Below, piece after piece: positions 1 through 64,000 of a stretch of DNA of 64,000 bases. Origin of the DNA: Ulvibacterium marinum (lineage in GTDB: Bacteria; Bacteroidota; Bacteroidia; Flavobacteriales; Flavobacteriaceae); NCBI RefSeq assembly GCF_003626755.1, contig NZ_RBCJ01000003.1:625859-689858 (forward strand). The letters are read 5' to 3'. The position numbers were made by a program, and so were the translations under genes. The stretch's first letter is position 1; every line of letters begins with the position of its first letter. Under the pieces are notes generated by a model. It was not told where the DNA came from. It saw nothing but the letters and a program-made list of their open reading frames with translations, and did no database searches.

Positions 1-2
1 GT

Positions 3-326
3 ATTTTCGATAAAAATGAAATCTATCCGTATATCACTGAAGGTATCGGCGAGGATATCTTACCTAAAAATGTGGATTTCAATATTATTGACGGTTTTAC
101 CAAGGTAACCGATAAGGATGCCGCCGTATATACACAACGCTTGGCCCGTGAAGAGGGTATGTTTCTAGGTAACTCGGCAGGCGCGGCCATTAAGGGCGTC
201 CTTCAGCTTAAGGAACATTTTAGGAAGGACGATGTGGTAGTAGTTCTTTTCCATGACCACGGAAGTCGATATGTAGCCAAAATGTTCAATGACGAATGGA
301 TGCGCAAGCAGGGGTTTCTGGATTAG
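3..326 (+). CDS. C-terminal part of a PLP-dependent cystathionine beta-synthase / cysteine synthase-type enzyme
   Basis: The frame is open from base 3, so the gene starts outside the window; 107 residues and the stop are visible. The fragment has a small-residue stretch (GNSAGAAIKGV) followed by a hydrophobic strand and a 'HDHGSRY..K.FND.WM' ending. That ending is typical of cystathionine beta-synthase and O-acetylserine sulfhydrylase-like fold-type II PLP enzymes of Bacteroidota, which make or consume cystathionine or cysteine in the cytoplasm. The PLP lysine lies in the missing part, so substrate cannot be decided. No C-terminal CBS regulatory domain follows; the protein stops directly after the catalytic fold. 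Confidence 0.75.
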   Translation: MFDKNEIYPYITEGIGEDILPKNVDFNIIDGFTKVTDKDAAVYTQRLAREEGMFLGNSAGAAIKGVLQLKEHFRKDDVVVVLFHDHGSRYVAKMFNDEWMRKQGFLD

Positions 327-356
327 TTTTGGTATCTTGAGTAACAAACCCATTGT

Positions 357-1655
357 ATGAAAATTAGAGATTATTTCCCCATATTGGTACTGGGATTTTT
401 GAGTCTTGCCCTGCAATCCCAAAAGCTCAAAAGACCTGAAAGAAAGATTGTTGCCTCCGTAGAAAGCAACAATTCTGCTGCTATCGATTTTTTGGAAAAA
501 GTGGTCAACATCAATAGTGGCACCCTAAACTTGGAAGGCGTACAAAAGGTAGGCGAGGTTTTTCAAAATGAATTTGATGCCCTGGGCTTTAAGACCACTT
601 GGATTTCCATGCCGGACGAGATGAACCGTGCCGGACACTTATTCGCGGAAACTTCGGGAAACAAGGGCAAAAAATTACTTTTAATAGGTCATCTGGATAC
701 GGTTTTCGAGGAGGATAGTCCCTTTCAGCTGTTCAAAATGGTCAACGATAGCATTGCCCATGCACCGGGCGGTAACGATATGAAGGGAGGAAACATAATT
801 GTTCTTTATGCCCTTAAGGCTTTACAGGAGAATGGGTTGTTGAACGATGCCCAGATAATTGTGGCGTTTACCGGTGATGAGGAAAGTACGGGAAAACCTT
901 TGGAAATCAGTCGAAAGGATTTGATCGAGGCCGCAAAGCGCAGTGATATCGCCTTGGGATTTGAAACTTCTACGGGATTCAACTTCGCTACCGTGGCCCG
1001 TAGGGGAGCTTCGGGCTGGGAGTTGAAGGCTACAGGCAAAAGGGCCCATTCCTCTGGTGTTTTTAGTGAAAGGACCGGGGCGGGAGCCATTTTTGAAATG
1101 TCCCGTATCCTAAACGGATTTTATAAAGAAGTGAAAGGGGAACAGTACCTTACCTTTAATCCAGGCGTGCTATTGGGCGGCACCTTTATAGATTACGATA
1201 TAAAAACTGGAAAAGGTGAGGCATTTGGCAAAACCAATGTGGTTCCTCAAACCGCATTGGTAAGAGGTGGGCTCCGATTTATGTCCGAGGAACAAAAGGA
1301 AAGAGCACGGAATAAAATGCGTGAAATCGTGGCGGACCACCTACCAAAAACTGCGGCGGAAATTAGTTTTACCGATAGCTATCCGGCCATGGAACCTACC
1401 GAAGGGAACCAAAAACTGTTGCAGCAATTGAACCAAGTTAGCTTGGATTTGGGTCAAGGTGAAGTTTTGGCTTATGATCCCGGTAAACGTGGTGCAGCCG
1501 ATACCTCTTTTGTAGCCGAATATGTGGATTGTTTGGATGGATTGGGTACCATGGGTTCCGGAGCACATACGCCCGAAGAAACGGTAAACCTTAACACGAT
1601 CGAGGCCTTGACCAAGCGTACCGCGATTTTAATTCATAGGCTAATAAACCAGTGA
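357..1655 (+). CDS. M20-family zinc metallopeptidase (carboxypeptidase G2/ArgE-like), exported
   Basis: This 432-residue protein has the M20 catalytic layout: GHLDTV at about 111-116 (metal ligand His112, catalytic-loop Asp114), bridging Asp141 in GGNDMKGG, the catalytic Glu pair in GDEES at about 173-177, and a late His in GAHTPEE near 407. The central part (about 215-330) would be the lid/dimerisation domain. Residues 1-22 are hydrophobic after MKIRDYF and look like a signal peptide, so it is probably periplasmic. Family members hydrolyse C-terminal amino acids, folate glutamate or acylated amino acids; the substrate here is unknown. It is first in a tight operon, ending in a 4-nt GTGA overlap with the mutarotase-like gene. 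Confidence 0.88.
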   Translation: MKIRDYFPILVLGFLSLALQSQKLKRPERKIVASVESNNSAAIDFLEKVVNINSGTLNLEGVQKVGEVFQNEFDALGFKTTWISMPDEMNRAGHLFAETSGNKGKKLLLIGHLDTVFEEDSPFQLFKMVNDSIAHAPGGNDMKGGNIIVLYALKALQENGLLNDAQIIVAFTGDEESTGKPLEISRKDLIEAAKRSDIALGFETSTGFNFATVARRGASGWELKATGKRAHSSGVFSERTGAGAIFEMSRILNGFYKEVKGEQYLTFNPGVLLGGTFIDYDIKTGKGEAFGKTNVVPQTALVRGGLRFMSEEQKERARNKMREIVADHLPKTAAEISFTDSYPAMEPTEGNQKLLQQLNQVSLDLGQGEVLAYDPGKRGAADTSFVAEYVDCLDGLGTMGSGAHTPEETVNLNTIEALTKRTAILIHRLINQ

Positions 1656-2434
1656 CCATGATTCAGTTACAATTCGAAAATCAAAGGGTCAAAATCGATG
1701 CTGGGGAACTTGTGGGCTATCAGGTAGATGGACATGAATTCATTCATCAAAAAGGAAGTCCCGGTTGGCGCAGTTCAGATACCGAAATGTTCCCGATAAT
1801 CGGGCCAACGGCTGAAGCCGATTTTAAGGTAACCACACCTCTGGGAGAAGCCGTCCAAGACCAACACGGATTGCTTCGGGAAATGGAATATAGACTTCGT
1901 TCCCAATCCGATACCAAAGCGATGTTCCAAAAAGAATACATTGCGGGTACAACCATCAAGAATTCAAAATACCCGAAAAAATCTACTGAAGCGGAGTTGT
2001 CTTGGCCATTCGATTTCCGATTCAAGAAGCACTTTGAGCTTACCGGCATGGGGCTGGAAATCACGTTTACAATTTCTGGTGATGAAGATATGCCATATAT
2101 GTTGGGCTATCACCCGGCTTTTAAATTGCACACAAAAAATCCAACAATCAACATAGGATTCAAAGTAATAACGCTTCCAGATGTCCTGGCTGTGGGAAGT
2201 AGGGCATTACAAGTTCCTGATTGTAACGAAATCCTGCTAAAGGACGAAAGGGAATTGCTCATTAAGACCCATGGTTTTGGACATTTTATGTTATGGACCG
2301 AAGTCCCAAATATGGTTTGCATAGAACCGATTACGTTTTACCCCTATGCCGTTGATCAGAAAAATTTACAGCAAGGCTTTCAACAATTGAATAGCGATAA
2401 AAAAGAATTCAGCATATCCATAATTCCCATATGA
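1652..2434 (+). CDS. aldose 1-epimerase (galactose mutarotase-like) family protein
   Basis: The 260-residue protein resembles the short YihR/LacX-type aldose 1-epimerases: an early 'MFPIIGPTAE' segment, 'QDQHGLLREMEY' around residues 69-80 supplying the conserved His-Gly, 'YHPAFKL' around 152 and a late 'CIEPITFYP' carrying the general-base-like Glu. Such proteins interconvert sugar anomers in the cytoplasm; no signal peptide is seen. The GTG start overlaps the preceding stop, while an ATG two codons downstream (1658) is an equally plausible start. It ends in an ATGA overlap with the Crp/Fnr gene, so all three are translationally coupled. Confidence 0.82.
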   Translation: MTMIQLQFENQRVKIDAGELVGYQVDGHEFIHQKGSPGWRSSDTEMFPIIGPTAEADFKVTTPLGEAVQDQHGLLREMEYRLRSQSDTKAMFQKEYIAGTTIKNSKYPKKSTEAELSWPFDFRFKKHFELTGMGLEITFTISGDEDMPYMLGYHPAFKLHTKNPTINIGFKVITLPDVLAVGSRALQVPDCNEILLKDERELLIKTHGFGHFMLWTEVPNMVCIEPITFYPYAVDQKNLQQGFQQLNSDKKEFSISIIPI

Positions 2435-3066
2435 TCAACGAAGCTTTACAACAAAACTATGATTACCTTTTTGAGGCAGCATTGCTCCAAGAGATTAGCG
2501 ATGTGGCCATTTTTAAGAAAGTAGAAGAAGGGGAGCTTTTGATGGACATCGGCCAACCCATTACCCATATGCCATTGCTGCTCAATGGCGCCATTAAGAT
2601 ACTTCGGGAAGATGATAAAGGGGACGAGTTGGTGCTTTATTATATCGAAAGAGGGGATACCTGTACCCTAACTTTTTCCTGTTGTATGGGTAAGAATACA
2701 AGCGAGATTCGTGCCGTGGCCGAAACGGATACAGAGCTTTTTATGATTCCCGTGGAGCAATTGGAAATCTGGATGGCCAAATACCAAAGTTGGCGGGAGT
2801 TTATCTTGGAGAGTTACCATATACGGGTCAAGGAGCTTCTGGAAACCGTAGATACCCTGGCTTTTATGCGAATGGATGAACGACTGCTAAAACATTTACG
2901 GGATAAGGCCAAAGTAAACCATGATGAGGTTATCTCAACAACCCATCAGGAAATTGCTTATGACCTGAATACCTCTAGGGTGGTCATTTCCCGATTGTTG
3001 AAAAAACTGGAAAAGGAAGGTAAGATCGAGATGCATCGCAATCAGATCAAAGTGCTGGAGCTTTAA
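2431..3066 (+). CDS. Crp/Fnr-family transcriptional regulator
   Basis: At 211 residues it has the usual Crp/Fnr length. Residues about 20-120 form the cyclic-nucleotide-binding-like beta-roll (GELLMDIGQPI, LPLLLNGAIKILRED-type strands), then a long dimer helix (about 125-150), then a winged helix-turn-helix (about 160-205) with TTHQEIA and SRVVISRLLKKLEKEGKI, the latter being the recognition helix. Cys residues occur in TCTLTFSCCMG near 74-84, but they lack an FNR iron-sulfur spacing, so the signal is unknown. It is translationally coupled to the mutarotase-like and peptidase genes and may regulate them. Confidence 0.9.
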   Translation: MINEALQQNYDYLFEAALLQEISDVAIFKKVEEGELLMDIGQPITHMPLLLNGAIKILREDDKGDELVLYYIERGDTCTLTFSCCMGKNTSEIRAVAETDTELFMIPVEQLEIWMAKYQSWREFILESYHIRVKELLETVDTLAFMRMDERLLKHLRDKAKVNHDEVISTTHQEIAYDLNTSRVVISRLLKKLEKEGKIEMHRNQIKVLEL

Positions 3067-3077
3067 TCTGTATAATT

Positions 3078-3330
3078 CCCCGATGGCTTTGCCTCGGGGT
3101 TCCCGATCACACCTCCCCTTGGGGAGGTCGGAATTGCCTTTGCGCAATTCCGGGAGGGGCAAAATATAAAATTTCGGTTCCCGATGGTAATCGGGATGAA
3201 ATCGGCGGAATACCCCTATGGCTTGCCTAGGGGATAGTGGATTTCAAGAATTTTTTTATTTACGACTTGCCACAGCCATACGTTTTGCTCCTTCCCTTAG
3301 AAAAGGGAAGGTGACTTCCCAACAAAAGTC
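3078..3330. repeat. cluster of short hairpins in the 385-bp gap between regulator and DinB gene
   Basis: This gene-free stretch is packed with perfect short inverted repeats: CCCCGA/TCGGGG (3078-3083, 3094-3099), ACCTCCCC/GGGGAGGT (3111-3118, 3121-3128), GGAATTGC/GCAATTCC (3130-3137, 3144-3151), TCCCGAT/ATCGGGA (3179-3185, 3190-3196), a CCCCTA/TAGGGG pair near 3213-3233, and CTTCCCTT/AAGGGAAG (3291-3298, 3303-3310). A weaker CTTCCC/GGGAAG pair follows. It looks like an intergenic palindromic repeat array of the type scattered in flavobacterial genomes. It could also terminate the upstream operon. No credible coding region lies in it. Confidence 0.7.
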
Positions 3331-3395
3331 GGGAAGACGGAAGGGTTGGAAAATTGTATTCAAACTAACGCCTTCTCATGGTCAGGAAATAAAAA

Positions 3396-3426
3396 TTGAC
3401 ATTTTCTAAAACAATCTCTAAGTTTA
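3396..3426 (+). promoter_or_regulatory. candidate Bacteroidota-type promoter for the DinB-like gene
   Basis: A TTG at 3396-3398 is followed after 20 nt by TAAGTTTA (3419-3426), one mismatch from the TAnnTTTG -7 element. This is the spacing expected for the flavobacterial primary sigma factor, and it lies about 25 nt before the ATG. Confidence 0.45.
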
Positions 3427-3451
3427 GCTCCTAAATACTATCGGCTCTTCC

Positions 3452-4042
3452 ATGAAAAAAACCTTGATTTTGCTTCTCGCCTTCGTTTCTATCTCTCTAA
3501 ACGCCCAGAATACCATGAATGATTCCGTTCCTTATGCGACAATCCCTAAAGCACCTAAAATTGTCACCCCCGGCACAGTAGTCTCCAGGATGATAGATGG
3601 TCTCGGCTTTCGCTACTATTGGGCCACAGAGGGACTTACCACAAACGAATTGGACCATCAACCGGATAATGGCGGTCGTACCATTGCTGAAACCATAGAC
3701 CATGTGTACAATCTTTCATTGACCATTTTACGATCGGCCCAAAAACGACCTCGCGATTTCTCCGAGAAGCAACCATTGATGAATAATGATGAAAAACGAA
3801 AAAAGACTTTGGAATATTTGGCTGAGGCCAGTTTCCTGTTTAAAACAACGGAGGACCTGACCGAACACAAAGTCATTTTCGTACGGTCCAAAGGCACCTC
3901 TGAATTTCCAATTTGGAATCAGATTAATGGACCCATTGAGGATGCCGTTTGGCATGCCGGGCAGATTGCAACACTTCGCCGCCTTGCGGGTAATCCGATG
4001 AACCCCAAAGTGAATGTCTTTTTAGGGAAGTTGAACGATTGA
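3452..4042 (+). CDS. exported DinB-superfamily protein
   Basis: The 196-residue product has a clear Sec signal peptide (MKKTLILLLAFVSISLNAQ, cut near residue 19) and then a DinB-like four-helix bundle. 'MIDGLGFRYYWATEGLT', 'TIAETIDHVYNL' and the late 'DAVWHAGQIATLRR' provide the three spaced His-containing helices that bind a metal in this superfamily. DinB proteins include thiol-dependent transferases, but most exported Bacteroidota members have no assigned reaction. It stands alone behind its own candidate promoter. Confidence 0.8.
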   Translation: MKKTLILLLAFVSISLNAQNTMNDSVPYATIPKAPKIVTPGTVVSRMIDGLGFRYYWATEGLTTNELDHQPDNGGRTIAETIDHVYNLSLTILRSAQKRPRDFSEKQPLMNNDEKRKKTLEYLAEASFLFKTTEDLTEHKVIFVRSKGTSEFPIWNQINGPIEDAVWHAGQIATLRRLAGNPMNPKVNVFLGKLND

Positions 4043-4130
4043 TTCTTGCGATTTGATGAAGGGGTGAACTACCAATAATGGGTTTGAATAAACAAGCTAT
4101 GGCGTATCTATGTACCGGTAAAGGCCAAAA

Positions 4131-4700
4131 ATGGAAAACAAAACAGCACTATTAATAATTGATATGCAAAAGGGTTCTTTTACTCCGAGAACCCCCCGCT
4201 TTGATATGGATGGTGTAGTTAAACGCATAAATGAAATGGCCACGCTGTTTAGAACTTTACATTTTCCTGTGTTTTGTATTCAACATAATGGCACGGGAAC
4301 CGGGGAATTTGAAAAAAACTCCACCGAATGGGAAAACTTGGATGAGCTGATTCTAGAACCAACGGATATTTTGGTAGACAAATATGCAAATGATGTTTTT
4401 TACAAATCCAACCTTCAATCGGAGCTTAATGAATTGAGCATAAACGAGCTTTTCATTACGGGTTGTGCAACCGATTTTTGTGTTGAATCTACCATTCAGT
4501 CAGCATTGACAAAGGATTATTCCATCACCGTAGTCGCCGATGGACACACAACCGCGGCGAGACCACATTTGGAAGCTGAAAAAGTGATTGAACATTATAA
4601 TTGGGTTTGGCAAAATATGCTACCGACCGACGGAAAAGTCGAAGTAAAGAAACTGGAACAGATCAAACGCGATATTATGATACGGAGTAACCCATCATAA
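4131..4700 (+). CDS. isochorismatase-family cysteine hydrolase
   Basis: This 189-residue single-domain protein shows the family triad: Asp in LLIIDMQKG (about residue 11), Lys in 'DILVDKYAND' (about 84) and the nucleophilic Cys in 'FITGCATDFCVEST' (about 117). The second Cys of that segment also occurs in many YecD/PncA-like members. The family hydrolyses amides or vinyl ethers (nicotinamide, isochorismate, ureides); substrate cannot be read from sequence. It is cytoplasmic. It sits 88 nt after the DinB gene and 88 nt before the YCII/ECF pair, without obvious operon linkage. Confidence 0.87.
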   Translation: MENKTALLIIDMQKGSFTPRTPRFDMDGVVKRINEMATLFRTLHFPVFCIQHNGTGTGEFEKNSTEWENLDELILEPTDILVDKYANDVFYKSNLQSELNELSINELFITGCATDFCVESTIQSALTKDYSITVVADGHTTAARPHLEAEKVIEHYNWVWQNMLPTDGKVEVKKLEQIKRDIMIRSNPS

Positions 4701-4788
4701 TGGCTCCCAATTAGATTATTCTTGTAGCACAAAAAATTGGATATCCCGTCCTAAAAATAATTATTAGATTGTCATAAAGGAAAACGAC

Positions 4789-5127
4789 ATGCAAGAATTC
4801 TTATTGATACTAAAGGGCGATGGAATGAACCACCTCTCTCCAAACGAACTACAAGGTATTTTAGAGGACTACAAATCATGGGTAGGGGAATTGGGAGAAG
4901 ACTATTTGGGAGGTCAAAGGTTGGAAGAAAATGGCGCCTTGCTCCGATCCAAAAACGATGCGATTTTGACCGATGGCCCTTTTTTGGAATCCAAGGAAAT
5001 TATTGCCGGATTTTTTCTGATTCAAGCCAAGAATCAGAAAGAGGCTAATGCAATTGCCCTTTCTTCTCCTCATCTCGGTCTATATTCCATTGAGGTACGG
5101 CCTATTGCCTTTCCCAAAATGAGCTAG
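4789..5127 (+). CDS. YCII-related (DGPF-type) protein, partner of the downstream ECF sigma factor
   Basis: The 112-residue protein carries the DGPF signature (TDGPFLESKEIIAGFFLI, about residues 64-81) of YCII-related proteins, a ferredoxin-like fold with a conserved His/Asp pair elsewhere in the family. Established knowledge: DGPF proteins are the usual genomic neighbours of ECF sigma factors that carry a C-terminal TPR-like extension (the ECF42 group). Only 3 nt separate its stop from the sigma-factor start, so the two are almost certainly cotranslated. Its biochemical role is unknown. Confidence 0.87.
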   Translation: MQEFLLILKGDGMNHLSPNELQGILEDYKSWVGELGEDYLGGQRLEENGALLRSKNDAILTDGPFLESKEIIAGFFLIQAKNQKEANAIALSSPHLGLYSIEVRPIAFPKMS

Positions 5128-5130
5128 ATT

Positions 5131-6396
5131 TTGGACTTCCGGAGCAAACAGATTGTAGAGCGCCTTTTTCGAACGGAGTATGGAAAACTTCTTGCAACCC
5201 TTACAAAACTCTTCGGCCCATCGCACATACAACTGGCCGAAGATATGGTCCAGGAAACATTGATTTCCGCCTTGAGTAGTTGGAGTACAGGGGAGATACC
5301 TGCTAACCCAACAGGCTGGCTGGTACAAGTGGCAAAACGGAAGGCGTTGAATGAAATAAAACGAAAGCATATGATGTTAAGGCATCATCATATCCACATT
5401 TCGTCACACAATTCCGTAGAAGATATCGATGCCTTTTTTTTGGATGATGAAATTAAGGATAGTCAACTTCGAATGATTTTTACCTGTTGTCACCCCGCTT
5501 TGGACAAAAAATCACAGATTGCCCTGATATTGAAAACACTTTGCGGATTTGGTGTAAAGGAAGTGGCGAAGGCTTTGCTTTCAACGGAGTCTACGATGAA
5601 CAAGCGCCTGTATCGGGCAAAGGAAAAAATTAGGAAAGCGGAAACTCCATTTATCATTCCGCAAGGGAACGAGCTTATGGAAAAATTGGATACCGTTGGC
5701 CTAAGCCTGTACCTATTATTCAATGAGGGATACAATGCGACCGATGGAGAATCGGTTATCAAAAAGGAATTGTGCCTGGAGGCCATTCGATTGGCCAAAT
5801 TATTGGTAGACCGTTACCAAGACGACCATAAACTGAATGCCTTACTTGCGCTAATGTGTTTCCATACGGCCCGGTTCGATGCCCGAATTGATGATAAGGG
5901 AACTATTATCCTATTTGAGGATCAGGATAGAAGTCTTTGGAATAAAGATTTGATTCACATTGGCATGGGATATCTCAAAAAATCGCTTCATGATACTGGT
6001 ATTTCGGCATATCATGTGGAAGCGCGCATTGCAGCGGAACATTGCCTGTCGTCAAGTTTTAAGGAAACCGATTGGCAGGTTATCCATGACCACTACCTAC
6101 TATTGCAAAAATTAAAGCCCAACCCGATAATCCAACTAAACCTGGCTATCATTCAAAGCAAACTTCAAGGGGTGAAAAAATCACTCTCCCTCTTGGAGAA
6201 TATTACTAAAAATGACGATTTAAAAGGATACTACCTGTTACCGGTAACTCAGGGCGTCTTCCATATGAAACTTCAGGACTATCGAAAAGCAAGGGTCTTT
6301 TTGGAAAAATCGTTGACTATGGGCCCCTCCCGTAAGGAAATTGCCTTTATACAGGATAAAATCAAGGAATGTAAAAAAATGCTCCCAAAGGATTAA
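5131..6396 (+). CDS. ECF RNA polymerase sigma factor with C-terminal TPR-like extension (ECF42-like)
   Basis: At 421 residues it is about twice the length of a minimal ECF sigma factor. Region sigma-2 (about 5-75) contains 'LAEDMVQETLISALSSW' and sigma-4 (about 115-170) contains 'VKEVAKALLSTESTMNKRLYRAKEKIR', the DNA-binding helix-turn-helix. Residues about 185-415 are helical, with TPR-like spacing (FHTARFDAR, LNLAIIQSKL, YRKARVFLEKSL), as in the ECF42 group. That extension replaces an anti-sigma factor as regulatory module in the group. Translation appears to begin at TTG (5131), 3 nt after the YCII gene. Targets are unknown. Confidence 0.9.
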   Translation: MDFRSKQIVERLFRTEYGKLLATLTKLFGPSHIQLAEDMVQETLISALSSWSTGEIPANPTGWLVQVAKRKALNEIKRKHMMLRHHHIHISSHNSVEDIDAFFLDDEIKDSQLRMIFTCCHPALDKKSQIALILKTLCGFGVKEVAKALLSTESTMNKRLYRAKEKIRKAETPFIIPQGNELMEKLDTVGLSLYLLFNEGYNATDGESVIKKELCLEAIRLAKLLVDRYQDDHKLNALLALMCFHTARFDARIDDKGTIILFEDQDRSLWNKDLIHIGMGYLKKSLHDTGISAYHVEARIAAEHCLSSSFKETDWQVIHDHYLLLQKLKPNPIIQLNLAIIQSKLQGVKKSLSLLENITKNDDLKGYYLLPVTQGVFHMKLQDYRKARVFLEKSLTMGPSRKEIAFIQDKIKECKKMLPKD

Positions 6397-6417
6397 CCCG
6401 CTGGGAGCTATATTTTC

Positions 6418-6891
6418 TTACCAGGGCTGGCCTTTACCTTTCTCACAAAAGGATACCAAACTGTCCATAAAATGATTCCAAGTTGCTTTGGTCTGCTCAA
6501 ATGGTTCCTGTCCCTGCCACTTTTGATCAAAATCCCTATGGGAGAAAACAACATCGCAACCATTCGCGGATTCTCTTATTTCAGTGTGTATCGTAGTACC
6601 TATCCATGCTGGATTGGGCATAGAAATACATTCCCATACGGCTTTTTCATGGGGTACAAGCTCCAAGGTTATAAAACCCATTTCGACCAATGTCCCCTGT
6701 TTATCGAATTTCAACAAAGAGTTTTTCCCTTCGGACTCTCCCACGGAACAGTCTTTTGACCACCAACCGCTAATCCCGTTTTTTGTGGTAACGGCCAGAT
6801 AGATTTTTTCCGGGTTGGCCTTAATGTGTAAATTGTGTGTAATATCCATATTAATTGATTTTGTATATACTTGTTTGACAAATGAACTCAT
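6418..6891 (-). CDS. SRPBCC/START-fold protein, AHSA1-like
   Basis: The 157-residue protein has the AHSA1-like pattern: 'LHIKANPEKIYLAVTT' in strand and helix 1, then 'ISGWWSKDC' and strands through 'VVFSHRDFD', and a long C-terminal helix (WNHFMDSLVSFCEKG). This helix-grip fold binds hydrophobic ligands; the family includes stress-responsive proteins of unknown substrate. A second ATG at 6849 (MDITHN) matches the usual family N-terminus better, so the first 14 residues may not be translated. It converges on the ECF gene with only 21 nt between them. Confidence 0.85.
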   Translation of the reverse strand: MSSFVKQVYTKSINMDITHNLHIKANPEKIYLAVTTKNGISGWWSKDCSVGESEGKNSLLKFDKQGTLVEMGFITLELVPHEKAVWECISMPNPAWIGTTIHTEIRESANGCDVVFSHRDFDQKWQGQEPFEQTKATWNHFMDSLVSFCEKGKGQPW

Positions 6892-7056
6892 GGAAGTAGG
6901 ACAGGATGAATGGTTGGTAGACCAAAAAAATAGGATTTTATGACCATCAGATTCCTTCTTGTTGACAAAATCTCGGGTTAAGACAGTGTTTTTTAGACCT
7001 GATGATCCTCAGGTTTTGTTCCGGTATTTTTAACTATTTTCGTTGGTAATGCTTCA

Positions 7057-8247
7057 TTGATAAATGTGAGAAAAGCTGTTTTCAGTTCGTTTTTTTTGAT
7101 TTGGGTAATCCTTTTTTCAGGATGTATGGACTCCAATGTAAAAAGGAAAAGGTCTTCAGAAAGGCCTACGGCAGTGGTTCGGTTTGCCGCCCTCCCGGAA
7201 ACTATAAAATCACCTAAGGACAATCCTAGCACACCAGATAAAGTAGCATTGGGAAAATTACTGTTTTACGATCCCATCCTTTCGGGCAATAAGGATGTGG
7301 CCTGTGCCACTTGCCATCATCCAAATACAGGATATGCTGAATTTTTAGATATTTCCATGGGTGCCAATGCCCATGGATTAGGTAGTAAACGCAGGTTTAA
7401 TGTTCCCAATGACATCCCCTTTGTAAAACGCAATGCGCAAACTATTATTAACACCGCTTTTAACGGTATGGATGTGTTCAATAGCTATACCCCGAAAAAT
7501 GCCACCATGTTTTGGGACGATCGCGTAAAAAGTTTGGAAAACCAGGCATTGGAACCCATTAAAGCCCTTGAGGAAATGCGAGGCCATGGCCATTCTGAAG
7601 AAGGAATATTGGACCTGGTCGTGGAACGCTTAAAACAAATACCGGAATACCAAAACTTGTTTGCGCTGGCCTTTGAAGAAAACGAGGCTATTACCGCGGA
7701 AAATCTAGGAAAGGCCATTGCCGCATTTGAACGTAGCCTGGTCACTAATAATTCCCGTTTTGATCAATACATGCGGGGGGATAGGGAGGCCATTGTTATT
7801 TCTGAGCAAGAGGGTTTTGAGCTGTTCCAAAAAGTAGGTTGTGCCAATTGCCATAACGGCCCTATGTTTTCCGATTACAAACCCCATGTCCTTGGGGTTC
7901 CGGAAAACAAGAAATTATCCGCTCCGGATGCAGGAATCGGGGACAGTTTCGCCTTTAGGACACCTACCTTGCGCAATCTTCGTTTTACCGCTCCCTATAT
8001 GCACAATGGCAGTTTGAAGAGTTTACAACGCGTACTGGAATTTTATGAGGACATCGCCAATGGGAAAGAACGAAATCCTTACGTGCCTAAAGAAGACTTT
8101 GATCCTTTTGTTCGCGAACTGAAATTGAGCGTTAAGGAAATGTCGTTGATTATTTCCTTTTTGAACACCTTGAACGATGATAATTTTGATAAGGAGATTC
8201 CCCAGTCCGTACCGAGTGGTCTTCCCGTAGGTGGTAACATCAACTAA
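7057..8247 (+). CDS. di-haem cytochrome c peroxidase (MauG/CcpA family), lipoprotein
   Basis: Two CxxCH haem-binding motifs are visible, CATCH (about 83-87) and CANCH (about 267-271), separated as in bacterial di-haem peroxidases. The signature 'LGKLLFYDPILSG' lies before the first haem and 'FRTPTLRN..FTAPYMHNGS' supplies a late axial-Met region. The N-terminus is hydrophobic and ends in a lipobox (LFSGC, Cys23), so it should be lipid-anchored and periplasmic. It would reduce H2O2 or oxidise a partner. The start is TTG at 7057, with GTG at 7066 an alternative; no ATG fits. Confidence 0.9.
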   Translation: MINVRKAVFSSFFLIWVILFSGCMDSNVKRKRSSERPTAVVRFAALPETIKSPKDNPSTPDKVALGKLLFYDPILSGNKDVACATCHHPNTGYAEFLDISMGANAHGLGSKRRFNVPNDIPFVKRNAQTIINTAFNGMDVFNSYTPKNATMFWDDRVKSLENQALEPIKALEEMRGHGHSEEGILDLVVERLKQIPEYQNLFALAFEENEAITAENLGKAIAAFERSLVTNNSRFDQYMRGDREAIVISEQEGFELFQKVGCANCHNGPMFSDYKPHVLGVPENKKLSAPDAGIGDSFAFRTPTLRNLRFTAPYMHNGSLKSLQRVLEFYEDIANGKERNPYVPKEDFDPFVRELKLSVKEMSLIISFLNTLNDDNFDKEIPQSVPSGLPVGGNIN

Positions 8248-8302
8248 AAAGATGCATCGTTAACATGTAACATGGGTTACCGGGGCATTGTTCTTTTATT
8301 GG

Positions 8303-8310
8303 TACATTTG
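8303..8310 (+). promoter_or_regulatory. perfect -7 element (TACATTTG) just before the SulP start
   Basis: TACATTTG matches the Bacteroidota TAnnTTTG consensus exactly and ends only 4 nt before the ATG at 8315. Transcription would then begin at or next to the start codon, implying a leaderless or nearly leaderless message. No good TTG lies at the usual upstream distance, so this remains a candidate. Confidence 0.4.
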
Positions 8311-8314
8311 ATTC

Positions 8315-10045
8315 ATGCAACGCTTCTTCCCGTTCTTGCAATGGTTTTCTGATTATAATAAGAGTTGGCTGGCCAAGGATTTGATGGCCGGACTTACGGT
8401 AGGCATTATTCTAATTCCTCAGGGTATGGCCTATGCCATGATTGCGGGCCTGCCACCAGTTTATGGACTCTATGCTTCCCTGGTGCCGGTACTGGTATAC
8501 GTCTTTTTGGGAACTTCAAGACAGTTGAGCGTCGGCCCTGTGGCCATGGATTCCTTACTGGTGGCCGCCGGTTTGGGTGCCCTTTCCATTACCGGTCTGG
8601 AGAACTACATTGCCATGGCTATCTTTATGGCCTTTTTGGTAGGGGCCATTCAATTGATTTTGGGGCTTTTGCGTATGGGTTTCTTAGTGAATTTTTTGTC
8701 CAAACCTGTAATTAGCGGTTTTACATCGGCCGCGGCTCTTATCATTATTTTTAGCCAATTGAAGCACCTTCTGGGTATTTCGGTTGGAAATAGTAGCCAT
8801 TTTCATGAGTTGGTTGGCCGTGTTTTGGAAAAAGCAATGGAGACCAATCTCTTGGATTTTACCATTGGTTGTCTTGGTATTGTGATTATCCTATCACTTA
8901 AAAAATGGAACCCAAAAATACCGGGGATTCTCTTGGTCGTGATACTGGGGATTTTAGCGGTCTTTGCATTGCAATTGGAACCCTATGGTGTTCATATTGT
9001 TGGGCGTATTCCTAGGGGGTTGCCCAGTTTTCAGATACCCCGGATTGATCTAAATAACCTCATGGATCTATGGCCTATTGCGCTTACGCTGGCGTTGGTA
9101 GGTTACACGGAAACCATTTCCATCGGTAAATCCCTGGAAGGGAAAAGTGGAAAGGAAACCATGGACGCCAATCAAGAATTGGTGGCCTTGGGTTCCTCCA
9201 ATGTAGTAGCGTCATTTTTTCAATCATATCCCATTGCGGCGAGCTTTTCACGCTCTGCGATAAATCAAGAGTCTGGGGCAAAAACCAACTTGGCATCCAT
9301 GTTCAGTGTGGTTCTGGTTGTAATTGTCCTCCTTTTTTTAACACCAATATTCTACTACCTACCCAATGCGGTACTGGCCAGTATCATCATGGTTTCGGTT
9401 TTTGGGCTTATCGATGTATCGTATCCTAAAGAGCTTTGGACGTATCGCAGGGACGAGTTTATGGTTTTGACCATTACTTTTTTGATTACACTTTTCATAG
9501 GTATTCCCCAAGGTATTTTGATTGGAGTATTGTTTTCACTAGTACTTATGGTCTATAAGAGTTCCAAACCTCATTTTGCGGTTTTGGGCAGGATTAAGGA
9601 ATCCGATTATTACCGGAACATAGACCGATTTAGCAACGAAATAGAGGTTCGTGATGAACTGCTGATCGTTCGTTTTGATGCACAATTGTACTTTGGCAAC
9701 AAGGACTACTTTAAAAAGCAATTATTCAAACATATTAAGGCCAAAGGACCAGGATTACAAGCCGTGATACTCAATGCGGAACCTATAAATTATATCGATT
9801 CCACGGCCACTCAAATGTTGGTACGGATAATTGAGGAATTACACCAAAAAAATATTCAATTTTATATGGCAAGAGCTACTGGGCCAACTCGGGATATTAT
9901 TTTTAGCAGCGCCCTTATCGATGTACTTGGAAAGGAATTTCTCTTCGCACGCACTACTGAGGCGGTCGATTACTTTGATCACATAAAGACCCCAACGGAA
10001 CTTGAAGAAAGAGTAGCCTATCAAAATCTAACAAAGCGTAACTAA
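8315..10045 (+). CDS. SulP-family anion (sulfate/bicarbonate) transporter with STAS domain
   Basis: The 576-residue protein starts with 'DLMAGLTVGIILIPQGMAYAMIAGLPPVYGLY', the SulP signature region (about 22-53), and continues through about 12-14 hydrophobic segments to residue 425. A cytosolic STAS domain follows (about 445-560) with 'LLIVRFDAQLYFGN' and 'NYIDSTATQ', the loop that holds the regulatory Ser in this family. SulP proteins import sulfate, bicarbonate or dicarboxylates. The next gene encodes a persulfide/rhodanese protein, which favours a sulfur-oxyanion substrate; that is inference. Confidence 0.9.
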   Translation: MQRFFPFLQWFSDYNKSWLAKDLMAGLTVGIILIPQGMAYAMIAGLPPVYGLYASLVPVLVYVFLGTSRQLSVGPVAMDSLLVAAGLGALSITGLENYIAMAIFMAFLVGAIQLILGLLRMGFLVNFLSKPVISGFTSAAALIIIFSQLKHLLGISVGNSSHFHELVGRVLEKAMETNLLDFTIGCLGIVIILSLKKWNPKIPGILLVVILGILAVFALQLEPYGVHIVGRIPRGLPSFQIPRIDLNNLMDLWPIALTLALVGYTETISIGKSLEGKSGKETMDANQELVALGSSNVVASFFQSYPIAASFSRSAINQESGAKTNLASMFSVVLVVIVLLFLTPIFYYLPNAVLASIIMVSVFGLIDVSYPKELWTYRRDEFMVLTITFLITLFIGIPQGILIGVLFSLVLMVYKSSKPHFAVLGRIKESDYYRNIDRFSNEIEVRDELLIVRFDAQLYFGNKDYFKKQLFKHIKAKGPGLQAVILNAEPINYIDSTATQMLVRIIEELHQKNIQFYMARATGPTRDIIFSSALIDVLGKEFLFARTTEAVDYFDHIKTPTELEERVAYQNLTKRN

Positions 10046-10141
10046 GGTTACGAAAGATTCATGTAAATCGCCGTACTTTTATCAAGGATTGTAAAAGATT
10101 AATTTCAATCCCGAAGAAACGAAGAATAGAAAATTGACACT

Positions 10142-11551
10142 ATGAACATAGAACAGATTTACACAGGTTGTTTGGCCCAAGGAGCCTATTATATAGAGAG
10201 CGATGGAGAGGTTGCCATTGTGGATCCCCTCAGAGAGGTAGAACCCTATTTGAAAAGGACGAAGGAAGACAATGCTCAGATCAAATACGTTTTTGAGACC
10301 CATTTTCATGCCGATTTTGTAAGTGGCCATATTACACTTGCCAAGGAGTCCGGCGCTTCCATTGTATACGGACCAACGGCCAAGCCCTCGTTTGATGCCA
10401 TAATAGCGGAGGACGGGCAAGAATTTCAATTGGGAAAATTGACCATTACCGTTTTGCATACCCCGGGCCATACGATGGAGAGTACTACTTATCTTTTAAA
10501 GGATGAAAAGGGGAGGAACCACGCTATTTTTTCCGGGGACACCTTGTTTTTAGGTGACGTGGGAAGACCTGATCTTGCCCAAAAAGCCGCCCATATGACC
10601 CAAGAGCAACTGGCCGGATTGTTATACGACAGTCTTCGTGAAAAAATAATGCCCTTGGCCGATGAGGTCATTGTATATCCGGCCCATGGGGCAGGATCGG
10701 CCTGTGGTAAGAACATGATGAAGGAAACTGTGGATACCTTGGGAAACCAAAAGAAGGTAAATTATGCGCTCCGTTCAGATATGACCCGGGAGGAATTCAT
10801 AGAGGAGGTAACCGAAGGACTGCTTCCGCCCCCAAAGTACTTTCCCCATAACGTAAAGATGAACAAGGAGGGGTATGAAGATATTGATGAGGTATTGGAG
10901 CGGGGGACCAAGGCGCTTTCGCCAGAGGCCTTTGAGACTGCGGCCAATGAAACTGGGGCCATTGTCTTGGATGTACGTCATCAAGATGATTTTGTAAAGG
11001 GGCATATCCCGCGGTCTGTATTTATAGGGTTAAATGGTGATTTTGCGCCTTGGGTTGGGGCTTTGATAGCGGATACGGCCCAACCCATTCTTTTGATAAT
11101 ACCGGAAGGAAAGGAAGAGGAGACCGTTACACGATTATCACGTGTGGGCTTTGATAAGACCTTGGGGTATTTGGACGGTGGTTTTGAGGCTTGGAAAAAG
11201 GCTGGAAAGGAATTTGATACCATTACTTCAGTATCTGCGGATATGGCAAAGAAAAATCTTGAGAATAACGAAACCCCCGTTTTTGATGTCCGAAAGGAAA
11301 GCGAATATAAATCAGAACATGTGTTGAATGCGAAAAACACCCCCTTGGATTTTCTTAATAACCATATGGCTGAATTTCCGATTAATGGGACATTTTATGT
11401 GCACTGCGCGGGCGGGTATCGTTCGGTAATTGCGGCATCGATTTTAAAAAGTAGGGGCATCCATAATTTGGTGGATATTGCCGGTGGATTTGGGGCACTA
11501 AAAAAAGAAGGTGCGGAGGTGACGGACTATGTTTGCCCTACAACGCTTTAG
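10142..11551 (+). CDS. metallo-beta-lactamase-fold hydrolase with two rhodanese domains (persulfide dioxygenase-like)
   Basis: Residues 1-240 form the MBL fold: THFHADF at 53-59, HTPGHT near 114 and 'SGDTLFLGDVGRPD' match ETHE1/Blh-like persulfide dioxygenases. Two rhodanese modules follow. The first (about 262-350) has no Cys at its active loop ('LLIIPEGKEEE'), so it looks catalytically dead. The second (about 365-465) keeps the loop as HCAGGYRS with the sulfur-carrying Cys. This MBL-Rhod-Rhod order is known in Bacteroidota. It would handle glutathione-type or low-molecular-weight persulfides, and its neighbours SulP and DUF2892 fit a sulfide-oxidation block. Confidence 0.88.
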   Translation: MNIEQIYTGCLAQGAYYIESDGEVAIVDPLREVEPYLKRTKEDNAQIKYVFETHFHADFVSGHITLAKESGASIVYGPTAKPSFDAIIAEDGQEFQLGKLTITVLHTPGHTMESTTYLLKDEKGRNHAIFSGDTLFLGDVGRPDLAQKAAHMTQEQLAGLLYDSLREKIMPLADEVIVYPAHGAGSACGKNMMKETVDTLGNQKKVNYALRSDMTREEFIEEVTEGLLPPPKYFPHNVKMNKEGYEDIDEVLERGTKALSPEAFETAANETGAIVLDVRHQDDFVKGHIPRSVFIGLNGDFAPWVGALIADTAQPILLIIPEGKEEETVTRLSRVGFDKTLGYLDGGFEAWKKAGKEFDTITSVSADMAKKNLENNETPVFDVRKESEYKSEHVLNAKNTPLDFLNNHMAEFPINGTFYVHCAGGYRSVIAASILKSRGIHNLVDIAGGFGALKKEGAEVTDYVCPTTL

Positions 11552-11622
11552 CATTGGGTATGTGATGACCACCGTCATGATAATCCCTGAAGAAGGTCTA
11601 TAACGTTATGTCCATGAAATTA

Positions 11623-11785
11623 AGAGCCTGTTTTGAAATATGTGATTGAAATTTCTTATAGGCTGTTTTTGATGCATAACTAGGCAAAATTTGAGGACAT
11701 AGCAGGGCTACGGCTGAAAATTTTAACGAAGTTAGGCGCAAAAAGAACCATAAAAAAACAATTGACATATTTCAAAGCAGGCTCT
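11623..11785. repeat. 163-bp MITE-like imperfect palindrome
   Basis: The ends are long inverted repeats: the 11623-11645 arm (AGAGCCTG, then TTTGAAATATGT) and the 11763-11785 arm are reverse complements with one or two mismatches. The interior also folds back imperfectly (the GGCAAAATTT side against the AAATTTTAACG side), with GAGGACATAGCAGGGCTACGG near the tip. There is no coding capacity. The size, terminal repeats and full-length palindromy fit a non-autonomous miniature element or a dispersed palindromic repeat. It lies in the 332-bp gap before the DUF2892 gene and may bring a terminator-like structure. Confidence 0.72.
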
Positions 11786-11883
11786 AAGCAAAGCCGGTAA
11801 ATTTTTTTTGGTTTGCCTTTTATGTATCGGTATTGTTACTGCAATAACATTAGTAGTTGAATCATTAACGAAAACAATTTGAG

Positions 11884-12090
11884 ATGAAAAAAAATATGGG
11901 AGGTACCGATAAGGTCGTTCGTGTTCTTTTGGCCGTAGTGGCCGGACTTTTGGTCTATTTTGAAGTGGTACAGGGAACATTTTCCTATGTCCTCTTGGCA
12001 CTGGCGGCCATTTTTGTTTTAACCAGCCTTGTCAGCTTTTGCCCGTTGTACGGTATCTTTGGATTAAATACCTGTGGCCTAAAAAAATAA
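11884..12090 (+). CDS. DUF2892 (YgaP-like) small inner-membrane protein
   Basis: This 68-residue protein starts MKKNMGGTDKVVRV and has two membrane helices (about 13-30 and 33-50) followed by 'SFCPLYGIFGLNTCG'. That is the DUF2892 pattern also found as the membrane half of the rhodanese YgaP. The two Cys residues are conserved in the family. Close association with the rhodanese-containing gene upstream suggests a role in membrane-linked sulfur-species handling. The ATG is preceded by TTTGAG without a strong Shine-Dalgarno. Confidence 0.85.
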   Translation: MKKNMGGTDKVVRVLLAVVAGLLVYFEVVQGTFSYVLLALAAIFVLTSLVSFCPLYGIFGLNTCGLKK

Positions 12091-12203
12091 CTTGCTAAAA
12101 TAGATTATGGAATTTTAGGGAAATTTTGATTTATTGATTTATATCATGTTTTTAGAAATTCCCAAAATTTATTTTTATCGCCAAAATCATCAAACCTTAA
12201 AAA

Positions 12204-12341
12204 ATGCAAACATTACTTCCCTTGGTGAATTGGAGCAACGGCATAGTCATGATTGGGGTTTTTGCCCTTGTGGTTATTGCTTTGATAGCGGTATTGGTCA
12301 GTCTTATGAACAGTGGTAAAAAAGATGAGGGCCAAACTTAA
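12204..12341 (+). CDS. 45-residue single-span membrane micro-protein
   Basis: An ATG at 12204 opens a 45-codon frame ending with TAA at 12339-12341. The product begins MQTLLPLVNWSNGIVMIG, has one strongly hydrophobic helix (about 13-36, FALVVIALIAVLVSLM) and a short charged tail (SGKKDEGQT). The shape and the non-random composition argue for a real small protein. It lies in the same direction after the DUF2892 gene. No family is recognised; an accessory peptide of a membrane complex is one possibility. Confidence 0.6.
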   Translation: MQTLLPLVNWSNGIVMIGVFALVVIALIAVLVSLMNSGKKDEGQT

Positions 12342-12420
12342 ACCCTTCTTCATCTCCGTTCACCTACGCTTTCAATTTTTCAGCGCATTCTATTCCTTTT
12401 TATGGGAATGCATTAATTCT

Positions 12421-12503
12421 TAATACGTATCTTTCAGAATCCTCTAAATGTTAATAAAATCTTAATGTTTTAGGGGAATCGAAGCAAACTAATACGTATA
12501 TTT
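12421..12503 (+). repeat. direct pair of TAATACGTATnTTT promoter-like motifs
   Basis: The motif TAATACGTATCTTT at 12421 recurs as TAATACGTATATTT at 12490, 69 nt apart. Each contains a TAnnTTT core resembling the Bacteroidota -7 element. The second copy is about 22 nt before the ATG at 12525 and could drive that gene. The first may be a second promoter or an operator half. Confidence 0.4.
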
Positions 12504-12524
12504 AACAGGAATTACTTTACTTGA

Positions 12525-12707
12525 ATGTTTAAAAATTTTATTGAGCGAGTAGGGGTAATGAATTGTATATTACTTCTGGTAGTACTTTCAATTATCGTTG
12601 TCTCGGAATATCTGTTTCTAAGCGGAAAAAAAATGGATGCCATTTTCGTGGCATTCTGGGCACCGACCATATTGGGTTTTATGAATTATTTAAAGTATAA
12701 AAAGTAG
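12525..12707 (+). CDS. 60-residue membrane protein of unknown function
   Basis: The product has a short basic N-terminus (MFKNFIERVG), a hydrophobic helix (about 11-31, MNCILLLVVLSIIVVSEYLF), a polar SGKKMD turn and a second helix (about 37-54) ending in KYKK. A two-helix hairpin with positive ends is expected. It follows a promoter-like motif and its stop overlaps the GTG of the next micro-protein frame. No family is recognised. Confidence 0.6.
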   Translation: MFKNFIERVGVMNCILLLVVLSIIVVSEYLFLSGKKMDAIFVAFWAPTILGFMNYLKYKK

Positions 12708-12802
12708 TGGATTTTATTTTGATATATTCCATTTTTGTAGCCGTCATATTTATGATTTGGCTCCTTTTTATAATTCGTATGTACCGGAAAATGGGAGACT
12801 AG
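12707..12802 (+). CDS. possible 31-residue membrane peptide
   Basis: A GTG shares one base with the preceding TAG and opens 31 codons to TAG at 12800-12802. The peptide is one hydrophobic helix (FILIYSIFVAVIFMIWLLFII) with a basic tail RMYRKMGD, a typical single-span micro-protein. It overlaps the end of the convergent nuclease gene by 4 nt. The coupling and shape support it, but the short length keeps confidence low. Confidence 0.35.
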   Translation: MDFILIYSIFVAVIFMIWLLFIIRMYRKMGD

Positions 12803-14190
12803 ACATGGGTGCTTTCCGTGAAGTAAGATTCTACCAACGTTTTTCCTTTCATTTTGTTTAAGAAAGATGTAAGGATACCTTTAACTTCCAAGGTGTCTTT
12901 CTGGGGCAATAGAAAGGTTTCCAAGTCCTCGAACGAGCTTATGTCCACATCCTTTGCAACAAACCCGTAACCCAGATAGGTATCGTTGCGCACCAAAACA
13001 AAGGCATCTTCCATAGGGGTTCTCCCTTTTTGCTTTATAATGAAGTCCGATTTTTTTGAACGAATGTGCGTTAGGGCCGCTTGTACTTTGTCATTGTATT
13101 CAGATACGGATTCCGCTCCCCTACAGACCCCATAACAGGATGTAACACGGTAATGGGAACAGCTGTTTACATTTTCCTGCAAATGGCAGTACTTGGGGCA
13201 CAGGCCAAAGGTCTCGCATAACTCCTCCAAATACAATCTGCAATCCGTTGGACTGTAAAAAGTGGACAGGGCATTGGGCGCCATTTTCAGGTGATTAAAG
13301 GCAAGATGTAAGATACCCTTCCGGTCCTCATAACAAAAAATGCCATAGGGGCGTAAATTTCTTTTTTGGGACCGATTGTACTCCGGAAAATGTTTTTTTA
13401 TGGCCGCAGATTCCATGAGGAGCGCCAAAAGATTTCCACCGGAAAGCTCAAAATCGATATGGTTGGTCTCTTGGCACATTTGCACTTCTTTGTTGGCCTT
13501 GTCATAAAAATGGCTCAACACCCTTTTTTTGATATTTATGGCTTTCCCTACATAGATAATTTTTCCCTTGGCATTTTTAAAATAATAGATACCGGGTTGG
13601 GTAGGCAAATTCTCAAAAACATCCTTTGGAAGGGATGGGGGCAAAGTAGCTTCCTGTGAACGGGCATTGAGAAATGTTTTAAAAACCTTTTCCGCTCCAT
13701 GGGCACGCAGCAATTTTTGAAACAATAATACGGTAGCGTGGGCATCCCCTCTTGCCCTATGCCTGTCCTTTAAGGGAATATTGAGCGAAGTACATAATTT
13801 GCCCAGACTGTAGGAGTGGTAACCCGGGAACAGTTTTCTGGATAGGCGTACCGTACATAGTTTTTTGCGAACAAAATCCAGACCAATTTCCTTAAACTCG
13901 TTTTTAAGGACATTATAATCGAAATTAACGCTATGGGCCACAAAAATGCAATCCTCCGTAAACTGTAAAATAGTAGAAGCCAAAGCTTCAAAAGTAGGTG
14001 CGTCACGGACCATTTGATTATCAATTCCCGTAAGCCCTGTGATGAAATAGGGAATCTCACATTCCGGATTTACCAATGAGGTAAACTCGTCCACAATGTC
14101 GTAACCGTCATATTTAAAGATGGAAATCTCGGTAACCTTGTTCCCTTTTATCCCATTTCCGGTAGTTTCTATGTCGACTATGGTATACAC
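12799..14190 (-). CDS. DEDD exonuclease fused to GIY-YIG endonuclease domain (DnaQ-UvrC/Cho-like)
   Basis: Residues about 1-165 form a DnaQ-type 3'-5' exonuclease: 'YTIVDIETTG' (Exo I, Asp/Glu), 'VAHSVNFDYNVL' (Exo II) and 'HRARGDAHAT' (Exo III, His/Asp). Residues about 195-280 form a GIY-YIG nuclease, 'QPGIYYFKNAKGKIIYVGKA..IKKRVLSHF', similar to the UvrC N-terminus and Cho. The last 180 residues hold a Cys cluster (CPKYCHL, CSHY, CYGVC). The fusion is well known in Bacteroidota and Actinobacteria and would act in DNA repair. It is transcribed alone, divergent from the AraC gene. Confidence 0.88.
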   Translation of the reverse strand: MYTIVDIETTGNGIKGNKVTEISIFKYDGYDIVDEFTSLVNPECEIPYFITGLTGIDNQMVRDAPTFEALASTILQFTEDCIFVAHSVNFDYNVLKNEFKEIGLDFVRKKLCTVRLSRKLFPGYHSYSLGKLCTSLNIPLKDRHRARGDAHATVLLFQKLLRAHGAEKVFKTFLNARSQEATLPPSLPKDVFENLPTQPGIYYFKNAKGKIIYVGKAINIKKRVLSHFYDKANKEVQMCQETNHIDFELSGGNLLALLMESAAIKKHFPEYNRSQKRNLRPYGIFCYEDRKGILHLAFNHLKMAPNALSTFYSPTDCRLYLEELCETFGLCPKYCHLQENVNSCSHYRVTSCYGVCRGAESVSEYNDKVQAALTHIRSKKSDFIIKQKGRTPMEDAFVLVRNDTYLGYGFVAKDVDISSFEDLETFLLPQKDTLEVKGILTSFLNKMKGKTLVESYFTESTHV

Positions 14191-14349
14191 TAATTGTTTT
14201 TTAAAAAAAGATTCCCTGTCACTTGGAGTCTTCGTGCCTAGTTTTCTAACTGTGGCCCTCAGTTATCCTTGATGAATGTCTTACGGGGGATTTAGTAGTT
14301 AAAAATAGTCCATTTTCCACATACCTACCCGAACACGGAAATCATTTTT

Positions 14350-14357
14350 TACATTTG
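14350..14357 (+). promoter_or_regulatory. perfect -7 element (TACATTTG) for the AraC-type regulator
   Basis: TACATTTG matches TAnnTTTG exactly and lies 25 nt before the ATG at 14383, giving a leader of roughly 20 nt. The T-run just upstream replaces a clear TTG at -33. Confidence 0.5.
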
Positions 14358-14382
14358 TTTCATTACGAACCACTTTTCGGAC

Positions 14383-15489
14383 ATGGACCTAATCCTAGTA
14401 CTTACCGTCATTTCCGTTACCCTTTTCACGGTACTGGGCCTCTTTCTTTTGGTCACCCAGAAAGGGAATAAACGGGCGAATAAGCTTCTCGGCCTCTTCT
14501 TTTTTCTTTGGGCACTGGATTTTTTGGACGGTGTTTTACTACTTAAAGGGTTTTATCTCCACTATCCGAATTTCGCACTATGGGCCGAGCCTTTCATTTT
14601 ATTATATGGTCCCCTGTTATATTTTTATACGCTACAGCTTACATCGCCAAAGAAACGACCAAATTATTTCCAACTTTTACACTTGATTCCTTTTGTTGTC
14701 GGGATTCTTGCAATGATTCTGGTGTACCATATACATTCTTTGGATAGGAAAATGGAAATATTGAAGGGCATCGTTGGTATGGAACAGGATTTTAGATCTC
14801 TACTGGGCTTCGCATTGGTCTATGTTCACCTTTTCTATTATATCCACATTTCCAAAAAAGAGATCAAGCGTGTAACCAAGAATGTGGAATGGTACTTTTC
14901 CCAACGCTATTTGGTTTGGTTGGATAAATTGTTGAATGCCCTGGTCGTTGTCCTTCTCATTTCCATTGTGAACGGAATCCTTCAATATAGTGCCCTAAAG
15001 TTTTATTTTGAAATAAGTCTGATTATTATTCTGGTATTGGTCTGTCTGTTTATAGTAAGGCTAATCCTCAATGCCCTGGACGAACCCTTCATTATCCCCA
15101 AATTGGATGGGATCAAAAGAAATTCTGGAATCCCAATGGATCCAAAGGAGTCTGAAGAGATCTTTACCAAAATTCAAGTGGCCTTAAAAGACAAGCGATT
15201 GTTCATGGAATCGGATTTGACCTTGGGCCATCTTTCCGAAGCCATAGGGTGTTCCAGTAGAAAAGTATCCCAGGTAATCAATGATAGCATGGGCCATAGT
15301 TTTTTTGACTTGATCAACACCTATCGTATAGCCGAGGCACAAAAAATATTCAAGGAACGTAAAGACCCCAAACTTACGGTCCTGGAAGTGATGTATGAGG
15401 TGGGCTACAATTCCAAGTCCTCTTTTAACACACAATTCAAGAAAAAAACAGGTCTTACCCCATCAGAGTTCTTAAGGCTGAATACCTAA
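14383..15489 (+). CDS. membrane-anchored AraC-family transcriptional regulator
   Basis: The first 235 of 368 residues contain about seven hydrophobic helices (for example VLTVISVTLFTVLGLFLLV at the start), forming a membrane sensor. A C-terminal AraC/XylS double helix-turn-helix spans about 265-365: 'LTLGHLSEAIGCSSRKVSQVIN' and 'VLEVMYEVGYNSKSSFNTQFKK..GLTPSEF'. This 7TM-AraC layout is common in Flavobacteriaceae, where it senses an unknown envelope or extracellular cue. The CPBP protease gene 85-118 nt downstream might be a target. Confidence 0.88.
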   Translation: MDLILVLTVISVTLFTVLGLFLLVTQKGNKRANKLLGLFFFLWALDFLDGVLLLKGFYLHYPNFALWAEPFILLYGPLLYFYTLQLTSPKKRPNYFQLLHLIPFVVGILAMILVYHIHSLDRKMEILKGIVGMEQDFRSLLGFALVYVHLFYYIHISKKEIKRVTKNVEWYFSQRYLVWLDKLLNALVVVLLISIVNGILQYSALKFYFEISLIIILVLVCLFIVRLILNALDEPFIIPKLDGIKRNSGIPMDPKESEEIFTKIQVALKDKRLFMESDLTLGHLSEAIGCSSRKVSQVINDSMGHSFFDLINTYRIAEAQKIFKERKDPKLTVLEVMYEVGYNSKSSFNTQFKKKTGLTPSEFLRLNT

Positions 15490-15606
15490 CGTTCAACTTT
15501 CTACAGGTACAAAATCGAACCGATAAAAAAGAGTTCGACTTCATTTAATCGGTCGCCAGACTTTATTGCATACTTGAAATTTGTGGTAAACCATAAAACA
15601 AGTATC

Positions 15607-16362
15607 ATGGAAAAAATATTCAATTTAAGAGAAGATCAGATTACTTTAAAAAGACAATTGCGGTACCATTTTTATCCTGGTATTGCCATAACCTTGGTAT
15701 ACATTCTCATTAGCAAATATCTGGTAGATCTGGGCTATCCGGGATTGACCGCCCTTTTGTTCGTGGAAGTTTTTGTACTGGCTCCCATCGGTATGGCACA
15801 TTTGGCACGTAAGGGATATCGACTGAACGGAAAATTCTCTTTACAAAATGTTATTGCTTTTACACGAAAGCTTTCAATAGCACAGTACCTAAAATGGACA
15901 TTTATCGGTATTTTGGGATGTACCCTAATTTATGTACCCCTGTACCCTTTGGGATTATTTCTAAAGGATAATGTATTCAAATGGTTGCCACAATGGTATT
16001 TTGACCCCGGCTTTGGTACGTCCGATATGGATCTGATCGCCAAAGTTTTCCTTCTCGGTATTTTTATCGATGGAATAATTGGGCCGGTCGTTGAGGAACT
16101 TTTCTTTAGAGGGTATCTTTTGCCCAGAATGACCTATCTAAAAAAATGGGCCCCGGTCGTAAACGGCACTTTGTTCGGACTTTATCACTTCTGGCAACCC
16201 CATAACTATCTGGCGATTATCGGGGTCGGTATCGTAATCAGTTTTGTAGTATGGAAAAAGAAGAACGTATATCTCGGGATAGCCATCCACTGTACACTTA
16301 ATATTTTGGGAGCCTTGGCCGGTTACCTCGCTGCAAGTGGAGGTGAACTAATTGTACGTTAG
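15607..16362 (+). CDS. CPBP-family intramembrane glutamic protease
   Basis: Several membrane segments surround the ABI/CPBP motifs: 'VVEELFFRGYLLP' (the Glu-Glu plus Arg), 'GLYHFWQP' (His) and 'IAIHCTLNILG' (His/Asn). These are the catalytic residues of Rce1-like intramembrane proteases. Members cleave membrane proteins or process prenylated or bacteriocin-type peptides; the substrate here is unknown. The frame extends upstream to a TTG at 15574, but ATG 15607 (MEKIFN, 251 residues) gives a normal N-terminus and is preferred. Confidence 0.85.
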   Translation: MEKIFNLREDQITLKRQLRYHFYPGIAITLVYILISKYLVDLGYPGLTALLFVEVFVLAPIGMAHLARKGYRLNGKFSLQNVIAFTRKLSIAQYLKWTFIGILGCTLIYVPLYPLGLFLKDNVFKWLPQWYFDPGFGTSDMDLIAKVFLLGIFIDGIIGPVVEELFFRGYLLPRMTYLKKWAPVVNGTLFGLYHFWQPHNYLAIIGVGIVISFVVWKKKNVYLGIAIHCTLNILGALAGYLAASGGELIVR

Positions 16363-16415
16363 AAAAATGGAATGATAGGGAAGGATTGTGTATTTTTAGA
16401 CCAAATCCAACACAG

Positions 16416-18029
16416 ATGAATTTGAAGAAGTATGTTATTCTTGGGTTGGGATCCCTTGGTTTGCTGTTCCATTCTATCTCATGTAAGGAGAAAACGGAAC
16501 CCATTGCCGAAAACCCGAAAGCTAGACCTAATATCATTTATATTCTTGCGGACGATTTGGGATATGGTGATATTAGGGCTTTCAATCCTGACGGAAAGAT
16601 AAAGACCCCTAATATCGATAAGTTGGCACAAGGGGGAATGAAATTTACGGATGCACACAGTCCATCAGCGGTTTGTACACCCACCCGTTATGGAATCCTT
16701 ACCGGACGTTATAGTTGGCGTAGCCCGCTTAAAAAAGGTGTATTGACAGGTAAGTCCAATGCCCTGATCGCAAAAAATAGAACCTCGGTAGCATCACTTC
16801 TAAAAAAGGGAGGCTATGAAACCGCTTTTATCGGGAAATGGCATTTGGGCTGGAATTGGGCCGTAAAGGATTCCAATGTCATTGGAGGAGACGGTTGGAA
16901 CCCCGAAGATTTTGACAACCTAGATTTTACAAAGCCAGTGACCCATACCCCAAACGATTTGGGCTTTGATTATGCCTATGGCCATTCAGGCTCTTTGGAT
17001 ATGGCACCGTATGTCTACGTTGAGAATGGGAAGATTACCTCAAAAGTCGATTCCATAACTGAAGATACCGGAAAATATACTTGGTGGCGCAAGGGGCCCA
17101 CGGCTTCCGATTTTGTCCATGAACAGGTTACACCAAATTTTTTCCAAAGATCTATTGACTACGTAAAGGACAAATCTGGGAATGATGATCCTTTTTTCCT
17201 TTATCTGGCCCTACCTTCTCCCCACACCCCAATTTTGCCCACTGAGGAATGGTTGGGAAAGAGCGGATTGAACCCTTATGCCGACTTTGTCATGATGATT
17301 GATGATTATGTAGGACAGCTAACGAAGGCACTTACCGAATCTGGAATTGAAGACAATACCCTGATTGTATTTACTAGCGATAATGGTTGTTCACCACAAG
17401 CGGATTATGAAGTTTTGGCAGAATTCGGACACGATCCTAGTCATATTTATCGAGGCCATAAAGCGGATATATTTGAAGGAGGTCATCGTGTACCTTTTAT
17501 CGTAAAATGGCCGGGCCACGTTACTCCAGGTTCCGTTTCTGACAGAACGATTTGCCATACCGATTTACTGGCAACCTGTGCGGATTTGGTCCAACTGCCC
17601 CTACAGGCCAATGAGGGAGAGGATAGCTATTCACTTATGCCGTTGCTGAACTCCCATGAAAAAGAATATACCCGGGAAGCTACCGTACATCATTCCGTAA
17701 ATGGAAGTTTTGCAATTCGAAAAGGGGATTGGAAGCTCATTTTTTGTCCCGGATCGGGAGGGTGGAGTGACCCTAAACCCGATTCGGAAGGAATTAATGA
17801 CCTACCTAAATTTCAGTTATACAACCTTGTTGAAGATGCAGCTGAACAGAAAAACCGATATCTTGATAATCCTGGGAAAGCAGAGGAACTGCACAAACTA
17901 ATGATATCCTATATAGAGCATGGTAGGAGTACCCCTGGTGAAAAACGACCCAATGCGCCTCGGGATTTAAAAGGTAAGCCATGGAATCCATTGTCCGTGG
18001 ACGCTAAGTTTGGGATTCCAGAACCGTAA
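16416..18029 (+). CDS. S1-family sulfatase, lipoprotein
   Basis: From ATG 16416 the protein has 537 residues and a lipoprotein signal with lipobox SISC (Cys about 23). The frame also extends 10 codons upstream to a TTG, which would spoil that signal. 'NIIYILADDLGYGD' provides the Asp-Asp metal ligands and CTPTR (about 87-91) is the CxPxR signature whose Cys becomes formylglycine. 'GKWHLGW' and 'FTSDNG' complete the family set. It would remove sulfate esters from carbohydrate in the periplasm or at the surface. It leads an operon with a second sulfatase, a glycosidase and a fucosidase; the sulfated algal glycan is not identified. Confidence 0.93.
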   Translation: MNLKKYVILGLGSLGLLFHSISCKEKTEPIAENPKARPNIIYILADDLGYGDIRAFNPDGKIKTPNIDKLAQGGMKFTDAHSPSAVCTPTRYGILTGRYSWRSPLKKGVLTGKSNALIAKNRTSVASLLKKGGYETAFIGKWHLGWNWAVKDSNVIGGDGWNPEDFDNLDFTKPVTHTPNDLGFDYAYGHSGSLDMAPYVYVENGKITSKVDSITEDTGKYTWWRKGPTASDFVHEQVTPNFFQRSIDYVKDKSGNDDPFFLYLALPSPHTPILPTEEWLGKSGLNPYADFVMMIDDYVGQLTKALTESGIEDNTLIVFTSDNGCSPQADYEVLAEFGHDPSHIYRGHKADIFEGGHRVPFIVKWPGHVTPGSVSDRTICHTDLLATCADLVQLPLQANEGEDSYSLMPLLNSHEKEYTREATVHHSVNGSFAIRKGDWKLIFCPGSGGWSDPKPDSEGINDLPKFQLYNLVEDAAEQKNRYLDNPGKAEELHKLMISYIEHGRSTPGEKRPNAPRDLKGKPWNPLSVDAKFGIPEP

Positions 18030-18035
18030 GTCGAG

Positions 18036-19589
18036 ATGAGAAGAACAAAGAGAATGATTCGTAGGGGACTACTATATTTAGGGGTTTTGTCCATAATTTT
18101 AGTTTCCTGTGAGTCCGAAGAGTTACCGGAAACCCCTCCAAATATCGTGTTATTCCTGGTAGATGATATGGGTTGGCAGGATACCTCGGTTCCTTTTTGG
18201 ACGCAAAGCACCCCGTTCAATGCCCGTTATAAAACTCCTTCTATGGAACGTTTGGCACGGGATGGGATGAAGTTTACCCAGGCCTATGCCACCCCGGTTT
18301 GTTCACCTACCCGTATCAGTTTAATGACTGGGATGAACGCTGCAAGGCATCGGGTAACCAATTGGACGTTGGAAAAGGATTCCATAAAACGAATGGAAAA
18401 GAACCACTCCGATTTAATTTTCCCCTATTGGAATGTAAATGGCATGAGTCCCATTGCAGGCGATAGTCTTGCCGTACACGCTATACCCTTGCCACAAGCT
18501 TTGCACGACAGGGGATATTTTACAATTCATGCGGGCAAGGCGCATTTGGGAGCTATCGGGACACCGGGAGAAGAACCCTTGAATTTGGGGTTTGATGTTA
18601 ATATTGCGGGCCATGCCGCCGGGGCCCCTGAAAGTTATCTGGGAATCGAAAATTTTGGCAACGGAAAAGAAGGCAAGGAAGTTTGGGCAGTTCCTGGTTT
18701 GGAGGCCTATCATGGGAAGGATATCCATTTGACCGAAGCCATTACCCTAGAGGCTTTGAAGGCTATTGATTCCGTTGCGACCACCCAACAACCTTTTTTC
18801 CTCTATATGTCCCATTATGCGGTACATACGCCCATTATGGCCGATGACCGTTTTATGCAGAAGTATTTGGAAAAAGGATTGGATTCCATTGAGGCCAAAT
18901 ACGCCTCTATGGTAGAGGGTATGGACAAAAGTTTGGGCGATATAATGGATTACCTGGAACTAAAGGGGCTAGAGGAAAAGACCATTGTGCTATTTATGTC
19001 GGATAATGGTGGATTGAGTGCACATGCCCGTGGAGGTGAACCCCATACCCATAACAAACCTTTGGCCAGTGGCAAAGGCGCTATGTATGAAGGAGGAATC
19101 CGAGAACCCATGTTGGTGAAATGGCCCGGAAAAACGGAGCCTGGATCAATCACAGACTATCAAGTAATTATTGAGGACTTTTACCCCACTATTCTGGAAA
19201 TGGCAGAAGTTGATAGTTTACAGACAGTGCAGAAAATTGACGGTGAAAGTTTTGTAGAGGTGTTGAGCGGGGAATGGGAATATAAGGGAGTCCGACCCCT
19301 ATATTGGCATTATCCAAACGAATGGGGTCCGAATGGTCCAGGCATTGGTGCAGCTAGTGCGGTACGTAAGGGAGATTGGAAATTTGTCTATTTCCACGCG
19401 GATAGGCGAATGGAATTGTATAATTTGAAAGAGGATATCGGAGAGACCAAAAACTTGTTTGAGGAAAACCCGGAAAAAGCCAAGGAATTGGCAGAGACCT
19501 TAACCAATCATCTAAAATCCGTTAAGGCCCAAATGCCCATGGACAAAAAAACAGGGGAACGAGTAGAATATCCGTTTGAACTGCTATAG
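18036..19589 (+). CDS. second S1-family sulfatase, lipoprotein
   Basis: The 517-residue product has a basic N-terminus, a hydrophobic stretch and lipobox LVSC (Cys25). 'NIVLFLVDDMGWQD' binds metal and CSPTR (about 89-93) is the formylglycine site. 'HAGKAHLG' and 'FMSDNGG' are the later catalytic and metal segments. It differs clearly from the neighbouring sulfatase, so a different sulfate position or sugar is likely. It starts 6 nt after the first sulfatase gene, and the next gene's ATG lies 1 nt after its stop. Confidence 0.93.
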   Translation: MRRTKRMIRRGLLYLGVLSIILVSCESEELPETPPNIVLFLVDDMGWQDTSVPFWTQSTPFNARYKTPSMERLARDGMKFTQAYATPVCSPTRISLMTGMNAARHRVTNWTLEKDSIKRMEKNHSDLIFPYWNVNGMSPIAGDSLAVHAIPLPQALHDRGYFTIHAGKAHLGAIGTPGEEPLNLGFDVNIAGHAAGAPESYLGIENFGNGKEGKEVWAVPGLEAYHGKDIHLTEAITLEALKAIDSVATTQQPFFLYMSHYAVHTPIMADDRFMQKYLEKGLDSIEAKYASMVEGMDKSLGDIMDYLELKGLEEKTIVLFMSDNGGLSAHARGGEPHTHNKPLASGKGAMYEGGIREPMLVKWPGKTEPGSITDYQVIIEDFYPTILEMAEVDSLQTVQKIDGESFVEVLSGEWEYKGVRPLYWHYPNEWGPNGPGIGAASAVRKGDWKFVYFHADRRMELYNLKEDIGETKNLFEENPEKAKELAETLTNHLKSVKAQMPMDKKTGERVEYPFELL

Positions 19590-19590
19590 T

Positions 19591-21747
19591 ATGAATAAAA
19601 CTTGCCTTCTGTTGCTTGGAGCGTTCTGGGTTGCTTCCCTAGTCTGTTATGGCCAGGATACTGCCAAATCTGAGGATTGGCTTCTTGAGAATACCGCTTA
19701 TACCGCTAAAGTAGTTAAAAAGGCAGACCGTATTATTTTGGACAATGGGCTGTTACGTCGTGAAATTAAATGGGCACCAAATGCGGCCACGGTAGAATTC
19801 AAAAATTTGACTACAGGCGAAACCCTGCTCAGAAGCCTTCAACCGGAAGCAGAGGTTACCCTAAATGGAAAAATATACGCCATTGGAGGATTACACGGTC
19901 TAAAGGAACATGGTTATCTTTTGGAGGAATGGTTGGACGATTTGAATTCAGATCCCGATGTCTTTCAGTACTTGGACTATACAATTCAGCCGATAAGACC
20001 CAAATTAAAATGGAGCGGCCAAAAACGTCTTCATATGGCCGAAAAAATTGCTCCGACCGGAAAAGAACTGATTTTGATCTTTCAACATGCTTCTTCGGAA
20101 CTGGAAGGGGTAGTGGTTGAGGTACATTATGAGTTGTATGATGGTATTCCCTTAGTTTCAAAATGGATTGTGGTCCAGAATAATTCACTGGAGACCTTGA
20201 GCTTGGACAGCTTTAAAAGTGAGCTTTTGGCTTATCCGGAAGTGGAAAATCCGGTAGAGACCCCAAATACATGGAAACGCCCGAACCTTCATGTTGAAAG
20301 CGATTACGCTTTTGGAGGATTTACTTCGGGAGAATCCAATGTAACCACCTTTTGGGAAACGGACTCCACCTATATCTCCCAGGTCAATTGGAAAATGGAG
20401 ACGCCTTGTTTGTTGATAAGTAAGTTGCCTATTGGGCCGAGTATCGATTTAAAAAGCGGTGCTGCTTTTGAAAGTTTTCGGACCTATGAATTAGTATTGG
20501 ATGGTACGGACCGTGAACGAAATACTTTGGCCATGCGAAAAATGTATCGCCTACTGGCACCGTGGTCTACGGAGAACCCCATTTTTATGCACTTGACGAC
20601 TACGGATGAGGATAAGGTAAAGGAAGCTGTGGACCAATGCGAGGCAACGGGTTACGAAATGGTAATTTTGAGCTTCGGCAGTGGCCTGAATATGGAGGAC
20701 AACAGTCCGGAGAATATTGCAAAATTCAAGGCTCTGGCGGATTATGCCCATGGCAAGGGTATTGAGCTGGGAGGATATTCGTTGTTTTCCAGTAGAAAAA
20801 TTGCGGATTCCGTTGATGTAATCGATAAGGTAACAGGTAAGCCCGGTGGAGCCAAATTTGGAAATGCTCCCTGCTTGGCTTCCGAATGGGGGTACGATTA
20901 TTTGGAGAAAATCAAGTTTTTTTTGGAGCACACGGGCTTTGATCTTTTGGAACACGATGGGCCTTACCCAGGGGACTATTGCGCTTCCACTACCCATAAG
21001 TACCACAATGGTTACGAGGACTCACAGTGGAAACAATGGACCATGACCAGAGGGTTTTACCATTGGTTACGGGAAAAAGATATATACCTCAATGCACCGG
21101 ACTTTTATTTTTTGCAAGGTTCCAACAAATGTGGTATTGGATATCGAGAGGTCAATTGGTCTTTACCTCGAGCACAACAACTGGTTTTGGGAAGACAGAA
21201 CATCTATGACGGTACTTGGGAAAAAGCCCCTTCAATGGCATGGACGTTTGTTCCGCTCACCGAGTATCACGGAGGCGGTGCGGCCGCTACTTTGGAGCCC
21301 TTAAAAGATCATTTGCTTTCATACGAAGCCCATATGATTCAGAACTATGGGTCTGGAGTGCAGGCCTGTTATCGCGGCCCTAGGCTTTATGATACCACAG
21401 ATACTAAGTCGCTGGTAATAGATCAAATCCGACATTATAAGAAATATCGTAAGATCCTTAATGCAGATCTTATCCATTTGAGGAGGCCCAATGGTCGATC
21501 ATGGGATGGTTTTATGCATGTTGACCCAAACGGGGAGCATAAGGGGTTTGTGTTATTGTTCAATCCTACCCAAAATGATATTCAAGAAAAAATAAAGATT
21601 CCCTTGTATTACACGGGCTTAACAGATTATGCCACTGTATCGGATAAAAATGGCGTGGAAAAAAAATATGAATTGGGTAGAAATTTTGAGGTTACTATGG
21701 AAGTTACCATTCCAGCGGCAGCATCTACTTGGTTTGTGATACACTAG
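19591..21747 (+). CDS. secreted clan GH-D-like glycosidase (alpha-galactosidase-like)
   Basis: The ATG 19591 start gives a Sec signal peptide (MNKTCLLLLGAFWVASLVCYG); a TTG 15 nt upstream is also in frame. Residues about 30-310 look like the beta-supersandwich of GH36-type enzymes ('ILDNGLLRREIKWAPNAATV', 'LLRSLQPEAEV'). A barrel follows, in which 'FDLLEHDGPYPGDYC' (around 455-470) is the best candidate for the nucleophile Asp region, and a C-terminal beta domain ends the 718-residue chain. I recognise a group usually annotated as alpha-galactosidase but cannot place its GH family with certainty. Its operon partners imply action on a sulfated, fucose-containing glycan. Confidence 0.65.
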   Translation: MNKTCLLLLGAFWVASLVCYGQDTAKSEDWLLENTAYTAKVVKKADRIILDNGLLRREIKWAPNAATVEFKNLTTGETLLRSLQPEAEVTLNGKIYAIGGLHGLKEHGYLLEEWLDDLNSDPDVFQYLDYTIQPIRPKLKWSGQKRLHMAEKIAPTGKELILIFQHASSELEGVVVEVHYELYDGIPLVSKWIVVQNNSLETLSLDSFKSELLAYPEVENPVETPNTWKRPNLHVESDYAFGGFTSGESNVTTFWETDSTYISQVNWKMETPCLLISKLPIGPSIDLKSGAAFESFRTYELVLDGTDRERNTLAMRKMYRLLAPWSTENPIFMHLTTTDEDKVKEAVDQCEATGYEMVILSFGSGLNMEDNSPENIAKFKALADYAHGKGIELGGYSLFSSRKIADSVDVIDKVTGKPGGAKFGNAPCLASEWGYDYLEKIKFFLEHTGFDLLEHDGPYPGDYCASTTHKYHNGYEDSQWKQWTMTRGFYHWLREKDIYLNAPDFYFLQGSNKCGIGYREVNWSLPRAQQLVLGRQNIYDGTWEKAPSMAWTFVPLTEYHGGGAAATLEPLKDHLLSYEAHMIQNYGSGVQACYRGPRLYDTTDTKSLVIDQIRHYKKYRKILNADLIHLRRPNGRSWDGFMHVDPNGEHKGFVLLFNPTQNDIQEKIKIPLYYTGLTDYATVSDKNGVEKKYELGRNFEVTMEVTIPAAASTWFVIH

Positions 21748-21757
21748 TGAGATAAGT

Positions 21758-23851
21758 ATGAAGATATATCGATTTTTATTGCTGTTTGTGTTTGTTGGGA
21801 CCATTTCATGCTCCCGGGTACAGCCACCGACACCTATAGGTCCCACTCCTTCCGAACGGCAATTGGCATGGCAAAGTTTGGAATACTACGCCTTTATCCA
21901 TTTCAACATGAACACCTTTACCGATATGGAATGGGGTACGGGCGGAGAATCCCCCGTACAGTTTGATCCTTCGGAACTGGATGCCATGCAATGGGCCAAA
22001 GTGGCCAAGGAAGCCGGTATGCGCGGTATTATTATTACGGCCAAACACCATGATGGCTTTTGCCTGTGGCCCACAAAGACTACCGATCATTCCGTAGTGA
22101 ATTCTCCTTGGAAAAATGGACAGGGCGATGTATTGAAGGATCTTTCCGAGGCCTGTAAAGCATATGGACTTAAGTTTGGTGTGTATCTATCCCCTTGGGA
22201 CAGAAATCATACGGACTATGGCAAACCGGAATATGTAACAGTTTTCCATGAGCAGTTACGGGAGTTATTGACTAACTATGGATCGGTTTTCGAGGTTTGG
22301 TTCGATGGTGCCAATGGAGGCTCTGGTTTTTATGGTGGTGCCAACGAAACCCGAAAAATTGATAATAAAACGTACTACCAATGGGAAAAGGCCGTAGCCA
22401 TAGTGAGGGAACTACAGCCAGATGCTGTTATTTTTAGTGATGGCGGTCCGGATATCCGTTGGGTAGGCAATGAGGAAGGCTGGGCGAATGCGACCAATTG
22501 GAGTATTATGCGACGTGACGAGATTTATCCGGGCTGGCCCAGATATAAGGAACTGCGTTCCGGTCATGAAGACGGGACACATTGGTTGCCGGCAGAGGCC
22601 GATGTCTCCATTCGTCCGGGTTGGTATTATCATCCAAGGGAAGACCATCAGGTAAAGAGCTTGCCCCATTTGCTGGACATATACTACAAATCGGTCGGGA
22701 GAAATGCGTCCCTATTACTGAACCTTCCCGTAGACCACAGAGGTCTTGTCCATGAGACGGATGTTCAACAATTAATGGCCCTTCGTAACCAATTGGACAA
22801 GGACTTTGCGACAGAACTCGCAAAGGGTCAACAAATAATGGCGACGGATGAACGCCAAAATAGTTCCGAATTTTCGGCGGAAAAGGCCATTGATGGCAGT
22901 CCGCATACCTATTGGTCTACCAACGATGGTGTCACCAGTGCATCCCTTACCCTTGCGTTTGACAAACCGATGAAAGTAAATCGAGTTTTACTTCAAGAAT
23001 ACATTGCCCTAGGCCAGCGTGTACAAAATTTTAGCCTGGAGGCCGAGGTAGATGGATCGTGGACAAAGATTGATAAACAAACTACGATAGGGTACAAACG
23101 TATCTTACGGTTTAAAACGGTAGAGGCAACACGGATTCGCATCAATTTTATCGAATCCAAGGGCCCTTTGGCCCTTACGAACTTGGAAATATACGGTGCG
23201 CCGAATCTTTTGGTGCCACCGGAAATTGAAAGAAATAAGGAGGGTCTCGTAACCCTAAAAGTTCCGGACAATGCCGTAGAAATTCGTTATACTTTGGATG
23301 GAAGCGAACCCTCTCCGACTTCCGCAAAATATTCAGGTCCATTTCTTCTCAGTACACCCGCTTCTGTCAAAGCAATAACAGTTGATCCCAACAATGGAGA
23401 CCATTCTGTGATTGGGGCAAAGCGTTTTGACATTGCCAAAAAGGATTGGAAGGTACTGCGCGTCTCATCCGGAGATTTAAGCCGGGCCAGTGCTAGTATA
23501 GACGGTGACTCCGATACATTTTGGGCTACGGAGGAAGGAAATGGCACTCCCCAGGAAATTGTTATCGATTTGGGGCAAATCCATGATTTGACCGGTTTTA
23601 CCTATTGGCCCATTCAGGAGCGTTATCCCTTTGGTATCATTACGGCCTATGAATTTTCCACGAGCACGGACAATGTAAACTGGAAAATCACTGCTACGGG
23701 AGAATTTGGCAACGTGGTCAACAATCGTATTGAGCAACGGGTGGATTTCAAACCTACAAAGGCCAGATACATTAAACTAAAGGGACTCCGATTGGATGGC
23801 CTCGATTTTAGGACCTCTTTTGGCGAGCTTGGAGTTTTGACGGATCCTTGA
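21758..23851 (+). CDS. GH29 alpha-L-fucosidase with two discoidin-type (CBM32-like) domains, lipoprotein
   Basis: The 697-residue protein has lipobox TISC (Cys18). The GH29 barrel (about 35-350) shows 'AKHHDGFCLWPTKTTD' (95-110) and 'VFEVWFDGANG' with the nucleophile Asp183. Then come an F5/8-type-C domain (about 355-490), a short chitobiase-type beta domain (about 500-545, 'IRYTLDGSEPSP') and a second F5/8-type-C domain (about 555-695). It would release alpha-L-fucose at the cell surface, the binding domains holding the polymer. It is last in the sulfatase/glycosidase operon, 10 nt after the previous gene. Confidence 0.93.
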   Translation: MKIYRFLLLFVFVGTISCSRVQPPTPIGPTPSERQLAWQSLEYYAFIHFNMNTFTDMEWGTGGESPVQFDPSELDAMQWAKVAKEAGMRGIIITAKHHDGFCLWPTKTTDHSVVNSPWKNGQGDVLKDLSEACKAYGLKFGVYLSPWDRNHTDYGKPEYVTVFHEQLRELLTNYGSVFEVWFDGANGGSGFYGGANETRKIDNKTYYQWEKAVAIVRELQPDAVIFSDGGPDIRWVGNEEGWANATNWSIMRRDEIYPGWPRYKELRSGHEDGTHWLPAEADVSIRPGWYYHPREDHQVKSLPHLLDIYYKSVGRNASLLLNLPVDHRGLVHETDVQQLMALRNQLDKDFATELAKGQQIMATDERQNSSEFSAEKAIDGSPHTYWSTNDGVTSASLTLAFDKPMKVNRVLLQEYIALGQRVQNFSLEAEVDGSWTKIDKQTTIGYKRILRFKTVEATRIRINFIESKGPLALTNLEIYGAPNLLVPPEIERNKEGLVTLKVPDNAVEIRYTLDGSEPSPTSAKYSGPFLLSTPASVKAITVDPNNGDHSVIGAKRFDIAKKDWKVLRVSSGDLSRASASIDGDSDTFWATEEGNGTPQEIVIDLGQIHDLTGFTYWPIQERYPFGIITAYEFSTSTDNVNWKITATGEFGNVVNNRIEQRVDFKPTKARYIKLKGLRLDGLDFRTSFGELGVLTDP

Positions 23852-23868
23852 AAATAGTTGTGTTTTCT

Positions 23869-23891
23869 GGAAACCACCTTCTTAGGTTTCC
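23869..23891 (+). terminator. hairpin after the fucosidase gene
   Basis: GGAAACC (23869-23875) and GGTTTCC (23885-23891) form a perfect 7-bp stem with a 9-nt loop, 17 nt after the stop. The following bases (TTCAAG) are only weakly T-rich, so termination efficiency is uncertain. Confidence 0.4.
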
Positions 23892-24143
23892 TTCAAGCCT
23901 TGAAAGAGAACCCATTTAGTCTAGTAGTTTTTTAGGTTTATATCTGGGAAACATCACATTCTAAAGGGATATCAAGATTTCTTACTTCAAACAAAATGAA
24001 GAGTAAGCTATATGCCCATCGCTTGTAGGCCTTTTCATAACTTTTTGATAACTATTTTATCTTTATCTGAATAAAAAGATTTCTCGTTATAGCTTTCGTA
24101 ATATTATTGTTCAACTTTATATGTATTGATAAAATCGTTGAAA

Positions 24144-24382
24144 TGCAAAGTAAAGCCTCAACAAAACACCCAAATAGTAGTATTTTTGAAATACAAAGAA
24201 TGCCATTAAATCTCTTGGAGATTACCTGTGAAAACGAACAATTCCTTTTTTATGATAAGGTATCGTTTGTAGAAACAATCTATGGTTCGGATGGAAATTT
24301 AAAAGATCAAACCCACAACTGCTGTAAATCCCACAATCTATGGCGCAAATCTCTAATATCTTTGATAACCTTTACTTTCTAA
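24144..24382 (+). CDS. weak hypothetical frame in the 488-bp gap before the WecA gene
   Basis: An ATG at 24144 opens a 78-codon frame with no membrane helix or recognisable motif; it overlaps the start of the WecA-type gene by 43 nt. The composition is not clearly coding. The rest of the 23852-24339 gap is A+T-rich, with TATCTTTA near 24057 as a possible -7 element for the polysaccharide operon. I regard the gap mainly as the operon leader. Confidence 0.2.
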
Positions 24383-25725
24383 CGACCTGTTCGGTTGCAG
24401 TAACGCTGTTAATCTCCTTTCGATTGTATCCCATTATTATCTATGTGGTCAACAGAAAGGGATTGATGGACGATCCGGATGAGCGAAGTGCACATACCAA
24501 TAAGGTACCTACCCTGGGCGGTATGGGCTTATTCATTGTTTTTTCTTTGACGGTAATGTTATTGGGCGTTTTGGCCGATTTGTCCAGACCGGAACTGCTT
24601 CAGTTGGTATCGCTGTTAGCCGGGACCTTACTCCTTTTGATTATGGGTGTTAAGGACGACTTGGTACTCATGTCGCCCAAGAAAAAGTTAATCGGACAGC
24701 TTTTGGCCGCGAGTATGGTAATTTTCCTATCCGATGTGCGCATTGCCCACTTTCAAGGACTTTTGGGTATTGGGGAGCTACCCTATTGGGTTTCTATTTT
24801 CTTTACTTTTTTTGTGTTTATTTTGGTGATCAATGCGGTAAATCTTATCGACGGAATTGATGGGCTCGCCGGATCCATTGCCGTACTCTCCAGCGTTACT
24901 TTCGGCATTTTCTTTTTACTTAATGAACAGTACCTGTTATCGCTAATTTCCTTTGCCCTGATAGGTTCCCTAATCGGTTTTTTATATTACAACTTATCCA
25001 ATACCCAAAAGCTTTTTATGGGCGATTCCGGTTCCCTTCTCATAGGCTTCTTATTGGCCTATCAAGGGGTTGTTTTTCTTGGGGTCAATGAAAATGCCCT
25101 GGCGGCACTCGCCATTCCGAATGCACCTATCTTGCTATTGGCTGTTTTATCCTATCCCTTGTTGGACACCTTACGGGTCTTTAGTATTCGGATATGGCAG
25201 AAACGAAGCCCGTTCAGTGCCGATCGCAACCACATACACCATCGCCTTTTGGATTTGGGGAACGCCCATGAGCAGGCTACCTTGATCGTTTGCGTTTGTA
25301 ACATTTTTATTATAAGCTTGGTCCTTTTTATAGACGATTTAAATATAAATCTTCAATTGATTATTAGTGTTTTGGTCGGCTCGGCTTTATACCTGATTCC
25401 ATTTCTAAAGGTTTTTCAAAAAAAGGCGTTTTATCTCCCTGAAAAAACAAAAAGTAACAGCATTTTGGGTGGTGGGATAAAAAACACCTTGGAGGATCAA
25501 AAGCTGAATTCAAATACACCGGAGACTTCTGGGGTAGTGCAACTGGAAAATTCTGCTCGGGACAAGGAGCCGACTCCATTAGATTTGTCCGTTCCCAATC
25601 CTTACCTTAGCGAAATAAAGGATTTTGAAAGACAAAGCATGGTTTCGAAGCGATTATCGGATTTTAAAAAGGTGACCACCACAGATTTAAAAAAAGTGGG
25701 TAGAAGTTTGCGAAAGCAGTCCTAA
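24340..25725 (+). CDS. WecA/MraY-type undecaprenyl-phosphate sugar-1-phosphate transferase
   Basis: About eleven hydrophobic helices hold the family motifs: 'DDPDERSAHTNKVPTLGGMG' (about 44-63), 'KDDLVLMSPKKKL', 'NLIDGIDGLAG' (catalytic Asp), 'MGDSGSLLIG' and 'DRNHIHHRLLD'. It transfers a sugar-1-phosphate (GlcNAc-1-P in WecA) to undecaprenyl phosphate, starting repeat-unit synthesis at the inner membrane. Beyond the last helix a hydrophilic tail of roughly 100 residues (from about 355) with many Ser, Lys and Asn has no counterpart in the core enzyme. It is the first gene of the polysaccharide locus. Confidence 0.92.
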   Translation: MAQISNIFDNLYFLTTCSVAVTLLISFRLYPIIIYVVNRKGLMDDPDERSAHTNKVPTLGGMGLFIVFSLTVMLLGVLADLSRPELLQLVSLLAGTLLLLIMGVKDDLVLMSPKKKLIGQLLAASMVIFLSDVRIAHFQGLLGIGELPYWVSIFFTFFVFILVINAVNLIDGIDGLAGSIAVLSSVTFGIFFLLNEQYLLSLISFALIGSLIGFLYYNLSNTQKLFMGDSGSLLIGFLLAYQGVVFLGVNENALAALAIPNAPILLLAVLSYPLLDTLRVFSIRIWQKRSPFSADRNHIHHRLLDLGNAHEQATLIVCVCNIFIISLVLFIDDLNINLQLIISVLVGSALYLIPFLKVFQKKAFYLPEKTKSNSILGGGIKNTLEDQKLNSNTPETSGVVQLENSARDKEPTPLDLSVPNPYLSEIKDFERQSMVSKRLSDFKKVTTTDLKKVGRSLRKQS

Positions 25726-25783
25726 GGTCCTCCCAGGACTCCAGCTAAAGAATAGAGAAGATAGAAAAACCTTATTACTTGGT

Positions 25784-26656
25784 ATGAGAACATTTTGGGT
25801 CATAGGGGCAAACGGACAATTGGGTTCTGAGATTCGGGAGTTGGCCGCTTCCCAAACGGGAAAAACCTTTGTTTTTACAGATGTTAACGAACTGAATATT
25901 ACAGATCATGAGGCTGTGGAGCATTTTATTGCTGAGAACAGCATTGATGCGCTGATCAATTGTGCCGCTTACACCGCTGTGGATAAGGCGGAAACCGAGG
26001 TGGAAAAAGCGGATGCCATCAATCATTTGGCCGTGGCAAATTTGGCCAGAATTGCTAAAGCAAAGGGTTTGGCCTTTGTGCATATTTCTACGGATTACGT
26101 TTTTGAAGGAACTGCTTCGGAACCGTATACCGAAACGGATACACCAAATCCCCAAAGCGTATATGGTAGAACCAAACTGGATGGCGAAAATGCCATCCTC
26201 AAAATCAATCCAGCACGTACGGTGATCATTAGGACCTCCTGGGTATATTCCAGTTACGGTTCCAATTTTGTAAAGACCATGCTGCGGCTGGGAAGGGAAA
26301 GGAAGGAACTCAATGTGGTTCATGATCAAGTAGGCCGTCCTACCTATGCAGGAGACCTCGCGGCGGCGGTACTTCAACTACTTACCCATCTAAAAAATAA
26401 GGATGTAGGCATTTACCACTATGCCAATACCGGAGAATGTAGTTGGTATGAGTTTGCGAACACCATTTTTAAAGTGGCGCAACTACCGGTTATGACAAAC
26501 CCAATACCTACCACCGATTACCCAACGCCTGCCAAAAGGCCTGAGTATAGTGTCTTGGATACGGAAAAAATCAAAAGGGATTTTGGCATTGCCATTCCAC
26601 ATTGGGAGGAATCCTTAACACAATGCCTAAATCATTGGAATAAAACCGCGGTGTAA
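25784..26656 (+). CDS. rfbD: dTDP-4-dehydrorhamnose reductase
   Basis: The 290-residue short-chain reductase has the NAD(P)-binding GANGQLG (8-14), 'NCAAYTAVDKAE', 'STDYVFEG' and the catalytic YxxxK in 'SVYGRTK' (Tyr about 125). It catalyses the last step of dTDP-L-rhamnose synthesis in the cytoplasm. The partner genes rfbA, rfbB and rfbC are not in the window, so the rest of the pathway must be elsewhere or lost. It sits at the left edge of the A+T-rich cassette, immediately before a GDP-fucose synthase remnant. Confidence 0.92.
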   Translation: MRTFWVIGANGQLGSEIRELAASQTGKTFVFTDVNELNITDHEAVEHFIAENSIDALINCAAYTAVDKAETEVEKADAINHLAVANLARIAKAKGLAFVHISTDYVFEGTASEPYTETDTPNPQSVYGRTKLDGENAILKINPARTVIIRTSWVYSSYGSNFVKTMLRLGRERKELNVVHDQVGRPTYAGDLAAAVLQLLTHLKNKDVGIYHYANTGECSWYEFANTIFKVAQLPVMTNPIPTTDYPTPAKRPEYSVLDTEKIKRDFGIAIPHWEESLTQCLNHWNKTAV

Positions 26657-26657
26657 T

Positions 26658-26825
26658 ATGGGTACTGGGATTCAAATTAAAAGCTCTAAAAAAGCGCTCC
26701 AGGTCACATTGTTTTCCCAAAAGTCAATGGATATCTCCCTGTTACGTTTCTTGGGTTGGAAGGCCCAGATAGCTTTGGAAGGTGGAATTAGGGAGAAGTA
26801 TAAGTGGTTTTTAAAGACTTATTAA
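26658..26825 (+). pseudogene. 3' remnant of a GDP-L-fucose synthase (fcl/wcaG-like) gene
   Basis: A 55-codon frame begins 1 nt after rfbD. Its second half, 'SMDISLLRFLGWKAQ' followed by 'GGIREKYKWFL', closely matches the conserved C-terminus of GDP-L-fucose synthases (the 'K.MDVS.L..LGW...I.LEEGI...Y.WFL' pattern). The preceding 22 residues do not fit the enzyme, so only about 33 residues remain of a protein of roughly 310. All catalytic parts are missing. I read it as the scar of a recombination that replaced upstream nucleotide-sugar genes, lying exactly where base composition changes. Confidence 0.75.
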
Positions 26826-26892
26826 AGTTGTCCCCTGTCAAAAGAATAAATTTTTCAACTAATTTGTTACTTCTGCTTCTATTTATAAAAAA

Positions 26893-28257
26893 ATGAAAAA
26901 AACGTTTGATTGGATTCATGGTTTTTTAGGAATAAAGAGTAATCGCACCAAAAATATAACTAAGCATATTAGTTGGTCTGTACTTTACAAAATTGGGAGT
27001 GTTATTTCCAATTTCCTTCTAGTTCCCTTAACTATAAATCACTTATCGCTCAATAGTTATGGCATATGGCTGACAATCAGTTCATTCATTGCCTGGTTTT
27101 CTTTTTTGGACATTGGATTGGAAAATGGTTTACGGAATAAATTTGCGGAAGCACAGGTAGAAGGCAATGTTCAAAAGGCCCGAGCTTTAGTAAGTTCTGG
27201 TTATTTTACCATTGGCACTATAAGCCTAGTTTTAGTTACTTGCTTTTTTTTCATTAGTCAATATATTGATTGGTATGAAGTATTTAACACTTCACCAATG
27301 GAAGAAGAAGGCCTAGAATTGTTAATTCCGTTATTAATTACTCTTTTTGGATTGCAGTTAGTCGCAAAACTCATTACAGCAATTTACAAGGGTGATCAAA
27401 AACATTCCATTCAAGATAAGATTCAATTTATCACTCAAATTTTTTCTCTTATATGTATCTGGATTCTCATTCAAATAGATAGAAGTTCTTTGATTGTTTA
27501 TGCACTAGTATTTTCGTCCTTACCCCTACTAGTTTTATTGTTGGTGAATTTATATGCCTTTAGGACGAGATATCGTAGATTTTTACCGTCCACAAAGTTA
27601 TGGAAGAGGAAGTATCTAAAAGAAATTACCAGTTTAGGCTTCAATTTTTTTATAATTCAAATTGCAACCGTAGTGTTGTTTTCGACAGATAATTTTATAA
27701 TTACTCAACTTTTTTCCCCAAAGGAAGTTGTTCCATATAATGTGACCTATAAATATTTTTCAATAATTATAATTGCTTATACGATATTAACAACACCTTA
27801 TTGGTCTGCATTCACCGAAGCTTATGCTAGTGGTGACTTTAATTGGATTAAAAATTCAGTTCGGAACATTCAGAGAATTTGGTTGATAATTCCTGTGGCC
27901 TTGGTAATTATGATTTTAATGAGCGACTGGTTTTATGAAGTTTGGGTTGGGAATCAAGTCCATGTTCCAAAACATTTGTCTATTTCCATGGCTTTTTTTG
28001 TAGCTATTTTATCTTTTAATATGGTTTATGTTTCTTTTATAAATGGTATTGGCAAACTTAGACTTCAATTATTGTCTTCAATATTTGTAATGTTAATCAA
28101 TATTCCTTTGAGCATTTATTTTGGGAAATATTTAGGCTTTGGTACAACAGGAGTAATTTTGGCCACCTGTTTTTGTTTATTAATAACTTTGGTTTTATGG
28201 CCAATTCAATACAGCAAGCTCATAAATTCCACTGCAAAAGGTATTTGGAATAAATAA
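26893..28257 (+). CDS. Wzx-type oligosaccharide flippase
   Basis: The 454-residue protein has about 12-14 membrane helices and the polysaccharide-transporter pattern: 'SWSVLYKIGSVISNFLLVP' at the first helix and 'GIWLTISSFIAWFSFLDIGLENG', a segment typical of this family. It would flip lipid-linked repeat units across the inner membrane before polymerisation. The gene is strongly A+T-rich compared with rfbD, marking the start of the foreign-looking cassette. The next gene begins 6 nt downstream. Confidence 0.87.
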   Translation: MKKTFDWIHGFLGIKSNRTKNITKHISWSVLYKIGSVISNFLLVPLTINHLSLNSYGIWLTISSFIAWFSFLDIGLENGLRNKFAEAQVEGNVQKARALVSSGYFTIGTISLVLVTCFFFISQYIDWYEVFNTSPMEEEGLELLIPLLITLFGLQLVAKLITAIYKGDQKHSIQDKIQFITQIFSLICIWILIQIDRSSLIVYALVFSSLPLLVLLLVNLYAFRTRYRRFLPSTKLWKRKYLKEITSLGFNFFIIQIATVVLFSTDNFIITQLFSPKEVVPYNVTYKYFSIIIIAYTILTTPYWSAFTEAYASGDFNWIKNSVRNIQRIWLIIPVALVIMILMSDWFYEVWVGNQVHVPKHLSISMAFFVAILSFNMVYVSFINGIGKLRLQLLSSIFVMLINIPLSIYFGKYLGFGTTGVILATCFCLLITLVLWPIQYSKLINSTAKGIWNK

Positions 28258-28263
28258 TCCCAT

Positions 28264-29553
28264 ATGAAAGTACTTTGGTTTACTCCTACTCCTTCAAATT
28301 ATGAGGACAACCGACAGCCGTATTTTGGTGGAGGATGGATAGAATCATTAGAATTACTGGTCGCTGAAAGAAAGGACGTGGACTTGGCAATAGCCTTTTT
28401 TAATAGAGGAGATTGTAAAAAAGTAGTCAAGAACAAAATTACCTACTATCCTATTAAGATAAGGAGCAAAAAAAGCAATCCAGTTAAAGGATTGATTCAG
28501 AACTGGTGGGGTAACATTGATGAACACTTATCAGGTGAGCATTATAGAAAAATCATCGAAGATTTTGCGCCTGATTTAATACACGTTTTTGGTACTGAAG
28601 AAGAGTTCGCAAACGTTCAGCACTTTACTGAGATTCCTGTTGTAATACATATCCAAGGTCTGCTAAATCCTATTGTAAATTCTTTTTTTCCGGTAAATGA
28701 ATCAAAATTTAGTTTTTTAATAAGCTTACGTTTTTTTTTCGAAAACCTTATTGGCAGTTCTCCTTCATTTCATTTTCAGAAACTCCGGAACAGGGCAAAG
28801 AGAGAGATTAAACATTTGAAAGGTGCTAATTACATCATGGGCCGTACTCATTGGGATGAACATATTGTTAAATTATATAGTTCAGAAATAGAATATTTTC
28901 ATGTAGATGAGGTACTTAGACCAATCTTCTATAAAAGTTTTGAGAAAGCCGATGAAAATTATAATATTCATAAACTAAGAATTGTTTCTACATTATCCCC
29001 AACTATTTATAAAGGATTAGATGTTGTGTTAAAATCTGCGAATCTTTTGACTCTTTTGGCGGACTTTGACTTTCAGTGGGATATTATTGGAGTTGATAAG
29101 AATGATCGATTATTCCAACATTTTGAAAAAAAATTAAAAATAAAACATCAGCGTGTTAAAATGGTATGTCATGGTAGGCTTGAACCAACAGAAATGATAA
29201 ATCTACTGAATAAGTCCAATATTTATGTGCATACATCATATATTGAAAATAGTCCAAACAGTTTGTGTGAAGCACAAATCCTTGGGTTACCAGTTATTGC
29301 TTGCAATGTAGGTGGAATTTCTTCTTTTTTGATACACGAGGTAACCGGGCTCTTGGTTCCATCGAATGGAATATTTGAAATAGTATATTACTTAATTATG
29401 CTAAAAAATGATCCAAGCCTAGCGAAGAGAATTAGTGAAAAAGGCAAGATTGTTGCTGATGAAAGACACAATCCGGAGAAAATAGTTAAAGATTTGGTGA
29501 ATACGTACAAGGAAATAAAAAAATCTCATGAGAGCACTCATTTTCGCATATAA
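28264..29553 (+). CDS. GT4-family glycosyltransferase
   Basis: The 429-residue protein has a GT-B layout: an N-terminal Rossmann half beginning MKVLWFTPTPSNYEDN with 'PYFGGGWIESLE', and a C-terminal half with 'IVSTLSPTIYKGLDVVLKSA' and the EX7E donor-binding region 'SPNSLCEAQILGLPVIA' (about 340-360). It would add one sugar to the lipid-linked repeat unit at the cytoplasmic face. Donor and acceptor cannot be read. It overlaps the following acetyltransferase gene by 26 nt. Confidence 0.87.
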   Translation: MKVLWFTPTPSNYEDNRQPYFGGGWIESLELLVAERKDVDLAIAFFNRGDCKKVVKNKITYYPIKIRSKKSNPVKGLIQNWWGNIDEHLSGEHYRKIIEDFAPDLIHVFGTEEEFANVQHFTEIPVVIHIQGLLNPIVNSFFPVNESKFSFLISLRFFFENLIGSSPSFHFQKLRNRAKREIKHLKGANYIMGRTHWDEHIVKLYSSEIEYFHVDEVLRPIFYKSFEKADENYNIHKLRIVSTLSPTIYKGLDVVLKSANLLTLLADFDFQWDIIGVDKNDRLFQHFEKKLKIKHQRVKMVCHGRLEPTEMINLLNKSNIYVHTSYIENSPNSLCEAQILGLPVIACNVGGISSFLIHEVTGLLVPSNGIFEIVYYLIMLKNDPSLAKRISEKGKIVADERHNPEKIVKDLVNTYKEIKKSHESTHFRI

Positions 29554-30145
29554 AGGAGCACGCTTTTTATGGATGAAATTCTTGATGCCAATTGATTGGT
29601 TAATGAGCTATTTATTGTTCAATTCAAATGATGTGAAATACTCAAGTTTCCGAAATATTGGTTGGCCTATAATTAATGTTGGAATAGGGGGATCCTGCAA
29701 AATTGGTCCAGGATTTTGTTCAAATAATAGGGAGATGTCAAATCCAATTGGGCGCTTTAAAAAATGTAGCATAATCGTTGGAAATAATGGAAAGTTGACG
29801 ATAGGAGCAAATGTCGGGATGAGCAGTACGGCCATCGTTTGTTATAAAAGCATTAAAATTGGGGATAATGTTAAAATAGGAGGTAATGTTGTAATTTATG
29901 ATACCGATTTTCATAGCCTTTCTTCAAAAGATAGGATGAATTTCGATATTGACCGACAAAATACATCATCCAAACCAATTATTATAAAAGATAACGTTCT
30001 TATTGGCGCACATTCCACAATTTTGAAAGGGGTGATTATTGGAAGTAATGTAGTAATTGGAGCTTGCTCGGTGATAACCAAAAACGTTCCGGATGATCAA
30101 ATATGGGCAGGAAACCCAGCTCGTTTTATTAGAATAAACGATTAG
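29528..30145 (+). CDS. hexapeptide-repeat (left-handed beta-helix) acyltransferase
   Basis: The 205-residue protein is mostly imperfect hexapeptide repeats ('IGANVGMSSTAIV', 'IGDNVKIGGNVVI', 'IKDNVLIGAHSTILKGV', 'IGSNVVIGACSVI'). 'YDTDFHSL' supplies the catalytic-His region seen in maltose/galactoside and colanic-acid acetyltransferases, and the end 'GNPARFIR' is typical. It would O- or N-acetylate a sugar of the repeat unit using acetyl-CoA. ATG 29528 lies inside the GT4 gene, so the two are translationally coupled. Confidence 0.88.
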   Translation: MRALIFAYKGARFLWMKFLMPIDWLMSYLLFNSNDVKYSSFRNIGWPIINVGIGGSCKIGPGFCSNNREMSNPIGRFKKCSIIVGNNGKLTIGANVGMSSTAIVCYKSIKIGDNVKIGGNVVIYDTDFHSLSSKDRMNFDIDRQNTSSKPIIIKDNVLIGAHSTILKGVIIGSNVVIGACSVITKNVPDDQIWAGNPARFIRIND

Positions 30146-30299
30146 TTTTTTGTCTGTTTAAGTTGGTCATCAATAAAGCCTGCCAAAATATACAGAATAA
30201 TCCTAAAAAAGATATCAATTTCAGAAAATACAAAATGATTAAATAAAGTTCCAAGATAATGTTCGATCTGACAAGCGTCTTAGGTGAATTATTGAGAAT

Positions 30300-31691
30300 A
30301 TGATTGAAATAACTAATTTCATTTTAACCGTCTTTCTAATATTAATTACTGGATACTTTTTCAAGAATAAATTCTCCAATACATTCGAATTTATTTTAAT
30401 TGTGTCCTTGCTCATTCCCGTTCCACTTTTTTTGTATGTCAGATATGTCTATTTGTCAGACATTCTATTTGTTTTTTACCTAGTGTACAATTTATCTGGA
30501 ATTATCTCAAATTGGAAAAGGGGGTTTAGTATAAAATTGAATCTGTTTTTATTATTACTATTTATTCCATTATTGACGACACTAATAGCTCATTGGAATG
30601 GAAATATAAATAATTATGGATACGTCATTTTTCATTTATCTAGAGCTTCGATTGTTTTAGGTGTTTTACACAAGGGTTTGTCAATAGGCCAAAGAAATCA
30701 AAGTTTAATCCCTAACATTTTGGCAATGTTTTCATTTCTTTGGTTTCTTATTTGCTTGATAGGGTTAGCACAATTCATGAATATTATAGATACCGACGTG
30801 TACTATCCAAACGAAGAATTATTCACCGGTTTTTTAGGAATGGATAAGCCACAAATTGCTTTAATATCGGTTTTAGTAGTCAATATTTTACTGTATTTAA
30901 ATGTTGGACATTTGAAATGGTTAAAAAATGTAACCTTGATGCTTTCATTTTTACTCGTGTCTCTTTTGGGTTCAAGGCAAGGCTTTGTTTTTATAGGTAT
31001 GTCATTTTTATTCTATCTGTTATTTTCAAAATCGAACAAGTTAATGAGTAGTAACTTCATCCGAATATTACCGTTAATTGCTTTAATCTTATGCTTTGGA
31101 ATATTTGTTTTCTCCTTCATAGAGAATGATGAAAGGTTCAAGATACTTTCTGATTCATTCGAAAGCAAAAATCCAATTCTAGCATTATTAGGTGCAAGAG
31201 ATCCCGTTTTTTTTGAATCTTTCCAAGATATGGCAAATACGGAATTGTATTATTTTGGAAATGGACTAGGTACCGAGGAAATAGGATATATTGAAAAGGA
31301 CGAAGGAGTTTTCGTGAGAGAAGAAGGTTCTTTGAGAACCTATTTTGAAGGTGAAATTTTTAGGGTTTTATGGGCTTCGGGCATTTTAGGTGTATTTCTT
31401 TATTCTATCCTTTTTTTTAGATTTATCAAATTGGGAGTAAAGATTAGATTTGGCAAATTTAAGAAGAAGTTTGGTGTCTATGGCTCTCTGCTTCTGTCTT
31501 TGGCTATCATCAATATTTTATATTCATTCGGTCAGTTTAACTTATTTACTACAAGCGGGCAGAATATACCTTTTTTATACCTAATCTGGTTTGTTTTAAG
31601 TCTTCTATATTCGAAATTAAGCCTTATCGTTAGAGGTGTAGCTATTAAAAATAAAGTAAATGCTGGTCACACTTATCACAGTAGTTTATAA
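30300..31691 (+). CDS. Wzy-type O-antigen polymerase / ligase-like membrane protein
   Basis: The 463-residue protein has about eleven membrane helices and one long exposed loop (about 300-345) before the last helices, the Wzy/WaaL topology. It shows little sequence conservation, as usual for polymerases. Its place between flippase and transferase genes, and the absence of another polymerase, favour Wzy over ligase. It would join undecaprenyl-linked repeat units in the periplasm. The gene overlaps the next GT2 gene by 32 nt. The 154-bp gap upstream holds no clear gene. Confidence 0.78.
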   Translation: MIEITNFILTVFLILITGYFFKNKFSNTFEFILIVSLLIPVPLFLYVRYVYLSDILFVFYLVYNLSGIISNWKRGFSIKLNLFLLLLFIPLLTTLIAHWNGNINNYGYVIFHLSRASIVLGVLHKGLSIGQRNQSLIPNILAMFSFLWFLICLIGLAQFMNIIDTDVYYPNEELFTGFLGMDKPQIALISVLVVNILLYLNVGHLKWLKNVTLMLSFLLVSLLGSRQGFVFIGMSFLFYLLFSKSNKLMSSNFIRILPLIALILCFGIFVFSFIENDERFKILSDSFESKNPILALLGARDPVFFESFQDMANTELYYFGNGLGTEEIGYIEKDEGVFVREEGSLRTYFEGEIFRVLWASGILGVFLYSILFFRFIKLGVKIRFGKFKKKFGVYGSLLLSLAIINILYSFGQFNLFTTSGQNIPFLYLIWFVLSLLYSKLSLIVRGVAIKNKVNAGHTYHSSL

Positions 31692-32403
31692 CGGCGAAGA
31701 GCATTTAGAGCAGACTATAAAAAGTGTGCTTAATCAAACTTATGTTAATACGGAGTACATAATCGTTGATGGTGGATCGACAGACAGAACGATAGAAATT
31801 ATTAAAAATTATGAAAGTCAAATATCTACTTGGATAAGTGAACCGGATAAAGGGTTGTATGATGCCATGAATAAAGGCGTTGATTTAGCAAATGGGGAAT
31901 TAATCGCTATGATTAACAGTGATGATTGGTATGAAAGAAATGCAGTCCATTCTATGGTACAGGCGTATAAAGAGAATCCAGGTTATTCTATCTACCATTC
32001 TGATATTTTTATAATCAATCAAAATGGAAAAAAAACTTTAAGAAAGTATAATAAGTCTACCTTTAAGTTTAAATATTATGGTATGACTTATCACCACCCC
32101 ACTATGTTCATAACTGCAAAAGAATACAGATTGCATCGTTACAACACTAACTTAAGTATCTATTCTGATTACCAATTAGTTTTAGAAACATTTTTCAGGT
32201 CCTCAAAAAGTTTTTTCTATGTGGAGATTCCAACGGTAAATTATCGAATAGGAGGAATAAGTGCCAAAACATCCATTTATAAAAGGATTCAAGAGTCTTT
32301 TCTTGTGAGAAGGAATGTCGGCATGAACTATTTGGAAATCCTTTTTGCCCTGTTTTTGGAATTAAGCGTATATGTAATTTACAAGTTGAAAATTTGGAAT
32401 TAA
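31660..32403 (+). CDS. GT2-family (GT-A fold) glycosyltransferase
   Basis: The 247-residue protein begins with 'VTLITVVYNGEEHLEQTIKS' and 'EYIIVDGGSTDRT', the nucleotide-sugar-binding start of WcaE/WaaE-like GT2 enzymes. The metal-binding segment is 'MINSDDWY' (about 86-93), followed by 'GMTYHHPTMFI'. It ends with a hydrophobic helix (LFALFLELSVYVIYKL), suggesting membrane contact. It would transfer a single sugar in repeat-unit assembly. The ATG lies within the polymerase gene. Confidence 0.88.
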   Translation: MLVTLITVVYNGEEHLEQTIKSVLNQTYVNTEYIIVDGGSTDRTIEIIKNYESQISTWISEPDKGLYDAMNKGVDLANGELIAMINSDDWYERNAVHSMVQAYKENPGYSIYHSDIFIINQNGKKTLRKYNKSTFKFKYYGMTYHHPTMFITAKEYRLHRYNTNLSIYSDYQLVLETFFRSSKSFFYVEIPTVNYRIGGISAKTSIYKRIQESFLVRRNVGMNYLEILFALFLELSVYVIYKLKIWN

Positions 32404-32435
32404 GTGATAAGACCAAAGGCTAAATAATCATAAGT

Positions 32436-33680
32436 TTGGAAATAATCATCTCCGCATACAGTTGCAGTCCATACAAGGGGTCTGAACCGGGAATGGCTTG
32501 GGCTTGGGTAAAGCACCTTTCAAAATTTCATAAAATCCATTTGATTACGAATTGTGAGTTTAGAGCAGATTTGGTATCTGGCATTAGGAAGTATTCACTA
32601 GAAAATAAGGTGCTTTTGTATTTTAACGATATCGGAGAAAGGGCTACAAGAATGGGCCAAAACCAAGGGGATTGGCGTTTTTATTATTACTATAGAAAAT
32701 GGCATAATGAGACCTATAAAATTGCTAAGCAAATTATAAATACACACCAGATTGACTTGGTTCATCAACTAAATATGATAGGGTTTCGAGAGCCCGGTTA
32801 TCTTTGGAAAACCCAAGTGCCAAGTATATGGGGACCAATTGGAGGATTGAGCCAGATTCAAAGAAATTTTTTGGTTGACATCAATTATTCTTTAAAAATG
32901 AAATATTACTTAAAGAATATTATCTCTTTACTTCAGTTAAAATATTCAAATAACGTAAAGAAAGCTTTTAAAAATTATACTCAAATCATTGCTGCCAATC
33001 ACGATTCAAAAAAAAGGCTTTTGAACCATTTAAAGGTTGATGTACCAGTTATAAATGAAACTGGTGCTTATTCGCATTTTTCGACACTTTCTAATCAATT
33101 GGATAGGTATGATGATAAAACTCTTAATATTTTATGGGTTGGTCGAGACTTGTTTACTAAACAGTTAAACCTGGCTTTGCGCATTATAGCAAAATCAAGA
33201 AGAGATATTAGAATACAATTTCATATTGTGGGTTTAAACGATAATGGATCCAAAAAATATAAAAAAATTGCAGAAGACCTTAAAATCTCAGAAATAATAA
33301 TTTGGCATGGTATTGTTGAACGTATGAAGGTGAAAACTTTAATGCAAAAGTCTCATATATTTCTTTTTACAAGTATTATGGAAGGGACTCCTCATGTGGT
33401 GTTGGAGGCCATTGAAAATAAATTACCTATAATTTGTTTTGACACTTGTGGACAAGGGGATTGTGTAAATGACGAAATAGGAATTAAGATACCTTTGGAG
33501 AATCCTAAAAAGGCTGTAGAGGATTTTAGCAATGCATTGCTGCATTTAAATAATAACAGGGAACTTTTAGCTAACTTTTCCCGTAACTGTATAAAAAGGT
33601 GTGAAGAGCTTTCATGGGGTTCGAAAATTGAAATAATGAATGACCATTATTTAAATGCCATTAAAACCTTTAAAAAATGA
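32436..33680 (+). CDS. GT4-family glycosyltransferase
   Basis: The 414-residue GT-B enzyme starts 'MEIIISAYSCSPYKGSEPGMAWAW', an N-terminus typical of a GT4 subgroup in exopolysaccharide loci, with 'SIWGPIGGLSQIQ' near 130. Its EX7E region is 'EGTPHVVLEAIENKLPIIC' near 315, followed by 'DTCGQGD'. The only start giving this N-terminus is TTG (32436); no ATG lies upstream in frame near it. Donor and acceptor are unknown. Confidence 0.86.
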   Translation: MEIIISAYSCSPYKGSEPGMAWAWVKHLSKFHKIHLITNCEFRADLVSGIRKYSLENKVLLYFNDIGERATRMGQNQGDWRFYYYYRKWHNETYKIAKQIINTHQIDLVHQLNMIGFREPGYLWKTQVPSIWGPIGGLSQIQRNFLVDINYSLKMKYYLKNIISLLQLKYSNNVKKAFKNYTQIIAANHDSKKRLLNHLKVDVPVINETGAYSHFSTLSNQLDRYDDKTLNILWVGRDLFTKQLNLALRIIAKSRRDIRIQFHIVGLNDNGSKKYKKIAEDLKISEIIIWHGIVERMKVKTLMQKSHIFLFTSIMEGTPHVVLEAIENKLPIICFDTCGQGDCVNDEIGIKIPLENPKKAVEDFSNALLHLNNNRELLANFSRNCIKRCEELSWGSKIEIMNDHYLNAIKTFKK

Positions 33681-33747
33681 GAACTTGAATTTTAGTTACA
33701 AACTAAATTTTTTAAGATAAATTTCTCCGCTCATCGAAAAGCCTAAT

Positions 33748-34539
33748 TTGGAAATATCAATAGTAACGCCATCATTAAACCAAGGACAATTTATTGAGGA
33801 AATGATTTGTTCGGTTTTGTCACAGGATCACACGCGATATGAACATATAATTATTGATGGTGGTTCTACTGATGAAACACTTAACATATTAAAGAAATAC
33901 ACTCATCTAGTATGGATTTCTGAATCTGACAAAGGACAAAGTGAGGCTTTAAACAAAGGCTTTAAAAAAGCCAAGGGAAATTGGATTTTATGGTTAAACG
34001 CTGACGACGTTTTATTGCCTAATGCCTTAAATAAATATGTAGAATACATTGAAAAGAAACCCGATTCTAATGTGATATATGGGCATATGACTTTTTTCAA
34101 CAATAAAAATGGTGAAATCGTTAGGAGGCAGTTCTTTAACAGGTTTTCCAGAATGGCAATTGTTTTTGGAGTGTATGTGCCACCCACAACAGGGACTCTT
34201 TTTAGGAAGGAAATACTTTTAGATAACCCATTGGATACATCTTTTCATTATATGATGGATGCGGAATGGTTTTTACGGTGTAGGAATCATTTGAAAGTTA
34301 AGAGGTTAAATGATTTTTTTGTCAAATTTAGAATTTCCGAGGATAACAAAACATCGGCTCAGATTTTAACAGGGTATCAAAATCCTCAGCATAGTAGGGA
34401 ACAACATGTAATAGATGAAAAAAGTAGGGCGGTTCATCCAAAATTTGGCAAAAGTTTTTTTAGGATCATAAAGTTAGTTTTGAAAACAAAGAATAAGATT
34501 TTGAAGATAAAGTATTATTTAAAGGGATGTGCTTTATAG
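33748..34539 (+). CDS. GT2-family (GT-A fold) glycosyltransferase
   Basis: The 263-residue protein opens with 'ISIVTPSLNQGQFIEEMI' and 'YEHIIIDGGSTDETLNIL', then 'SDKGQSEALNKGF' and the metal-binding 'WLNADDVL' (about 81-88). 'YMMDAEWFLRC' near 166 is the likely catalytic-base region. It starts at TTG, like the preceding GT4 gene and with the same surrounding TTTGGAAATA. It is the last gene with the A+T-rich composition of the cassette. Confidence 0.88.
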   Translation: MEISIVTPSLNQGQFIEEMICSVLSQDHTRYEHIIIDGGSTDETLNILKKYTHLVWISESDKGQSEALNKGFKKAKGNWILWLNADDVLLPNALNKYVEYIEKKPDSNVIYGHMTFFNNKNGEIVRRQFFNRFSRMAIVFGVYVPPTTGTLFRKEILLDNPLDTSFHYMMDAEWFLRCRNHLKVKRLNDFFVKFRISEDNKTSAQILTGYQNPQHSREQHVIDEKSRAVHPKFGKSFFRIIKLVLKTKNKILKIKYYLKGCAL

Positions 34540-34548
34540 TACAAAATT

Positions 34549-35457
34549 ATGAACACCAAAGAAAGCCCACTTAAAACCATGGTAAAGCGATATGCCTTAC
34601 GAATTCTACGTAAGTTAACTTCTGATGAGCAATATTACCAAATCCGCTATTATTTTACCTTTAAAAGACGACTTAACCTTAAAGCCCCGGATACCTTAAT
34701 GGCCAAGATCATCTGGCAGAATTTATGCGATCGGGCCCCCATATATACCCAATTGGTAGACAAATACGCCGTACGCGATTATGTAGGTAAAAAGATTGGT
34801 GCCCAATACCTTAATACATTGTATGGGGTATATGAACAGGTAGAAGATATTGATTTCAATATCTTGCCCAAATCCTTTGTCCTTAAAGGAACCCATGGTG
34901 CCGATATGATCTTGATATGTACAGACAAATCCCAATTTGACATTAGCAATGCTAAAAAAACCATGCGTAAATGGTTATCTACCAATTTTTACAAACTATG
35001 GGGCGAACATGCTTACGATAAGGTGCCTCCAAGAATCATTTGTGAGCAATACCTCGCCAATGCACATGAAAGCGCTTTGGTAGATTTTAAATACCATTGT
35101 TTCCATGGAGAACCCAAACACATTCAGATTGATCGTGATCGCTTTGTAAACCATACACTTAATTTCTATGACTTGGAATGGAACCGGCTTCCCTTCGGAT
35201 TGTGGTACCCTCAGGCAAAAGAAGATTTGTACAAACCTAAAAATCTCGAAACCATGACGCAATTGGCGCGGACCTTGGCCCAAGGATTCAAGTTTGTCCG
35301 AGTCGATTTCTATAATGTGGAGGGTCATATCTATTTTGGGGAGATGACCTTCTATCCTTGTAATGGCTTTGGTGTTTTTGATCCGGTGGAAAAGGATTTT
35401 GAGTTCGGAAGCTGGGTACAATTGGATAAAGACAATCCCAAATTGCAAGCCCATTGA
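34549..35457 (+). CDS. TupA-like ATP-grasp protein (capsule/teichuronopeptide-type ligase)
   Basis: The 302-residue protein matches the TupA-like ATP-grasp family found in polysaccharide loci: 'LVDKYAVRDYVGKKIG' near 65, 'SFVLKGTHGADMILIC' near 111 (the nucleotide-binding Lys and Gly loop), 'ICEQYLA', 'DFKYHCFHGEPKHIQIDRD' and 'RVDFYNVEGHIYFGEMTFYP' (acidic metal ligands). It may attach an amino acid or peptide-like group to a sugar carboxylate using ATP; that role is inferred from TupA. Base composition returns here to the level of the flanking chromosome. Its stop overlaps the TTG of the next gene. Confidence 0.8.
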   Translation: MNTKESPLKTMVKRYALRILRKLTSDEQYYQIRYYFTFKRRLNLKAPDTLMAKIIWQNLCDRAPIYTQLVDKYAVRDYVGKKIGAQYLNTLYGVYEQVEDIDFNILPKSFVLKGTHGADMILICTDKSQFDISNAKKTMRKWLSTNFYKLWGEHAYDKVPPRIICEQYLANAHESALVDFKYHCFHGEPKHIQIDRDRFVNHTLNFYDLEWNRLPFGLWYPQAKEDLYKPKNLETMTQLARTLAQGFKFVRVDFYNVEGHIYFGEMTFYPCNGFGVFDPVEKDFEFGSWVQLDKDNPKLQAH

Positions 35458-37727
35458 AAATACTCTTTATCCATAACAATTATGCCAGCAACACCAGTGG
35501 CGAGGAACAGGCCGCCGAAGCCCTACGGGAAGTATTAGTTGCCAATGGACATGAGGTGAAGTGGTTTCGGCGATTTTCGGATGTCATTAGCGATTCCTTT
35601 TGGAAGAAGGTACAAGCCTTTTTTTCGGGCATGTACAATCCCGGAGCGGTAAAGGAACTTAAGGGTATTTTGGATGAGTTTCAACCGGATATCGTCCAGG
35701 TACAGAACTTGTATCCCTTTATTTCCCCAGGCATTATAAGAACTATAAAGCGGAGGCGTATCCCTCTGGTCATGCGCTGCCCCAATTACCGGTTGTTTTG
35801 TCCCAATGGGTTGCATTTAGACCCGAAAGGGACGATCTGTGAAAAGTGTTTGAGTGGTACTCGGGAATGGAATTGTATTGCCAAAAACTGCGAGGAAGAT
35901 ATTCCCAAGAGTATTGGGTATGCCCTACGGAATTTTTTGGCGCGAACAGTTTGGGGGGTTACCAAAACCATGGATGCCTATATTGTACAGACCGCTTTTC
36001 AGCGCCAAAAATTTATGGACAATGGCATCCCGCCCGAGAAGTTATTCATTGTTCCCGGATTAACCCCCGTGGATTATAGTCAAGACGAACTTCTAATCCC
36101 AAAATACGTCTCCTTTATTGGAAGGATAAGTAGGGAAAAGGGGATACTTGAGTTTTTGGAAGCGGCCCGTTTATTGCCCAAAATTCCTTTTGTAGTGGCT
36201 GGAAGTATTCCAAAATCTTACGTCCATTTAAAATCCGGTTCCCCGGAAAACGTAACATGGAAAGGGTACTTGTCCGGAAAAGAGTTGGATAAGGCCTTTG
36301 GTGAATCCAAGATGGTAGTGGTTCCCAGCAAGTGGTATGAAGGATTTCCCAATGTGATAACCCGGGCTATGAAACACGCACGACCTATTATTGCCAGTAA
36401 CTTGGGCGCAATGTCCGCCATCATAGACCACGGAGAGAATGGTTTGTTGGTAGAACCCGGTGATGCCATTGGTTTGGCCAAGGCAATCAGGGAGCTCTAT
36501 GACCATTCGGAAAAATGTAAGGCCTTGGGGGCTAAGGCAAGAATAAAGGCCGATACCTGGTACACCAGGGAAAAGGTGTATGAAAATGTGCTGGCTTTGT
36601 ATGACATACTATTGCAGCAAAAGGAAAAGAAAGCCAAAAAGATTTTATCTGTTCTCCACTATCCACCTCCAGTACATGGTGCGGCCATGGTGGGGCAATA
36701 TATTATGGAAAGCAAATTGATCAACGATAGCTTTGACTTGTTTTATATTAATTTGGGCACCTCTACCAGTGTCCATGAGATAGGACAGGGAGGATGGTCA
36801 AAAATAAAGCGATTCCTTACAATTTTAAAACAGACCTTTGAACATCTTCAGAGGCACAAACCCCAATTGGTCTATATTACCCTTACGGCTTCAGGTGCCG
36901 GGTTTTATAAGGATGCCTTTATTGTCTTGCTTGCCAAATGGTTTCGGAAAAAGGTGGTATTCCATTTCCACAACAAAGGGGTATCGCGAAAGCAAACCAG
37001 ATGGTGGGACCATTTACTATATAAAATGGTTTTTAGAAAATCAGAGGTAATTTTGCTTTCAGAACATCTATACTACGATGTAAAAAAATATGTCCCTAAA
37101 GAAAGAGTACATTTTTGTCCAAATGGGATACCTCCAAATATGAAAATAGAGCATGGACAGAGAATCTGTACAGGACCTGTTCGCTTATTATTTTTATCCA
37201 ACATGATCGAGTCCAAAGGAGTCTTTGTTTTGCTAGAAGCCTGTAGACTTCTTCAAAAAAAGAATCTTCAATTTCATTGTACTTTCATTGGTAGCCAAGG
37301 TGACATTGAGATTGACCAATTCCATAATAGGATTAAAAATCTGGGCTTGGATGGAATTGTGGAGTATGCCGGTAGAAAATATGGTATCGATAAGGAGGAG
37401 GCTTATGCTAAATCCGATATTTTTGTGTTTCCAACGTATTATCCAAATGAAACATTTGGACTTGTTAATTTGGAGGCGATGCAATTTTCCTTGCCTATTG
37501 TTTCAACTTTTGAAGGAGGGATTCCCGATGTGGTTAAGGAAGGTGAGACGGGCTTTTTAGTGGAAAAGGAAAGCCCCGAGGCCCTAGCCAAAAAATTGGA
37601 ACTATTGATCCGTAATCCAGAACTACGTATGAAAATGGGACGAGCGGGGAGAAAGCGCTACGAAGAACATTTTACCTTGGAGGCCTTTGAAACACGCTTT
37701 CATAACATTATGGAAAAATTAATCTAA
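35454..37727 (+). CDS. tandem GT4 protein (two fused glycosyltransferases)
   Basis: At 757 residues this is two complete GT-B enzymes in one chain. Unit 1 (about 1-390) starts 'ILFIHNNYASNTSGEEQAAEA', has a Cys-rich acceptor loop (RCPNYRLFCPNG...CEKC) and the EX7E region 'EGFPNVITRAMKHARPIIA'. A Lys-rich linker (QQKEKKAKK, about 391-400) leads to unit 2 (about 400-757), which restarts with 'ILSVLHYPPPVHGAAMVG' and ends with 'NETFGLVNLEAMQFSLPIV'. It could add two consecutive sugars. The start is TTG in a TTGA overlap with the previous stop. Confidence 0.88.
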   Translation: MKILFIHNNYASNTSGEEQAAEALREVLVANGHEVKWFRRFSDVISDSFWKKVQAFFSGMYNPGAVKELKGILDEFQPDIVQVQNLYPFISPGIIRTIKRRRIPLVMRCPNYRLFCPNGLHLDPKGTICEKCLSGTREWNCIAKNCEEDIPKSIGYALRNFLARTVWGVTKTMDAYIVQTAFQRQKFMDNGIPPEKLFIVPGLTPVDYSQDELLIPKYVSFIGRISREKGILEFLEAARLLPKIPFVVAGSIPKSYVHLKSGSPENVTWKGYLSGKELDKAFGESKMVVVPSKWYEGFPNVITRAMKHARPIIASNLGAMSAIIDHGENGLLVEPGDAIGLAKAIRELYDHSEKCKALGAKARIKADTWYTREKVYENVLALYDILLQQKEKKAKKILSVLHYPPPVHGAAMVGQYIMESKLINDSFDLFYINLGTSTSVHEIGQGGWSKIKRFLTILKQTFEHLQRHKPQLVYITLTASGAGFYKDAFIVLLAKWFRKKVVFHFHNKGVSRKQTRWWDHLLYKMVFRKSEVILLSEHLYYDVKKYVPKERVHFCPNGIPPNMKIEHGQRICTGPVRLLFLSNMIESKGVFVLLEACRLLQKKNLQFHCTFIGSQGDIEIDQFHNRIKNLGLDGIVEYAGRKYGIDKEEAYAKSDIFVFPTYYPNETFGLVNLEAMQFSLPIVSTFEGGIPDVVKEGETGFLVEKESPEALAKKLELLIRNPELRMKMGRAGRKRYEEHFTLEAFETRFHNIMEKLI

Positions 37728-38447
37728 ATGCAATTACTTGGTTTTAACATTGCCCATACTTACCCAGCATTGTCCTTGGAGGGTAAAATGATCATCAATA
37801 CCCTAAACCCCCATAGTTACTGTATGGCCCGTAAAGACCGTGCATTTGAGACCGCTTTACAGGATTCCGATCAGTTGGTGCCAGACGGCATCGGGATCGT
37901 TTGGGCCGCAAGAACGCTAAATAAACAAAAGATATCAAAAATTGCGGGCTATGATATCTTTATCCATATTATGGCATATTTGAACGAAATATCGGGTTCT
38001 TGTTTTTTTTTAGGGGCTTCCAAAGACACCTTGGCCTTGATCAAGGCACGTGCCCGGCAAGAATATCCCAATATCCAGGTATATACGTATTCCCCGCCCT
38101 ATAAACCGGAATTTGATTGGGAGGAGAGCCATGCCATGTGTGCCAAAATTAGAGCTTCCGGTGCCCATGTGCTATTCGTGGGAATGACGGCTCCAAAACA
38201 GGAAAAGTGGGTATACCAAAACAAAGCGGAACTCTCGCCGGCCATTATTTGTTCCATTGGTGCGGTCTTTGATTTTTATGCAGGTACGGTAAAAAGATCG
38301 CATCCCTTCTGGATAAAACTGGGCTTGGAGTGGTTGCCGCGTTTCCTCAAGGAGCCCAAGCGGTTGGCAGAACGAAATTTGGTTTCTACGCCAAAGTTCA
38401 TTTTGGAAGTATTCTCTTATAAACTTTTTAAAAAGGGTCTGCTATAA
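37728..38447 (+). CDS. WecG/TagA/CpsF-family (GT26) glycosyltransferase
   Basis: The 239-residue protein shows the GT26 pattern: 'HSYCMARKDRAFETAL', 'LVPDGIGIVWAAR' (catalytic Asp region near 50), 'SCFFLGASKD', 'VLFVGMTAPKQEKWV' and 'SIGAVFDFYAGTVKR', with the family-specific C-terminal 'LGLEWLPRFLKEPKRL' membrane-association tail. GT26 enzymes transfer a UDP-linked amino sugar to a lipid-linked primer, usually the second sugar, which fits the WecA-type initiator upstream. Its ATG directly follows the preceding TAA. Confidence 0.92.
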   Translation: MQLLGFNIAHTYPALSLEGKMIINTLNPHSYCMARKDRAFETALQDSDQLVPDGIGIVWAARTLNKQKISKIAGYDIFIHIMAYLNEISGSCFFLGASKDTLALIKARARQEYPNIQVYTYSPPYKPEFDWEESHAMCAKIRASGAHVLFVGMTAPKQEKWVYQNKAELSPAIICSIGAVFDFYAGTVKRSHPFWIKLGLEWLPRFLKEPKRLAERNLVSTPKFILEVFSYKLFKKGLL

Positions 38448-38477
38448 TCCAAAAACCTTGGCCTTAGTTCGTATACA

Positions 38478-39527
38478 ATGAAAGTAATCCATTCCCTAAA
38501 ATCGATCCTGAGCAAAGCGGAAATCTACCGATTTCACTTTTCGCACAAAAGGGAGGCAAAAGAAATACTACGCCGCATTGAGAAAGAAAAAGGCAGACTT
38601 TCCCCACCCCTAAAGAAAAAAGCTATGGAATATGCCCAGGACATTTTCGGGGCTAAGCGGTATGCCCCCTGGCTATATGTGTATTCCGTAGTAAACGGGA
38701 CCTTTAAGGAAGGTTGGATTCCGGATAATTATTACGGACAGGTGGTGGTCCCCAAAATACAAGGCGCCTATGGAAAGCTATCGTTTGCTAAACTTCATAG
38801 TAATGCCTTCTTTGAAACAAAGCAATTTCCCGATTTGGGCTATTACGTAAACGGGCAGTGGCTTTCCAAAGATTTAAGTGTTTTGAGCTCCGGTGAAATA
38901 CAGGAAATCATCTTTTCCAAAGGTGACCTAGTGATATTTAAAAGGGACCAATCGTTTCAGGGGAAAGGGGTTTATCTGATTCAAAGGAAAAATTTTAATC
39001 TCGAGCAAATCGTAAAATTGGGCAATGGGGTGTTTCAAAGGTATATACCGCACCATCCCTTTTTTGAAGATTTTGGGGCGGCTACGGCGACCCTTCGTAT
39101 CACAACAGTGTTGCATTTAAGCCACCAGGCTTCCGTTAGGGCCGCCTATTTGAGAATGGGCCGTTCGGGAGAGACCCATGTACAATCCCAATCTCAGGTC
39201 AAGGTAGGTATAGACATCAGTTCCGGGGAGCTTGCCGAATATGGCCATTTGAACAATTGGAGGTCCGTTTACCAACATCCGGATACCCAAATGGCCTTCA
39301 AAAACAAAACTATCCCCCATTTTAATGAGGCCAAGGCCCTGTGTAAAGAATTGCATGCTAAAGTACCTTATATAGGTAGCATAGGTTGGGACCTGGCCAT
39401 TGATCAAAAGGGGCAGGTGCAAATTTTGGAATGGAATGGCTACCACAACGATATCAAATACTCCGAAGCTACCCAAGGCCCCTGTTTTGCTGACTTGGGT
39501 TGGGAAAAGTTGTGGAAAGAAAATTGA
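38478..39527 (+). CDS. sugar-transfer-associated ATP-grasp protein
   Basis: The 349-residue protein resembles the ATP-grasp family found beside sugar transferases: 'YGAKRYAPWLYVYSVVNGTFKEGWIPDNYYG'-type N-terminal segment (in shorter parts: FGAKRYAPWL, GWIPDNYYG), 'DLVIFKRDQSFQGKGV' (nucleotide-binding Lys) near 155, 'ATLRITTVLH', and 'YIGSIGWDLAIDQKGQVQILEWNG' near 295-318, where the Asp, Glu and Asn would bind Mg. The reaction is unproven; ligation of an acyl or amino group to the glycan is the usual guess. It is the second ATP-grasp gene of the locus. Confidence 0.8.
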   Translation: MKVIHSLKSILSKAEIYRFHFSHKREAKEILRRIEKEKGRLSPPLKKKAMEYAQDIFGAKRYAPWLYVYSVVNGTFKEGWIPDNYYGQVVVPKIQGAYGKLSFAKLHSNAFFETKQFPDLGYYVNGQWLSKDLSVLSSGEIQEIIFSKGDLVIFKRDQSFQGKGVYLIQRKNFNLEQIVKLGNGVFQRYIPHHPFFEDFGAATATLRITTVLHLSHQASVRAAYLRMGRSGETHVQSQSQVKVGIDISSGELAEYGHLNNWRSVYQHPDTQMAFKNKTIPHFNEAKALCKELHAKVPYIGSIGWDLAIDQKGQVQILEWNGYHNDIKYSEATQGPCFADLGWEKLWKEN

Positions 39528-39683
39528 GCAAACTAGTCCAAAATGTTTTTTATCCAAATTTTTTGCTTTTTATTGGTAAACCGAGGGTATTTGGGTTTAT
39601 TTGCAGCTCGGAAAAAAGAAAGTTTTGGAAACCCCCCTCAACAAAGCTTGGTAAATTTTTAGTAGGATAAAAAGAATTTCCAG

Positions 39684-41138
39684 GTGCTTTTTAACTCGGT
39701 ACAGTTCGCGCTTTTTCTACCAATAGCATTCCTATGCTATTGGGGAATAACCCAAATACGCCCGAAAGCCCAAAACCTCTTTTTAATTGGTGCGTCCTAT
39801 CTCTTTTATGCCTGGTGGGACTGGCGTTTCCTGGGGTTGATCGCTTTTAGTACAGTGGTGGATTATGTGGTAGGCCAACGCATTTATGTGCATCTGGACG
39901 ATCGTAGAAGGGCCAAGGCCTGGCTTATGCTAAGTGTCATGGCCAATTTGGGGCTGTTGGGTTTTTTTAAGTACTACAATTTTTTTGTGGACTCCTTTGT
40001 GGATGGCCTTCAGGCCCTAGGGTATACCCCGGAAAGTAGCTATACCTTGAACATCATTTTACCAGTAGGGATATCCTTCTACACCTTTCAGACCTTGTCC
40101 TATTCCTTTGATATCTATTATCGCAGATTAAAACCCACGACCAATTTTGTGGCCTTTGCGGCCTTCGTCTCCTTTTTTCCACAATTGGTGGCCGGGCCCA
40201 TAGAACGGGCATCCAACCTGTTGCACCAAATAGAACGGTCCAGGAAGTTTCACTATACCCAGGCCGCCGATGGACTTAAACTTATCTTATGGGGCCTGTT
40301 CAAAAAGTTGGTCATTGCGGATTCCCTGGCACCCATGGTGGATGATATCTTTGCCCATTATGGTACCTATCCAAGTTCTACGCTGATTTTAGGCGTGGTC
40401 ATGTTTAGCTTTCAGGTCTATGGGGACTTTAGCGGCTATTCGGATATTGCCATTGGTACCGCCAAACTTTTTGGAATAGAGTTGATGTCCAATTTTCGAT
40501 TTCCCCATTTTTCAAGAAATGTAGCGGAATATTGGCAACGCTGGCACGTATCCCTTTCTACCTGGTTTCGGCATTATGTATATATCCCCTTGGGAGGTTC
40601 CCGGGTGAGCAAACGGCGGGCGGTTTTCAATATTGCCGTGGTTTTTCTGGTAAGCGGGCTTTGGCATGGCGCCAATTGGACTTTTGTTTTTTGGGGCGGT
40701 TTTCATGCGCTTCTGTTTATCCCGGTTTTTTTATTGAAACGGAATCGGATCTATATGGAAAGTGTTATTGGACAAAACTCCTTTTTGCCTTCAGTAAAGG
40801 AAATAGGCCAAGTATTGCTGACCTTTGGCCTAGTGACCTTTTCCCGGATTTTTTTCCGATCCCCTACCCTTACGGACGCCTTTGGCTATATCCAGGGAAT
40901 CTTTACCGATGTTCGGATAGCGGCCTATACCCATCCCGTGGGGTACCGTATGATCGATTATTATGTACTGATGCTGCTTTTTGTGGTATATGAGTACAGG
41001 ATCCGCAAAAATGAACGGAATCCGTTTCATTTTAAATCCCCGGTGGTTCGGTTTGTACTTTATGTATTGGTTATTTTTGCCATGTTGTTGTTTTATGACG
41101 ATGGGGTAAACCGCTCCTTTATTTATTTTCAATTTTGA
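39684..41138 (+). CDS. MBOAT-family membrane O-acyltransferase (AlgI/PatA-like)
   Basis: The 484-residue polytopic protein has the MBOAT core: 'RFPHFSRNVAEYWQRWHVSLSTWFRHYVYIPLGG'-type segment (WQRWHVSLSTWF around 288-299) and the active-site His in 'SGLWHGANWTFVFWGGFH' near 325. AlgI-like members pass acyl groups across the inner membrane to a polysaccharide or a periplasmic partner. The start is GTG (39684), giving the usual MLFNSVQFALFLP N-terminus. It overlaps the frame of the SGNH partner, as in alginate-acetylation pairs. The 156-bp gap upstream contains no clear gene. Confidence 0.92.
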   Translation: MLFNSVQFALFLPIAFLCYWGITQIRPKAQNLFLIGASYLFYAWWDWRFLGLIAFSTVVDYVVGQRIYVHLDDRRRAKAWLMLSVMANLGLLGFFKYYNFFVDSFVDGLQALGYTPESSYTLNIILPVGISFYTFQTLSYSFDIYYRRLKPTTNFVAFAAFVSFFPQLVAGPIERASNLLHQIERSRKFHYTQAADGLKLILWGLFKKLVIADSLAPMVDDIFAHYGTYPSSTLILGVVMFSFQVYGDFSGYSDIAIGTAKLFGIELMSNFRFPHFSRNVAEYWQRWHVSLSTWFRHYVYIPLGGSRVSKRRAVFNIAVVFLVSGLWHGANWTFVFWGGFHALLFIPVFLLKRNRIYMESVIGQNSFLPSVKEIGQVLLTFGLVTFSRIFFRSPTLTDAFGYIQGIFTDVRIAAYTHPVGYRMIDYYVLMLLFVVYEYRIRKNERNPFHFKSPVVRFVLYVLVIFAMLLFYDDGVNRSFIYFQF

Positions 41139-41143
41139 CGGGA

Positions 41144-42109
41144 ATGAAAAAGTTTGTCCTGAAATCGGTAGTGTATTTGGGCCTAATCCTGTTGGCTCTG
41201 GAACTTTTGGTCCGGGCCTTTCACTTACATGCGGACGATCCCCCAAAAATGATCGATGAATTTGGGGTGGAGAAACGAGTACCCGGAAGTAAAGGACATT
41301 ACGTTAAGGGTAATCGCCGTCAGCATTTTACCCATTTTTCCATTAATGGTTCCGGGTTTAATTCCTATCGAGAGTTTGAGCCCAGTGAGGACAAATATGA
41401 AGTGGCCTTGGTCGGGGATTCCTTTATCGAGGGTTTTCACCAGGATTATGACAATTCACTGGGGAAAAAGATAGAAGACCGCTTGCCCAAGGTGGAAGTC
41501 TTTGAATACGGGTATACGGGTGCTACCATGGCTTATCAAATGCATCTGGTAGATGCCTATAGGGATCGGTTTGACAAAATAGATAAGGTCATTCTATATA
41601 TGAAATTTAGAAACGACTTTGATTCCCGTAAACATCGGGCAGATTACGAATTGGTTCGGATGCTGAAGACCCTACCCTTTAGGATTCGGGAAAATTGTAA
41701 ACTTTGGGTTTATGGATCCAATTATGGTATGACATTGCCCATAAAGAATATAGCCGGCGCCATTTGGAAGGGGTTGAACTTTATTAGGGGCAGGGACCAT
41801 GGGGATGTAGCCGTTCCGGAAATGGGCGTAAGTTCGGTTACGGAACGTATTGACAACTTTAAAAAGTTAATAGCCACATATGGTTGGCATACCGAAAAAA
41901 CGATACTCTTATTGGATAGTCGGGTCACGGATGGTCGCTTTTTGGATTTTTGCGATGAAAACGGCATCAGGTATCTTGATTTTTCGGAGGTTTTCCAAAA
42001 CGCCAAGGCCCCGGTGACCTTGGTCTATGATAAACATTGGAACGATTACGGGAGGGAGCTGATCGCCGAAGTTATTGCAGATTACCTTCAAAAGGAAGTT
42101 AAGCCCTAA
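41144..42109 (+). CDS. membrane-anchored SGNH-hydrolase-like acyltransferase partner
   Basis: From ATG 41144 (a TTG 9 nt upstream is also in frame) a signal-anchor helix (VLKSVVYLGLILLALELLV) precedes an SGNH fold. 'VALVGDSFIEGFHQDYDNS' holds the nucleophile Ser near 90, and 'VYDKHWNDYGRELIAEV' near the end holds the Asp-x-x-His-type dyad as in AlgJ/AlgX/DltD-like proteins. It would sit in the periplasm and move acyl groups from the MBOAT protein to the glycan. The pairing with the MBOAT gene and the overlap of frames support that role. Confidence 0.83.
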   Translation: MKKFVLKSVVYLGLILLALELLVRAFHLHADDPPKMIDEFGVEKRVPGSKGHYVKGNRRQHFTHFSINGSGFNSYREFEPSEDKYEVALVGDSFIEGFHQDYDNSLGKKIEDRLPKVEVFEYGYTGATMAYQMHLVDAYRDRFDKIDKVILYMKFRNDFDSRKHRADYELVRMLKTLPFRIRENCKLWVYGSNYGMTLPIKNIAGAIWKGLNFIRGRDHGDVAVPEMGVSSVTERIDNFKKLIATYGWHTEKTILLLDSRVTDGRFLDFCDENGIRYLDFSEVFQNAKAPVTLVYDKHWNDYGRELIAEVIADYLQKEVKP

Positions 42110-42136
42110 AAACGGCACTATCCATACTTAACTACT

Positions 42137-42144
42137 TACTTTTG
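42137..42144 (+). promoter_or_regulatory. perfect -7 element (TACTTTTG) upstream of the Wzc-type gene
   Basis: TACTTTTG matches TAnnTTTG exactly and lies in the 213-bp gap before the kinase gene. It would give a leader of roughly 175 nt to ATG 42323. No clear TTG is present at -33. Confidence 0.4.
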
Positions 42145-42322
42145 TTGCCGTGGAAAAAGAGGGCGCTAGCTTCAACAAAAATCTATAGAATGCCAAACCC
42201 CAGGACCCATGGGGCACTATCGATGAACGGTAAGGTATTTTGGTCTGGAAATGCCCATCCTAGGCTGTCTTTTCAAGATTGTTTCCGTATTTTTACCCCA
42301 CATTTTTAATCTGAAAAAACGC

Positions 42323-44638
42323 ATGGCGGAATCACCCTTCAGTTTGGACTATGACGAAACAGAGGAATCTGTCAACCTTTGGGAGGTGGCCCAAAAATAT
42401 CTTCGCTATTGGCCCTGGTTTGTACTGGGCATTTTGATCTGCCTAGGAGGGGCTTATGCCTATATGCGCTACGCGCCCATAGTCTACGAATCCTCAGCCA
42501 AGATCAAGATTATTGACGAGGCCAAGGAAATGGATATTACGGTAGATCCCATGGCCCTGCTCAGCGGAAATCCCGGTATTAACTTGGATAACGAGATTCA
42601 GGTCCTAAAATCCTACCGCATTTTAGGACAGGTAGTAGAGGCTCTAAATCTAGATGTGTCCTATTTCCAAAAAGGAAATATAAAGACGACGGAAATTTGG
42701 AATCCTCCTTTTGCCATTACCAAATTGATTGCCGAGGACAGCATAGGGCAACCCCGGGTCTATGACATTAGCCTGGACGCCTTTGAAGCACGAATTACCA
42801 ATATGGACGGGGCGACTACGGTGGTTGGTTTAGCGGAGAAGGATACCGTACCCATACAGCTCCCCTTTAATATTACCTTTTTGGAAAATGCCCAACCCAT
42901 TGCCTATGAAGGGATTCAATTTAGGGTGGTCCTAAAGTCCGTCAAGGATGCCGTATTTGCGCTGTCCGAAAAATTGCAGGTACAACCAACAGATAAAAGG
43001 AGCGAGGTGCTCTCCCTCTCCATAAAGGGGCAAAGTCCGGAGCGATCGGAAACCGTTATCAACGAATTGATTAATAAGTTTAATCAGGACGGTATCATAG
43101 ACCGGCAGTTGATCTCCAAACGCACCCTGGAATTTATAGACGAGCGTTTTGCCTATTTATCCGGGGAGCTGGATTCCATTGAAGTAGGCAAAGAGGACTT
43201 TAAGCGGTTGAACAATCTGTCCTACATTGAATCCGATGTGGATTTTTCCTTACAACGAAAAGCGGTGGCCCAAGATGAGGTGACCAATCTGGAGACCCAG
43301 ATCTCATTGGCGGCCCTACTCAAAAATGCGGTTCTGGGACAATCGGCCTATGGGCTGCTGCCCGTGGATGTGGGATTGGAAAATAGTGGAATCAACTCTT
43401 TGGTGGCGGAGTATAACGAAATGGCCATAGAGCGCGAAAAATTGATCAGCACGGTGGGTGACAATCATCCTACCTTGGTAACACTTTCGGGCCAATTGGA
43501 AAATCTTAAGGTAAATATCCTACGGTCGTTAAATGTATACCAGACCCAATTAAAATTGTCCTTGCGCCAATTGAATCGGGAAAAAAGTCAGGCCAATAGT
43601 ATGTTTTCCCGACTTCCCGAAAAGGAAAAGACCTTACGAGCCATAGAGCGGCAACAAAGTATTAAGGAAAACCTCTTTTTGTTGCTCTTGCAAAAACGTG
43701 AGGAAGCCGCCATGAACTATGCCACCACGGCACCCTCCATAAAGGTGGTGGATTATGCCTTGACCAGTAATGAGCCCTTGTCCCCTAAAAAACGAATCGT
43801 GTATCCTATAGGTTTGCTTATGGGCCTAGTTTTGCCCTTTGCCGTATTGTTTATTAAATTCTCGGCGAACAGCAAAATAGAGGGAAGCTCGGATATGGAA
43901 CTCGCCACTTCGGAAATTTCACTTTTGGGTGAAATTCCCCATTTGCGGAAGGTCAAAAAATTTCATGACGCCCACGACCGATCTATTTTGGCGGAGTCCT
44001 TCCGGATTTTGGCCACCAACGTCAATTATTTTTTACCAAAATCCGGTCAACAAGGAGGGAAGGTTATTTATATGACTTCCTCTATTGAAAGCGAAGGAAA
44101 GAGCCTATTGGCCTACAACCTTTCCGTGGCCTTTGCCAGTCTAAACAAGAAAGTTCTACTGGTGGATGCCGATCTACGTAGTCCTAAATTGTATGATTAC
44201 TTTGGCATGGGCAAAAACACCAAGGGATTGTCGGATTATTTGAAAGATCCTAAGATACATTGGAACGAGTTTGTATATCCCGGATTGGATGACAACCGAT
44301 TTCACAAAGTGTGCCTAAGTGGACCTGTTCCCCCTAACGCACCGCAATTGTTGTCGGATGGCGGTTTTGAGACCTTTATTGATGCTGCCAAGGAAACATA
44401 TGATTATATTGTGGTGGATACAGCGCCAACGATGTTGGTGGCGGATACCTTACTGATATCCAAGAAAGCGGATATTACCCTTTACGTGATGCGGGCCGGC
44501 CTTACCGATAAAAAGCTTTTGAATTTTTCCAAGGAACTACACCATAAAGGTAAGCTCACCCATATGGCTTACGTACTCAATGACGTACGTCCTAAAGACT
44601 CTAAACAATACAGTTACGGATACGGGAAAAAGCACTGA
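42323..44638 (+). CDS. Wzc-type polysaccharide co-polymerase with tyrosine autokinase (BY-kinase) domain
   Basis: From ATG 42323 the protein has 771 residues; an in-frame ATG 72 nt upstream is less likely because its extra residues fit no family. A first membrane helix (WFVLGILICLGGAYAYM), a periplasmic Wzz/coiled-coil region and a second helix (IVYPIGLLMGLVLPFAVLFI near 515) are followed by a cytoplasmic BY-kinase: Walker A 'SSIESEGKSLLAYN', A' 'VLLVDADLRSPKL', Walker B 'YIVVDTAPTMLVADTLL'. The tail has a short Tyr cluster (YSYGYG). It controls chain length and export of the polysaccharide. No Wza outer-membrane exporter gene is nearby. Confidence 0.92.
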   Translation: MAESPFSLDYDETEESVNLWEVAQKYLRYWPWFVLGILICLGGAYAYMRYAPIVYESSAKIKIIDEAKEMDITVDPMALLSGNPGINLDNEIQVLKSYRILGQVVEALNLDVSYFQKGNIKTTEIWNPPFAITKLIAEDSIGQPRVYDISLDAFEARITNMDGATTVVGLAEKDTVPIQLPFNITFLENAQPIAYEGIQFRVVLKSVKDAVFALSEKLQVQPTDKRSEVLSLSIKGQSPERSETVINELINKFNQDGIIDRQLISKRTLEFIDERFAYLSGELDSIEVGKEDFKRLNNLSYIESDVDFSLQRKAVAQDEVTNLETQISLAALLKNAVLGQSAYGLLPVDVGLENSGINSLVAEYNEMAIEREKLISTVGDNHPTLVTLSGQLENLKVNILRSLNVYQTQLKLSLRQLNREKSQANSMFSRLPEKEKTLRAIERQQSIKENLFLLLLQKREEAAMNYATTAPSIKVVDYALTSNEPLSPKKRIVYPIGLLMGLVLPFAVLFIKFSANSKIEGSSDMELATSEISLLGEIPHLRKVKKFHDAHDRSILAESFRILATNVNYFLPKSGQQGGKVIYMTSSIESEGKSLLAYNLSVAFASLNKKVLLVDADLRSPKLYDYFGMGKNTKGLSDYLKDPKIHWNEFVYPGLDDNRFHKVCLSGPVPPNAPQLLSDGGFETFIDAAKETYDYIVVDTAPTMLVADTLLISKKADITLYVMRAGLTDKKLLNFSKELHHKGKLTHMAYVLNDVRPKDSKQYSYGYGKKH

Positions 44639-44763
44639 TGATTTCGAATCCCTGGATTTAGATGTTTGAATTTTTTGACACTGAGCTGTACCATATTTAG
44701 ATAAAAAGAAATTCCTTACTTTTAGGTTCATCCCTACCTATACTCTTAAAACGAACCAAGTTT

Positions 44764-45936
44764 ATGGAATTTAACAGAAGACATTTTTTGTCCAAGGGGG
44801 TTACTTCAGCTGCAGGATTGGCTGCCGCTTCCATGATTCCCACCTCACTATTTGGGCAAGGCTTGCACACCACTTCACGACCCGAAGAGATTGTTGTAAA
44901 GCCTCCAAGACGTACCAAGCCAAAACATACGATCCGATTTTCGGTAATAGGGCTCAATCATGGGCATATCTATGGGATGGTCAATTCGTTGTTGGATGGA
45001 GGCGGGACCTTGGTAGCTGTATATGCCAAGGAGCAAGAATTGCTGCAAAATTTTTCTAAACGTTATCCCCAAGCAAAAATAGCCAAGAGCGAAGATGAAA
45101 TTATTCAGGATTCCTCGGTACAACTGGTGGCTAGTGCCTCGATTCCGGTTGATCGTGCCCCACTGGGGATTCGCGTGATGAAATCGGGAAAGGACTTTAT
45201 GGCAGACAAACCTGGAATTGTCACTTTGGAGCAGCTCCGTGAAGTAAAGAAGGTACAAAAGGAGACCCAGCGTATTTACTCCATTACCTATAGTGAGCGT
45301 TTGGCCAATCCCGCTTCGGTTCAGGCTGGGAAACTGGTACAGGATGGGGCCATTGGTAAAGTGGTTCAGCTTATAGGCCTGGGCCCTCACCGTATGCGAC
45401 CCGAAAGTAGACCGGATTGGTTTTTTAAACCGGATAGGGCAGGCGGTATATTATGCGATATCGGCTCCCATCAATGTGATCAATTCCTTTACTATACTGA
45501 TTCCAAAGAGGCGGAGGTCAGTTTTGCACAAACCGGAAATTTTAACATCCCAAACTATCCGAATTATCAGGATTTTGGTGATATGAGTGTCCGTAGCAAG
45601 CATGCCACCGGTTATATCCGAATCGATTGGTTCACCCCGGAAGGTCTGGGAACCTGGGGTGACGGGCGAACCTTTATTTTGGGTACCGAGGGATATATCG
45701 AAATGCGAAAGTATATAGACATAGCAGGTCGCGAAGGCGGAAATCACCTATTCCTTGTAAATCAAAAAGAGACCAAATATTTCGATTGTAGCAATGTGTA
45801 TATGCCCTACGGCGAACAATTGGTCACGGATGTGGTGGAACGCACGGAAACGGCCATGCCACAGGACCACTGCTTCCTAGCTGCGGAATTGGCTATTACT
45901 GCCCAGGATATGGCGTTTCGGCTAAATGTTGGATAG
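44764..45936 (+). CDS. Gfo/Idh/MocA-family oxidoreductase with Tat-type signal
   Basis: The 390-residue protein starts with 'NRRHFLSKGVTSAAGLAAASMIP', a twin-arginine signal (RRHFLSK plus hydrophobic stretch), so it is probably exported folded with its cofactor. 'FSVIGLNHGHIYGMVNSLL' is a Rossmann start in which the usual GxGxxG is relaxed to GLNHGH, and 'MADKPGIVTLEQL' corresponds to the EKP motif with Asp-Lys. 'GGILCDIGSHQCDQFLYYT' matches the catalytic His region. Exported members act on glycans by NAD-dependent redox steps; the substrate here is unknown. It marks the end of the polysaccharide side, 125 nt after the Wzc gene. Confidence 0.86.
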   Translation: MEFNRRHFLSKGVTSAAGLAAASMIPTSLFGQGLHTTSRPEEIVVKPPRRTKPKHTIRFSVIGLNHGHIYGMVNSLLDGGGTLVAVYAKEQELLQNFSKRYPQAKIAKSEDEIIQDSSVQLVASASIPVDRAPLGIRVMKSGKDFMADKPGIVTLEQLREVKKVQKETQRIYSITYSERLANPASVQAGKLVQDGAIGKVVQLIGLGPHRMRPESRPDWFFKPDRAGGILCDIGSHQCDQFLYYTDSKEAEVSFAQTGNFNIPNYPNYQDFGDMSVRSKHATGYIRIDWFTPEGLGTWGDGRTFILGTEGYIEMRKYIDIAGREGGNHLFLVNQKETKYFDCSNVYMPYGEQLVTDVVERTETAMPQDHCFLAAELAITAQDMAFRLNVG

Positions 45937-46350
45937 ATATAACCTTAAGAAAAGCAGAGGTGGGAATTCGAAAGTTCCAATAAGCTTGTAAGTGAAAGAT
46001 AAAATTCTAATAGATTACCTTTTCAAGGACTTTGTACCGTTTTGAGACCTAAAAAGTGGAGTAGGAGCGCTCTTTGTAAAGGAAATGTGGAAGGCCATTT
46101 GGTCTTTCCCATGGATTGGAACCTACCTTAAACTCCTCTAACATAACCTTTATTCCATAGTCTCGCTTAATTTTATATAGGAATTCTCTGAAATTTTGCT
46201 TAATTTATCCTACAAAACCTTGGTTGTTGACGACTTGAAGGTTTTTTGTCCCGGTTTTGTAATGACCTTACCCCAAAACCTAAGAGTGACCCGTCCGGAC
46301 AAGTGCTTGGTATCTAGACGAATCTTGGTTTATTAGTTAAAAGGCGATTT
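45937..46350. other. 414-bp intergenic stretch at the left edge of the accessory island
   Basis: I see no gene, RNA-like fold or clear repeat here on either strand. There is no TAnnTTTG element close to the ATG at 46351. It separates the exported oxidoreductase from the STAND-linked operon and may be an insertion boundary, but no attachment-site repeat is visible inside the window. Confidence 0.5.
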
Positions 46351-47688
46351 ATGAGTTCCTTAGACGAAGATGATAAAATCATCATTCAAGGCGTAACGGA
46401 GGATTCCATTACAATAGATGTCAACGGTAAATCGCAGGAAATTGAGAAAAAATTGGATGCCTTGATGGTATTCATGAAGAAACTGTCCAGTAAATCCGTT
46501 CAAACTGCGGATAAGATTTATAATATCGGAACGATTACCCATGCGAATTTTGATTTTTTGATGGGTAAGGCCGAGTATGACAGATCTTTACCTGTCACAT
46601 TATCCGAGAATTTAGTCGGGGAAGGGGACGAATGGATTAAAGGTCTTGTAAAGGCCTTGCTTAGGGAAGGAATACCCGTTGGGGACGACCCTACCGAAGT
46701 TTTCAAGAGCTATGATTGGCTGATACAGGTTTTTCTATTAAAAATGCGCACTCCACCTGGCCAGGAAAAAACGCCCTATGGTCTTTCCTTTATGGTAGAG
46801 GCCTATCAGGCCTCGCTTCGCTATTTATGTTATATACAAGTGGCACAGGTATTAGTAATGGAAGATAAGCCCAAAAGGGATATTATTTCAGCTTTCATAC
46901 AGATGGGCGATGATGAATATAAAGATTTTGATTATAGCAGCCTTCTATTCGAAACGACCGAATTGTTGGGCGATACAGGTTTTGTAAGCGAGGTAAATAA
47001 ATTTGTCCACGATCTAAAGGACACAAAATCCGATTTATTCGGAACCGCATGTTTTCTGGATACCCAGCGCCGTAATTTACTCTCAGGGTCAATAGAAAAG
47101 GATGAAAGGTTTCCAGAATTATTGGAAGAATACCTCACCGCCTTGGTGTTCTGGCTAAAGAATTTGTCCTTCTTGGCCAACTACCGCCTAGTGTCCATTA
47201 AGGACATCAATCTTAATTATCGTATAGGTTCTGAAGAAACCTACCTGCATCGGTATGGTGAACTTTACGGCATATACAATGATGGAAGGGTTGCAGATAT
47301 CACAAAGTCTATCCAGGTAAAAGGTTCGTTCACTTATAGTAAAAGCATTTTATTGTTTAAAGGGAACGTCTTGGCCAGCTGTTTGCGCAATATTGATGAC
47401 AAGACTGCTTACATATCCCTTACCCCATTGCTTTTGGACAAAAGTGTTTATGATGATGAGGATAAAAAACAAACACCGGAAGTATATTATTTTACAGGCT
47501 ATCAAAAAGGTAAGAGACAATATAACTATTCCCCATTTAATAAGGAATTGGATTTGGATAAGGAGAATGACAATACGTTGTACCCAACCCTTGAGGTAAA
47601 ATCCACCAATACGGACCTAGCTGGTCTAGATGATCTCTTCGAGCAACTGGAAGAGATGCTTAACCCGTTTAAAATTAGGAAATCATGA
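46351..47688 (+). CDS. unrecognised protein with N-terminal adaptor-type motif, partner of the STAND NTPase
   Basis: The 445-residue protein has no family I can name. Residues 8-30 ('DDKIIIQGVTEDSITIDVNG') look like two short beta strands, residues 31-47 a helix, and residues 49-67 the motif VQTADKIYNIGTITHANFD. That motif recurs at the C-terminus of the HNH protein encoded at 51289-51750. The rest (about 85-430) is a mixed, helix-rich domain, and the end 'LDDLFEQLEEMLNP' is acidic. No signal peptide or membrane helix is seen. It overlaps the NTPase gene by 4 nt (ATGA), so both are cotranslated. I infer an adaptor or sensor role beside the NTPase. Confidence 0.75.
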   Translation: MSSLDEDDKIIIQGVTEDSITIDVNGKSQEIEKKLDALMVFMKKLSSKSVQTADKIYNIGTITHANFDFLMGKAEYDRSLPVTLSENLVGEGDEWIKGLVKALLREGIPVGDDPTEVFKSYDWLIQVFLLKMRTPPGQEKTPYGLSFMVEAYQASLRYLCYIQVAQVLVMEDKPKRDIISAFIQMGDDEYKDFDYSSLLFETTELLGDTGFVSEVNKFVHDLKDTKSDLFGTACFLDTQRRNLLSGSIEKDERFPELLEEYLTALVFWLKNLSFLANYRLVSIKDINLNYRIGSEETYLHRYGELYGIYNDGRVADITKSIQVKGSFTYSKSILLFKGNVLASCLRNIDDKTAYISLTPLLLDKSVYDDEDKKQTPEVYYFTGYQKGKRQYNYSPFNKELDLDKENDNTLYPTLEVKSTNTDLAGLDDLFEQLEEMLNPFKIRKS

Positions 47689-49598
47689 ATCGGGCTCCAT
47701 CACCTTTTAAGTTCCTGGACTCTTACCGGAAATCGGACAAAAAAGTTTTCTTTGGAAGGGATACGGAGACTACGGACCTTTATGATGCATTGAGCGGTGT
47801 AAAACACCTCTTGGCATACGGACCTTCTGGATCTGGTAAAACTAGTTTAGTAGAGTGTGGCCTACGCAATCGTTTTTCAGACGCAGATTGGTTCGCGCTG
47901 ACCATTCGAAAAGGTGACCATATTAGTAAGTCCATTTTTGCTGCCATCAATGGCGCACTTACGACCAAAATCGATATTAACGCCACCAATCAATTGCCCG
48001 TTGACAGTTCCATAGGGTTTTCGGAAGCGGCCCATAAGTTGTTCAAGGAACGCTTTCAACCCATATACCTATTGTTCGATCAATTTGAGGAACTGTTGAT
48101 ATCCGGTGAAACCGATGAAAAACGTGATTTCTTCATTGGTCTGAACCAACTTATTCACCACAATTTTCCATGTCGTATTGTGCTTATCATGCGAGAGGAG
48201 TTCATTGGCCATCTCTCGGAATTTGAATCGCTTTGTCCAAGTATTCTTCGGCATCGCTTTCGGGTAGAGAAAATGGACAGGAAAAACGTAGAAAAAGTCA
48301 TCTTTCAGATTCTGCAAGCGCCGGATTATAAGCCTTTTTTTAACGTTGATGATAGCCAAAAGCTAACGGAAAAAATCTTATCCAGACTTCCCGATAAGAA
48401 AAAAGAGATTGAATTGTCGCACGTACAGGTATTCTTGGGGGAACTTTGGGATCGCGCCCTAGAGGTAAAAAAAGAGAATGGGTTGCCCCTTTTAAGTGCC
48501 TCCCTTATTCATGCGGACGACGATCTGGAAAGGATTCTAGAAAGCTTCTTGATAAAACAGATGAAGGAGTTGGATCTTACTTTCGGCAAAGGAGTTCCAT
48601 TGGAACTTTTGGCCGCCATGATTTCCGAAAAATTTACCAAACTTCAACTGAGTGAACCAGCAATTATGGCCGACTTGGATGATAAAAAAGTGATATCTAA
48701 GAATCCAATTTCGGATCTATTGAACGCGTTGGAAAAAAGGCGCATTCTGCGTTCATTGAAAATAGGTGACGAAACCCAATATGAGATCAGTCATGATTCC
48801 TTGGCCCTAGTAGTGGGGCAAAACTTGACCGAGGAAATGAAACTTCGCGAAAAGGCCGCAGATGTGTATAGCGTATATAAAGAGCGAACAGGTCTTTTGA
48901 GCCAGGACGAAATTGATTATTTAAGACCTTTTAAGCGAAGTTTGGATTACCCGGTAGGGCTACAAAAAAGGATAGGGGAAAGTACGATTGCCATTCAGGA
49001 GCAACGAAAAAGAGACCTTGAAAAGCAAATTGCCGATAAGAACAAAAAAAGGAAAATACGGATTTTAATAGGAGCTATCATCATTTTAATCGGTTTTACG
49101 ACATTGGTCATTTTTCTGGCAATTGATGCTCAGGAACAAACATTACTGGCTAAGCAGAAAAATTTGGAAGCAAGTATAGCTAAGGAGAGAACTCAGGAAT
49201 TATTAAAACTTGTAATGCAGGGAAGGGAGCGATATGAAAATATAGAGGATAGCCTACTGAACGAGAAATTGTCTATGGATCAAACACTTCCAATCGATAG
49301 CTTGATTGTTCCCCGGGGATACATAGGACCCAAGGAGAAGAACGGCAACAGAACCTATTTGATGTGGATCGATGTCCCTTCGTTCAGGAAATTGGAAATC
49401 CAAGAAGTCCACTATTACTTCTGCCCGGGATTCATTAACCGACGTCGCATTTCTACCGAGCCTACATCGTCTTTTTCAATTGGATATTTAGGCTATGGCT
49501 ATTGCCCCGGAGGGTATGATATTAACATCATATTAAAGACCGGAGACACGATTCATCGTAATTTACCATGGAAGGACTTTGTGGCTCAAAATCCGTAA
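47685..49598 (+). CDS. STAND-type NTPase with transmembrane helix and C-terminal YEATS-like domain
   Basis: Residues 7-40 ('PFKFLDSYRKSDKKVFFGRD') and Walker A GPSGSGKT (46-53) match the nSTAND1-type NTPases of Bacteroidota. Walker B is 'IYLLFDQFEEL' (127-137) and 'LIMREEF' (167-173) is the sensor strand, followed by a helical/winged-helix region to about 385 ('YEISHDSLALVV'). A coiled basic stretch leads to one membrane helix (457-480), a second coiled segment, then a beta-rich domain (about 543-630). That domain's 'VHYYFCPGFINRR', 'SFSIGYLGYGYCPGGYDINI' pattern resembles prokaryotic YEATS domains. STAND proteins act as nucleotide-driven switches in immunity and conflict systems; here the output would be membrane-linked. 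Confidence 0.85.
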   Translation: MNRAPSPFKFLDSYRKSDKKVFFGRDTETTDLYDALSGVKHLLAYGPSGSGKTSLVECGLRNRFSDADWFALTIRKGDHISKSIFAAINGALTTKIDINATNQLPVDSSIGFSEAAHKLFKERFQPIYLLFDQFEELLISGETDEKRDFFIGLNQLIHHNFPCRIVLIMREEFIGHLSEFESLCPSILRHRFRVEKMDRKNVEKVIFQILQAPDYKPFFNVDDSQKLTEKILSRLPDKKKEIELSHVQVFLGELWDRALEVKKENGLPLLSASLIHADDDLERILESFLIKQMKELDLTFGKGVPLELLAAMISEKFTKLQLSEPAIMADLDDKKVISKNPISDLLNALEKRRILRSLKIGDETQYEISHDSLALVVGQNLTEEMKLREKAADVYSVYKERTGLLSQDEIDYLRPFKRSLDYPVGLQKRIGESTIAIQEQRKRDLEKQIADKNKKRKIRILIGAIIILIGFTTLVIFLAIDAQEQTLLAKQKNLEASIAKERTQELLKLVMQGRERYENIEDSLLNEKLSMDQTLPIDSLIVPRGYIGPKEKNGNRTYLMWIDVPSFRKLEIQEVHYYFCPGFINRRRISTEPTSSFSIGYLGYGYCPGGYDINIILKTGDTIHRNLPWKDFVAQNP

Positions 49599-49603
49599 GG
49601 GCC

Positions 49604-49641
49604 AACGCACCAAATTCCATTCGTTATAATGGGTAGGCGTT
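49604..49641. terminator. possible bidirectional hairpin between convergent operons
   Basis: Nested arms AACGC (49604-49608)/GCGTT (49637-49641) and CCATT (49617-49621)/AATGG (49628-49632) can fold in the 52-nt space between the two convergent genes. The stem is interrupted and has no long T-run, so this is tentative. Confidence 0.3.
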
Positions 49642-49650
49642 TAGGACATT

Positions 49651-51258
49651 TTAATCAACGATGAAATCTTCCAAACTGGCTATCCTTAAATGTTCTAAAG
49701 CACTTAGGTCTCTGCTAAGATTAAGCTCAGGAACTTCACCTATATCATTTTGATGAAAATGGTATACCAGAATAGTCAGATTCTTATCGCGAACTATTTG
49801 TGTTTTCAAATCCTCGGGAAGGGTGGGATAACTATTTTTCAACAACTCCTCCGCAAGACCAGCGGTAAGAGGGGTACTGCCCATACTAATACGTTTAGAA
49901 GAAATAATAAAGGCGAACATTCGAAACTCGGATGCTATTTCAAAGAACAGGGATTTAAAAATTTCGTAGTACGAAAATTTGTCATTGCTTCCTAGACCAT
50001 CTATCCAGCGCTCATCAGATTCTATTTTGGAGCCATCGGTATTGAATTTTTCCAAACTTGTAGTCAAGGCAAATCCATTGAGTTCATGATAATAATAATG
50101 CATTTGACCTTCATATCCGGCAGTTTTAAGGATTCCCCCCATGTGCCCATTAACATCCCCCAAGGTGGTCATTCCAGATTTGTAGTTTGTAACAGCATGA
50201 TCGGCCGACGCCATAGGCGCAGGATTTGGGAAAAAATAGTGCGTTATGCTCTTGTCGTAGATTCCATCGGCATCCGTATCCCGTCCAGTATGCAAAGAGT
50301 CTATGCTGTACAACAAATGCAATCTTTGATAAGGATATTTTTTCTTTAGTTCCCTATACAATGCTTCGCGTACTTCGGAATTGAGTTCTTTTTGAATAAA
50401 TACGTCCCTTTCCTTTTTGACATCATCAACAAAGTTGTCGTAATTCCCATATAACAGCTCTAGATCATGATTGTTCAAAGTCCTTGTATTCCTTTCCGAT
50501 GCAATATATTTAAGTTGGATATATCTAGATATGAGATCATGCCTCATATCCAGTTGATAAATGATATCTCGTGATGAAGGCCGTACAATACTGGATAATT
50601 TGAAATTCAAATCGTTCAAAATCGAAAACTCCAAGGATAGATTATAGGTGGCCGCATTACTCCATAGCCCTAAAAAATTGTAAGTATTGGATCGTTTCGC
50701 ATCGTAGAACAACTTTTGGAATTCAGGATAAATATCATTATTGAAAAGCGGGGTAAATTGAAGTCTTAATTCGGCAATAGCCTTGGCTAATTCGCTCTTG
50801 GATGCCTCGTTATAATTTATAAGTCCATGCCATGACGTATCCATTCGTCTAAATATACCAGGTTTTCTTATGGCATTTTCATAGTGTTCGTTGGCCTTAT
50901 CCAGCGTATTTTTCCATTCCACCATTCCTTCTCGATCAACATCCGTTCTTTCTCTATAGAGTAATTTGGTCCTATTCAAGAAAAGCAAGGCATGTGCAAA
51001 ATTAAGTAGGCCCGCATTTCGGCGAATGAACTTTTTATCCATTATGGTCTTCAATTCACTTTCTTCATAGGAGAGTATTTTTTGGATGCGCCCACCTCTC
51101 AGCTCGTCCAAATACAATTGGGTCAGCGATAAATTGATGTAGGCCTGTGCAAGGGTAATGGTGTCGTTTTTGTCTATGCGCAAAGACGTCTGTGCATTTA
51201 ATTTCAGGCCGAAAGAAAAAGTAAACAAAAAAACGCATAATAATAGGGCTACCTTCAT
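49651..51258 (-). CDS. secreted protein of unknown function following the HNH gene
   Basis: ATG 51258 gives a clean Sec signal peptide (MKVALLLCVFLFTFSFGLKLNAQ); the frame also runs to an ATG at 51288 that directly follows the HNH stop, which would place ten residues before the signal. The mature protein (about 510 residues) is largely helical in its first 300 residues. It then has 'DTDADGIYDKS', a short calcium-loop-like segment, and a mixed C-terminal part ('GHMGGILKTAGYEGQMHYYYHELNG'). I recognise no family. Its zero-gap position after the motif-bearing HNH gene implies cotranscription, yet one product is exported and the other cytoplasmic. Confidence 0.75.
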   Translation of the reverse strand: MKVALLLCVFLFTFSFGLKLNAQTSLRIDKNDTITLAQAYINLSLTQLYLDELRGGRIQKILSYEESELKTIMDKKFIRRNAGLLNFAHALLFLNRTKLLYRERTDVDREGMVEWKNTLDKANEHYENAIRKPGIFRRMDTSWHGLINYNEASKSELAKAIAELRLQFTPLFNNDIYPEFQKLFYDAKRSNTYNFLGLWSNAATYNLSLEFSILNDLNFKLSSIVRPSSRDIIYQLDMRHDLISRYIQLKYIASERNTRTLNNHDLELLYGNYDNFVDDVKKERDVFIQKELNSEVREALYRELKKKYPYQRLHLLYSIDSLHTGRDTDADGIYDKSITHYFFPNPAPMASADHAVTNYKSGMTTLGDVNGHMGGILKTAGYEGQMHYYYHELNGFALTTSLEKFNTDGSKIESDERWIDGLGSNDKFSYYEIFKSLFFEIASEFRMFAFIISSKRISMGSTPLTAGLAEELLKNSYPTLPEDLKTQIVRDKNLTILVYHFHQNDIGEVPELNLSRDLSALEHLRIASLEDFIVD

Positions 51259-51288
51259 AGGAAAGAGTATTTGAAACCAAAAGGACAT

Positions 51289-51750
51289 TTAGTCAAAATT
51301 GGCGTTATCAATCTTATCAATATTGTAAATTTTTTCCGCGTTCTGGACAATTTTAGTGGAAGTGCCCATTTTTTTGAGATGTTCCAATATTAATTTCTCA
51401 ATGCCCGAATCCAGTTGAGGTGTACTCTTATGACCTGCCTCATGTTTGCTTTTCCATTCCAAGATTTTTGAAGCCGGGAATTTATCTACCGTTTCGGGAT
51501 TATCGATCATCTTATGATGTGCGTCACATAACAGGATCAAATTTGCGAATGATCGTCGATCGTCGTCAGTCATATTGGGGTTATATCGCGGCCCCTCGGA
51601 ACTGGCCGCAGCTATATGAGCTATTTCACCCAGCACATTGTTACCATCTTCCGAAATCATTTCTCGTGTGCAGGAAGGTTCGGCGCATTGATTTCCCGAA
51701 AGGGCAAAAAGCTTTTTAACGTCCTTGGATTTGTATTGTCTCGCTTTCAT
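51289..51750 (-). CDS. small HNH endonuclease with C-terminal adaptor-type motif
   Basis: The 153-residue protein has an HNH/McrA-like core: 'CAEPSCTREMI' (Cys22, Cys27) , 'LGEIAHIAAASSEGPRYNP' (about 40-58, first catalytic His), 'NLILLCDAHHKMID' (about 70-83, Asn and His pair). A short amphipathic helix (IEKLILEHLKKM) and the last 19 residues VQNAEKIYNIDKIDNANFD follow. The final motif matches residues 49-67 of the protein encoded at 46351-47688 in 13 of 19 positions. Family knowledge predicts metal-dependent DNA cleavage; the tail would serve as a recruitment or assembly signal. A 113-bp gap upstream contains TTGAAA/TTTCAA, a small palindrome, and may hold its promoter. Confidence 0.83.
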   Translation of the reverse strand: MKARQYKSKDVKKLFALSGNQCAEPSCTREMISEDGNNVLGEIAHIAAASSEGPRYNPNMTDDDRRSFANLILLCDAHHKMIDNPETVDKFPASKILEWKSKHEAGHKSTPQLDSGIEKLILEHLKKMGTSTKIVQNAEKIYNIDKIDNANFD

Positions 51751-51863
51751 ATCAAATTGATTTATATGATGTTATTTAAGTGAATGATATACCCGTTTGA
51801 AAAACTTTCAACTGGACTTTCCAAGAAATCAGCTCATTTTTACTTGGGAGATATCCTTCTTTA

Positions 51864-53075
51864 TCAAAGGCGTTCCCACTTTTCTATTTCAAACTTTTCT
51901 TTGATTTCTGATATGTCCCTACCTATCTTCATCAAATTTTTTGGTCGGTATGTTTCCAATTGTTGCATCCTCAATACAACGGATTCATGCAATGTATGCG
52001 TTTCAAAAGGTGAAATATAGCGATGCTGCCATAGATTGAAATATACTCTGGAAACCCATTTATCCTTTGGAACTGAAGTGTTTTTTTTCCGTGCCTCCCG
52101 TTGTTTTTTGGCGGCCCGGTTTTTTTTGATCAATTTCGGCCATAATTCGGCTATATGCCACATCCGGGTTAATGATTTGTTCTTTGGTTGTAAATGCAAA
52201 TCGTCGATTACCTCACCATTGATTTTTAGGTGTATGAGTTCCTTTGCTTTGTCCACCTTAATATAAATCCCTTTTTTCCTAGCCTCTACCAACATCCACT
52301 CCAGGGCAATATGGCTCAATCCGGATTTCTCCGGTGCATAGGAGCCACCTACGTCACAATGGACTCCGGCGAACCACACTTGCCTAATATCCTGAGTTTC
52401 ATTTTTTGGTTTGCCCCACTTGTTCTGCCGAAAAAATGCACGCCGTTCATCTATGGATATGGCATGGCGCACGTTGATAACACTTTTGTTGGTTGTGGTT
52501 GATTGTAAAGTCACAGGATTCCAAACCCAACCTACGGAGGTAACCGTATCCCAAAGGCCGAGAAAATGAATTGTTATAGTACGACTAAATGTTTTTTTGA
52601 ATTTTCCTGAAATGGAGTCGCCCAAAGCTTTTCCTGTGCTGTCTTTGGGATACTTCGAGAATTTTTGGTTCCAATAGATTTGCATGGCCTCGGGTATCAG
52701 GTTTTCACAGTTTGGATGCAGTAGGCCACATACATCAATGAAGCCGGCAAGAGCCCTTACCGTATAGGCCCCTCTGCTAAAACCAAAAAAGAAAAGCTGG
52801 TCCCCTTCCTCGTAATGCTCCATCAAGAACTTATAGGCTTCCATGATATTGCTACTGAGTCCATAACCAAAAGCCTGGCCCAATATATACTTCAGTTTTT
52901 TGGTAATTGGATTAAAAGCGTCATAGGTACTTGGGGTACCCACTCCCGGGTCGTAATACACCAACTGATTTTCAGGATTTTTCTCCAAAGCCGTAAAGAG
53001 ATGTACAACATTGGATGGTTTTTCCCCAAAATCATTGGAAGTACCGTCGCAGCAGATGATGATGTTTTTTGCCAT
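51864..53075 (-). CDS. DUF2235 alpha/beta-hydrolase (Tle1-like phospholipase family)
   Basis: The 403-residue protein starts 'MAKNIIICCDGTSNDFGEKPSNV' and has the nucleophile elbow GFSRGAY (98-104, Ser100), both hallmarks of DUF2235. 'SVGWVWNPV' and 'WFAGVHCDVGGSYAP' near 225-240 bring the Asp/His part of the triad. DUF2235 includes the type VI lipase effectors Tle1 and stand-alone hydrolases of unknown substrate. No signal peptide or membrane helix is seen. A basic stretch (KKNRAAKKQREARKK near 335) precedes the C-terminus. A 108-bp gap separates it from the peptidoglycan-binding gene upstream. Confidence 0.88.
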   Translation of the reverse strand: MAKNIIICCDGTSNDFGEKPSNVVHLFTALEKNPENQLVYYDPGVGTPSTYDAFNPITKKLKYILGQAFGYGLSSNIMEAYKFLMEHYEEGDQLFFFGFSRGAYTVRALAGFIDVCGLLHPNCENLIPEAMQIYWNQKFSKYPKDSTGKALGDSISGKFKKTFSRTITIHFLGLWDTVTSVGWVWNPVTLQSTTTNKSVINVRHAISIDERRAFFRQNKWGKPKNETQDIRQVWFAGVHCDVGGSYAPEKSGLSHIALEWMLVEARKKGIYIKVDKAKELIHLKINGEVIDDLHLQPKNKSLTRMWHIAELWPKLIKKNRAAKKQREARKKNTSVPKDKWVSRVYFNLWQHRYISPFETHTLHESVVLRMQQLETYRPKNLMKIGRDISEIKEKFEIEKWERL

Positions 53076-53183
53076 GTTTTTCTATAATTTGTCAGTATCG
53101 AATCATAATAAGATCACGCCATGGATGGATGAGCTTTGTATTGCATTATTGTCTTCACACCACCCACGGTAAAAAAAGGGTGT

Positions 53184-54446
53184 CTACATATTGGTCATCT
53201 CCTCCATAGCTTTCCTGGCGTAACCGGCTCCAAAATTAGAATCTATGTTTAGCGATTCTTCCCTTCCCAAAGTGTATAACAGACTGTTAACCCCTGCTTT
53301 GGTATAAGCCACAACAAGATCGGTAAGCACATTATAGGCCCCTTTGGTTTTCTTTTGGGAGGTATTCAGTTCACCATAGCTTTTTGAGGCGAACTGGGCG
53401 CAGCTAATGGTTTTATCAAAATTATTGATATAGCTTCGCCCCGATATTACCTGACAACCTGCTGAAAAATTCCAAGATCCAATTCCCGACCAATGAATGT
53501 TAATGGAATTGTTTACTTGAATTCCCTTTAGGTTCCCGTTCTGGTCCCTTATTTTCAAATCCTTGGATGTCAATGAATTGTCGTTGTCCCAGTCCCGTAG
53601 CACTAAAACCCCTTTCCAATTCAACGGCTTTGCTGCACGATATATCTTCCTTTCCTGTGTTATTTTATGCCATCCAAATCGGTACTCGTGCTGACCTTCC
53701 ACCAAAAATGGTTCGTCAAAACGACCCTTTCGCGTTTTCTTGTTGTAGGCCGCAGCCTGATTGGGATCTGTGGAGCCCCAAAATTTGAAGACTTGACCAT
53801 TGATCAAAAGCACGAAAAGATCATCATTGGCCCGATCGTATACTTCTTTATCGTGTTCACGGCGGATTCCTATAAGATGGATTTTATCTCGGTCAAACTT
53901 CCAATCATCAATTTTTCGGGTTGAGTAGGTCTTTTTCATTGTATTGACATGCTCTAGAATAGGACCGGGATTTGCCTTGTAAAATTCCTTAGCCTGGTTA
54001 AGCAATGTGAACCAATCATCATATTCCTTTGTTGGATTTGCTGCCGAGGCTAGACCCCAACTACAGACTTTTTTTTCTTCAGTCCAGCGGTTGACATGTT
54101 TTAGGGTGCCACTTCCTACAAAACCATCGGGAACCATTTTGTCGTCGCCATCTTCATCTACGGTTCTCACATATTCTTGAAAAAGACGGACTGCTGCCTG
54201 AGTGGCGTAATCAAAAACACCGATATTCATTCTATCGCCAAGAAAACCTGCCTTCTGTAAAAAGTGCTGCAAGTTTTCCACCGCTTTACCGTCGACTTTT
54301 CGAAACGAACGCCATTTGGTACGGTCATCATCCCTAAAGGTGACTTTGCCCACTAACAACCCATCCTTATGATAGGGCTTAAGAAAGTTTTTTCTGTCGT
54401 TAGGGTACTTGGAAGCATCACAACTGCCGAGATAGAGTAAGGCCAT
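53184..54446 (-). CDS. peptidoglycan-binding protein with YkuD-like C-terminal motif
   Basis: Residues about 50-115 contain a peptidoglycan-binding-1 module ('VENLQHFLQKAGFLGDR', 'DYATQAAVRLFQEYVR', 'DGFVGSGTLKHV'). The C-terminal third has 'INIHWSGIGSWNFSAGCQVIS' in pieces (INIHWSG and SAGCQV, near 325-345), a His...Ser-x-Gly-Cys pattern like L,D-transpeptidase or carboxypeptidase active sites. Together these suggest a cell-wall-acting enzyme. There is no Sec signal: a short LYLGSC at the very start cannot form a lipoprotein signal, and an in-frame stop lies just upstream. Export, if any, would need a dedicated machine. It lies 12 nt after the EEP nuclease gene. Confidence 0.75.
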   Translation of the reverse strand: MALLYLGSCDASKYPNDRKNFLKPYHKDGLLVGKVTFRDDDRTKWRSFRKVDGKAVENLQHFLQKAGFLGDRMNIGVFDYATQAAVRLFQEYVRTVDEDGDDKMVPDGFVGSGTLKHVNRWTEEKKVCSWGLASAANPTKEYDDWFTLLNQAKEFYKANPGPILEHVNTMKKTYSTRKIDDWKFDRDKIHLIGIRREHDKEVYDRANDDLFVLLINGQVFKFWGSTDPNQAAAYNKKTRKGRFDEPFLVEGQHEYRFGWHKITQERKIYRAAKPLNWKGVLVLRDWDNDNSLTSKDLKIRDQNGNLKGIQVNNSINIHWSGIGSWNFSAGCQVISGRSYINNFDKTISCAQFASKSYGELNTSQKKTKGAYNVLTDLVVAYTKAGVNSLLYTLGREESLNIDSNFGAGYARKAMEEMTNM

Positions 54447-54457
54447 GATCGTGTTGT

Positions 54458-55624
54458 TTATTGATTATCCATAACTTTTAATTTTTCCAGATACTGATCG
54501 CTAAAATCGATTTTGATTTCTACCCAAAGTGGTAGGTGGTCACTGGCCTGAAAGGTGCGCCATTCGTCATAATAAGCTCTTAGGGACGCATCCGTTTTTC
54601 TGGCAGCGGTTAGACTTGCAATCTGGTTATTTAATTTTTTCTTTGCCGTTTTTGAGGTCGCTGTTTTCAAAGCCGCCCGGGCCGTTTTCAACTTGTCGGC
54701 AATACGTTCCTTCATAATCGGTTTGTAGATCCCATAATCCTCGTCCCTAAAGATGCTGTTGAAAAATTGAATGACCCGATCTTTACGCTCAGGTTCCAAA
54801 AAGGCCAATTCGTTCTTTTTGGACCGAAAGGAAATCTGATCGTAGAATTTGGTTTGGTCCCTATTACTGCCCTTATTATTGGTTACGACCGTAAAGCCAT
54901 TTTTTTCCAATGCATTGAAACCGGCACTACCTGCTTTTTTAATATTGAAATCCCCCACCAGAATATGATTGGAATCACTGTGTTTCGCCTCTTTGGCAAT
55001 ATACTTGGCCACGGCTTCTATTTCCTGTACCCTACGTTGATATTTTACCGAACTGGGGCTGTTGGAGCCAAAAAAGATATGCACTGTGGAAAAGAAAAAT
55101 TTAAACCAACCGGATTGAAAATCAACGCCAAAGGGTGTACGGGCAAACTGTCTTTTTTTGGAAGCCACCTCACTGATCATAAGTTTTGGGGGTAGGACGA
55201 TCTCGCCCGCAATACCGGTAAAGGTCACTTTGCTCTTATTGTAGATGAACCCAAGCCGTTCCTGGTTCCCGCCAATGCTGCTATGCGTTACATCGGTGAC
55301 GATATAGTCATAGTCCTTGTCCAAAATGTTCATAACACGCTTTAACGGCCATAAATCGGTACATATTTCTTGTATGGCGATTACGTCGAAATGGTTGATA
55401 ATCTCAGCAATGTAGTAAAAGGATTCATAAAGACGCGGTCCATAATTGAAGCGGTCATCATCAAAATTTCTGAGGTTCCACGTACCAAGAATGAGTGATT
55501 CCGAGGTTTTTTTGCTCGGGAAACGCTCGTCCTTCAACTGTTTCCTCAAGCGCTGTAGACCTTCTACCGTACGTAAGCGAAGGTCGGCATTCTTCAATTT
55601 TTTAAGCGGATAATAGTAAGGCAT
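54458..55624 (-). CDS. endonuclease/exonuclease/phosphatase (EEP) family protein
   Basis: The 388-residue protein shows the DNase I-like motif set: 'LGTWNLRNF' (Asn50), 'VIAIQEIC' (Glu86), 'VHIFFGSNS' with a catalytic-type His, 'HILVGDFNIKKAG' (Asp/Asn) and the final 'ASDHLPLWV' (Asp-His). A Lys/Ala-rich helical insertion (about 310-355) precedes the last motif. EEP enzymes cleave phosphodiesters in DNA, RNA or lipids; no signal peptide is present, so a nucleic-acid substrate in the cytoplasm is most likely. It is 12 nt from each neighbour, firmly inside the minus-strand array. Confidence 0.88.
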   Translation of the reverse strand: MPYYYPLKKLKNADLRLRTVEGLQRLRKQLKDERFPSKKTSESLILGTWNLRNFDDDRFNYGPRLYESFYYIAEIINHFDVIAIQEICTDLWPLKRVMNILDKDYDYIVTDVTHSSIGGNQERLGFIYNKSKVTFTGIAGEIVLPPKLMISEVASKKRQFARTPFGVDFQSGWFKFFFSTVHIFFGSNSPSSVKYQRRVQEIEAVAKYIAKEAKHSDSNHILVGDFNIKKAGSAGFNALEKNGFTVVTNNKGSNRDQTKFYDQISFRSKKNELAFLEPERKDRVIQFFNSIFRDEDYGIYKPIMKERIADKLKTARAALKTATSKTAKKKLNNQIASLTAARKTDASLRAYYDEWRTFQASDHLPLWVEIKIDFSDQYLEKLKVMDNQ

Positions 55625-55635
55625 AATTTTTAGTT

Positions 55636-57633
55636 TTATCGGGTTTCATCTTCATGTTGTGCGGGTTTTACGAGTTCTAGAAAGTGTTCGTAGATCATGA
55701 CCATGGCCAAGGTATCCAGTTCGCAATATTTCAAAAGGGCTTTTTGTATTTCCTGTATTTCTTCCTCATCCATATCGGTATATTGAAGCTTACCATAAGC
55801 GGTAAGTGCAGCTCCGCCATCACTGATGGATTCAATTTCGGATAAGGATTTTTCAATGGCCTCCTCGGACCAATCCTCGAAAATGGGGGGCAGGTTCTTA
55901 TAAGGACTCGAAACGGTGTTCCTATTAACAGTAAGCCAAACATGATCGTCCGAAAAATTAAGGGAAGACATATTAAGAACACCTATGGGTCGGGAATACT
56001 TTTCTTGGAGTTTTTTGCTTGTTTCCAAAATCGCAGGAAGCACATCCTTGATGGAATTGGATCCTTTGGTAAGTGGATTATAATAGTAATCCTTGACCAC
56101 ATCCAAAAGGTCTACCATGTTGCGCTTCCCTTGCCACTTTATCGCGGAACCCTGGGTACTTTTTGTGATGTGTTGAATGAAATCCATAAGTGCTTTCTTG
56201 TCCGGTTCATCGGAATCGTTCAATTGTTTATAAACAGCATTCAAGACCGTATTTTCATGGTTGGAATACCTGAAGATACTACCGTTATCCCCTGATAAAG
56301 CACCCTTTAAGGCTCGTACAAAATCGAAATTAGGAAAGACGCCGGCTTTTACATTTAAATATTCCGATGCATGTTCAATAGTTCCATCCGTATTTACTTT
56401 ATGATGGGAGAACTGAAAGGCAACTTGCTCATAAGGATGTCGCCCTATATGAAATGGTAAGGCCGATGCACTAGTTTCAAAGTCAATGAAGTGCAAGGGA
56501 TAGGTCCATGCATCCATTTCCGCTTTCAAACCTTTTACATCTACATAAATGGAAGTATCCGCATTGGCCTCCTTTTGAATTTGAAGCCAATTTCGTTCGG
56601 TACCCGACAATTTTCCGTCCTCTTTTTTAAATTTGATATCATCCTTGGTCACCTCTGACATGAAGAACTTCTTCTTTTCGAACAGTTGGATTCCACGCTG
56701 GTAATACAGCCCACCGATATCGATGACGGCCGGTCGCTCAAAGTCCGCCGCTTTCCATTGATGTTGTTTTGTAAAGCAATGTTCATATCCGGAATCCAGT
56801 CCATTTTCCCTTTCCGCCTTGGTGGTCTTGAATTCACAATTTTTACAGGCTGAATAGGCCGTAGGCCAGTTAGCATATTCGTCGTTTACATAATAGGACT
56901 TCAATTGCTCTACAGCTTCCTTAAAGGAGAGGTCCTTATGGTATTTGTGGACATCGCTTTCAATATCCGCGACGATGTGGGTGATATCAACTTTAGTTAA
57001 GACCGAGGTCCCCAAATCATTCAACGATTTCGCCAATACCTTGATTCCCGTCCTATGGCCCACTGTTTTGGTGATTCGAAACAATTGGTTCAGTCCATCG
57101 ATCGAGGCTTTTTTGGAAGTATCCGCCATCATAATGTAAGACTCCACCTTGAAATCGGGAAAGCATAACTGTACCACATATTTCTGAAAGGCGATATCGA
57201 ACAAATAGGCTTTCCATCCACTTTTTAAACCACCCCGTGCCCCGACAAAAAGGTGCTCTTCATCGGAATCGAAGGATTTGGCCTTTACTTCTATCAATTG
57301 AATGGTATCCCCTTTTTTGACTAGAATATCGGTCCGTACAAATAGGTCCTCATGTAGAAAAGCCGCTTCGTATATCGTTGTATCCTCTTCTCTAAGCAGA
57401 TTTCGGGTCCTATACCATAGTGCTTCATAGTCCCAGTCCTCGCCTTCTATTAAGATGCCTTCGGGGAATGACATTCGGGCCAATTCCTCTACCTGAAAAC
57501 CTCCATTTGCCAAGGCTTCCAAAAAACTGTCCTCTAGCTTGGCATTGGCATAGGAATCCTTGTTGGTAAAGAACAATTTGTTCGGACATTCCAAACCGAG
57601 TTTAAATCGGGATTTTGTGAGTACGCGCATCAT
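55636..57633 (-). CDS. DUF2779 protein: Cas4-like PD-(D/E)xK nuclease plus DEDD-type domain
   Basis: The 665-residue protein opens with 'MRVLTKSRFKLGLECPNKLFF', as in Cas4/AddB-like nucleases, and continues with 'VRTDILVKKG' (Asp102) and 'IQLIEVKAKS' (Glu115, Lys117), the PD-(D/E)xK core. Cys16 plus 'ACKNCEF' and 'GYEHC' (near 265-290) could bind an iron-sulfur cluster. From about 380, 'HFIDFETSASALPF' starts the DUF2779 region, whose Asp/Glu pair resembles a DEDD exonuclease. 'LLKYCELDTLAMVMIYEHF' near the end supplies the last Asp. DUF2779 proteins are found outside CRISPR loci; their function is unproven. Confidence 0.85.
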   Translation of the reverse strand: MMRVLTKSRFKLGLECPNKLFFTNKDSYANAKLEDSFLEALANGGFQVEELARMSFPEGILIEGEDWDYEALWYRTRNLLREEDTTIYEAAFLHEDLFVRTDILVKKGDTIQLIEVKAKSFDSDEEHLFVGARGGLKSGWKAYLFDIAFQKYVVQLCFPDFKVESYIMMADTSKKASIDGLNQLFRITKTVGHRTGIKVLAKSLNDLGTSVLTKVDITHIVADIESDVHKYHKDLSFKEAVEQLKSYYVNDEYANWPTAYSACKNCEFKTTKAERENGLDSGYEHCFTKQHQWKAADFERPAVIDIGGLYYQRGIQLFEKKKFFMSEVTKDDIKFKKEDGKLSGTERNWLQIQKEANADTSIYVDVKGLKAEMDAWTYPLHFIDFETSASALPFHIGRHPYEQVAFQFSHHKVNTDGTIEHASEYLNVKAGVFPNFDFVRALKGALSGDNGSIFRYSNHENTVLNAVYKQLNDSDEPDKKALMDFIQHITKSTQGSAIKWQGKRNMVDLLDVVKDYYYNPLTKGSNSIKDVLPAILETSKKLQEKYSRPIGVLNMSSLNFSDDHVWLTVNRNTVSSPYKNLPPIFEDWSEEAIEKSLSEIESISDGGAALTAYGKLQYTDMDEEEIQEIQKALLKYCELDTLAMVMIYEHFLELVKPAQHEDETR

Positions 57634-57690
57634 ATTTAGTACAAATAATAGACTTCAGTTTATGTTAGGGTCACCTTTATTAAAATTGAA

Positions 57691-58134
57691 TTAGTCCGTA
57701 TCTTTTTTCGAGAACAACGTGTCCGATATTACATCTATCTTTTCGACGAATTTGTTAAAGGAAAAACCTGCCAAAAAGGATATCGCACAATAGAACATTA
57801 CACTTTTACTATAATTCACATCAGGGGAATTGGAAATGCTCATCAGGCCCCCAATGATCATGAAGTAGGCAAATACCCCGATAATGGCACTAATAATGGG
57901 CCTAAATACATACCACCAGGTCCAATTCATTTTAAAGTTGTTGTTGCCCAAATTTTGATAAAAACCCCGGATGCAATAGATAGTACCGCCAATACCCCCT
58001 GAGCAAGCTATATAAACCAAGATGTTCAACAATTGCTTTTCAAACGGATTACAGGTATATATCCATATCGGCAGGGCTACCAACAGACAAATGGCGAGCA
58101 GCAAATAGATTCCGATAATGTTGACTGGTTTCAT
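57691..58134 (-). CDS. four-helix membrane protein of unknown function
   Basis: The 147-residue protein has four hydrophobic segments (about 5-25, 34-54, 77-97 and 109-126) separated by short polar loops, and a charged C-terminus (EKIDVISDTLFSKKDTD). No family is recognised. It lies 32 nt after the membrane amidohydrolase gene and 57 nt before the DUF2779 gene, so it is probably cotranscribed and may partner the amidohydrolase at the membrane. Confidence 0.72.
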   Translation of the reverse strand: MKPVNIIGIYLLLAICLLVALPIWIYTCNPFEKQLLNILVYIACSGGIGGTIYCIRGFYQNLGNNNFKMNWTWWYVFRPIISAIIGVFAYFMIIGGLMSISNSPDVNYSKSVMFYCAISFLAGFSFNKFVEKIDVISDTLFSKKDTD

Positions 58135-58165
58135 AAGAATGGTTTTTTAGTGAACATTTGCTGAT

Positions 58166-59920
58166 TTATAGGGATCCCGGCAATGAACTCGTTAAGAATT
58201 CGGTGGGGTTTTGGTAGGCTATGCGCTCCCATTTCCTGGAACCCAATGTGTTTTGCATATCGATCCAATATTGCTTCTCGGTCTTGTGATTGCTCACCAC
58301 ATAAAAGTCGGTACCGAACAGAACCCGGTTGCTTATATTTGGGTTATCCAGTATTTCGGATAATAAGCTTAAATAGTTAAGGTCATGGGAGGTATAGCTT
58401 ACATCTGTATATACATGGTTAAATTGCATTAGCATGGTGGAGATGATAGAGAACCAATCTACCCAGTGCCAGTAACTATATAGTTTGGCTATATTATCCA
58501 AATTACCTTTTAGGTCCAGGCCATTCCGGGGATCTTTGATGATGGCATTGGCTTCACGATATCGGTCTTGGGACAAGAATTTGTCCCACATCTCTGCACT
58601 TCCGTAATGCGCTAGGTTGATTTTTAAATTATGAAGGGTTCTTGTAATTTCTCCATTTTCATAACCAAACAGCATTTTCAAATCACCATCCTTGTCAAAG
58701 GTTTCTACCACATTGTTTAATAGGGGTTTGTGTAATAGGCAGAGGTAATTCAAAGGATGCGTAAAGTTCTTTTGAAAGTGCTTGTTCTTTAGCTCATGAA
58801 AACGCATTTTTCCAAAAGTTCTCTTCTCGTTTTCATCCTTTTTATACACCTCTTCGAAAATGGGGTGATAGTCGTAGTCTTTTCCGAGGTTCTTTAATTT
58901 TCCGCGGTAATATACCGGGCCAATAGAGCAATGTGTAGTGATAGGGATATTTTCTTGTTGGCAATATAACCACAGGGGAAGCAAGTTTTTATCGAACGCA
59001 TAGTAACCTAAGGCTGGGTAGATCTTAATTCCGGCGCAACCACCTTCAATATAGTCCTTCATCAAACATTCCTCTAAAACAATGTTATCCGGATTGTCCG
59101 TGTTTAGATTCAAGAATTCTTTTTTCTGGGATTGCCTTTCTATACGTCTCGGATCCACAAAAATAAAGGGGTAGCAGGTATCCATATTATTCGCTTTCAG
59201 TCGCAATACCTCCTTCATCTGGTCGGGATAGGATTCCTCCACCGGACCGGCGTCCATGTACTCCATGTCCATTGGCAAAACAACGAACTTGGTGCCTACG
59301 GGATATTGCTGTTCGAGACTGTTGAAAATATAGGCCTGTCCATCATTGGAAGTAAAACGTACAATATTGATGTATCGCAATAAAAATTCGAGACGTTCCG
59401 GGCCAACAGCCTTTTTGATTCTCCCCCAAGCATATTTTTTTATAGTGCGTCGTACATTTCTAAAAATCAAGACAATAAATACTAAAAGAAGTATGGAATT
59501 CCAAGAACTTCCCAAATCGGGCATAATCGGACATAATACATCAACAAAATGACAGCAAAGCCAACCTAACCAAGTGCCTTGTAGGGAGGGGAGAATAAGT
59601 TCTATGAGGTAATAGGCAAAAATTAACCAAATTATAATTAAAAAGGCATTGTAAATTTTTGTAATCCCAGGGGTTTGTGTCCAGAATTTCTTTTTCTTAT
59701 AGGCCTCGTGTTTCTTGTTGCGCCCTGTAAAAGAAAACTCTTGCTTGTTACGGTTTAAATAGGCCTTGATACGATTCACCATATAACCTGTGGCCAACCA
59801 TTTGTAAAAAGGCCAAGGAAAGATTTGTTTTGCCATGTACTTTGGCGTGTGCTTCTTGGTAAAGGTATGCGTATGGGCATTGATAAAAGGGGCTTCTGTA
59901 TTCAATCGATTTTCTGACAT
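58166..59920 (-). CDS. membrane-embedded amidohydrolase-family protein
   Basis: The 584-residue protein begins with 'FINAHTHTF' (His16, His18), the first metal ligands of amidohydrolase-2-type barrels. Later come 'GGCAGIKIYPALGYY' (about 292-306), 'IPITTHCSIGP' (about 325-335), 'INLAHYGSAEMW' and 'VLFGTDFYVVS' (late Asp), completing the metal-dependent hydrolase set. Unusually, two membrane helices (about 90-110 and 141-155) and a basic region sit between the first His pair and the rest of the barrel. The substrate is unknown. The next gene in the transcript encodes a four-helix membrane protein. Confidence 0.8.
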   Translation of the reverse strand: MSENRLNTEAPFINAHTHTFTKKHTPKYMAKQIFPWPFYKWLATGYMVNRIKAYLNRNKQEFSFTGRNKKHEAYKKKKFWTQTPGITKIYNAFLIIIWLIFAYYLIELILPSLQGTWLGWLCCHFVDVLCPIMPDLGSSWNSILLLVFIVLIFRNVRRTIKKYAWGRIKKAVGPERLEFLLRYINIVRFTSNDGQAYIFNSLEQQYPVGTKFVVLPMDMEYMDAGPVEESYPDQMKEVLRLKANNMDTCYPFIFVDPRRIERQSQKKEFLNLNTDNPDNIVLEECLMKDYIEGGCAGIKIYPALGYYAFDKNLLPLWLYCQQENIPITTHCSIGPVYYRGKLKNLGKDYDYHPIFEEVYKKDENEKRTFGKMRFHELKNKHFQKNFTHPLNYLCLLHKPLLNNVVETFDKDGDLKMLFGYENGEITRTLHNLKINLAHYGSAEMWDKFLSQDRYREANAIIKDPRNGLDLKGNLDNIAKLYSYWHWVDWFSIISTMLMQFNHVYTDVSYTSHDLNYLSLLSEILDNPNISNRVLFGTDFYVVSNHKTEKQYWIDMQNTLGSRKWERIAYQNPTEFLTSSLPGSL

Positions 59921-59965
59921 AGTATTCCTGTTGGTAAAAGTTTTAAGTATCCCTTTGTTCTTCCA

Positions 59966-60859
59966 TTATTCTTGAAATTGCGTAGCGAACTTCACCCTTT
60001 CCTCTACAATGGGCATCCAACCTTTTTGATCTATAAGATTTTTAAGATCGGACCACTCCAAAAAAGTTATCTGCTTAAAAATAATGCGGACCATCCCGGC
60101 ATATAAATTTATTTCATGTCCGGAAAAATAGAGTCCGGTCGCTAATCGCCGTTGTTCATTGCTGTCATCCTCGGCAAGTAAAAAATCAAGTGAGTCGTCC
60201 CAAATTTGTACCGCCCTTGGACCTCTTTGGCGCGAAAGACTTATTCTTCGAAGGCCACATACCCTAATGGTCTCTTTTCCGCGAGGGTCATTATTACGTG
60301 CCTTGATTACCCCTGATCGCAGGAATTCGAAATGCTCATAGGGATCTAAGTCCTTTTCAAAAGGATTTATCAATAGGGGTTTCTCTTTCCGTACATCGGT
60401 CTTTTTTGGATCTTCCGCCTTAAATACTCCATGATTGCGGGCTTTCCTCTTTGGGGCTATTGGAAATAAGGCACTTTTATACTTCTGATTGCAGATGGCA
60501 CAGGAGAGCAAATAATTTTCCCATTCATAGGCCAGCCACCAGTAGCCCTTTTCGGTAATGGCAGGAATTTTTCGTCCTTTCAATTTACGGCTATTGGCCA
60601 ACTCGGTCCCTTCGGCCACCAATTCTTGTAATTCACTTTTGGGCCGGTAATGCTCTACATCACCATGCGCCGACACCTGAATTTCACAATACCCACACTT
60701 CTGATGTTGGGCTTTCATAAAATGGGGTTTCAGATCCTGCCAGAATTTATCCTTGAAATCGGGCCATCCGTTGTTATTGGGCAAGCCTAAGGCCTGTAGC
60801 TGCTCCTTACTTCGTTGCTTCAGTCCATTGGGTCGTCTAGGTCGCTTAAACTGTAGCAT
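59966..60859 (-). CDS. HNH nuclease of the TIGR02646/PtuB-like type
   Basis: The 297-residue protein has 'KCGYCEIQVSAHGDVEHYRPK' (Cys55, Cys58, Glu69-His70) and 'GYWWLAYEWENYLLSCAICNQKYKS' in segments (Cys120, Cys123, then Asn and Lys). This is the zinc-supported HNH layout of PtuB and TIGR02646 proteins. The same layout occurs at the N-terminus of the ATPase encoded immediately upstream, with the shared GYxWLxYxWxNxxLSCxxC core. A helical C-terminal part (about 200-297) may contact the ATPase. One nucleotide separates the two genes, which supports a joint complex of the Septu type. Confidence 0.85.
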   Translation of the reverse strand: MLQFKRPRRPNGLKQRSKEQLQALGLPNNNGWPDFKDKFWQDLKPHFMKAQHQKCGYCEIQVSAHGDVEHYRPKSELQELVAEGTELANSRKLKGRKIPAITEKGYWWLAYEWENYLLSCAICNQKYKSALFPIAPKRKARNHGVFKAEDPKKTDVRKEKPLLINPFEKDLDPYEHFEFLRSGVIKARNNDPRGKETIRVCGLRRISLSRQRGPRAVQIWDDSLDFLLAEDDSNEQRRLATGLYFSGHEINLYAGMVRIIFKQITFLEWSDLKNLIDQKGWMPIVEERVKFATQFQE

Positions 60860-60860
60860 G

Positions 60861-63098
60861 CTATGACTTTATTTGATCTCGAATTCTTGCCGCCAATTTT
60901 TTCCGAAGCTCTGCATCATTTGCTAAATCCGTTTTGGAAATTTCTTTCATTTCTTCAGATTTAACCTCCCTTATCACCTCAAAATAGGTATCTAATTTAC
61001 TGATCCCAGAAGAGGTCTGCATTACGGTCCGCTCCAATTGGGCTTCCATTTCTTTGATCCTTTCTTTATTCGGATTCTCTTTAAATAATTCGTTGCTATG
61101 ATCTTCTATGAGCTTACTTGTTTGCTCGTCGGTGGTATAATTCATATAGAACCACTCGCCAATGAGCAGATTTTCCAAGGAAATACCCATGGGAATGTCC
61201 TTTTGCTGCAGTTTTACACTACGATCCGTTTCATCCAAATTCATTACCCAGACCTCTCCTTTTCGAGAAGCGCGGAGGCATAGGGGGTCATGGGTACTTA
61301 TGATAATGGTGCACCTTGGAAAAACTTGGCGCAACAAGGATACGACCTTGATTTTCCAAGTTGGATGTAGATGATTGCCAATTTCGTCAATAATAATTAG
61401 TCCCTCGGCATTGTAGGCACTTTCCCAATATAGATTGAGGGAGCGCATAATATACAGCGCATAACCGATAACCGAACGATAGCCATCGCACATACTTTTT
61501 ATGGATTCTGGACCATTCCCCACATTAACGGTTACATTGCCCGATTTTCGGTTTACCATTCGGTCTTCGGTGATGAGATCCTCCGGAATCATCAACATAT
61601 CGATGATGGTCTTGGCCGCTTCATTAAACTGATGGGCGGTCACTGCCTTAAGATTACTCAACCATGGCTCCACATCGGGGAACACCACATCATGCCGGAA
61701 CAAGGCCAAAATACGTGACGGGTCATCCTCAAAACCAACGGTTTCTCCATCTTCCGGTAGGCGGCGCACCGATCCGATACCTACTGTAGGCTTTACCAAT
61801 TGCTCTCGGTTAGAGGAAATGCCGGTTGGCGTAATCTCAACTACAATAGGATCTGATTCGTTAAGGAACTTTACCGTAATTCTTGCACGTTTTTCCTTGG
61901 CGTTGCGCTTGATCAAATCGGTATAGTCGCCAAGATTCAACTCCTGCAGTTGTTCGTTCCCCATCATGGCCAAGGCGATGGCCTGTAGCACGGTACTTTT
62001 CCCCACGCCGTTCTCGCCAATGAGCAAAATACTTTGTTCGCCCCTGCCTTCGGAGGATTGGGGGATATCCAGTTTCACATGTCCAAGACATTTGTAATTG
62101 ATGATCTCTACCCATTCCAGGAATTTTGAGAATTCCTGGGGAGCCGGTTGTTGGGAATCTCCGAGGTTAGCACTGTCAACTCCCTTTATAGTATAATTGT
62201 TTTCAGCCTTGATATCTTCCGGTTCAAAGGAGGATATCGTATTCGATGATTGGGCAATCTGTAACCAATAAGGGACAATCTTTGAGATGACCGATTTCAG
62301 GTCTTCATTTAAATCAGGGTATTCATTGTCCACAAGTTTTTCGTTGGCCAGGTACCATTCTGCTATCATATGGCGGTTCAATCCCAGATGCGTTTGGTCG
62401 TCCTGTAGATGGAACAATACGTCCTTGATTTTATGGCTCTCATCGGAAGAAAAGGTAATGTCGGTGAGCATTTCCGATAGGAATTGAATTCGTTCTTGGC
62501 GCTCCTCAACTAATTGTGGCCTATTGAGTTGAAGTAATTCAATGGTATATTCGGCCTTTTCGGAACGTGGAAGGATATGGCCCTCCCTATCATATCCAAA
62601 CTGGACTTCCTCATGCTCTCGTACGTCGCAGGGGTCTATAAGTAGGGTGTCTTCGGAGTTTACATAGTTCCGCAATTGGTCATAATCCAAGTAGGTCTCC
62701 GTATCGGGGGGGCTTAATCGTGGACCGATTACGGGGAAGTAATTCGATTTATAACGCTGGCATTCATGGCAGCTTAAATACAGATTAAACCAGGTATACC
62801 CCAACCAATAATAACCTTCGTCCGCCCTTCCTTTTCGATCGGATACGCTCTCAGAGGGTCTAAAATGATCGATACTGTCATTTTCCACCACGTTCGATTC
62901 ACAATAAGCACATTTGCTATGAAAAAGGGTATGAAGGTCGTCGAGAGTAGGATCCAAATAATAATCGTCCTGTTTAAATCGTGCCTGCTTAAATTTGGTT
63001 TGTTGTTCCAATCTAAAAAGGATTTCCTCTTCATAGGGCTTTTCACCGTCTAATAGAATTTTGGGAACGGGAACGCCATCTCGGTCTATATAGATCAT
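60861..63098 (-). CDS. HNH nuclease domain fused to SMC/ABC-like AAA ATPase (PtuA-like fusion)
   Basis: The 745-residue protein has two parts. Residues about 55-125 form an HNH domain: CAYC (63-66), 'SIDHFRPS' (Asp77-His78), 'GYYWLGYTWFN' and CHEC (110-113). From about 328 an ABC/SMC-type ATPase follows: 'WVEIINYKCLGHVKLD', Walker A GENGVGKST (361-369), a degenerate signature 'CDGYRSVIGYA' (537-547), Walker B 'GLIIIDEIGNHLHP' (566-579) and the switch 'STHDP' (601-605). PtuA of Septu and retron-associated systems has the same ATPase type but carries no HNH domain of its own. A helical tail (about 650-745) ends the chain. Confidence 0.88.
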   Translation of the reverse strand: MIYIDRDGVPVPKILLDGEKPYEEEILFRLEQQTKFKQARFKQDDYYLDPTLDDLHTLFHSKCAYCESNVVENDSIDHFRPSESVSDRKGRADEGYYWLGYTWFNLYLSCHECQRYKSNYFPVIGPRLSPPDTETYLDYDQLRNYVNSEDTLLIDPCDVREHEEVQFGYDREGHILPRSEKAEYTIELLQLNRPQLVEERQERIQFLSEMLTDITFSSDESHKIKDVLFHLQDDQTHLGLNRHMIAEWYLANEKLVDNEYPDLNEDLKSVISKIVPYWLQIAQSSNTISSFEPEDIKAENNYTIKGVDSANLGDSQQPAPQEFSKFLEWVEIINYKCLGHVKLDIPQSSEGRGEQSILLIGENGVGKSTVLQAIALAMMGNEQLQELNLGDYTDLIKRNAKEKRARITVKFLNESDPIVVEITPTGISSNREQLVKPTVGIGSVRRLPEDGETVGFEDDPSRILALFRHDVVFPDVEPWLSNLKAVTAHQFNEAAKTIIDMLMIPEDLITEDRMVNRKSGNVTVNVGNGPESIKSMCDGYRSVIGYALYIMRSLNLYWESAYNAEGLIIIDEIGNHLHPTWKIKVVSLLRQVFPRCTIIISTHDPLCLRASRKGEVWVMNLDETDRSVKLQQKDIPMGISLENLLIGEWFYMNYTTDEQTSKLIEDHSNELFKENPNKERIKEMEAQLERTVMQTSSGISKLDTYFEVIREVKSEEMKEISKTDLANDAELRKKLAARIRDQIKS

Positions 63099-63102
63099 AA
63101 CA

Positions 63103-63309
63103 TCACAATTTAAAGGGTATTCTCTTTAAGGTCTTTTTGCAAATAGGAGCGAGCCTACCGGAATTTGGATTGATTCGGACATAAATGGGTTGAGTCCCTA
63201 TCGCAATGGTTGTCGATTCCAAAATTGGATTGGGATACCATTTCCTCCCAGGATTTTTAGGAGCTCGGCTTGGCCCAAAAAACAGGGTGGTGAAAAAAGA
63301 ATTTTTCAT
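63103..63309 (-). CDS. 68-residue hypothetical protein, first gene of the minus-strand array
   Basis: The frame starts at ATG 63309 and stops 4 nt before the HNH-ATPase gene, so cotranscription is likely. The product is basic and Pro-rich (SRAPKNPGRKWYPNP, then CKKTLKRIPFKL) with no membrane helix. I recognise no family. Its operon position supports it more than its composition does. Confidence 0.5.
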   Translation of the reverse strand: MKNSFFTTLFFGPSRAPKNPGRKWYPNPILESTTIAIGTQPIYVRINPNSGRLAPICKKTLKRIPFKL

Positions 63310-63709
63310 GGTCGAAAAGGTTGATTACGATACAGTTTTTGTAGGGAAGTACTCCTCGTAAGACGTCTATTTAATATACGAATTAAGTGGGCTTAGGAAA
63401 TAATAATGGATTAAAAATCAATTATTTAGATAAACGGTAGGCTTTGAGGAAAAGCCTCAAAAATTCTGTGGTTTTTGTAGGTCTAAGACCCGATGAAACC
63501 CTTATGAATACTAAGGTTTTTGTGTTGTCCATTCTTCATCAAAAAAGCTATATTGAAGATGATTTCCCCTACTTGGAATACCGCTTTACCGATATTGAAC
63601 TACAGCGCTTATAGCTGCCTTCAAAGATTGCGGATTCAACGTTACGACCTGCTATGTTGCGAAGACCTTTCTAACCGTTTAAGGAAAAGCGCATATAAAA
63701 CCAATACCT
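63310..63709. other. 400-bp intergenic region at the right edge of the island
   Basis: It lies between divergent genes and must contain the promoters of both. A perfect hairpin, TTTGAGG (63443-63449) and CCTCAAA (63455-63461) with a 5-nt AAAAG loop, is followed by A- and T-rich sequence. No exact TAnnTTTG element was found on either strand. I see no RNA gene. Confidence 0.5.
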
Positions 63710-64000
63710 ATGGATCATCTAAATGTGGGCAACAATGCCCCGATCAAGCTGAGGGTTTCAGTACAGACGGAGGCTATGGCCGTTACGTCGGGATTTATTT
63801 ATCATTCGGAAACTGATGAAATGCCGTATTCTAGAATGGAACCCTTTGACCCTTCTTTGAAAACGGGGTGGAAGTCATTGGACAAAGGAAATGAAGTGGG
63901 CGGCAAAGTCTTTCGGGTAATTACCTTTTTTACGTTTTTTAATTCGTTCCCAAATGAAGAGACCTTCAATTTGGCCGTTGCACAAATAAAAGGAAGTTAC
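63710..64000 (+). CDS. N-terminal part of an unrecognised protein, cut by the window end
   Basis: An ATG at 63710 (MDHLNVGNNAPIKLRVSV) opens 97 codons that run off the window without a stop. The sequence has alternating hydrophobic and polar residues, and a DKGNEVGGKVFRVITFF strand region; no signal peptide or known motif is seen. Coding-like composition and the open end support a real gene. It is transcribed away from the minus-strand array. Confidence 0.55.
   Translation, partial: MDHLNVGNNAPIKLRVSVQTEAMAVTSGFIYHSETDEMPYSRMEPFDPSLKTGWKSLDKGNEVGGKVFRVITFFTFFNSFPNEETFNLAVAQIKGSY

Follow-up and report, generated by a model that had tools for sequence, protein, structure and literature searches.

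Background

Bacterial amyloid signalling sequences (BASS) are said to have been described by Dyrka et al. in 2020. According to the cited accounts most of those described have BELL as effector and come from actinobacteria or cyanobacteria (PMC7889193), and two BASS-type peptides, one bacterial BASS3 and one archaeal BASS3-like, show amyloid-like aggregation (PMC8086366). In EAD coupling one copy is reported to be on a core component and the others on effectors in adjacent genes (PMC7159879, PMC8195603). Swarozyc, a DUF4062 TIR-like NADase, is described as binding the phage portal via its own auxiliary domain (PMC13174449).

The locus that we analysed lies in a window of 64,000 nucleotides from Ulvibacterium marinum, and its 19-residue motif was given the short name KIYNI. 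Like BASS, as these are described (PMC7889193, PMC8086366), the motif forms the C-terminal end of an effector and recurs close to the N-terminus of an NLR-type protein, the two being encoded by neighbouring genes, and TIR and CHAT effectors occur in both BASS and KIYNI loci. The original prediction of a candidate undescribed system needs correction in that the general idea was already described for BASS and EAD coupling. Unlike the BASS of the cited account, with their BELL effectors in mainly actinobacteria and cyanobacteria (PMC7889193), KIYNI is found mainly in Bacteroidota, together with caspase, CHAT, TIR, EAD11, and HNH effectors. The three-gene form of KIYNI also differs from BASS in having the motif on a separate adaptor and not on the NTPase, and the genes in the window are convergent.

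The locus and its two motif copies

The features of the window that are discussed here are the following.

46351..47688, + strand: adaptor protein P0001, 445 aa, with a short beta/helical N-terminus, the motif at residues 50-68, and a core of some 380 aa behind it
46498..46554, + strand: receptor-side motif copy, VQTADKIYNIGTITHANFD, residues 50-68 of P0001 numbered from the start Met
47685..49598, + strand: nSTAND1 NTPase with a C-terminal pYEATS domain, 637 aa (Pfam nSTAND1 E 9e-33, pYEATS E 6e-16)
49651..51288, - strand: 545-aa protein (p545), N-terminus signal-peptide-like by eye, between the HNH and nSTAND1 genes; a companion of uncertain membership
51289..51750, - strand: predicted HNH nuclease effector, 153 aa, a Cap5-type HNH domain and a tail (Pfam HNH_2; PADLOC PDC-M68A and SAVED-HNH models)
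51292..51348, - strand: effector-side motif copy, VQNAEKIYNIDKIDNANFD, the final 19 residues of the HNH protein

The two motif copies, carried by neighbouring genes, are identical in 13 of 19 residues. That the proteins have a 19-residue motif in common had been noticed before, and both copies and both proteins were found where they had been placed on the DNA; only the residue numbers in P0001 had to be corrected, from 49-67 to 50-68 when counted from the start Met. Of all ungapped 19-mer comparisons of P0001 with the HNH protein the best one reached 13 identical residues, as compared to 6-10 in 300 shuffles. When the HNH tail was searched against the 5.9-Mb genome, with E values up to 10, the P0001 copy was the single other match (E 0.0045), and neither this search nor the profile searches found a third copy in the genome. 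The DNA of the two copies is identical at 39 of 57 positions, and of the 13 codons for identical residues only 6 agree in the third base. This implies that it is the protein sequence that has been conserved, and that the likeness does not stem from a recent duplication of the DNA.

The gene that follows P0001 encodes nSTAND1 and pYEATS, with an intact P-loop, GPSGSGKT, and a STAND-type Walker B, LLFDQFEEL, so the earlier description of P0001 as STAND-linked holds. The nSTAND1 start overlaps the stop of the adaptor gene by 4 bases. The core of P0001 (about 380 aa) had no match in Pfam, and 23 homologues of P0001 were found among the other fetched loci, L018 excluded from the count. The HNH gene is convergent with the adaptor gene, about 3.6 kb away and outside the adaptor operon, and is co-directional with p545 and the genes of an island (EEP nuclease, DUF2779), not with the adaptor. 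In the HNH protein the Cys and His residues are invariant across 12 aligned rows. No Pfam match above the cut-off was obtained for p545, and its only homologue among the loci searched was in Lutibacter (L053), at the same position; in L113 the identity is 54%.

The HNH, nSTAND1, and adaptor genes are kept together in Lutibacter citreus, with 67-71% identity. Of the 19 tail residues of the HNH protein 15 are conserved in Lutibacter, and the linker before them has diverged and become shorter. The HNH effector was found only in the window and in Lutibacter, and the nuclease version thus rests on two loci.

The AF2 model of P0001 has a pLDDT below 50 at residues 54-76, and in the model of the HNH protein the pLDDT is below 50 across nearly the whole tail motif. 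Both copies lie in low-confidence stretches that adjoin the predicted globular folds, and do not appear to be, as had been considered a possibility, integral parts of them.

The motif in other genomes

A pattern scan of genome contigs gave 45 loci, 39 of them plausible and mostly from Bacteroidota. The other six (L020, L022, L028, L036, L041, and L047) were dropped by eye as chance matches, with the motif internal or the ORFs short or doubtful; the match in L047 spans a stop codon. The motif is at the extreme C-terminus of a protein (CHAT, caspase, TIR, EAD11, or HNH) in 28 loci, including the window and the added plasmid locus L013. A motif-bearing receptor-side protein is encoded at most 5 kb away in 22 of these 28 strict C-terminal tag loci, although the adaptor motif of L017 was seen by eye only and that of L014 had an E of 0.0135. 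This partner is a P0001-like adaptor or, in most of the other cases, an NB-ARC/TPR NLR. Twenty-seven unfused loci were found via one side only, and in 15 of them the motif of the partner falls outside the search pattern, which implies that the partner motif was not selected for. No partner was seen in the sequence covered for 6 of the 28 tag loci and 4 of the 24 adaptors. The same holds for the two remaining receptor-only loci, L034 and L025; the latter was left out of the effector and receptor motif lists and later counted as a receptor-side match without partner.

The 33 genomes with plausible loci, all chosen through the motif pattern, had 77 profile matches, 54 of which lie within 1 kb of another as compared to 0.06 for random placing, and no match was obtained in these genomes with the reversed profile. 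The motif is rare and clusters with STAND-side genes, and a wide occurrence apart from such neighbours, which had been named as a sign against the adaptor idea, was not what we found. Effector-side and receptor-side copies differ systematically in sequence, and motif identity within pairs was not above that of shuffled pairs (0.626 vs 0.639, p 0.94, n=24), so that these sequences give no sign of partner-matched co-evolution.

Adaptors with and without the motif

The nSTAND1 gene is downstream of 22 of the 24 P0001-like adaptors, and the remaining two stop at a contig edge. The gap between the genes is 100 bases or less in 21 cases and 547 bases in L048. Another 22 adaptor domains have no motif match, and at their N-terminus is CHAT (17, two of them below the Pfam cut-off), EAD11 (3), LRR (1), or nothing recognised (1). 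They have nSTAND1 within 100 bases in 21 cases, and in the other one a second adaptor intervenes. The ORFs of the 20 regions searched for it had no motif with the HMMER filters on or off, the latter at the usual motif threshold. Most of the motif-less adaptors carry a fused CHAT or EAD11, and the motif thus stands in for the covalent fusion. Fusions to CHAT and EAD11 also occur in two adaptors that do bear the motif.

The effector end is variable (HNH, TIR, trypsin with a weak TIR, caspase, CHAT, EAD11), and so is the sensor end (pYEATS, FGE-sulfatase, WD40, weakly TPR and LRR). The switch has this variable sensor at its C-terminus, and the coupling element is on the separate adaptor and not on the NTPase. 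Overlapping effector types (EAD11 and TIR-like) pair with both P0001-like adaptors and NB-ARC/TPR NLRs, and no shared domain was seen between these two except for the motif and except for L018, the first 80 or so residues of which resemble those of P0001.

Comparison with EAD coupling, Cap5, and Swarozyc

As in EAD coupling, KIYNI copies are found on the core side and on the effector, and elsewhere the effector is fused directly to the core (PMC7159879, PMC8195603). EADs are small domains, whereas KIYNI spans 19 residues and has little predicted structure, and Pfam gave no EAD match in P0001 or the HNH protein. A further difference from EAD coupling is that KIYNI copies of adjacent genes are not more alike than others (p 0.94, n=24). 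Some of the tagged proteins are themselves EAD11 proteins, so that the two coupling systems are chained.

The HNH domain of the window is similar to that of CBASS Cap5 (HNH-SAVED), which gave the best Foldseek hits (E 3e-6), and it is recognised by the SAVED-HNH models of PADLOC. These models match only the HNH part of the 153-aa protein, residues 2-106 against a profile of 368 positions; SAVED, present in Cap5, is absent and the tag occupies its place. It should thus be the STAND switch, rather than a cyclic nucleotide, that activates the protein. Several tagged effectors in the related loci resemble DUF4062/NPHP3 TIR-like proteins, by eye and with Pfam matches below the cut-off, but have a KIYNI tail after the TIR-like domain in contrast to the auxiliary domain described for Swarozyc (PMC13174449).

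Proposed mechanism and alternatives

It is likely, with a probability of about 0.78, that the locus is a split NLR-type abortive-infection module in which the motif couples the HNH effector to the nSTAND1-pYEATS switch via P0001. The best reading is that a BASS/EAD-like coupling motif clusters a Cap5-type DNase on this switch. The nSTAND1-pYEATS NTPase (47685-49598) would be sensor and switch, P0001 (46351-47688) its constant adaptor, the HNH protein (51289-51750) the effector, and the KIYNI motif the coupling element, placed towards the N-terminus of the adaptor and at the C-terminus of the effector. A cue from the invader may be sensed by the variable C-terminal domain of nSTAND1. NTPases of the STAND family oligomerise, and the NTPase would in this way cluster the adaptors. 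The effector tails would be templated by, or paired with, the clustered motif copies, probably in a beta-arch or amyloid-like stack, and the Cap5-type HNH domains would be brought together and, by analogy with Cap5, cut DNA. The conserved architecture, the repeated pairing of the motif on effector and receptor, the fusions that replace it, and the position of the copies in low-confidence stretches beside the predicted folds are what the analysis itself shows. As for the original prediction, a homotypic adaptor or signalling motif between the HNH effector and the STAND operon is supported by the presence of the motif at the C-termini of unrelated effectors and on STAND-side proteins in the same loci, although one partner-matching test failed. 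The motif is N-terminal in one protein and C-terminal in the other, as proposed, but its carrier is the separate adaptor and not the NTPase.

It is also possible, though we consider it doubtful, that effector and adaptor are held in a preformed complex via the motif, for instance as a beta-strand pair, and are later activated by a change in conformation, without a polymer being induced. Such a tether would be a version of the favoured reading rather than its opposite, and it agrees with the replacement of covalent fusion by the motif, a fused effector being permanently attached; the amyloid-like aggregation reported for the two BASS-type peptides, bacterial BASS3 and archaeal BASS3-like, speaks against it (PMC8086366). 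An unlikely arrangement is a heterotypic plug and socket. Here the adaptor core or the NTPase would have a groove for the effector tail, and until the system is activated this groove would be blocked by the receptor-side copy, acting as an internal pseudo-ligand. The different consensus sequences of the two sides and the absence of covariation within pairs would suit such a contact, but P0001-like adaptors and NB-ARC/TPR NLRs both pair with tagged effectors, and no part common to the two was detected besides the motif, the N-terminus of L018 aside, so that no common socket is evident.

The orientation of the HNH gene, shared with p545 and the island genes and not with the adaptor, could mean that the protein belongs to the neighbouring island (EEP nuclease, DUF2779, p545) as a nuclease in its own right, and that its tail is left over from recombination with a tagged effector. 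This is very improbable, as Lutibacter keeps the tail (15 of 19 residues) despite the diverged and shrunken linker, and alongside the adaptor and nSTAND1. Short motifs can coincide, and 6 of the 45 pattern loci look like chance, but chance similarity of the two segments is refuted by the shuffles, the reversed-profile control, and the clustering, and is hardly conceivable.

Implications

Relatives in other bacteria suggest that the tag connects a range of killing enzymes with NOD-like immune sensors, so that it appears to act as a plug in the self-destruct defence of bacteria. There is about an even chance that KIYNI is a signalling motif that has not been described before, occurs mainly in Bacteroidota, and does not discriminate between partners. 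With a single coupling code it would then plug exchangeable executioners (DNase, TIR-type, caspase, CHAT protease, EAD11 relay) into several unrelated switches (nSTAND1 with the new adaptor family, NB-ARC/TPR NLRs, and perhaps AAA_31/TPR proteins), and bacterial NLR signalling would be distributed over three genes. A motif without partner specificity would also predict cross-talk among the modules of a cell, which can be tested.

The motif is short enough for synthesis and there are natural fused and unfused versions of one module, which makes motif templating in bacterial NLR signalling directly testable. The analysis brings to attention an adaptor family without Pfam match that adjoins nSTAND1, and effectors of Bacteroidota may be predictable from the tail alone. 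It also suggests that a DNase domain of the CBASS type can exchange its cyclic-nucleotide trigger for a STAND trigger.

The two motif copies in the window

The original prediction held that a 19-residue motif is shared by a STAND-linked protein and by an HNH protein encoded on the opposite strand. Both proteins and both copies were confirmed at the positions it gave; the first copy was correctly placed, but it comprises residues 50–68, so the residue numbering had to be corrected.

46351–47688 (+), adaptor P0001, no Pfam match
46498–46554, receptor-side motif copy
47685–49598, nSTAND1-pYEATS, its start overlapped by the P0001 gene
49651–51288 (-), p545, 545 aa, signal-peptide-like N-terminus by eye
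51289–51750 (-), HNH protein, the candidate effector, convergent to the P0001 and nSTAND1-pYEATS genes
51292–51348, C-terminal motif copy (tag), the last 19 residues of the HNH protein

The copies are identical at 13 of 19 positions, where 300 shuffles of both proteins gave 6–10, and a genome-wide search found no third copy in the own genome. Their DNA is identical at 39 of 57 bases, and third bases are kept at 6 of the 13 identical residues, which implies a likeness at the protein level.

The AF2 models of the HNH protein and P0001 were built on 12 and 23 sequences, respectively. The former is confident over most of residues 9–108, with the last ~20 residues mostly at pLDDT <50; in P0001, residues 54–76, where most of the motif lies, likewise fall below pLDDT 50, beside a confident helical core. 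The top Foldseek match of the HNH model is CBASS Cap5 (E 3e-6), and the PADLOC models matched are SAVED-HNH effectors and PDC-M68A. The HNH domain of the window protein resembles that of Cap5, with the tag where Cap5 has SAVED. At 59966–63098 (-), some 8 kb from the HNH gene, there is a Septu-like pair, a PtuB-like HNH protein (PADLOC PtuB1, E 2e-49) adjoining an AAA_21/AAA_15 ATPase, which suggests a defence island.

Lutibacter citreus keeps the adaptor, nSTAND1, p545, HNH and four further island genes (PG-binding, EEP-type, DUF2779 and amidohydrolase-like proteins) at 54–76% identity. The two HNH proteins are 77% identical; their linker is gapped, yet the tails agree at 15 of the 19 final residues. 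The HNH version of the module was seen in two loci only, and in Hufsiella (L021) the gene directly before the adaptor encodes, instead of HNH, a tagged protein that is TIR-like by eye. The common island spans 49651–59920 (-) in the window and L112/L113 in Lutibacter citreus; within it, a gene for a Tle1-like phospholipase is present in the window (51864–53075), and a patatin gene sits in a different place in Lutibacter.

Distribution and pairing of the motif

Scanning genome_contigs (one genome per species, 84,980 species) with the DNA pattern for [KN]IYNI..I..A[ND]F gave 56 places in 45 stretches. Six of the stretches appear to be chance matches and were dropped, leaving 39 loci spread over 33 genomes. 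The record titles assign them to Saprospiraceae/Saprospirales (15), Chitinophagales (6), Microscillaceae (5), Cytophagales (2), Bacteroidales (1), other or unplaced Bacteroidota including Hufsiella and Lutibacter (8), the cyanobacterium Limnothrix (1, L014) and Thiomargarita (1, L025). A Haliscomenobacter plasmid also encodes an EAD11 protein with the motif at its end. The motif is rare; among 395 sampled genomes of the phylum it was convincing only in the own genome, and it occurs in 9 of 248 sampled genomes of the order to which the genome of locus L023 belongs.

A 48-sequence profile gave 77 matches in the 33 genomes, 54 of them within 1 kb of another as compared to 0.06 for random placing in 5.5 Mb, a measure of clustering and not of prevalence because the genomes were picked via the pattern. 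The reversed profile gave no matches in these genomes. On the effector side 0–1 residues remain after the match at the protein end, and the tagged proteins are of several types.

Tagged proteins typed by Pfam scan
CHAT: L016, L024
Caspase: L030, L039
TIR_2: L043
Trypsin: L055 (plus a TIR match below cut-off)
EAD11: L013, L031, L037, L042, L056 (5 of 5 look-alikes tried)
TIR-like/NPHP3/DUF4062: L014, L015, L057, L097 (Pfam only below cut-off)
HNH: window
No convincing Pfam match: L021, L048

There are 28 strict C-terminal tag loci (26 from the DNA pattern, L013 and the window). An adaptor lies within 5 kb in 13 of them (the motif of the L017 adaptor by eye only), another motif-bearing protein adjoins in nine (L014 at E 0.0135), and in six (L013, L038, L043, L050, L051, L057) no partner was present in the sequence examined. 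Seen from the 24 adaptors, window included, a tagged gene is directly upstream in 15 and within 5 kb in three (window, L053, L026), two carry a fused effector domain (CHAT in L032, EAD11 in L049), and no tagged partner was seen for L019, L035, L044 and L052. Downstream of 22 adaptors lies nSTAND1, no more than 100 bases away in 21 cases and 547 bases away in L048; the other two (L035, L044) are at a contig edge. In 15 of the 27 unfused loci found via one side alone, the partner motif is outside the reach of the search pattern (5/9 adaptor-found, 10/16 tag-found, 0/2 for the other receptor-found loci, L025 and L034).

The consensus sequences of effector-side and receptor-side copies differ. Motif identity was no higher within true pairs than within shuffled ones (0.626 vs 0.639, p 0.94, n=24), nor when divided by type (adaptor p 0.82, n=16; NLR p 0.32, n=8), and therefore the choice of effector for a receptor seems not to be encoded by the motif.

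Receptor side and sensor

In P0001-like adaptors the motif is near the N-terminus or after a fused domain, and in NLR-type receptor proteins it stands before the NB-ARC or TPR region; NNH5 is present in two of the NLR-type proteins scanned. Residues 51–67 are the most conserved 17-residue stretch of the adaptor (majority fraction 0.81, vs 0.42 over residues 68–445; 23 adaptors), and 14 distant rows match P0001 there with an identity of 0.68 vs 0.16; these figures are biased toward the motif because most rows were found via it. Receptor-side proteins in L095 (3681–5962) and L098 (137–5472) are followed by genes encoding AAA_31 NTPases ('KGGVGRT') that have TPR repeats and may be another kind of switch working through the motif. 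In L027, L046 and L056, hydrophobic membrane-like segments were seen by eye ahead of the motif, as if these proteins were membrane-anchored.

The C-terminal parts of 11 nSTAND1 proteins (window and ten others) were scanned, giving pYEATS (2), FGE-sulfatase (2), WD40 (1), TPR and LRR (one each, both below cut-off) and four unrecognised. Effector types and nSTAND1 C-terminal types each differ among loci; therefore both ends vary around the NTPase-adaptor core. The FGE-sulfatase (lectin-fold) domains are those of L049 and L092, and domains of this type are linked to diversity-generating retroelements in passages of PMC8195603.

Fusion in place of the motif

An adaptor-core profile found 22 further copies in 24 genomes searched, their matches leaving the motif out entirely or almost entirely, and no ORF of 20 fetched regions around them gave a motif hit. 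nSTAND1 follows within 100 bases in 21 of the 22; in L168 a second adaptor intervenes. At the N-terminus, 17 carry CHAT (15 of them above Pfam's cut-off), three EAD11, one LRR and one nothing recognised. Passages of PMC7159879 argue that EADs are coupling adaptors from fused effectors found in place of the coupling element, and the same argument applies here, since both parts bear the motif when the effector is unfused.

Adaptor-core matches, tag-only matches left out, number 9 in genome G833 (L165, L168-L170, L173, L174, L177) and 11 in G839 (L162, L163, L166, L167, L171, L175, L178, L179). Most are CHAT-adaptor plus nSTAND1 loci, and these copies are a paralogous expansion. In L103 (4716–10115), proteins of 773 and 943 aa have EAD11-like sequence (by eye) in frame ahead of the degenerate motif KIYNNENINNATFS, perhaps a further fusion of effector and receptor sides. 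An EAD11-adaptor fusion in L160 (2327–3898) lacks the motif and retains the linker NSKNVLINAAIHAGGNVHVGD, which by eye resembles the linker found ahead of the tag in a number of tagged EAD11 proteins; it looks as though both the tag and the receptor motif had disappeared upon fusion.

Proposed mechanism

The coupling principle is already known from BASS and EAD. None of the matches listed by the searches describes the motif, the P0001 adaptor family beside nSTAND1, the three-gene split, or a Cap5-like HNH whose tag replaces SAVED. The motif may belong to BASS1-10 or to the unclassified pairs of the 2020 BASS study. A constitutive tether is a serious alternative to templating as the physical basis of the coupling; by analogy with BASS, as treated in parts of PMC7889193 and PMC8086366, we prefer beta-arch or amyloid templating. 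Probably nSTAND1 senses via its C-terminal domain and oligomerises, which would cluster the adaptor, and the motif of the clustered adaptor would then gather tagged effectors. In the window, Cap5-like HNH domains would be gathered in this way, and this would lead to DNA cleavage.
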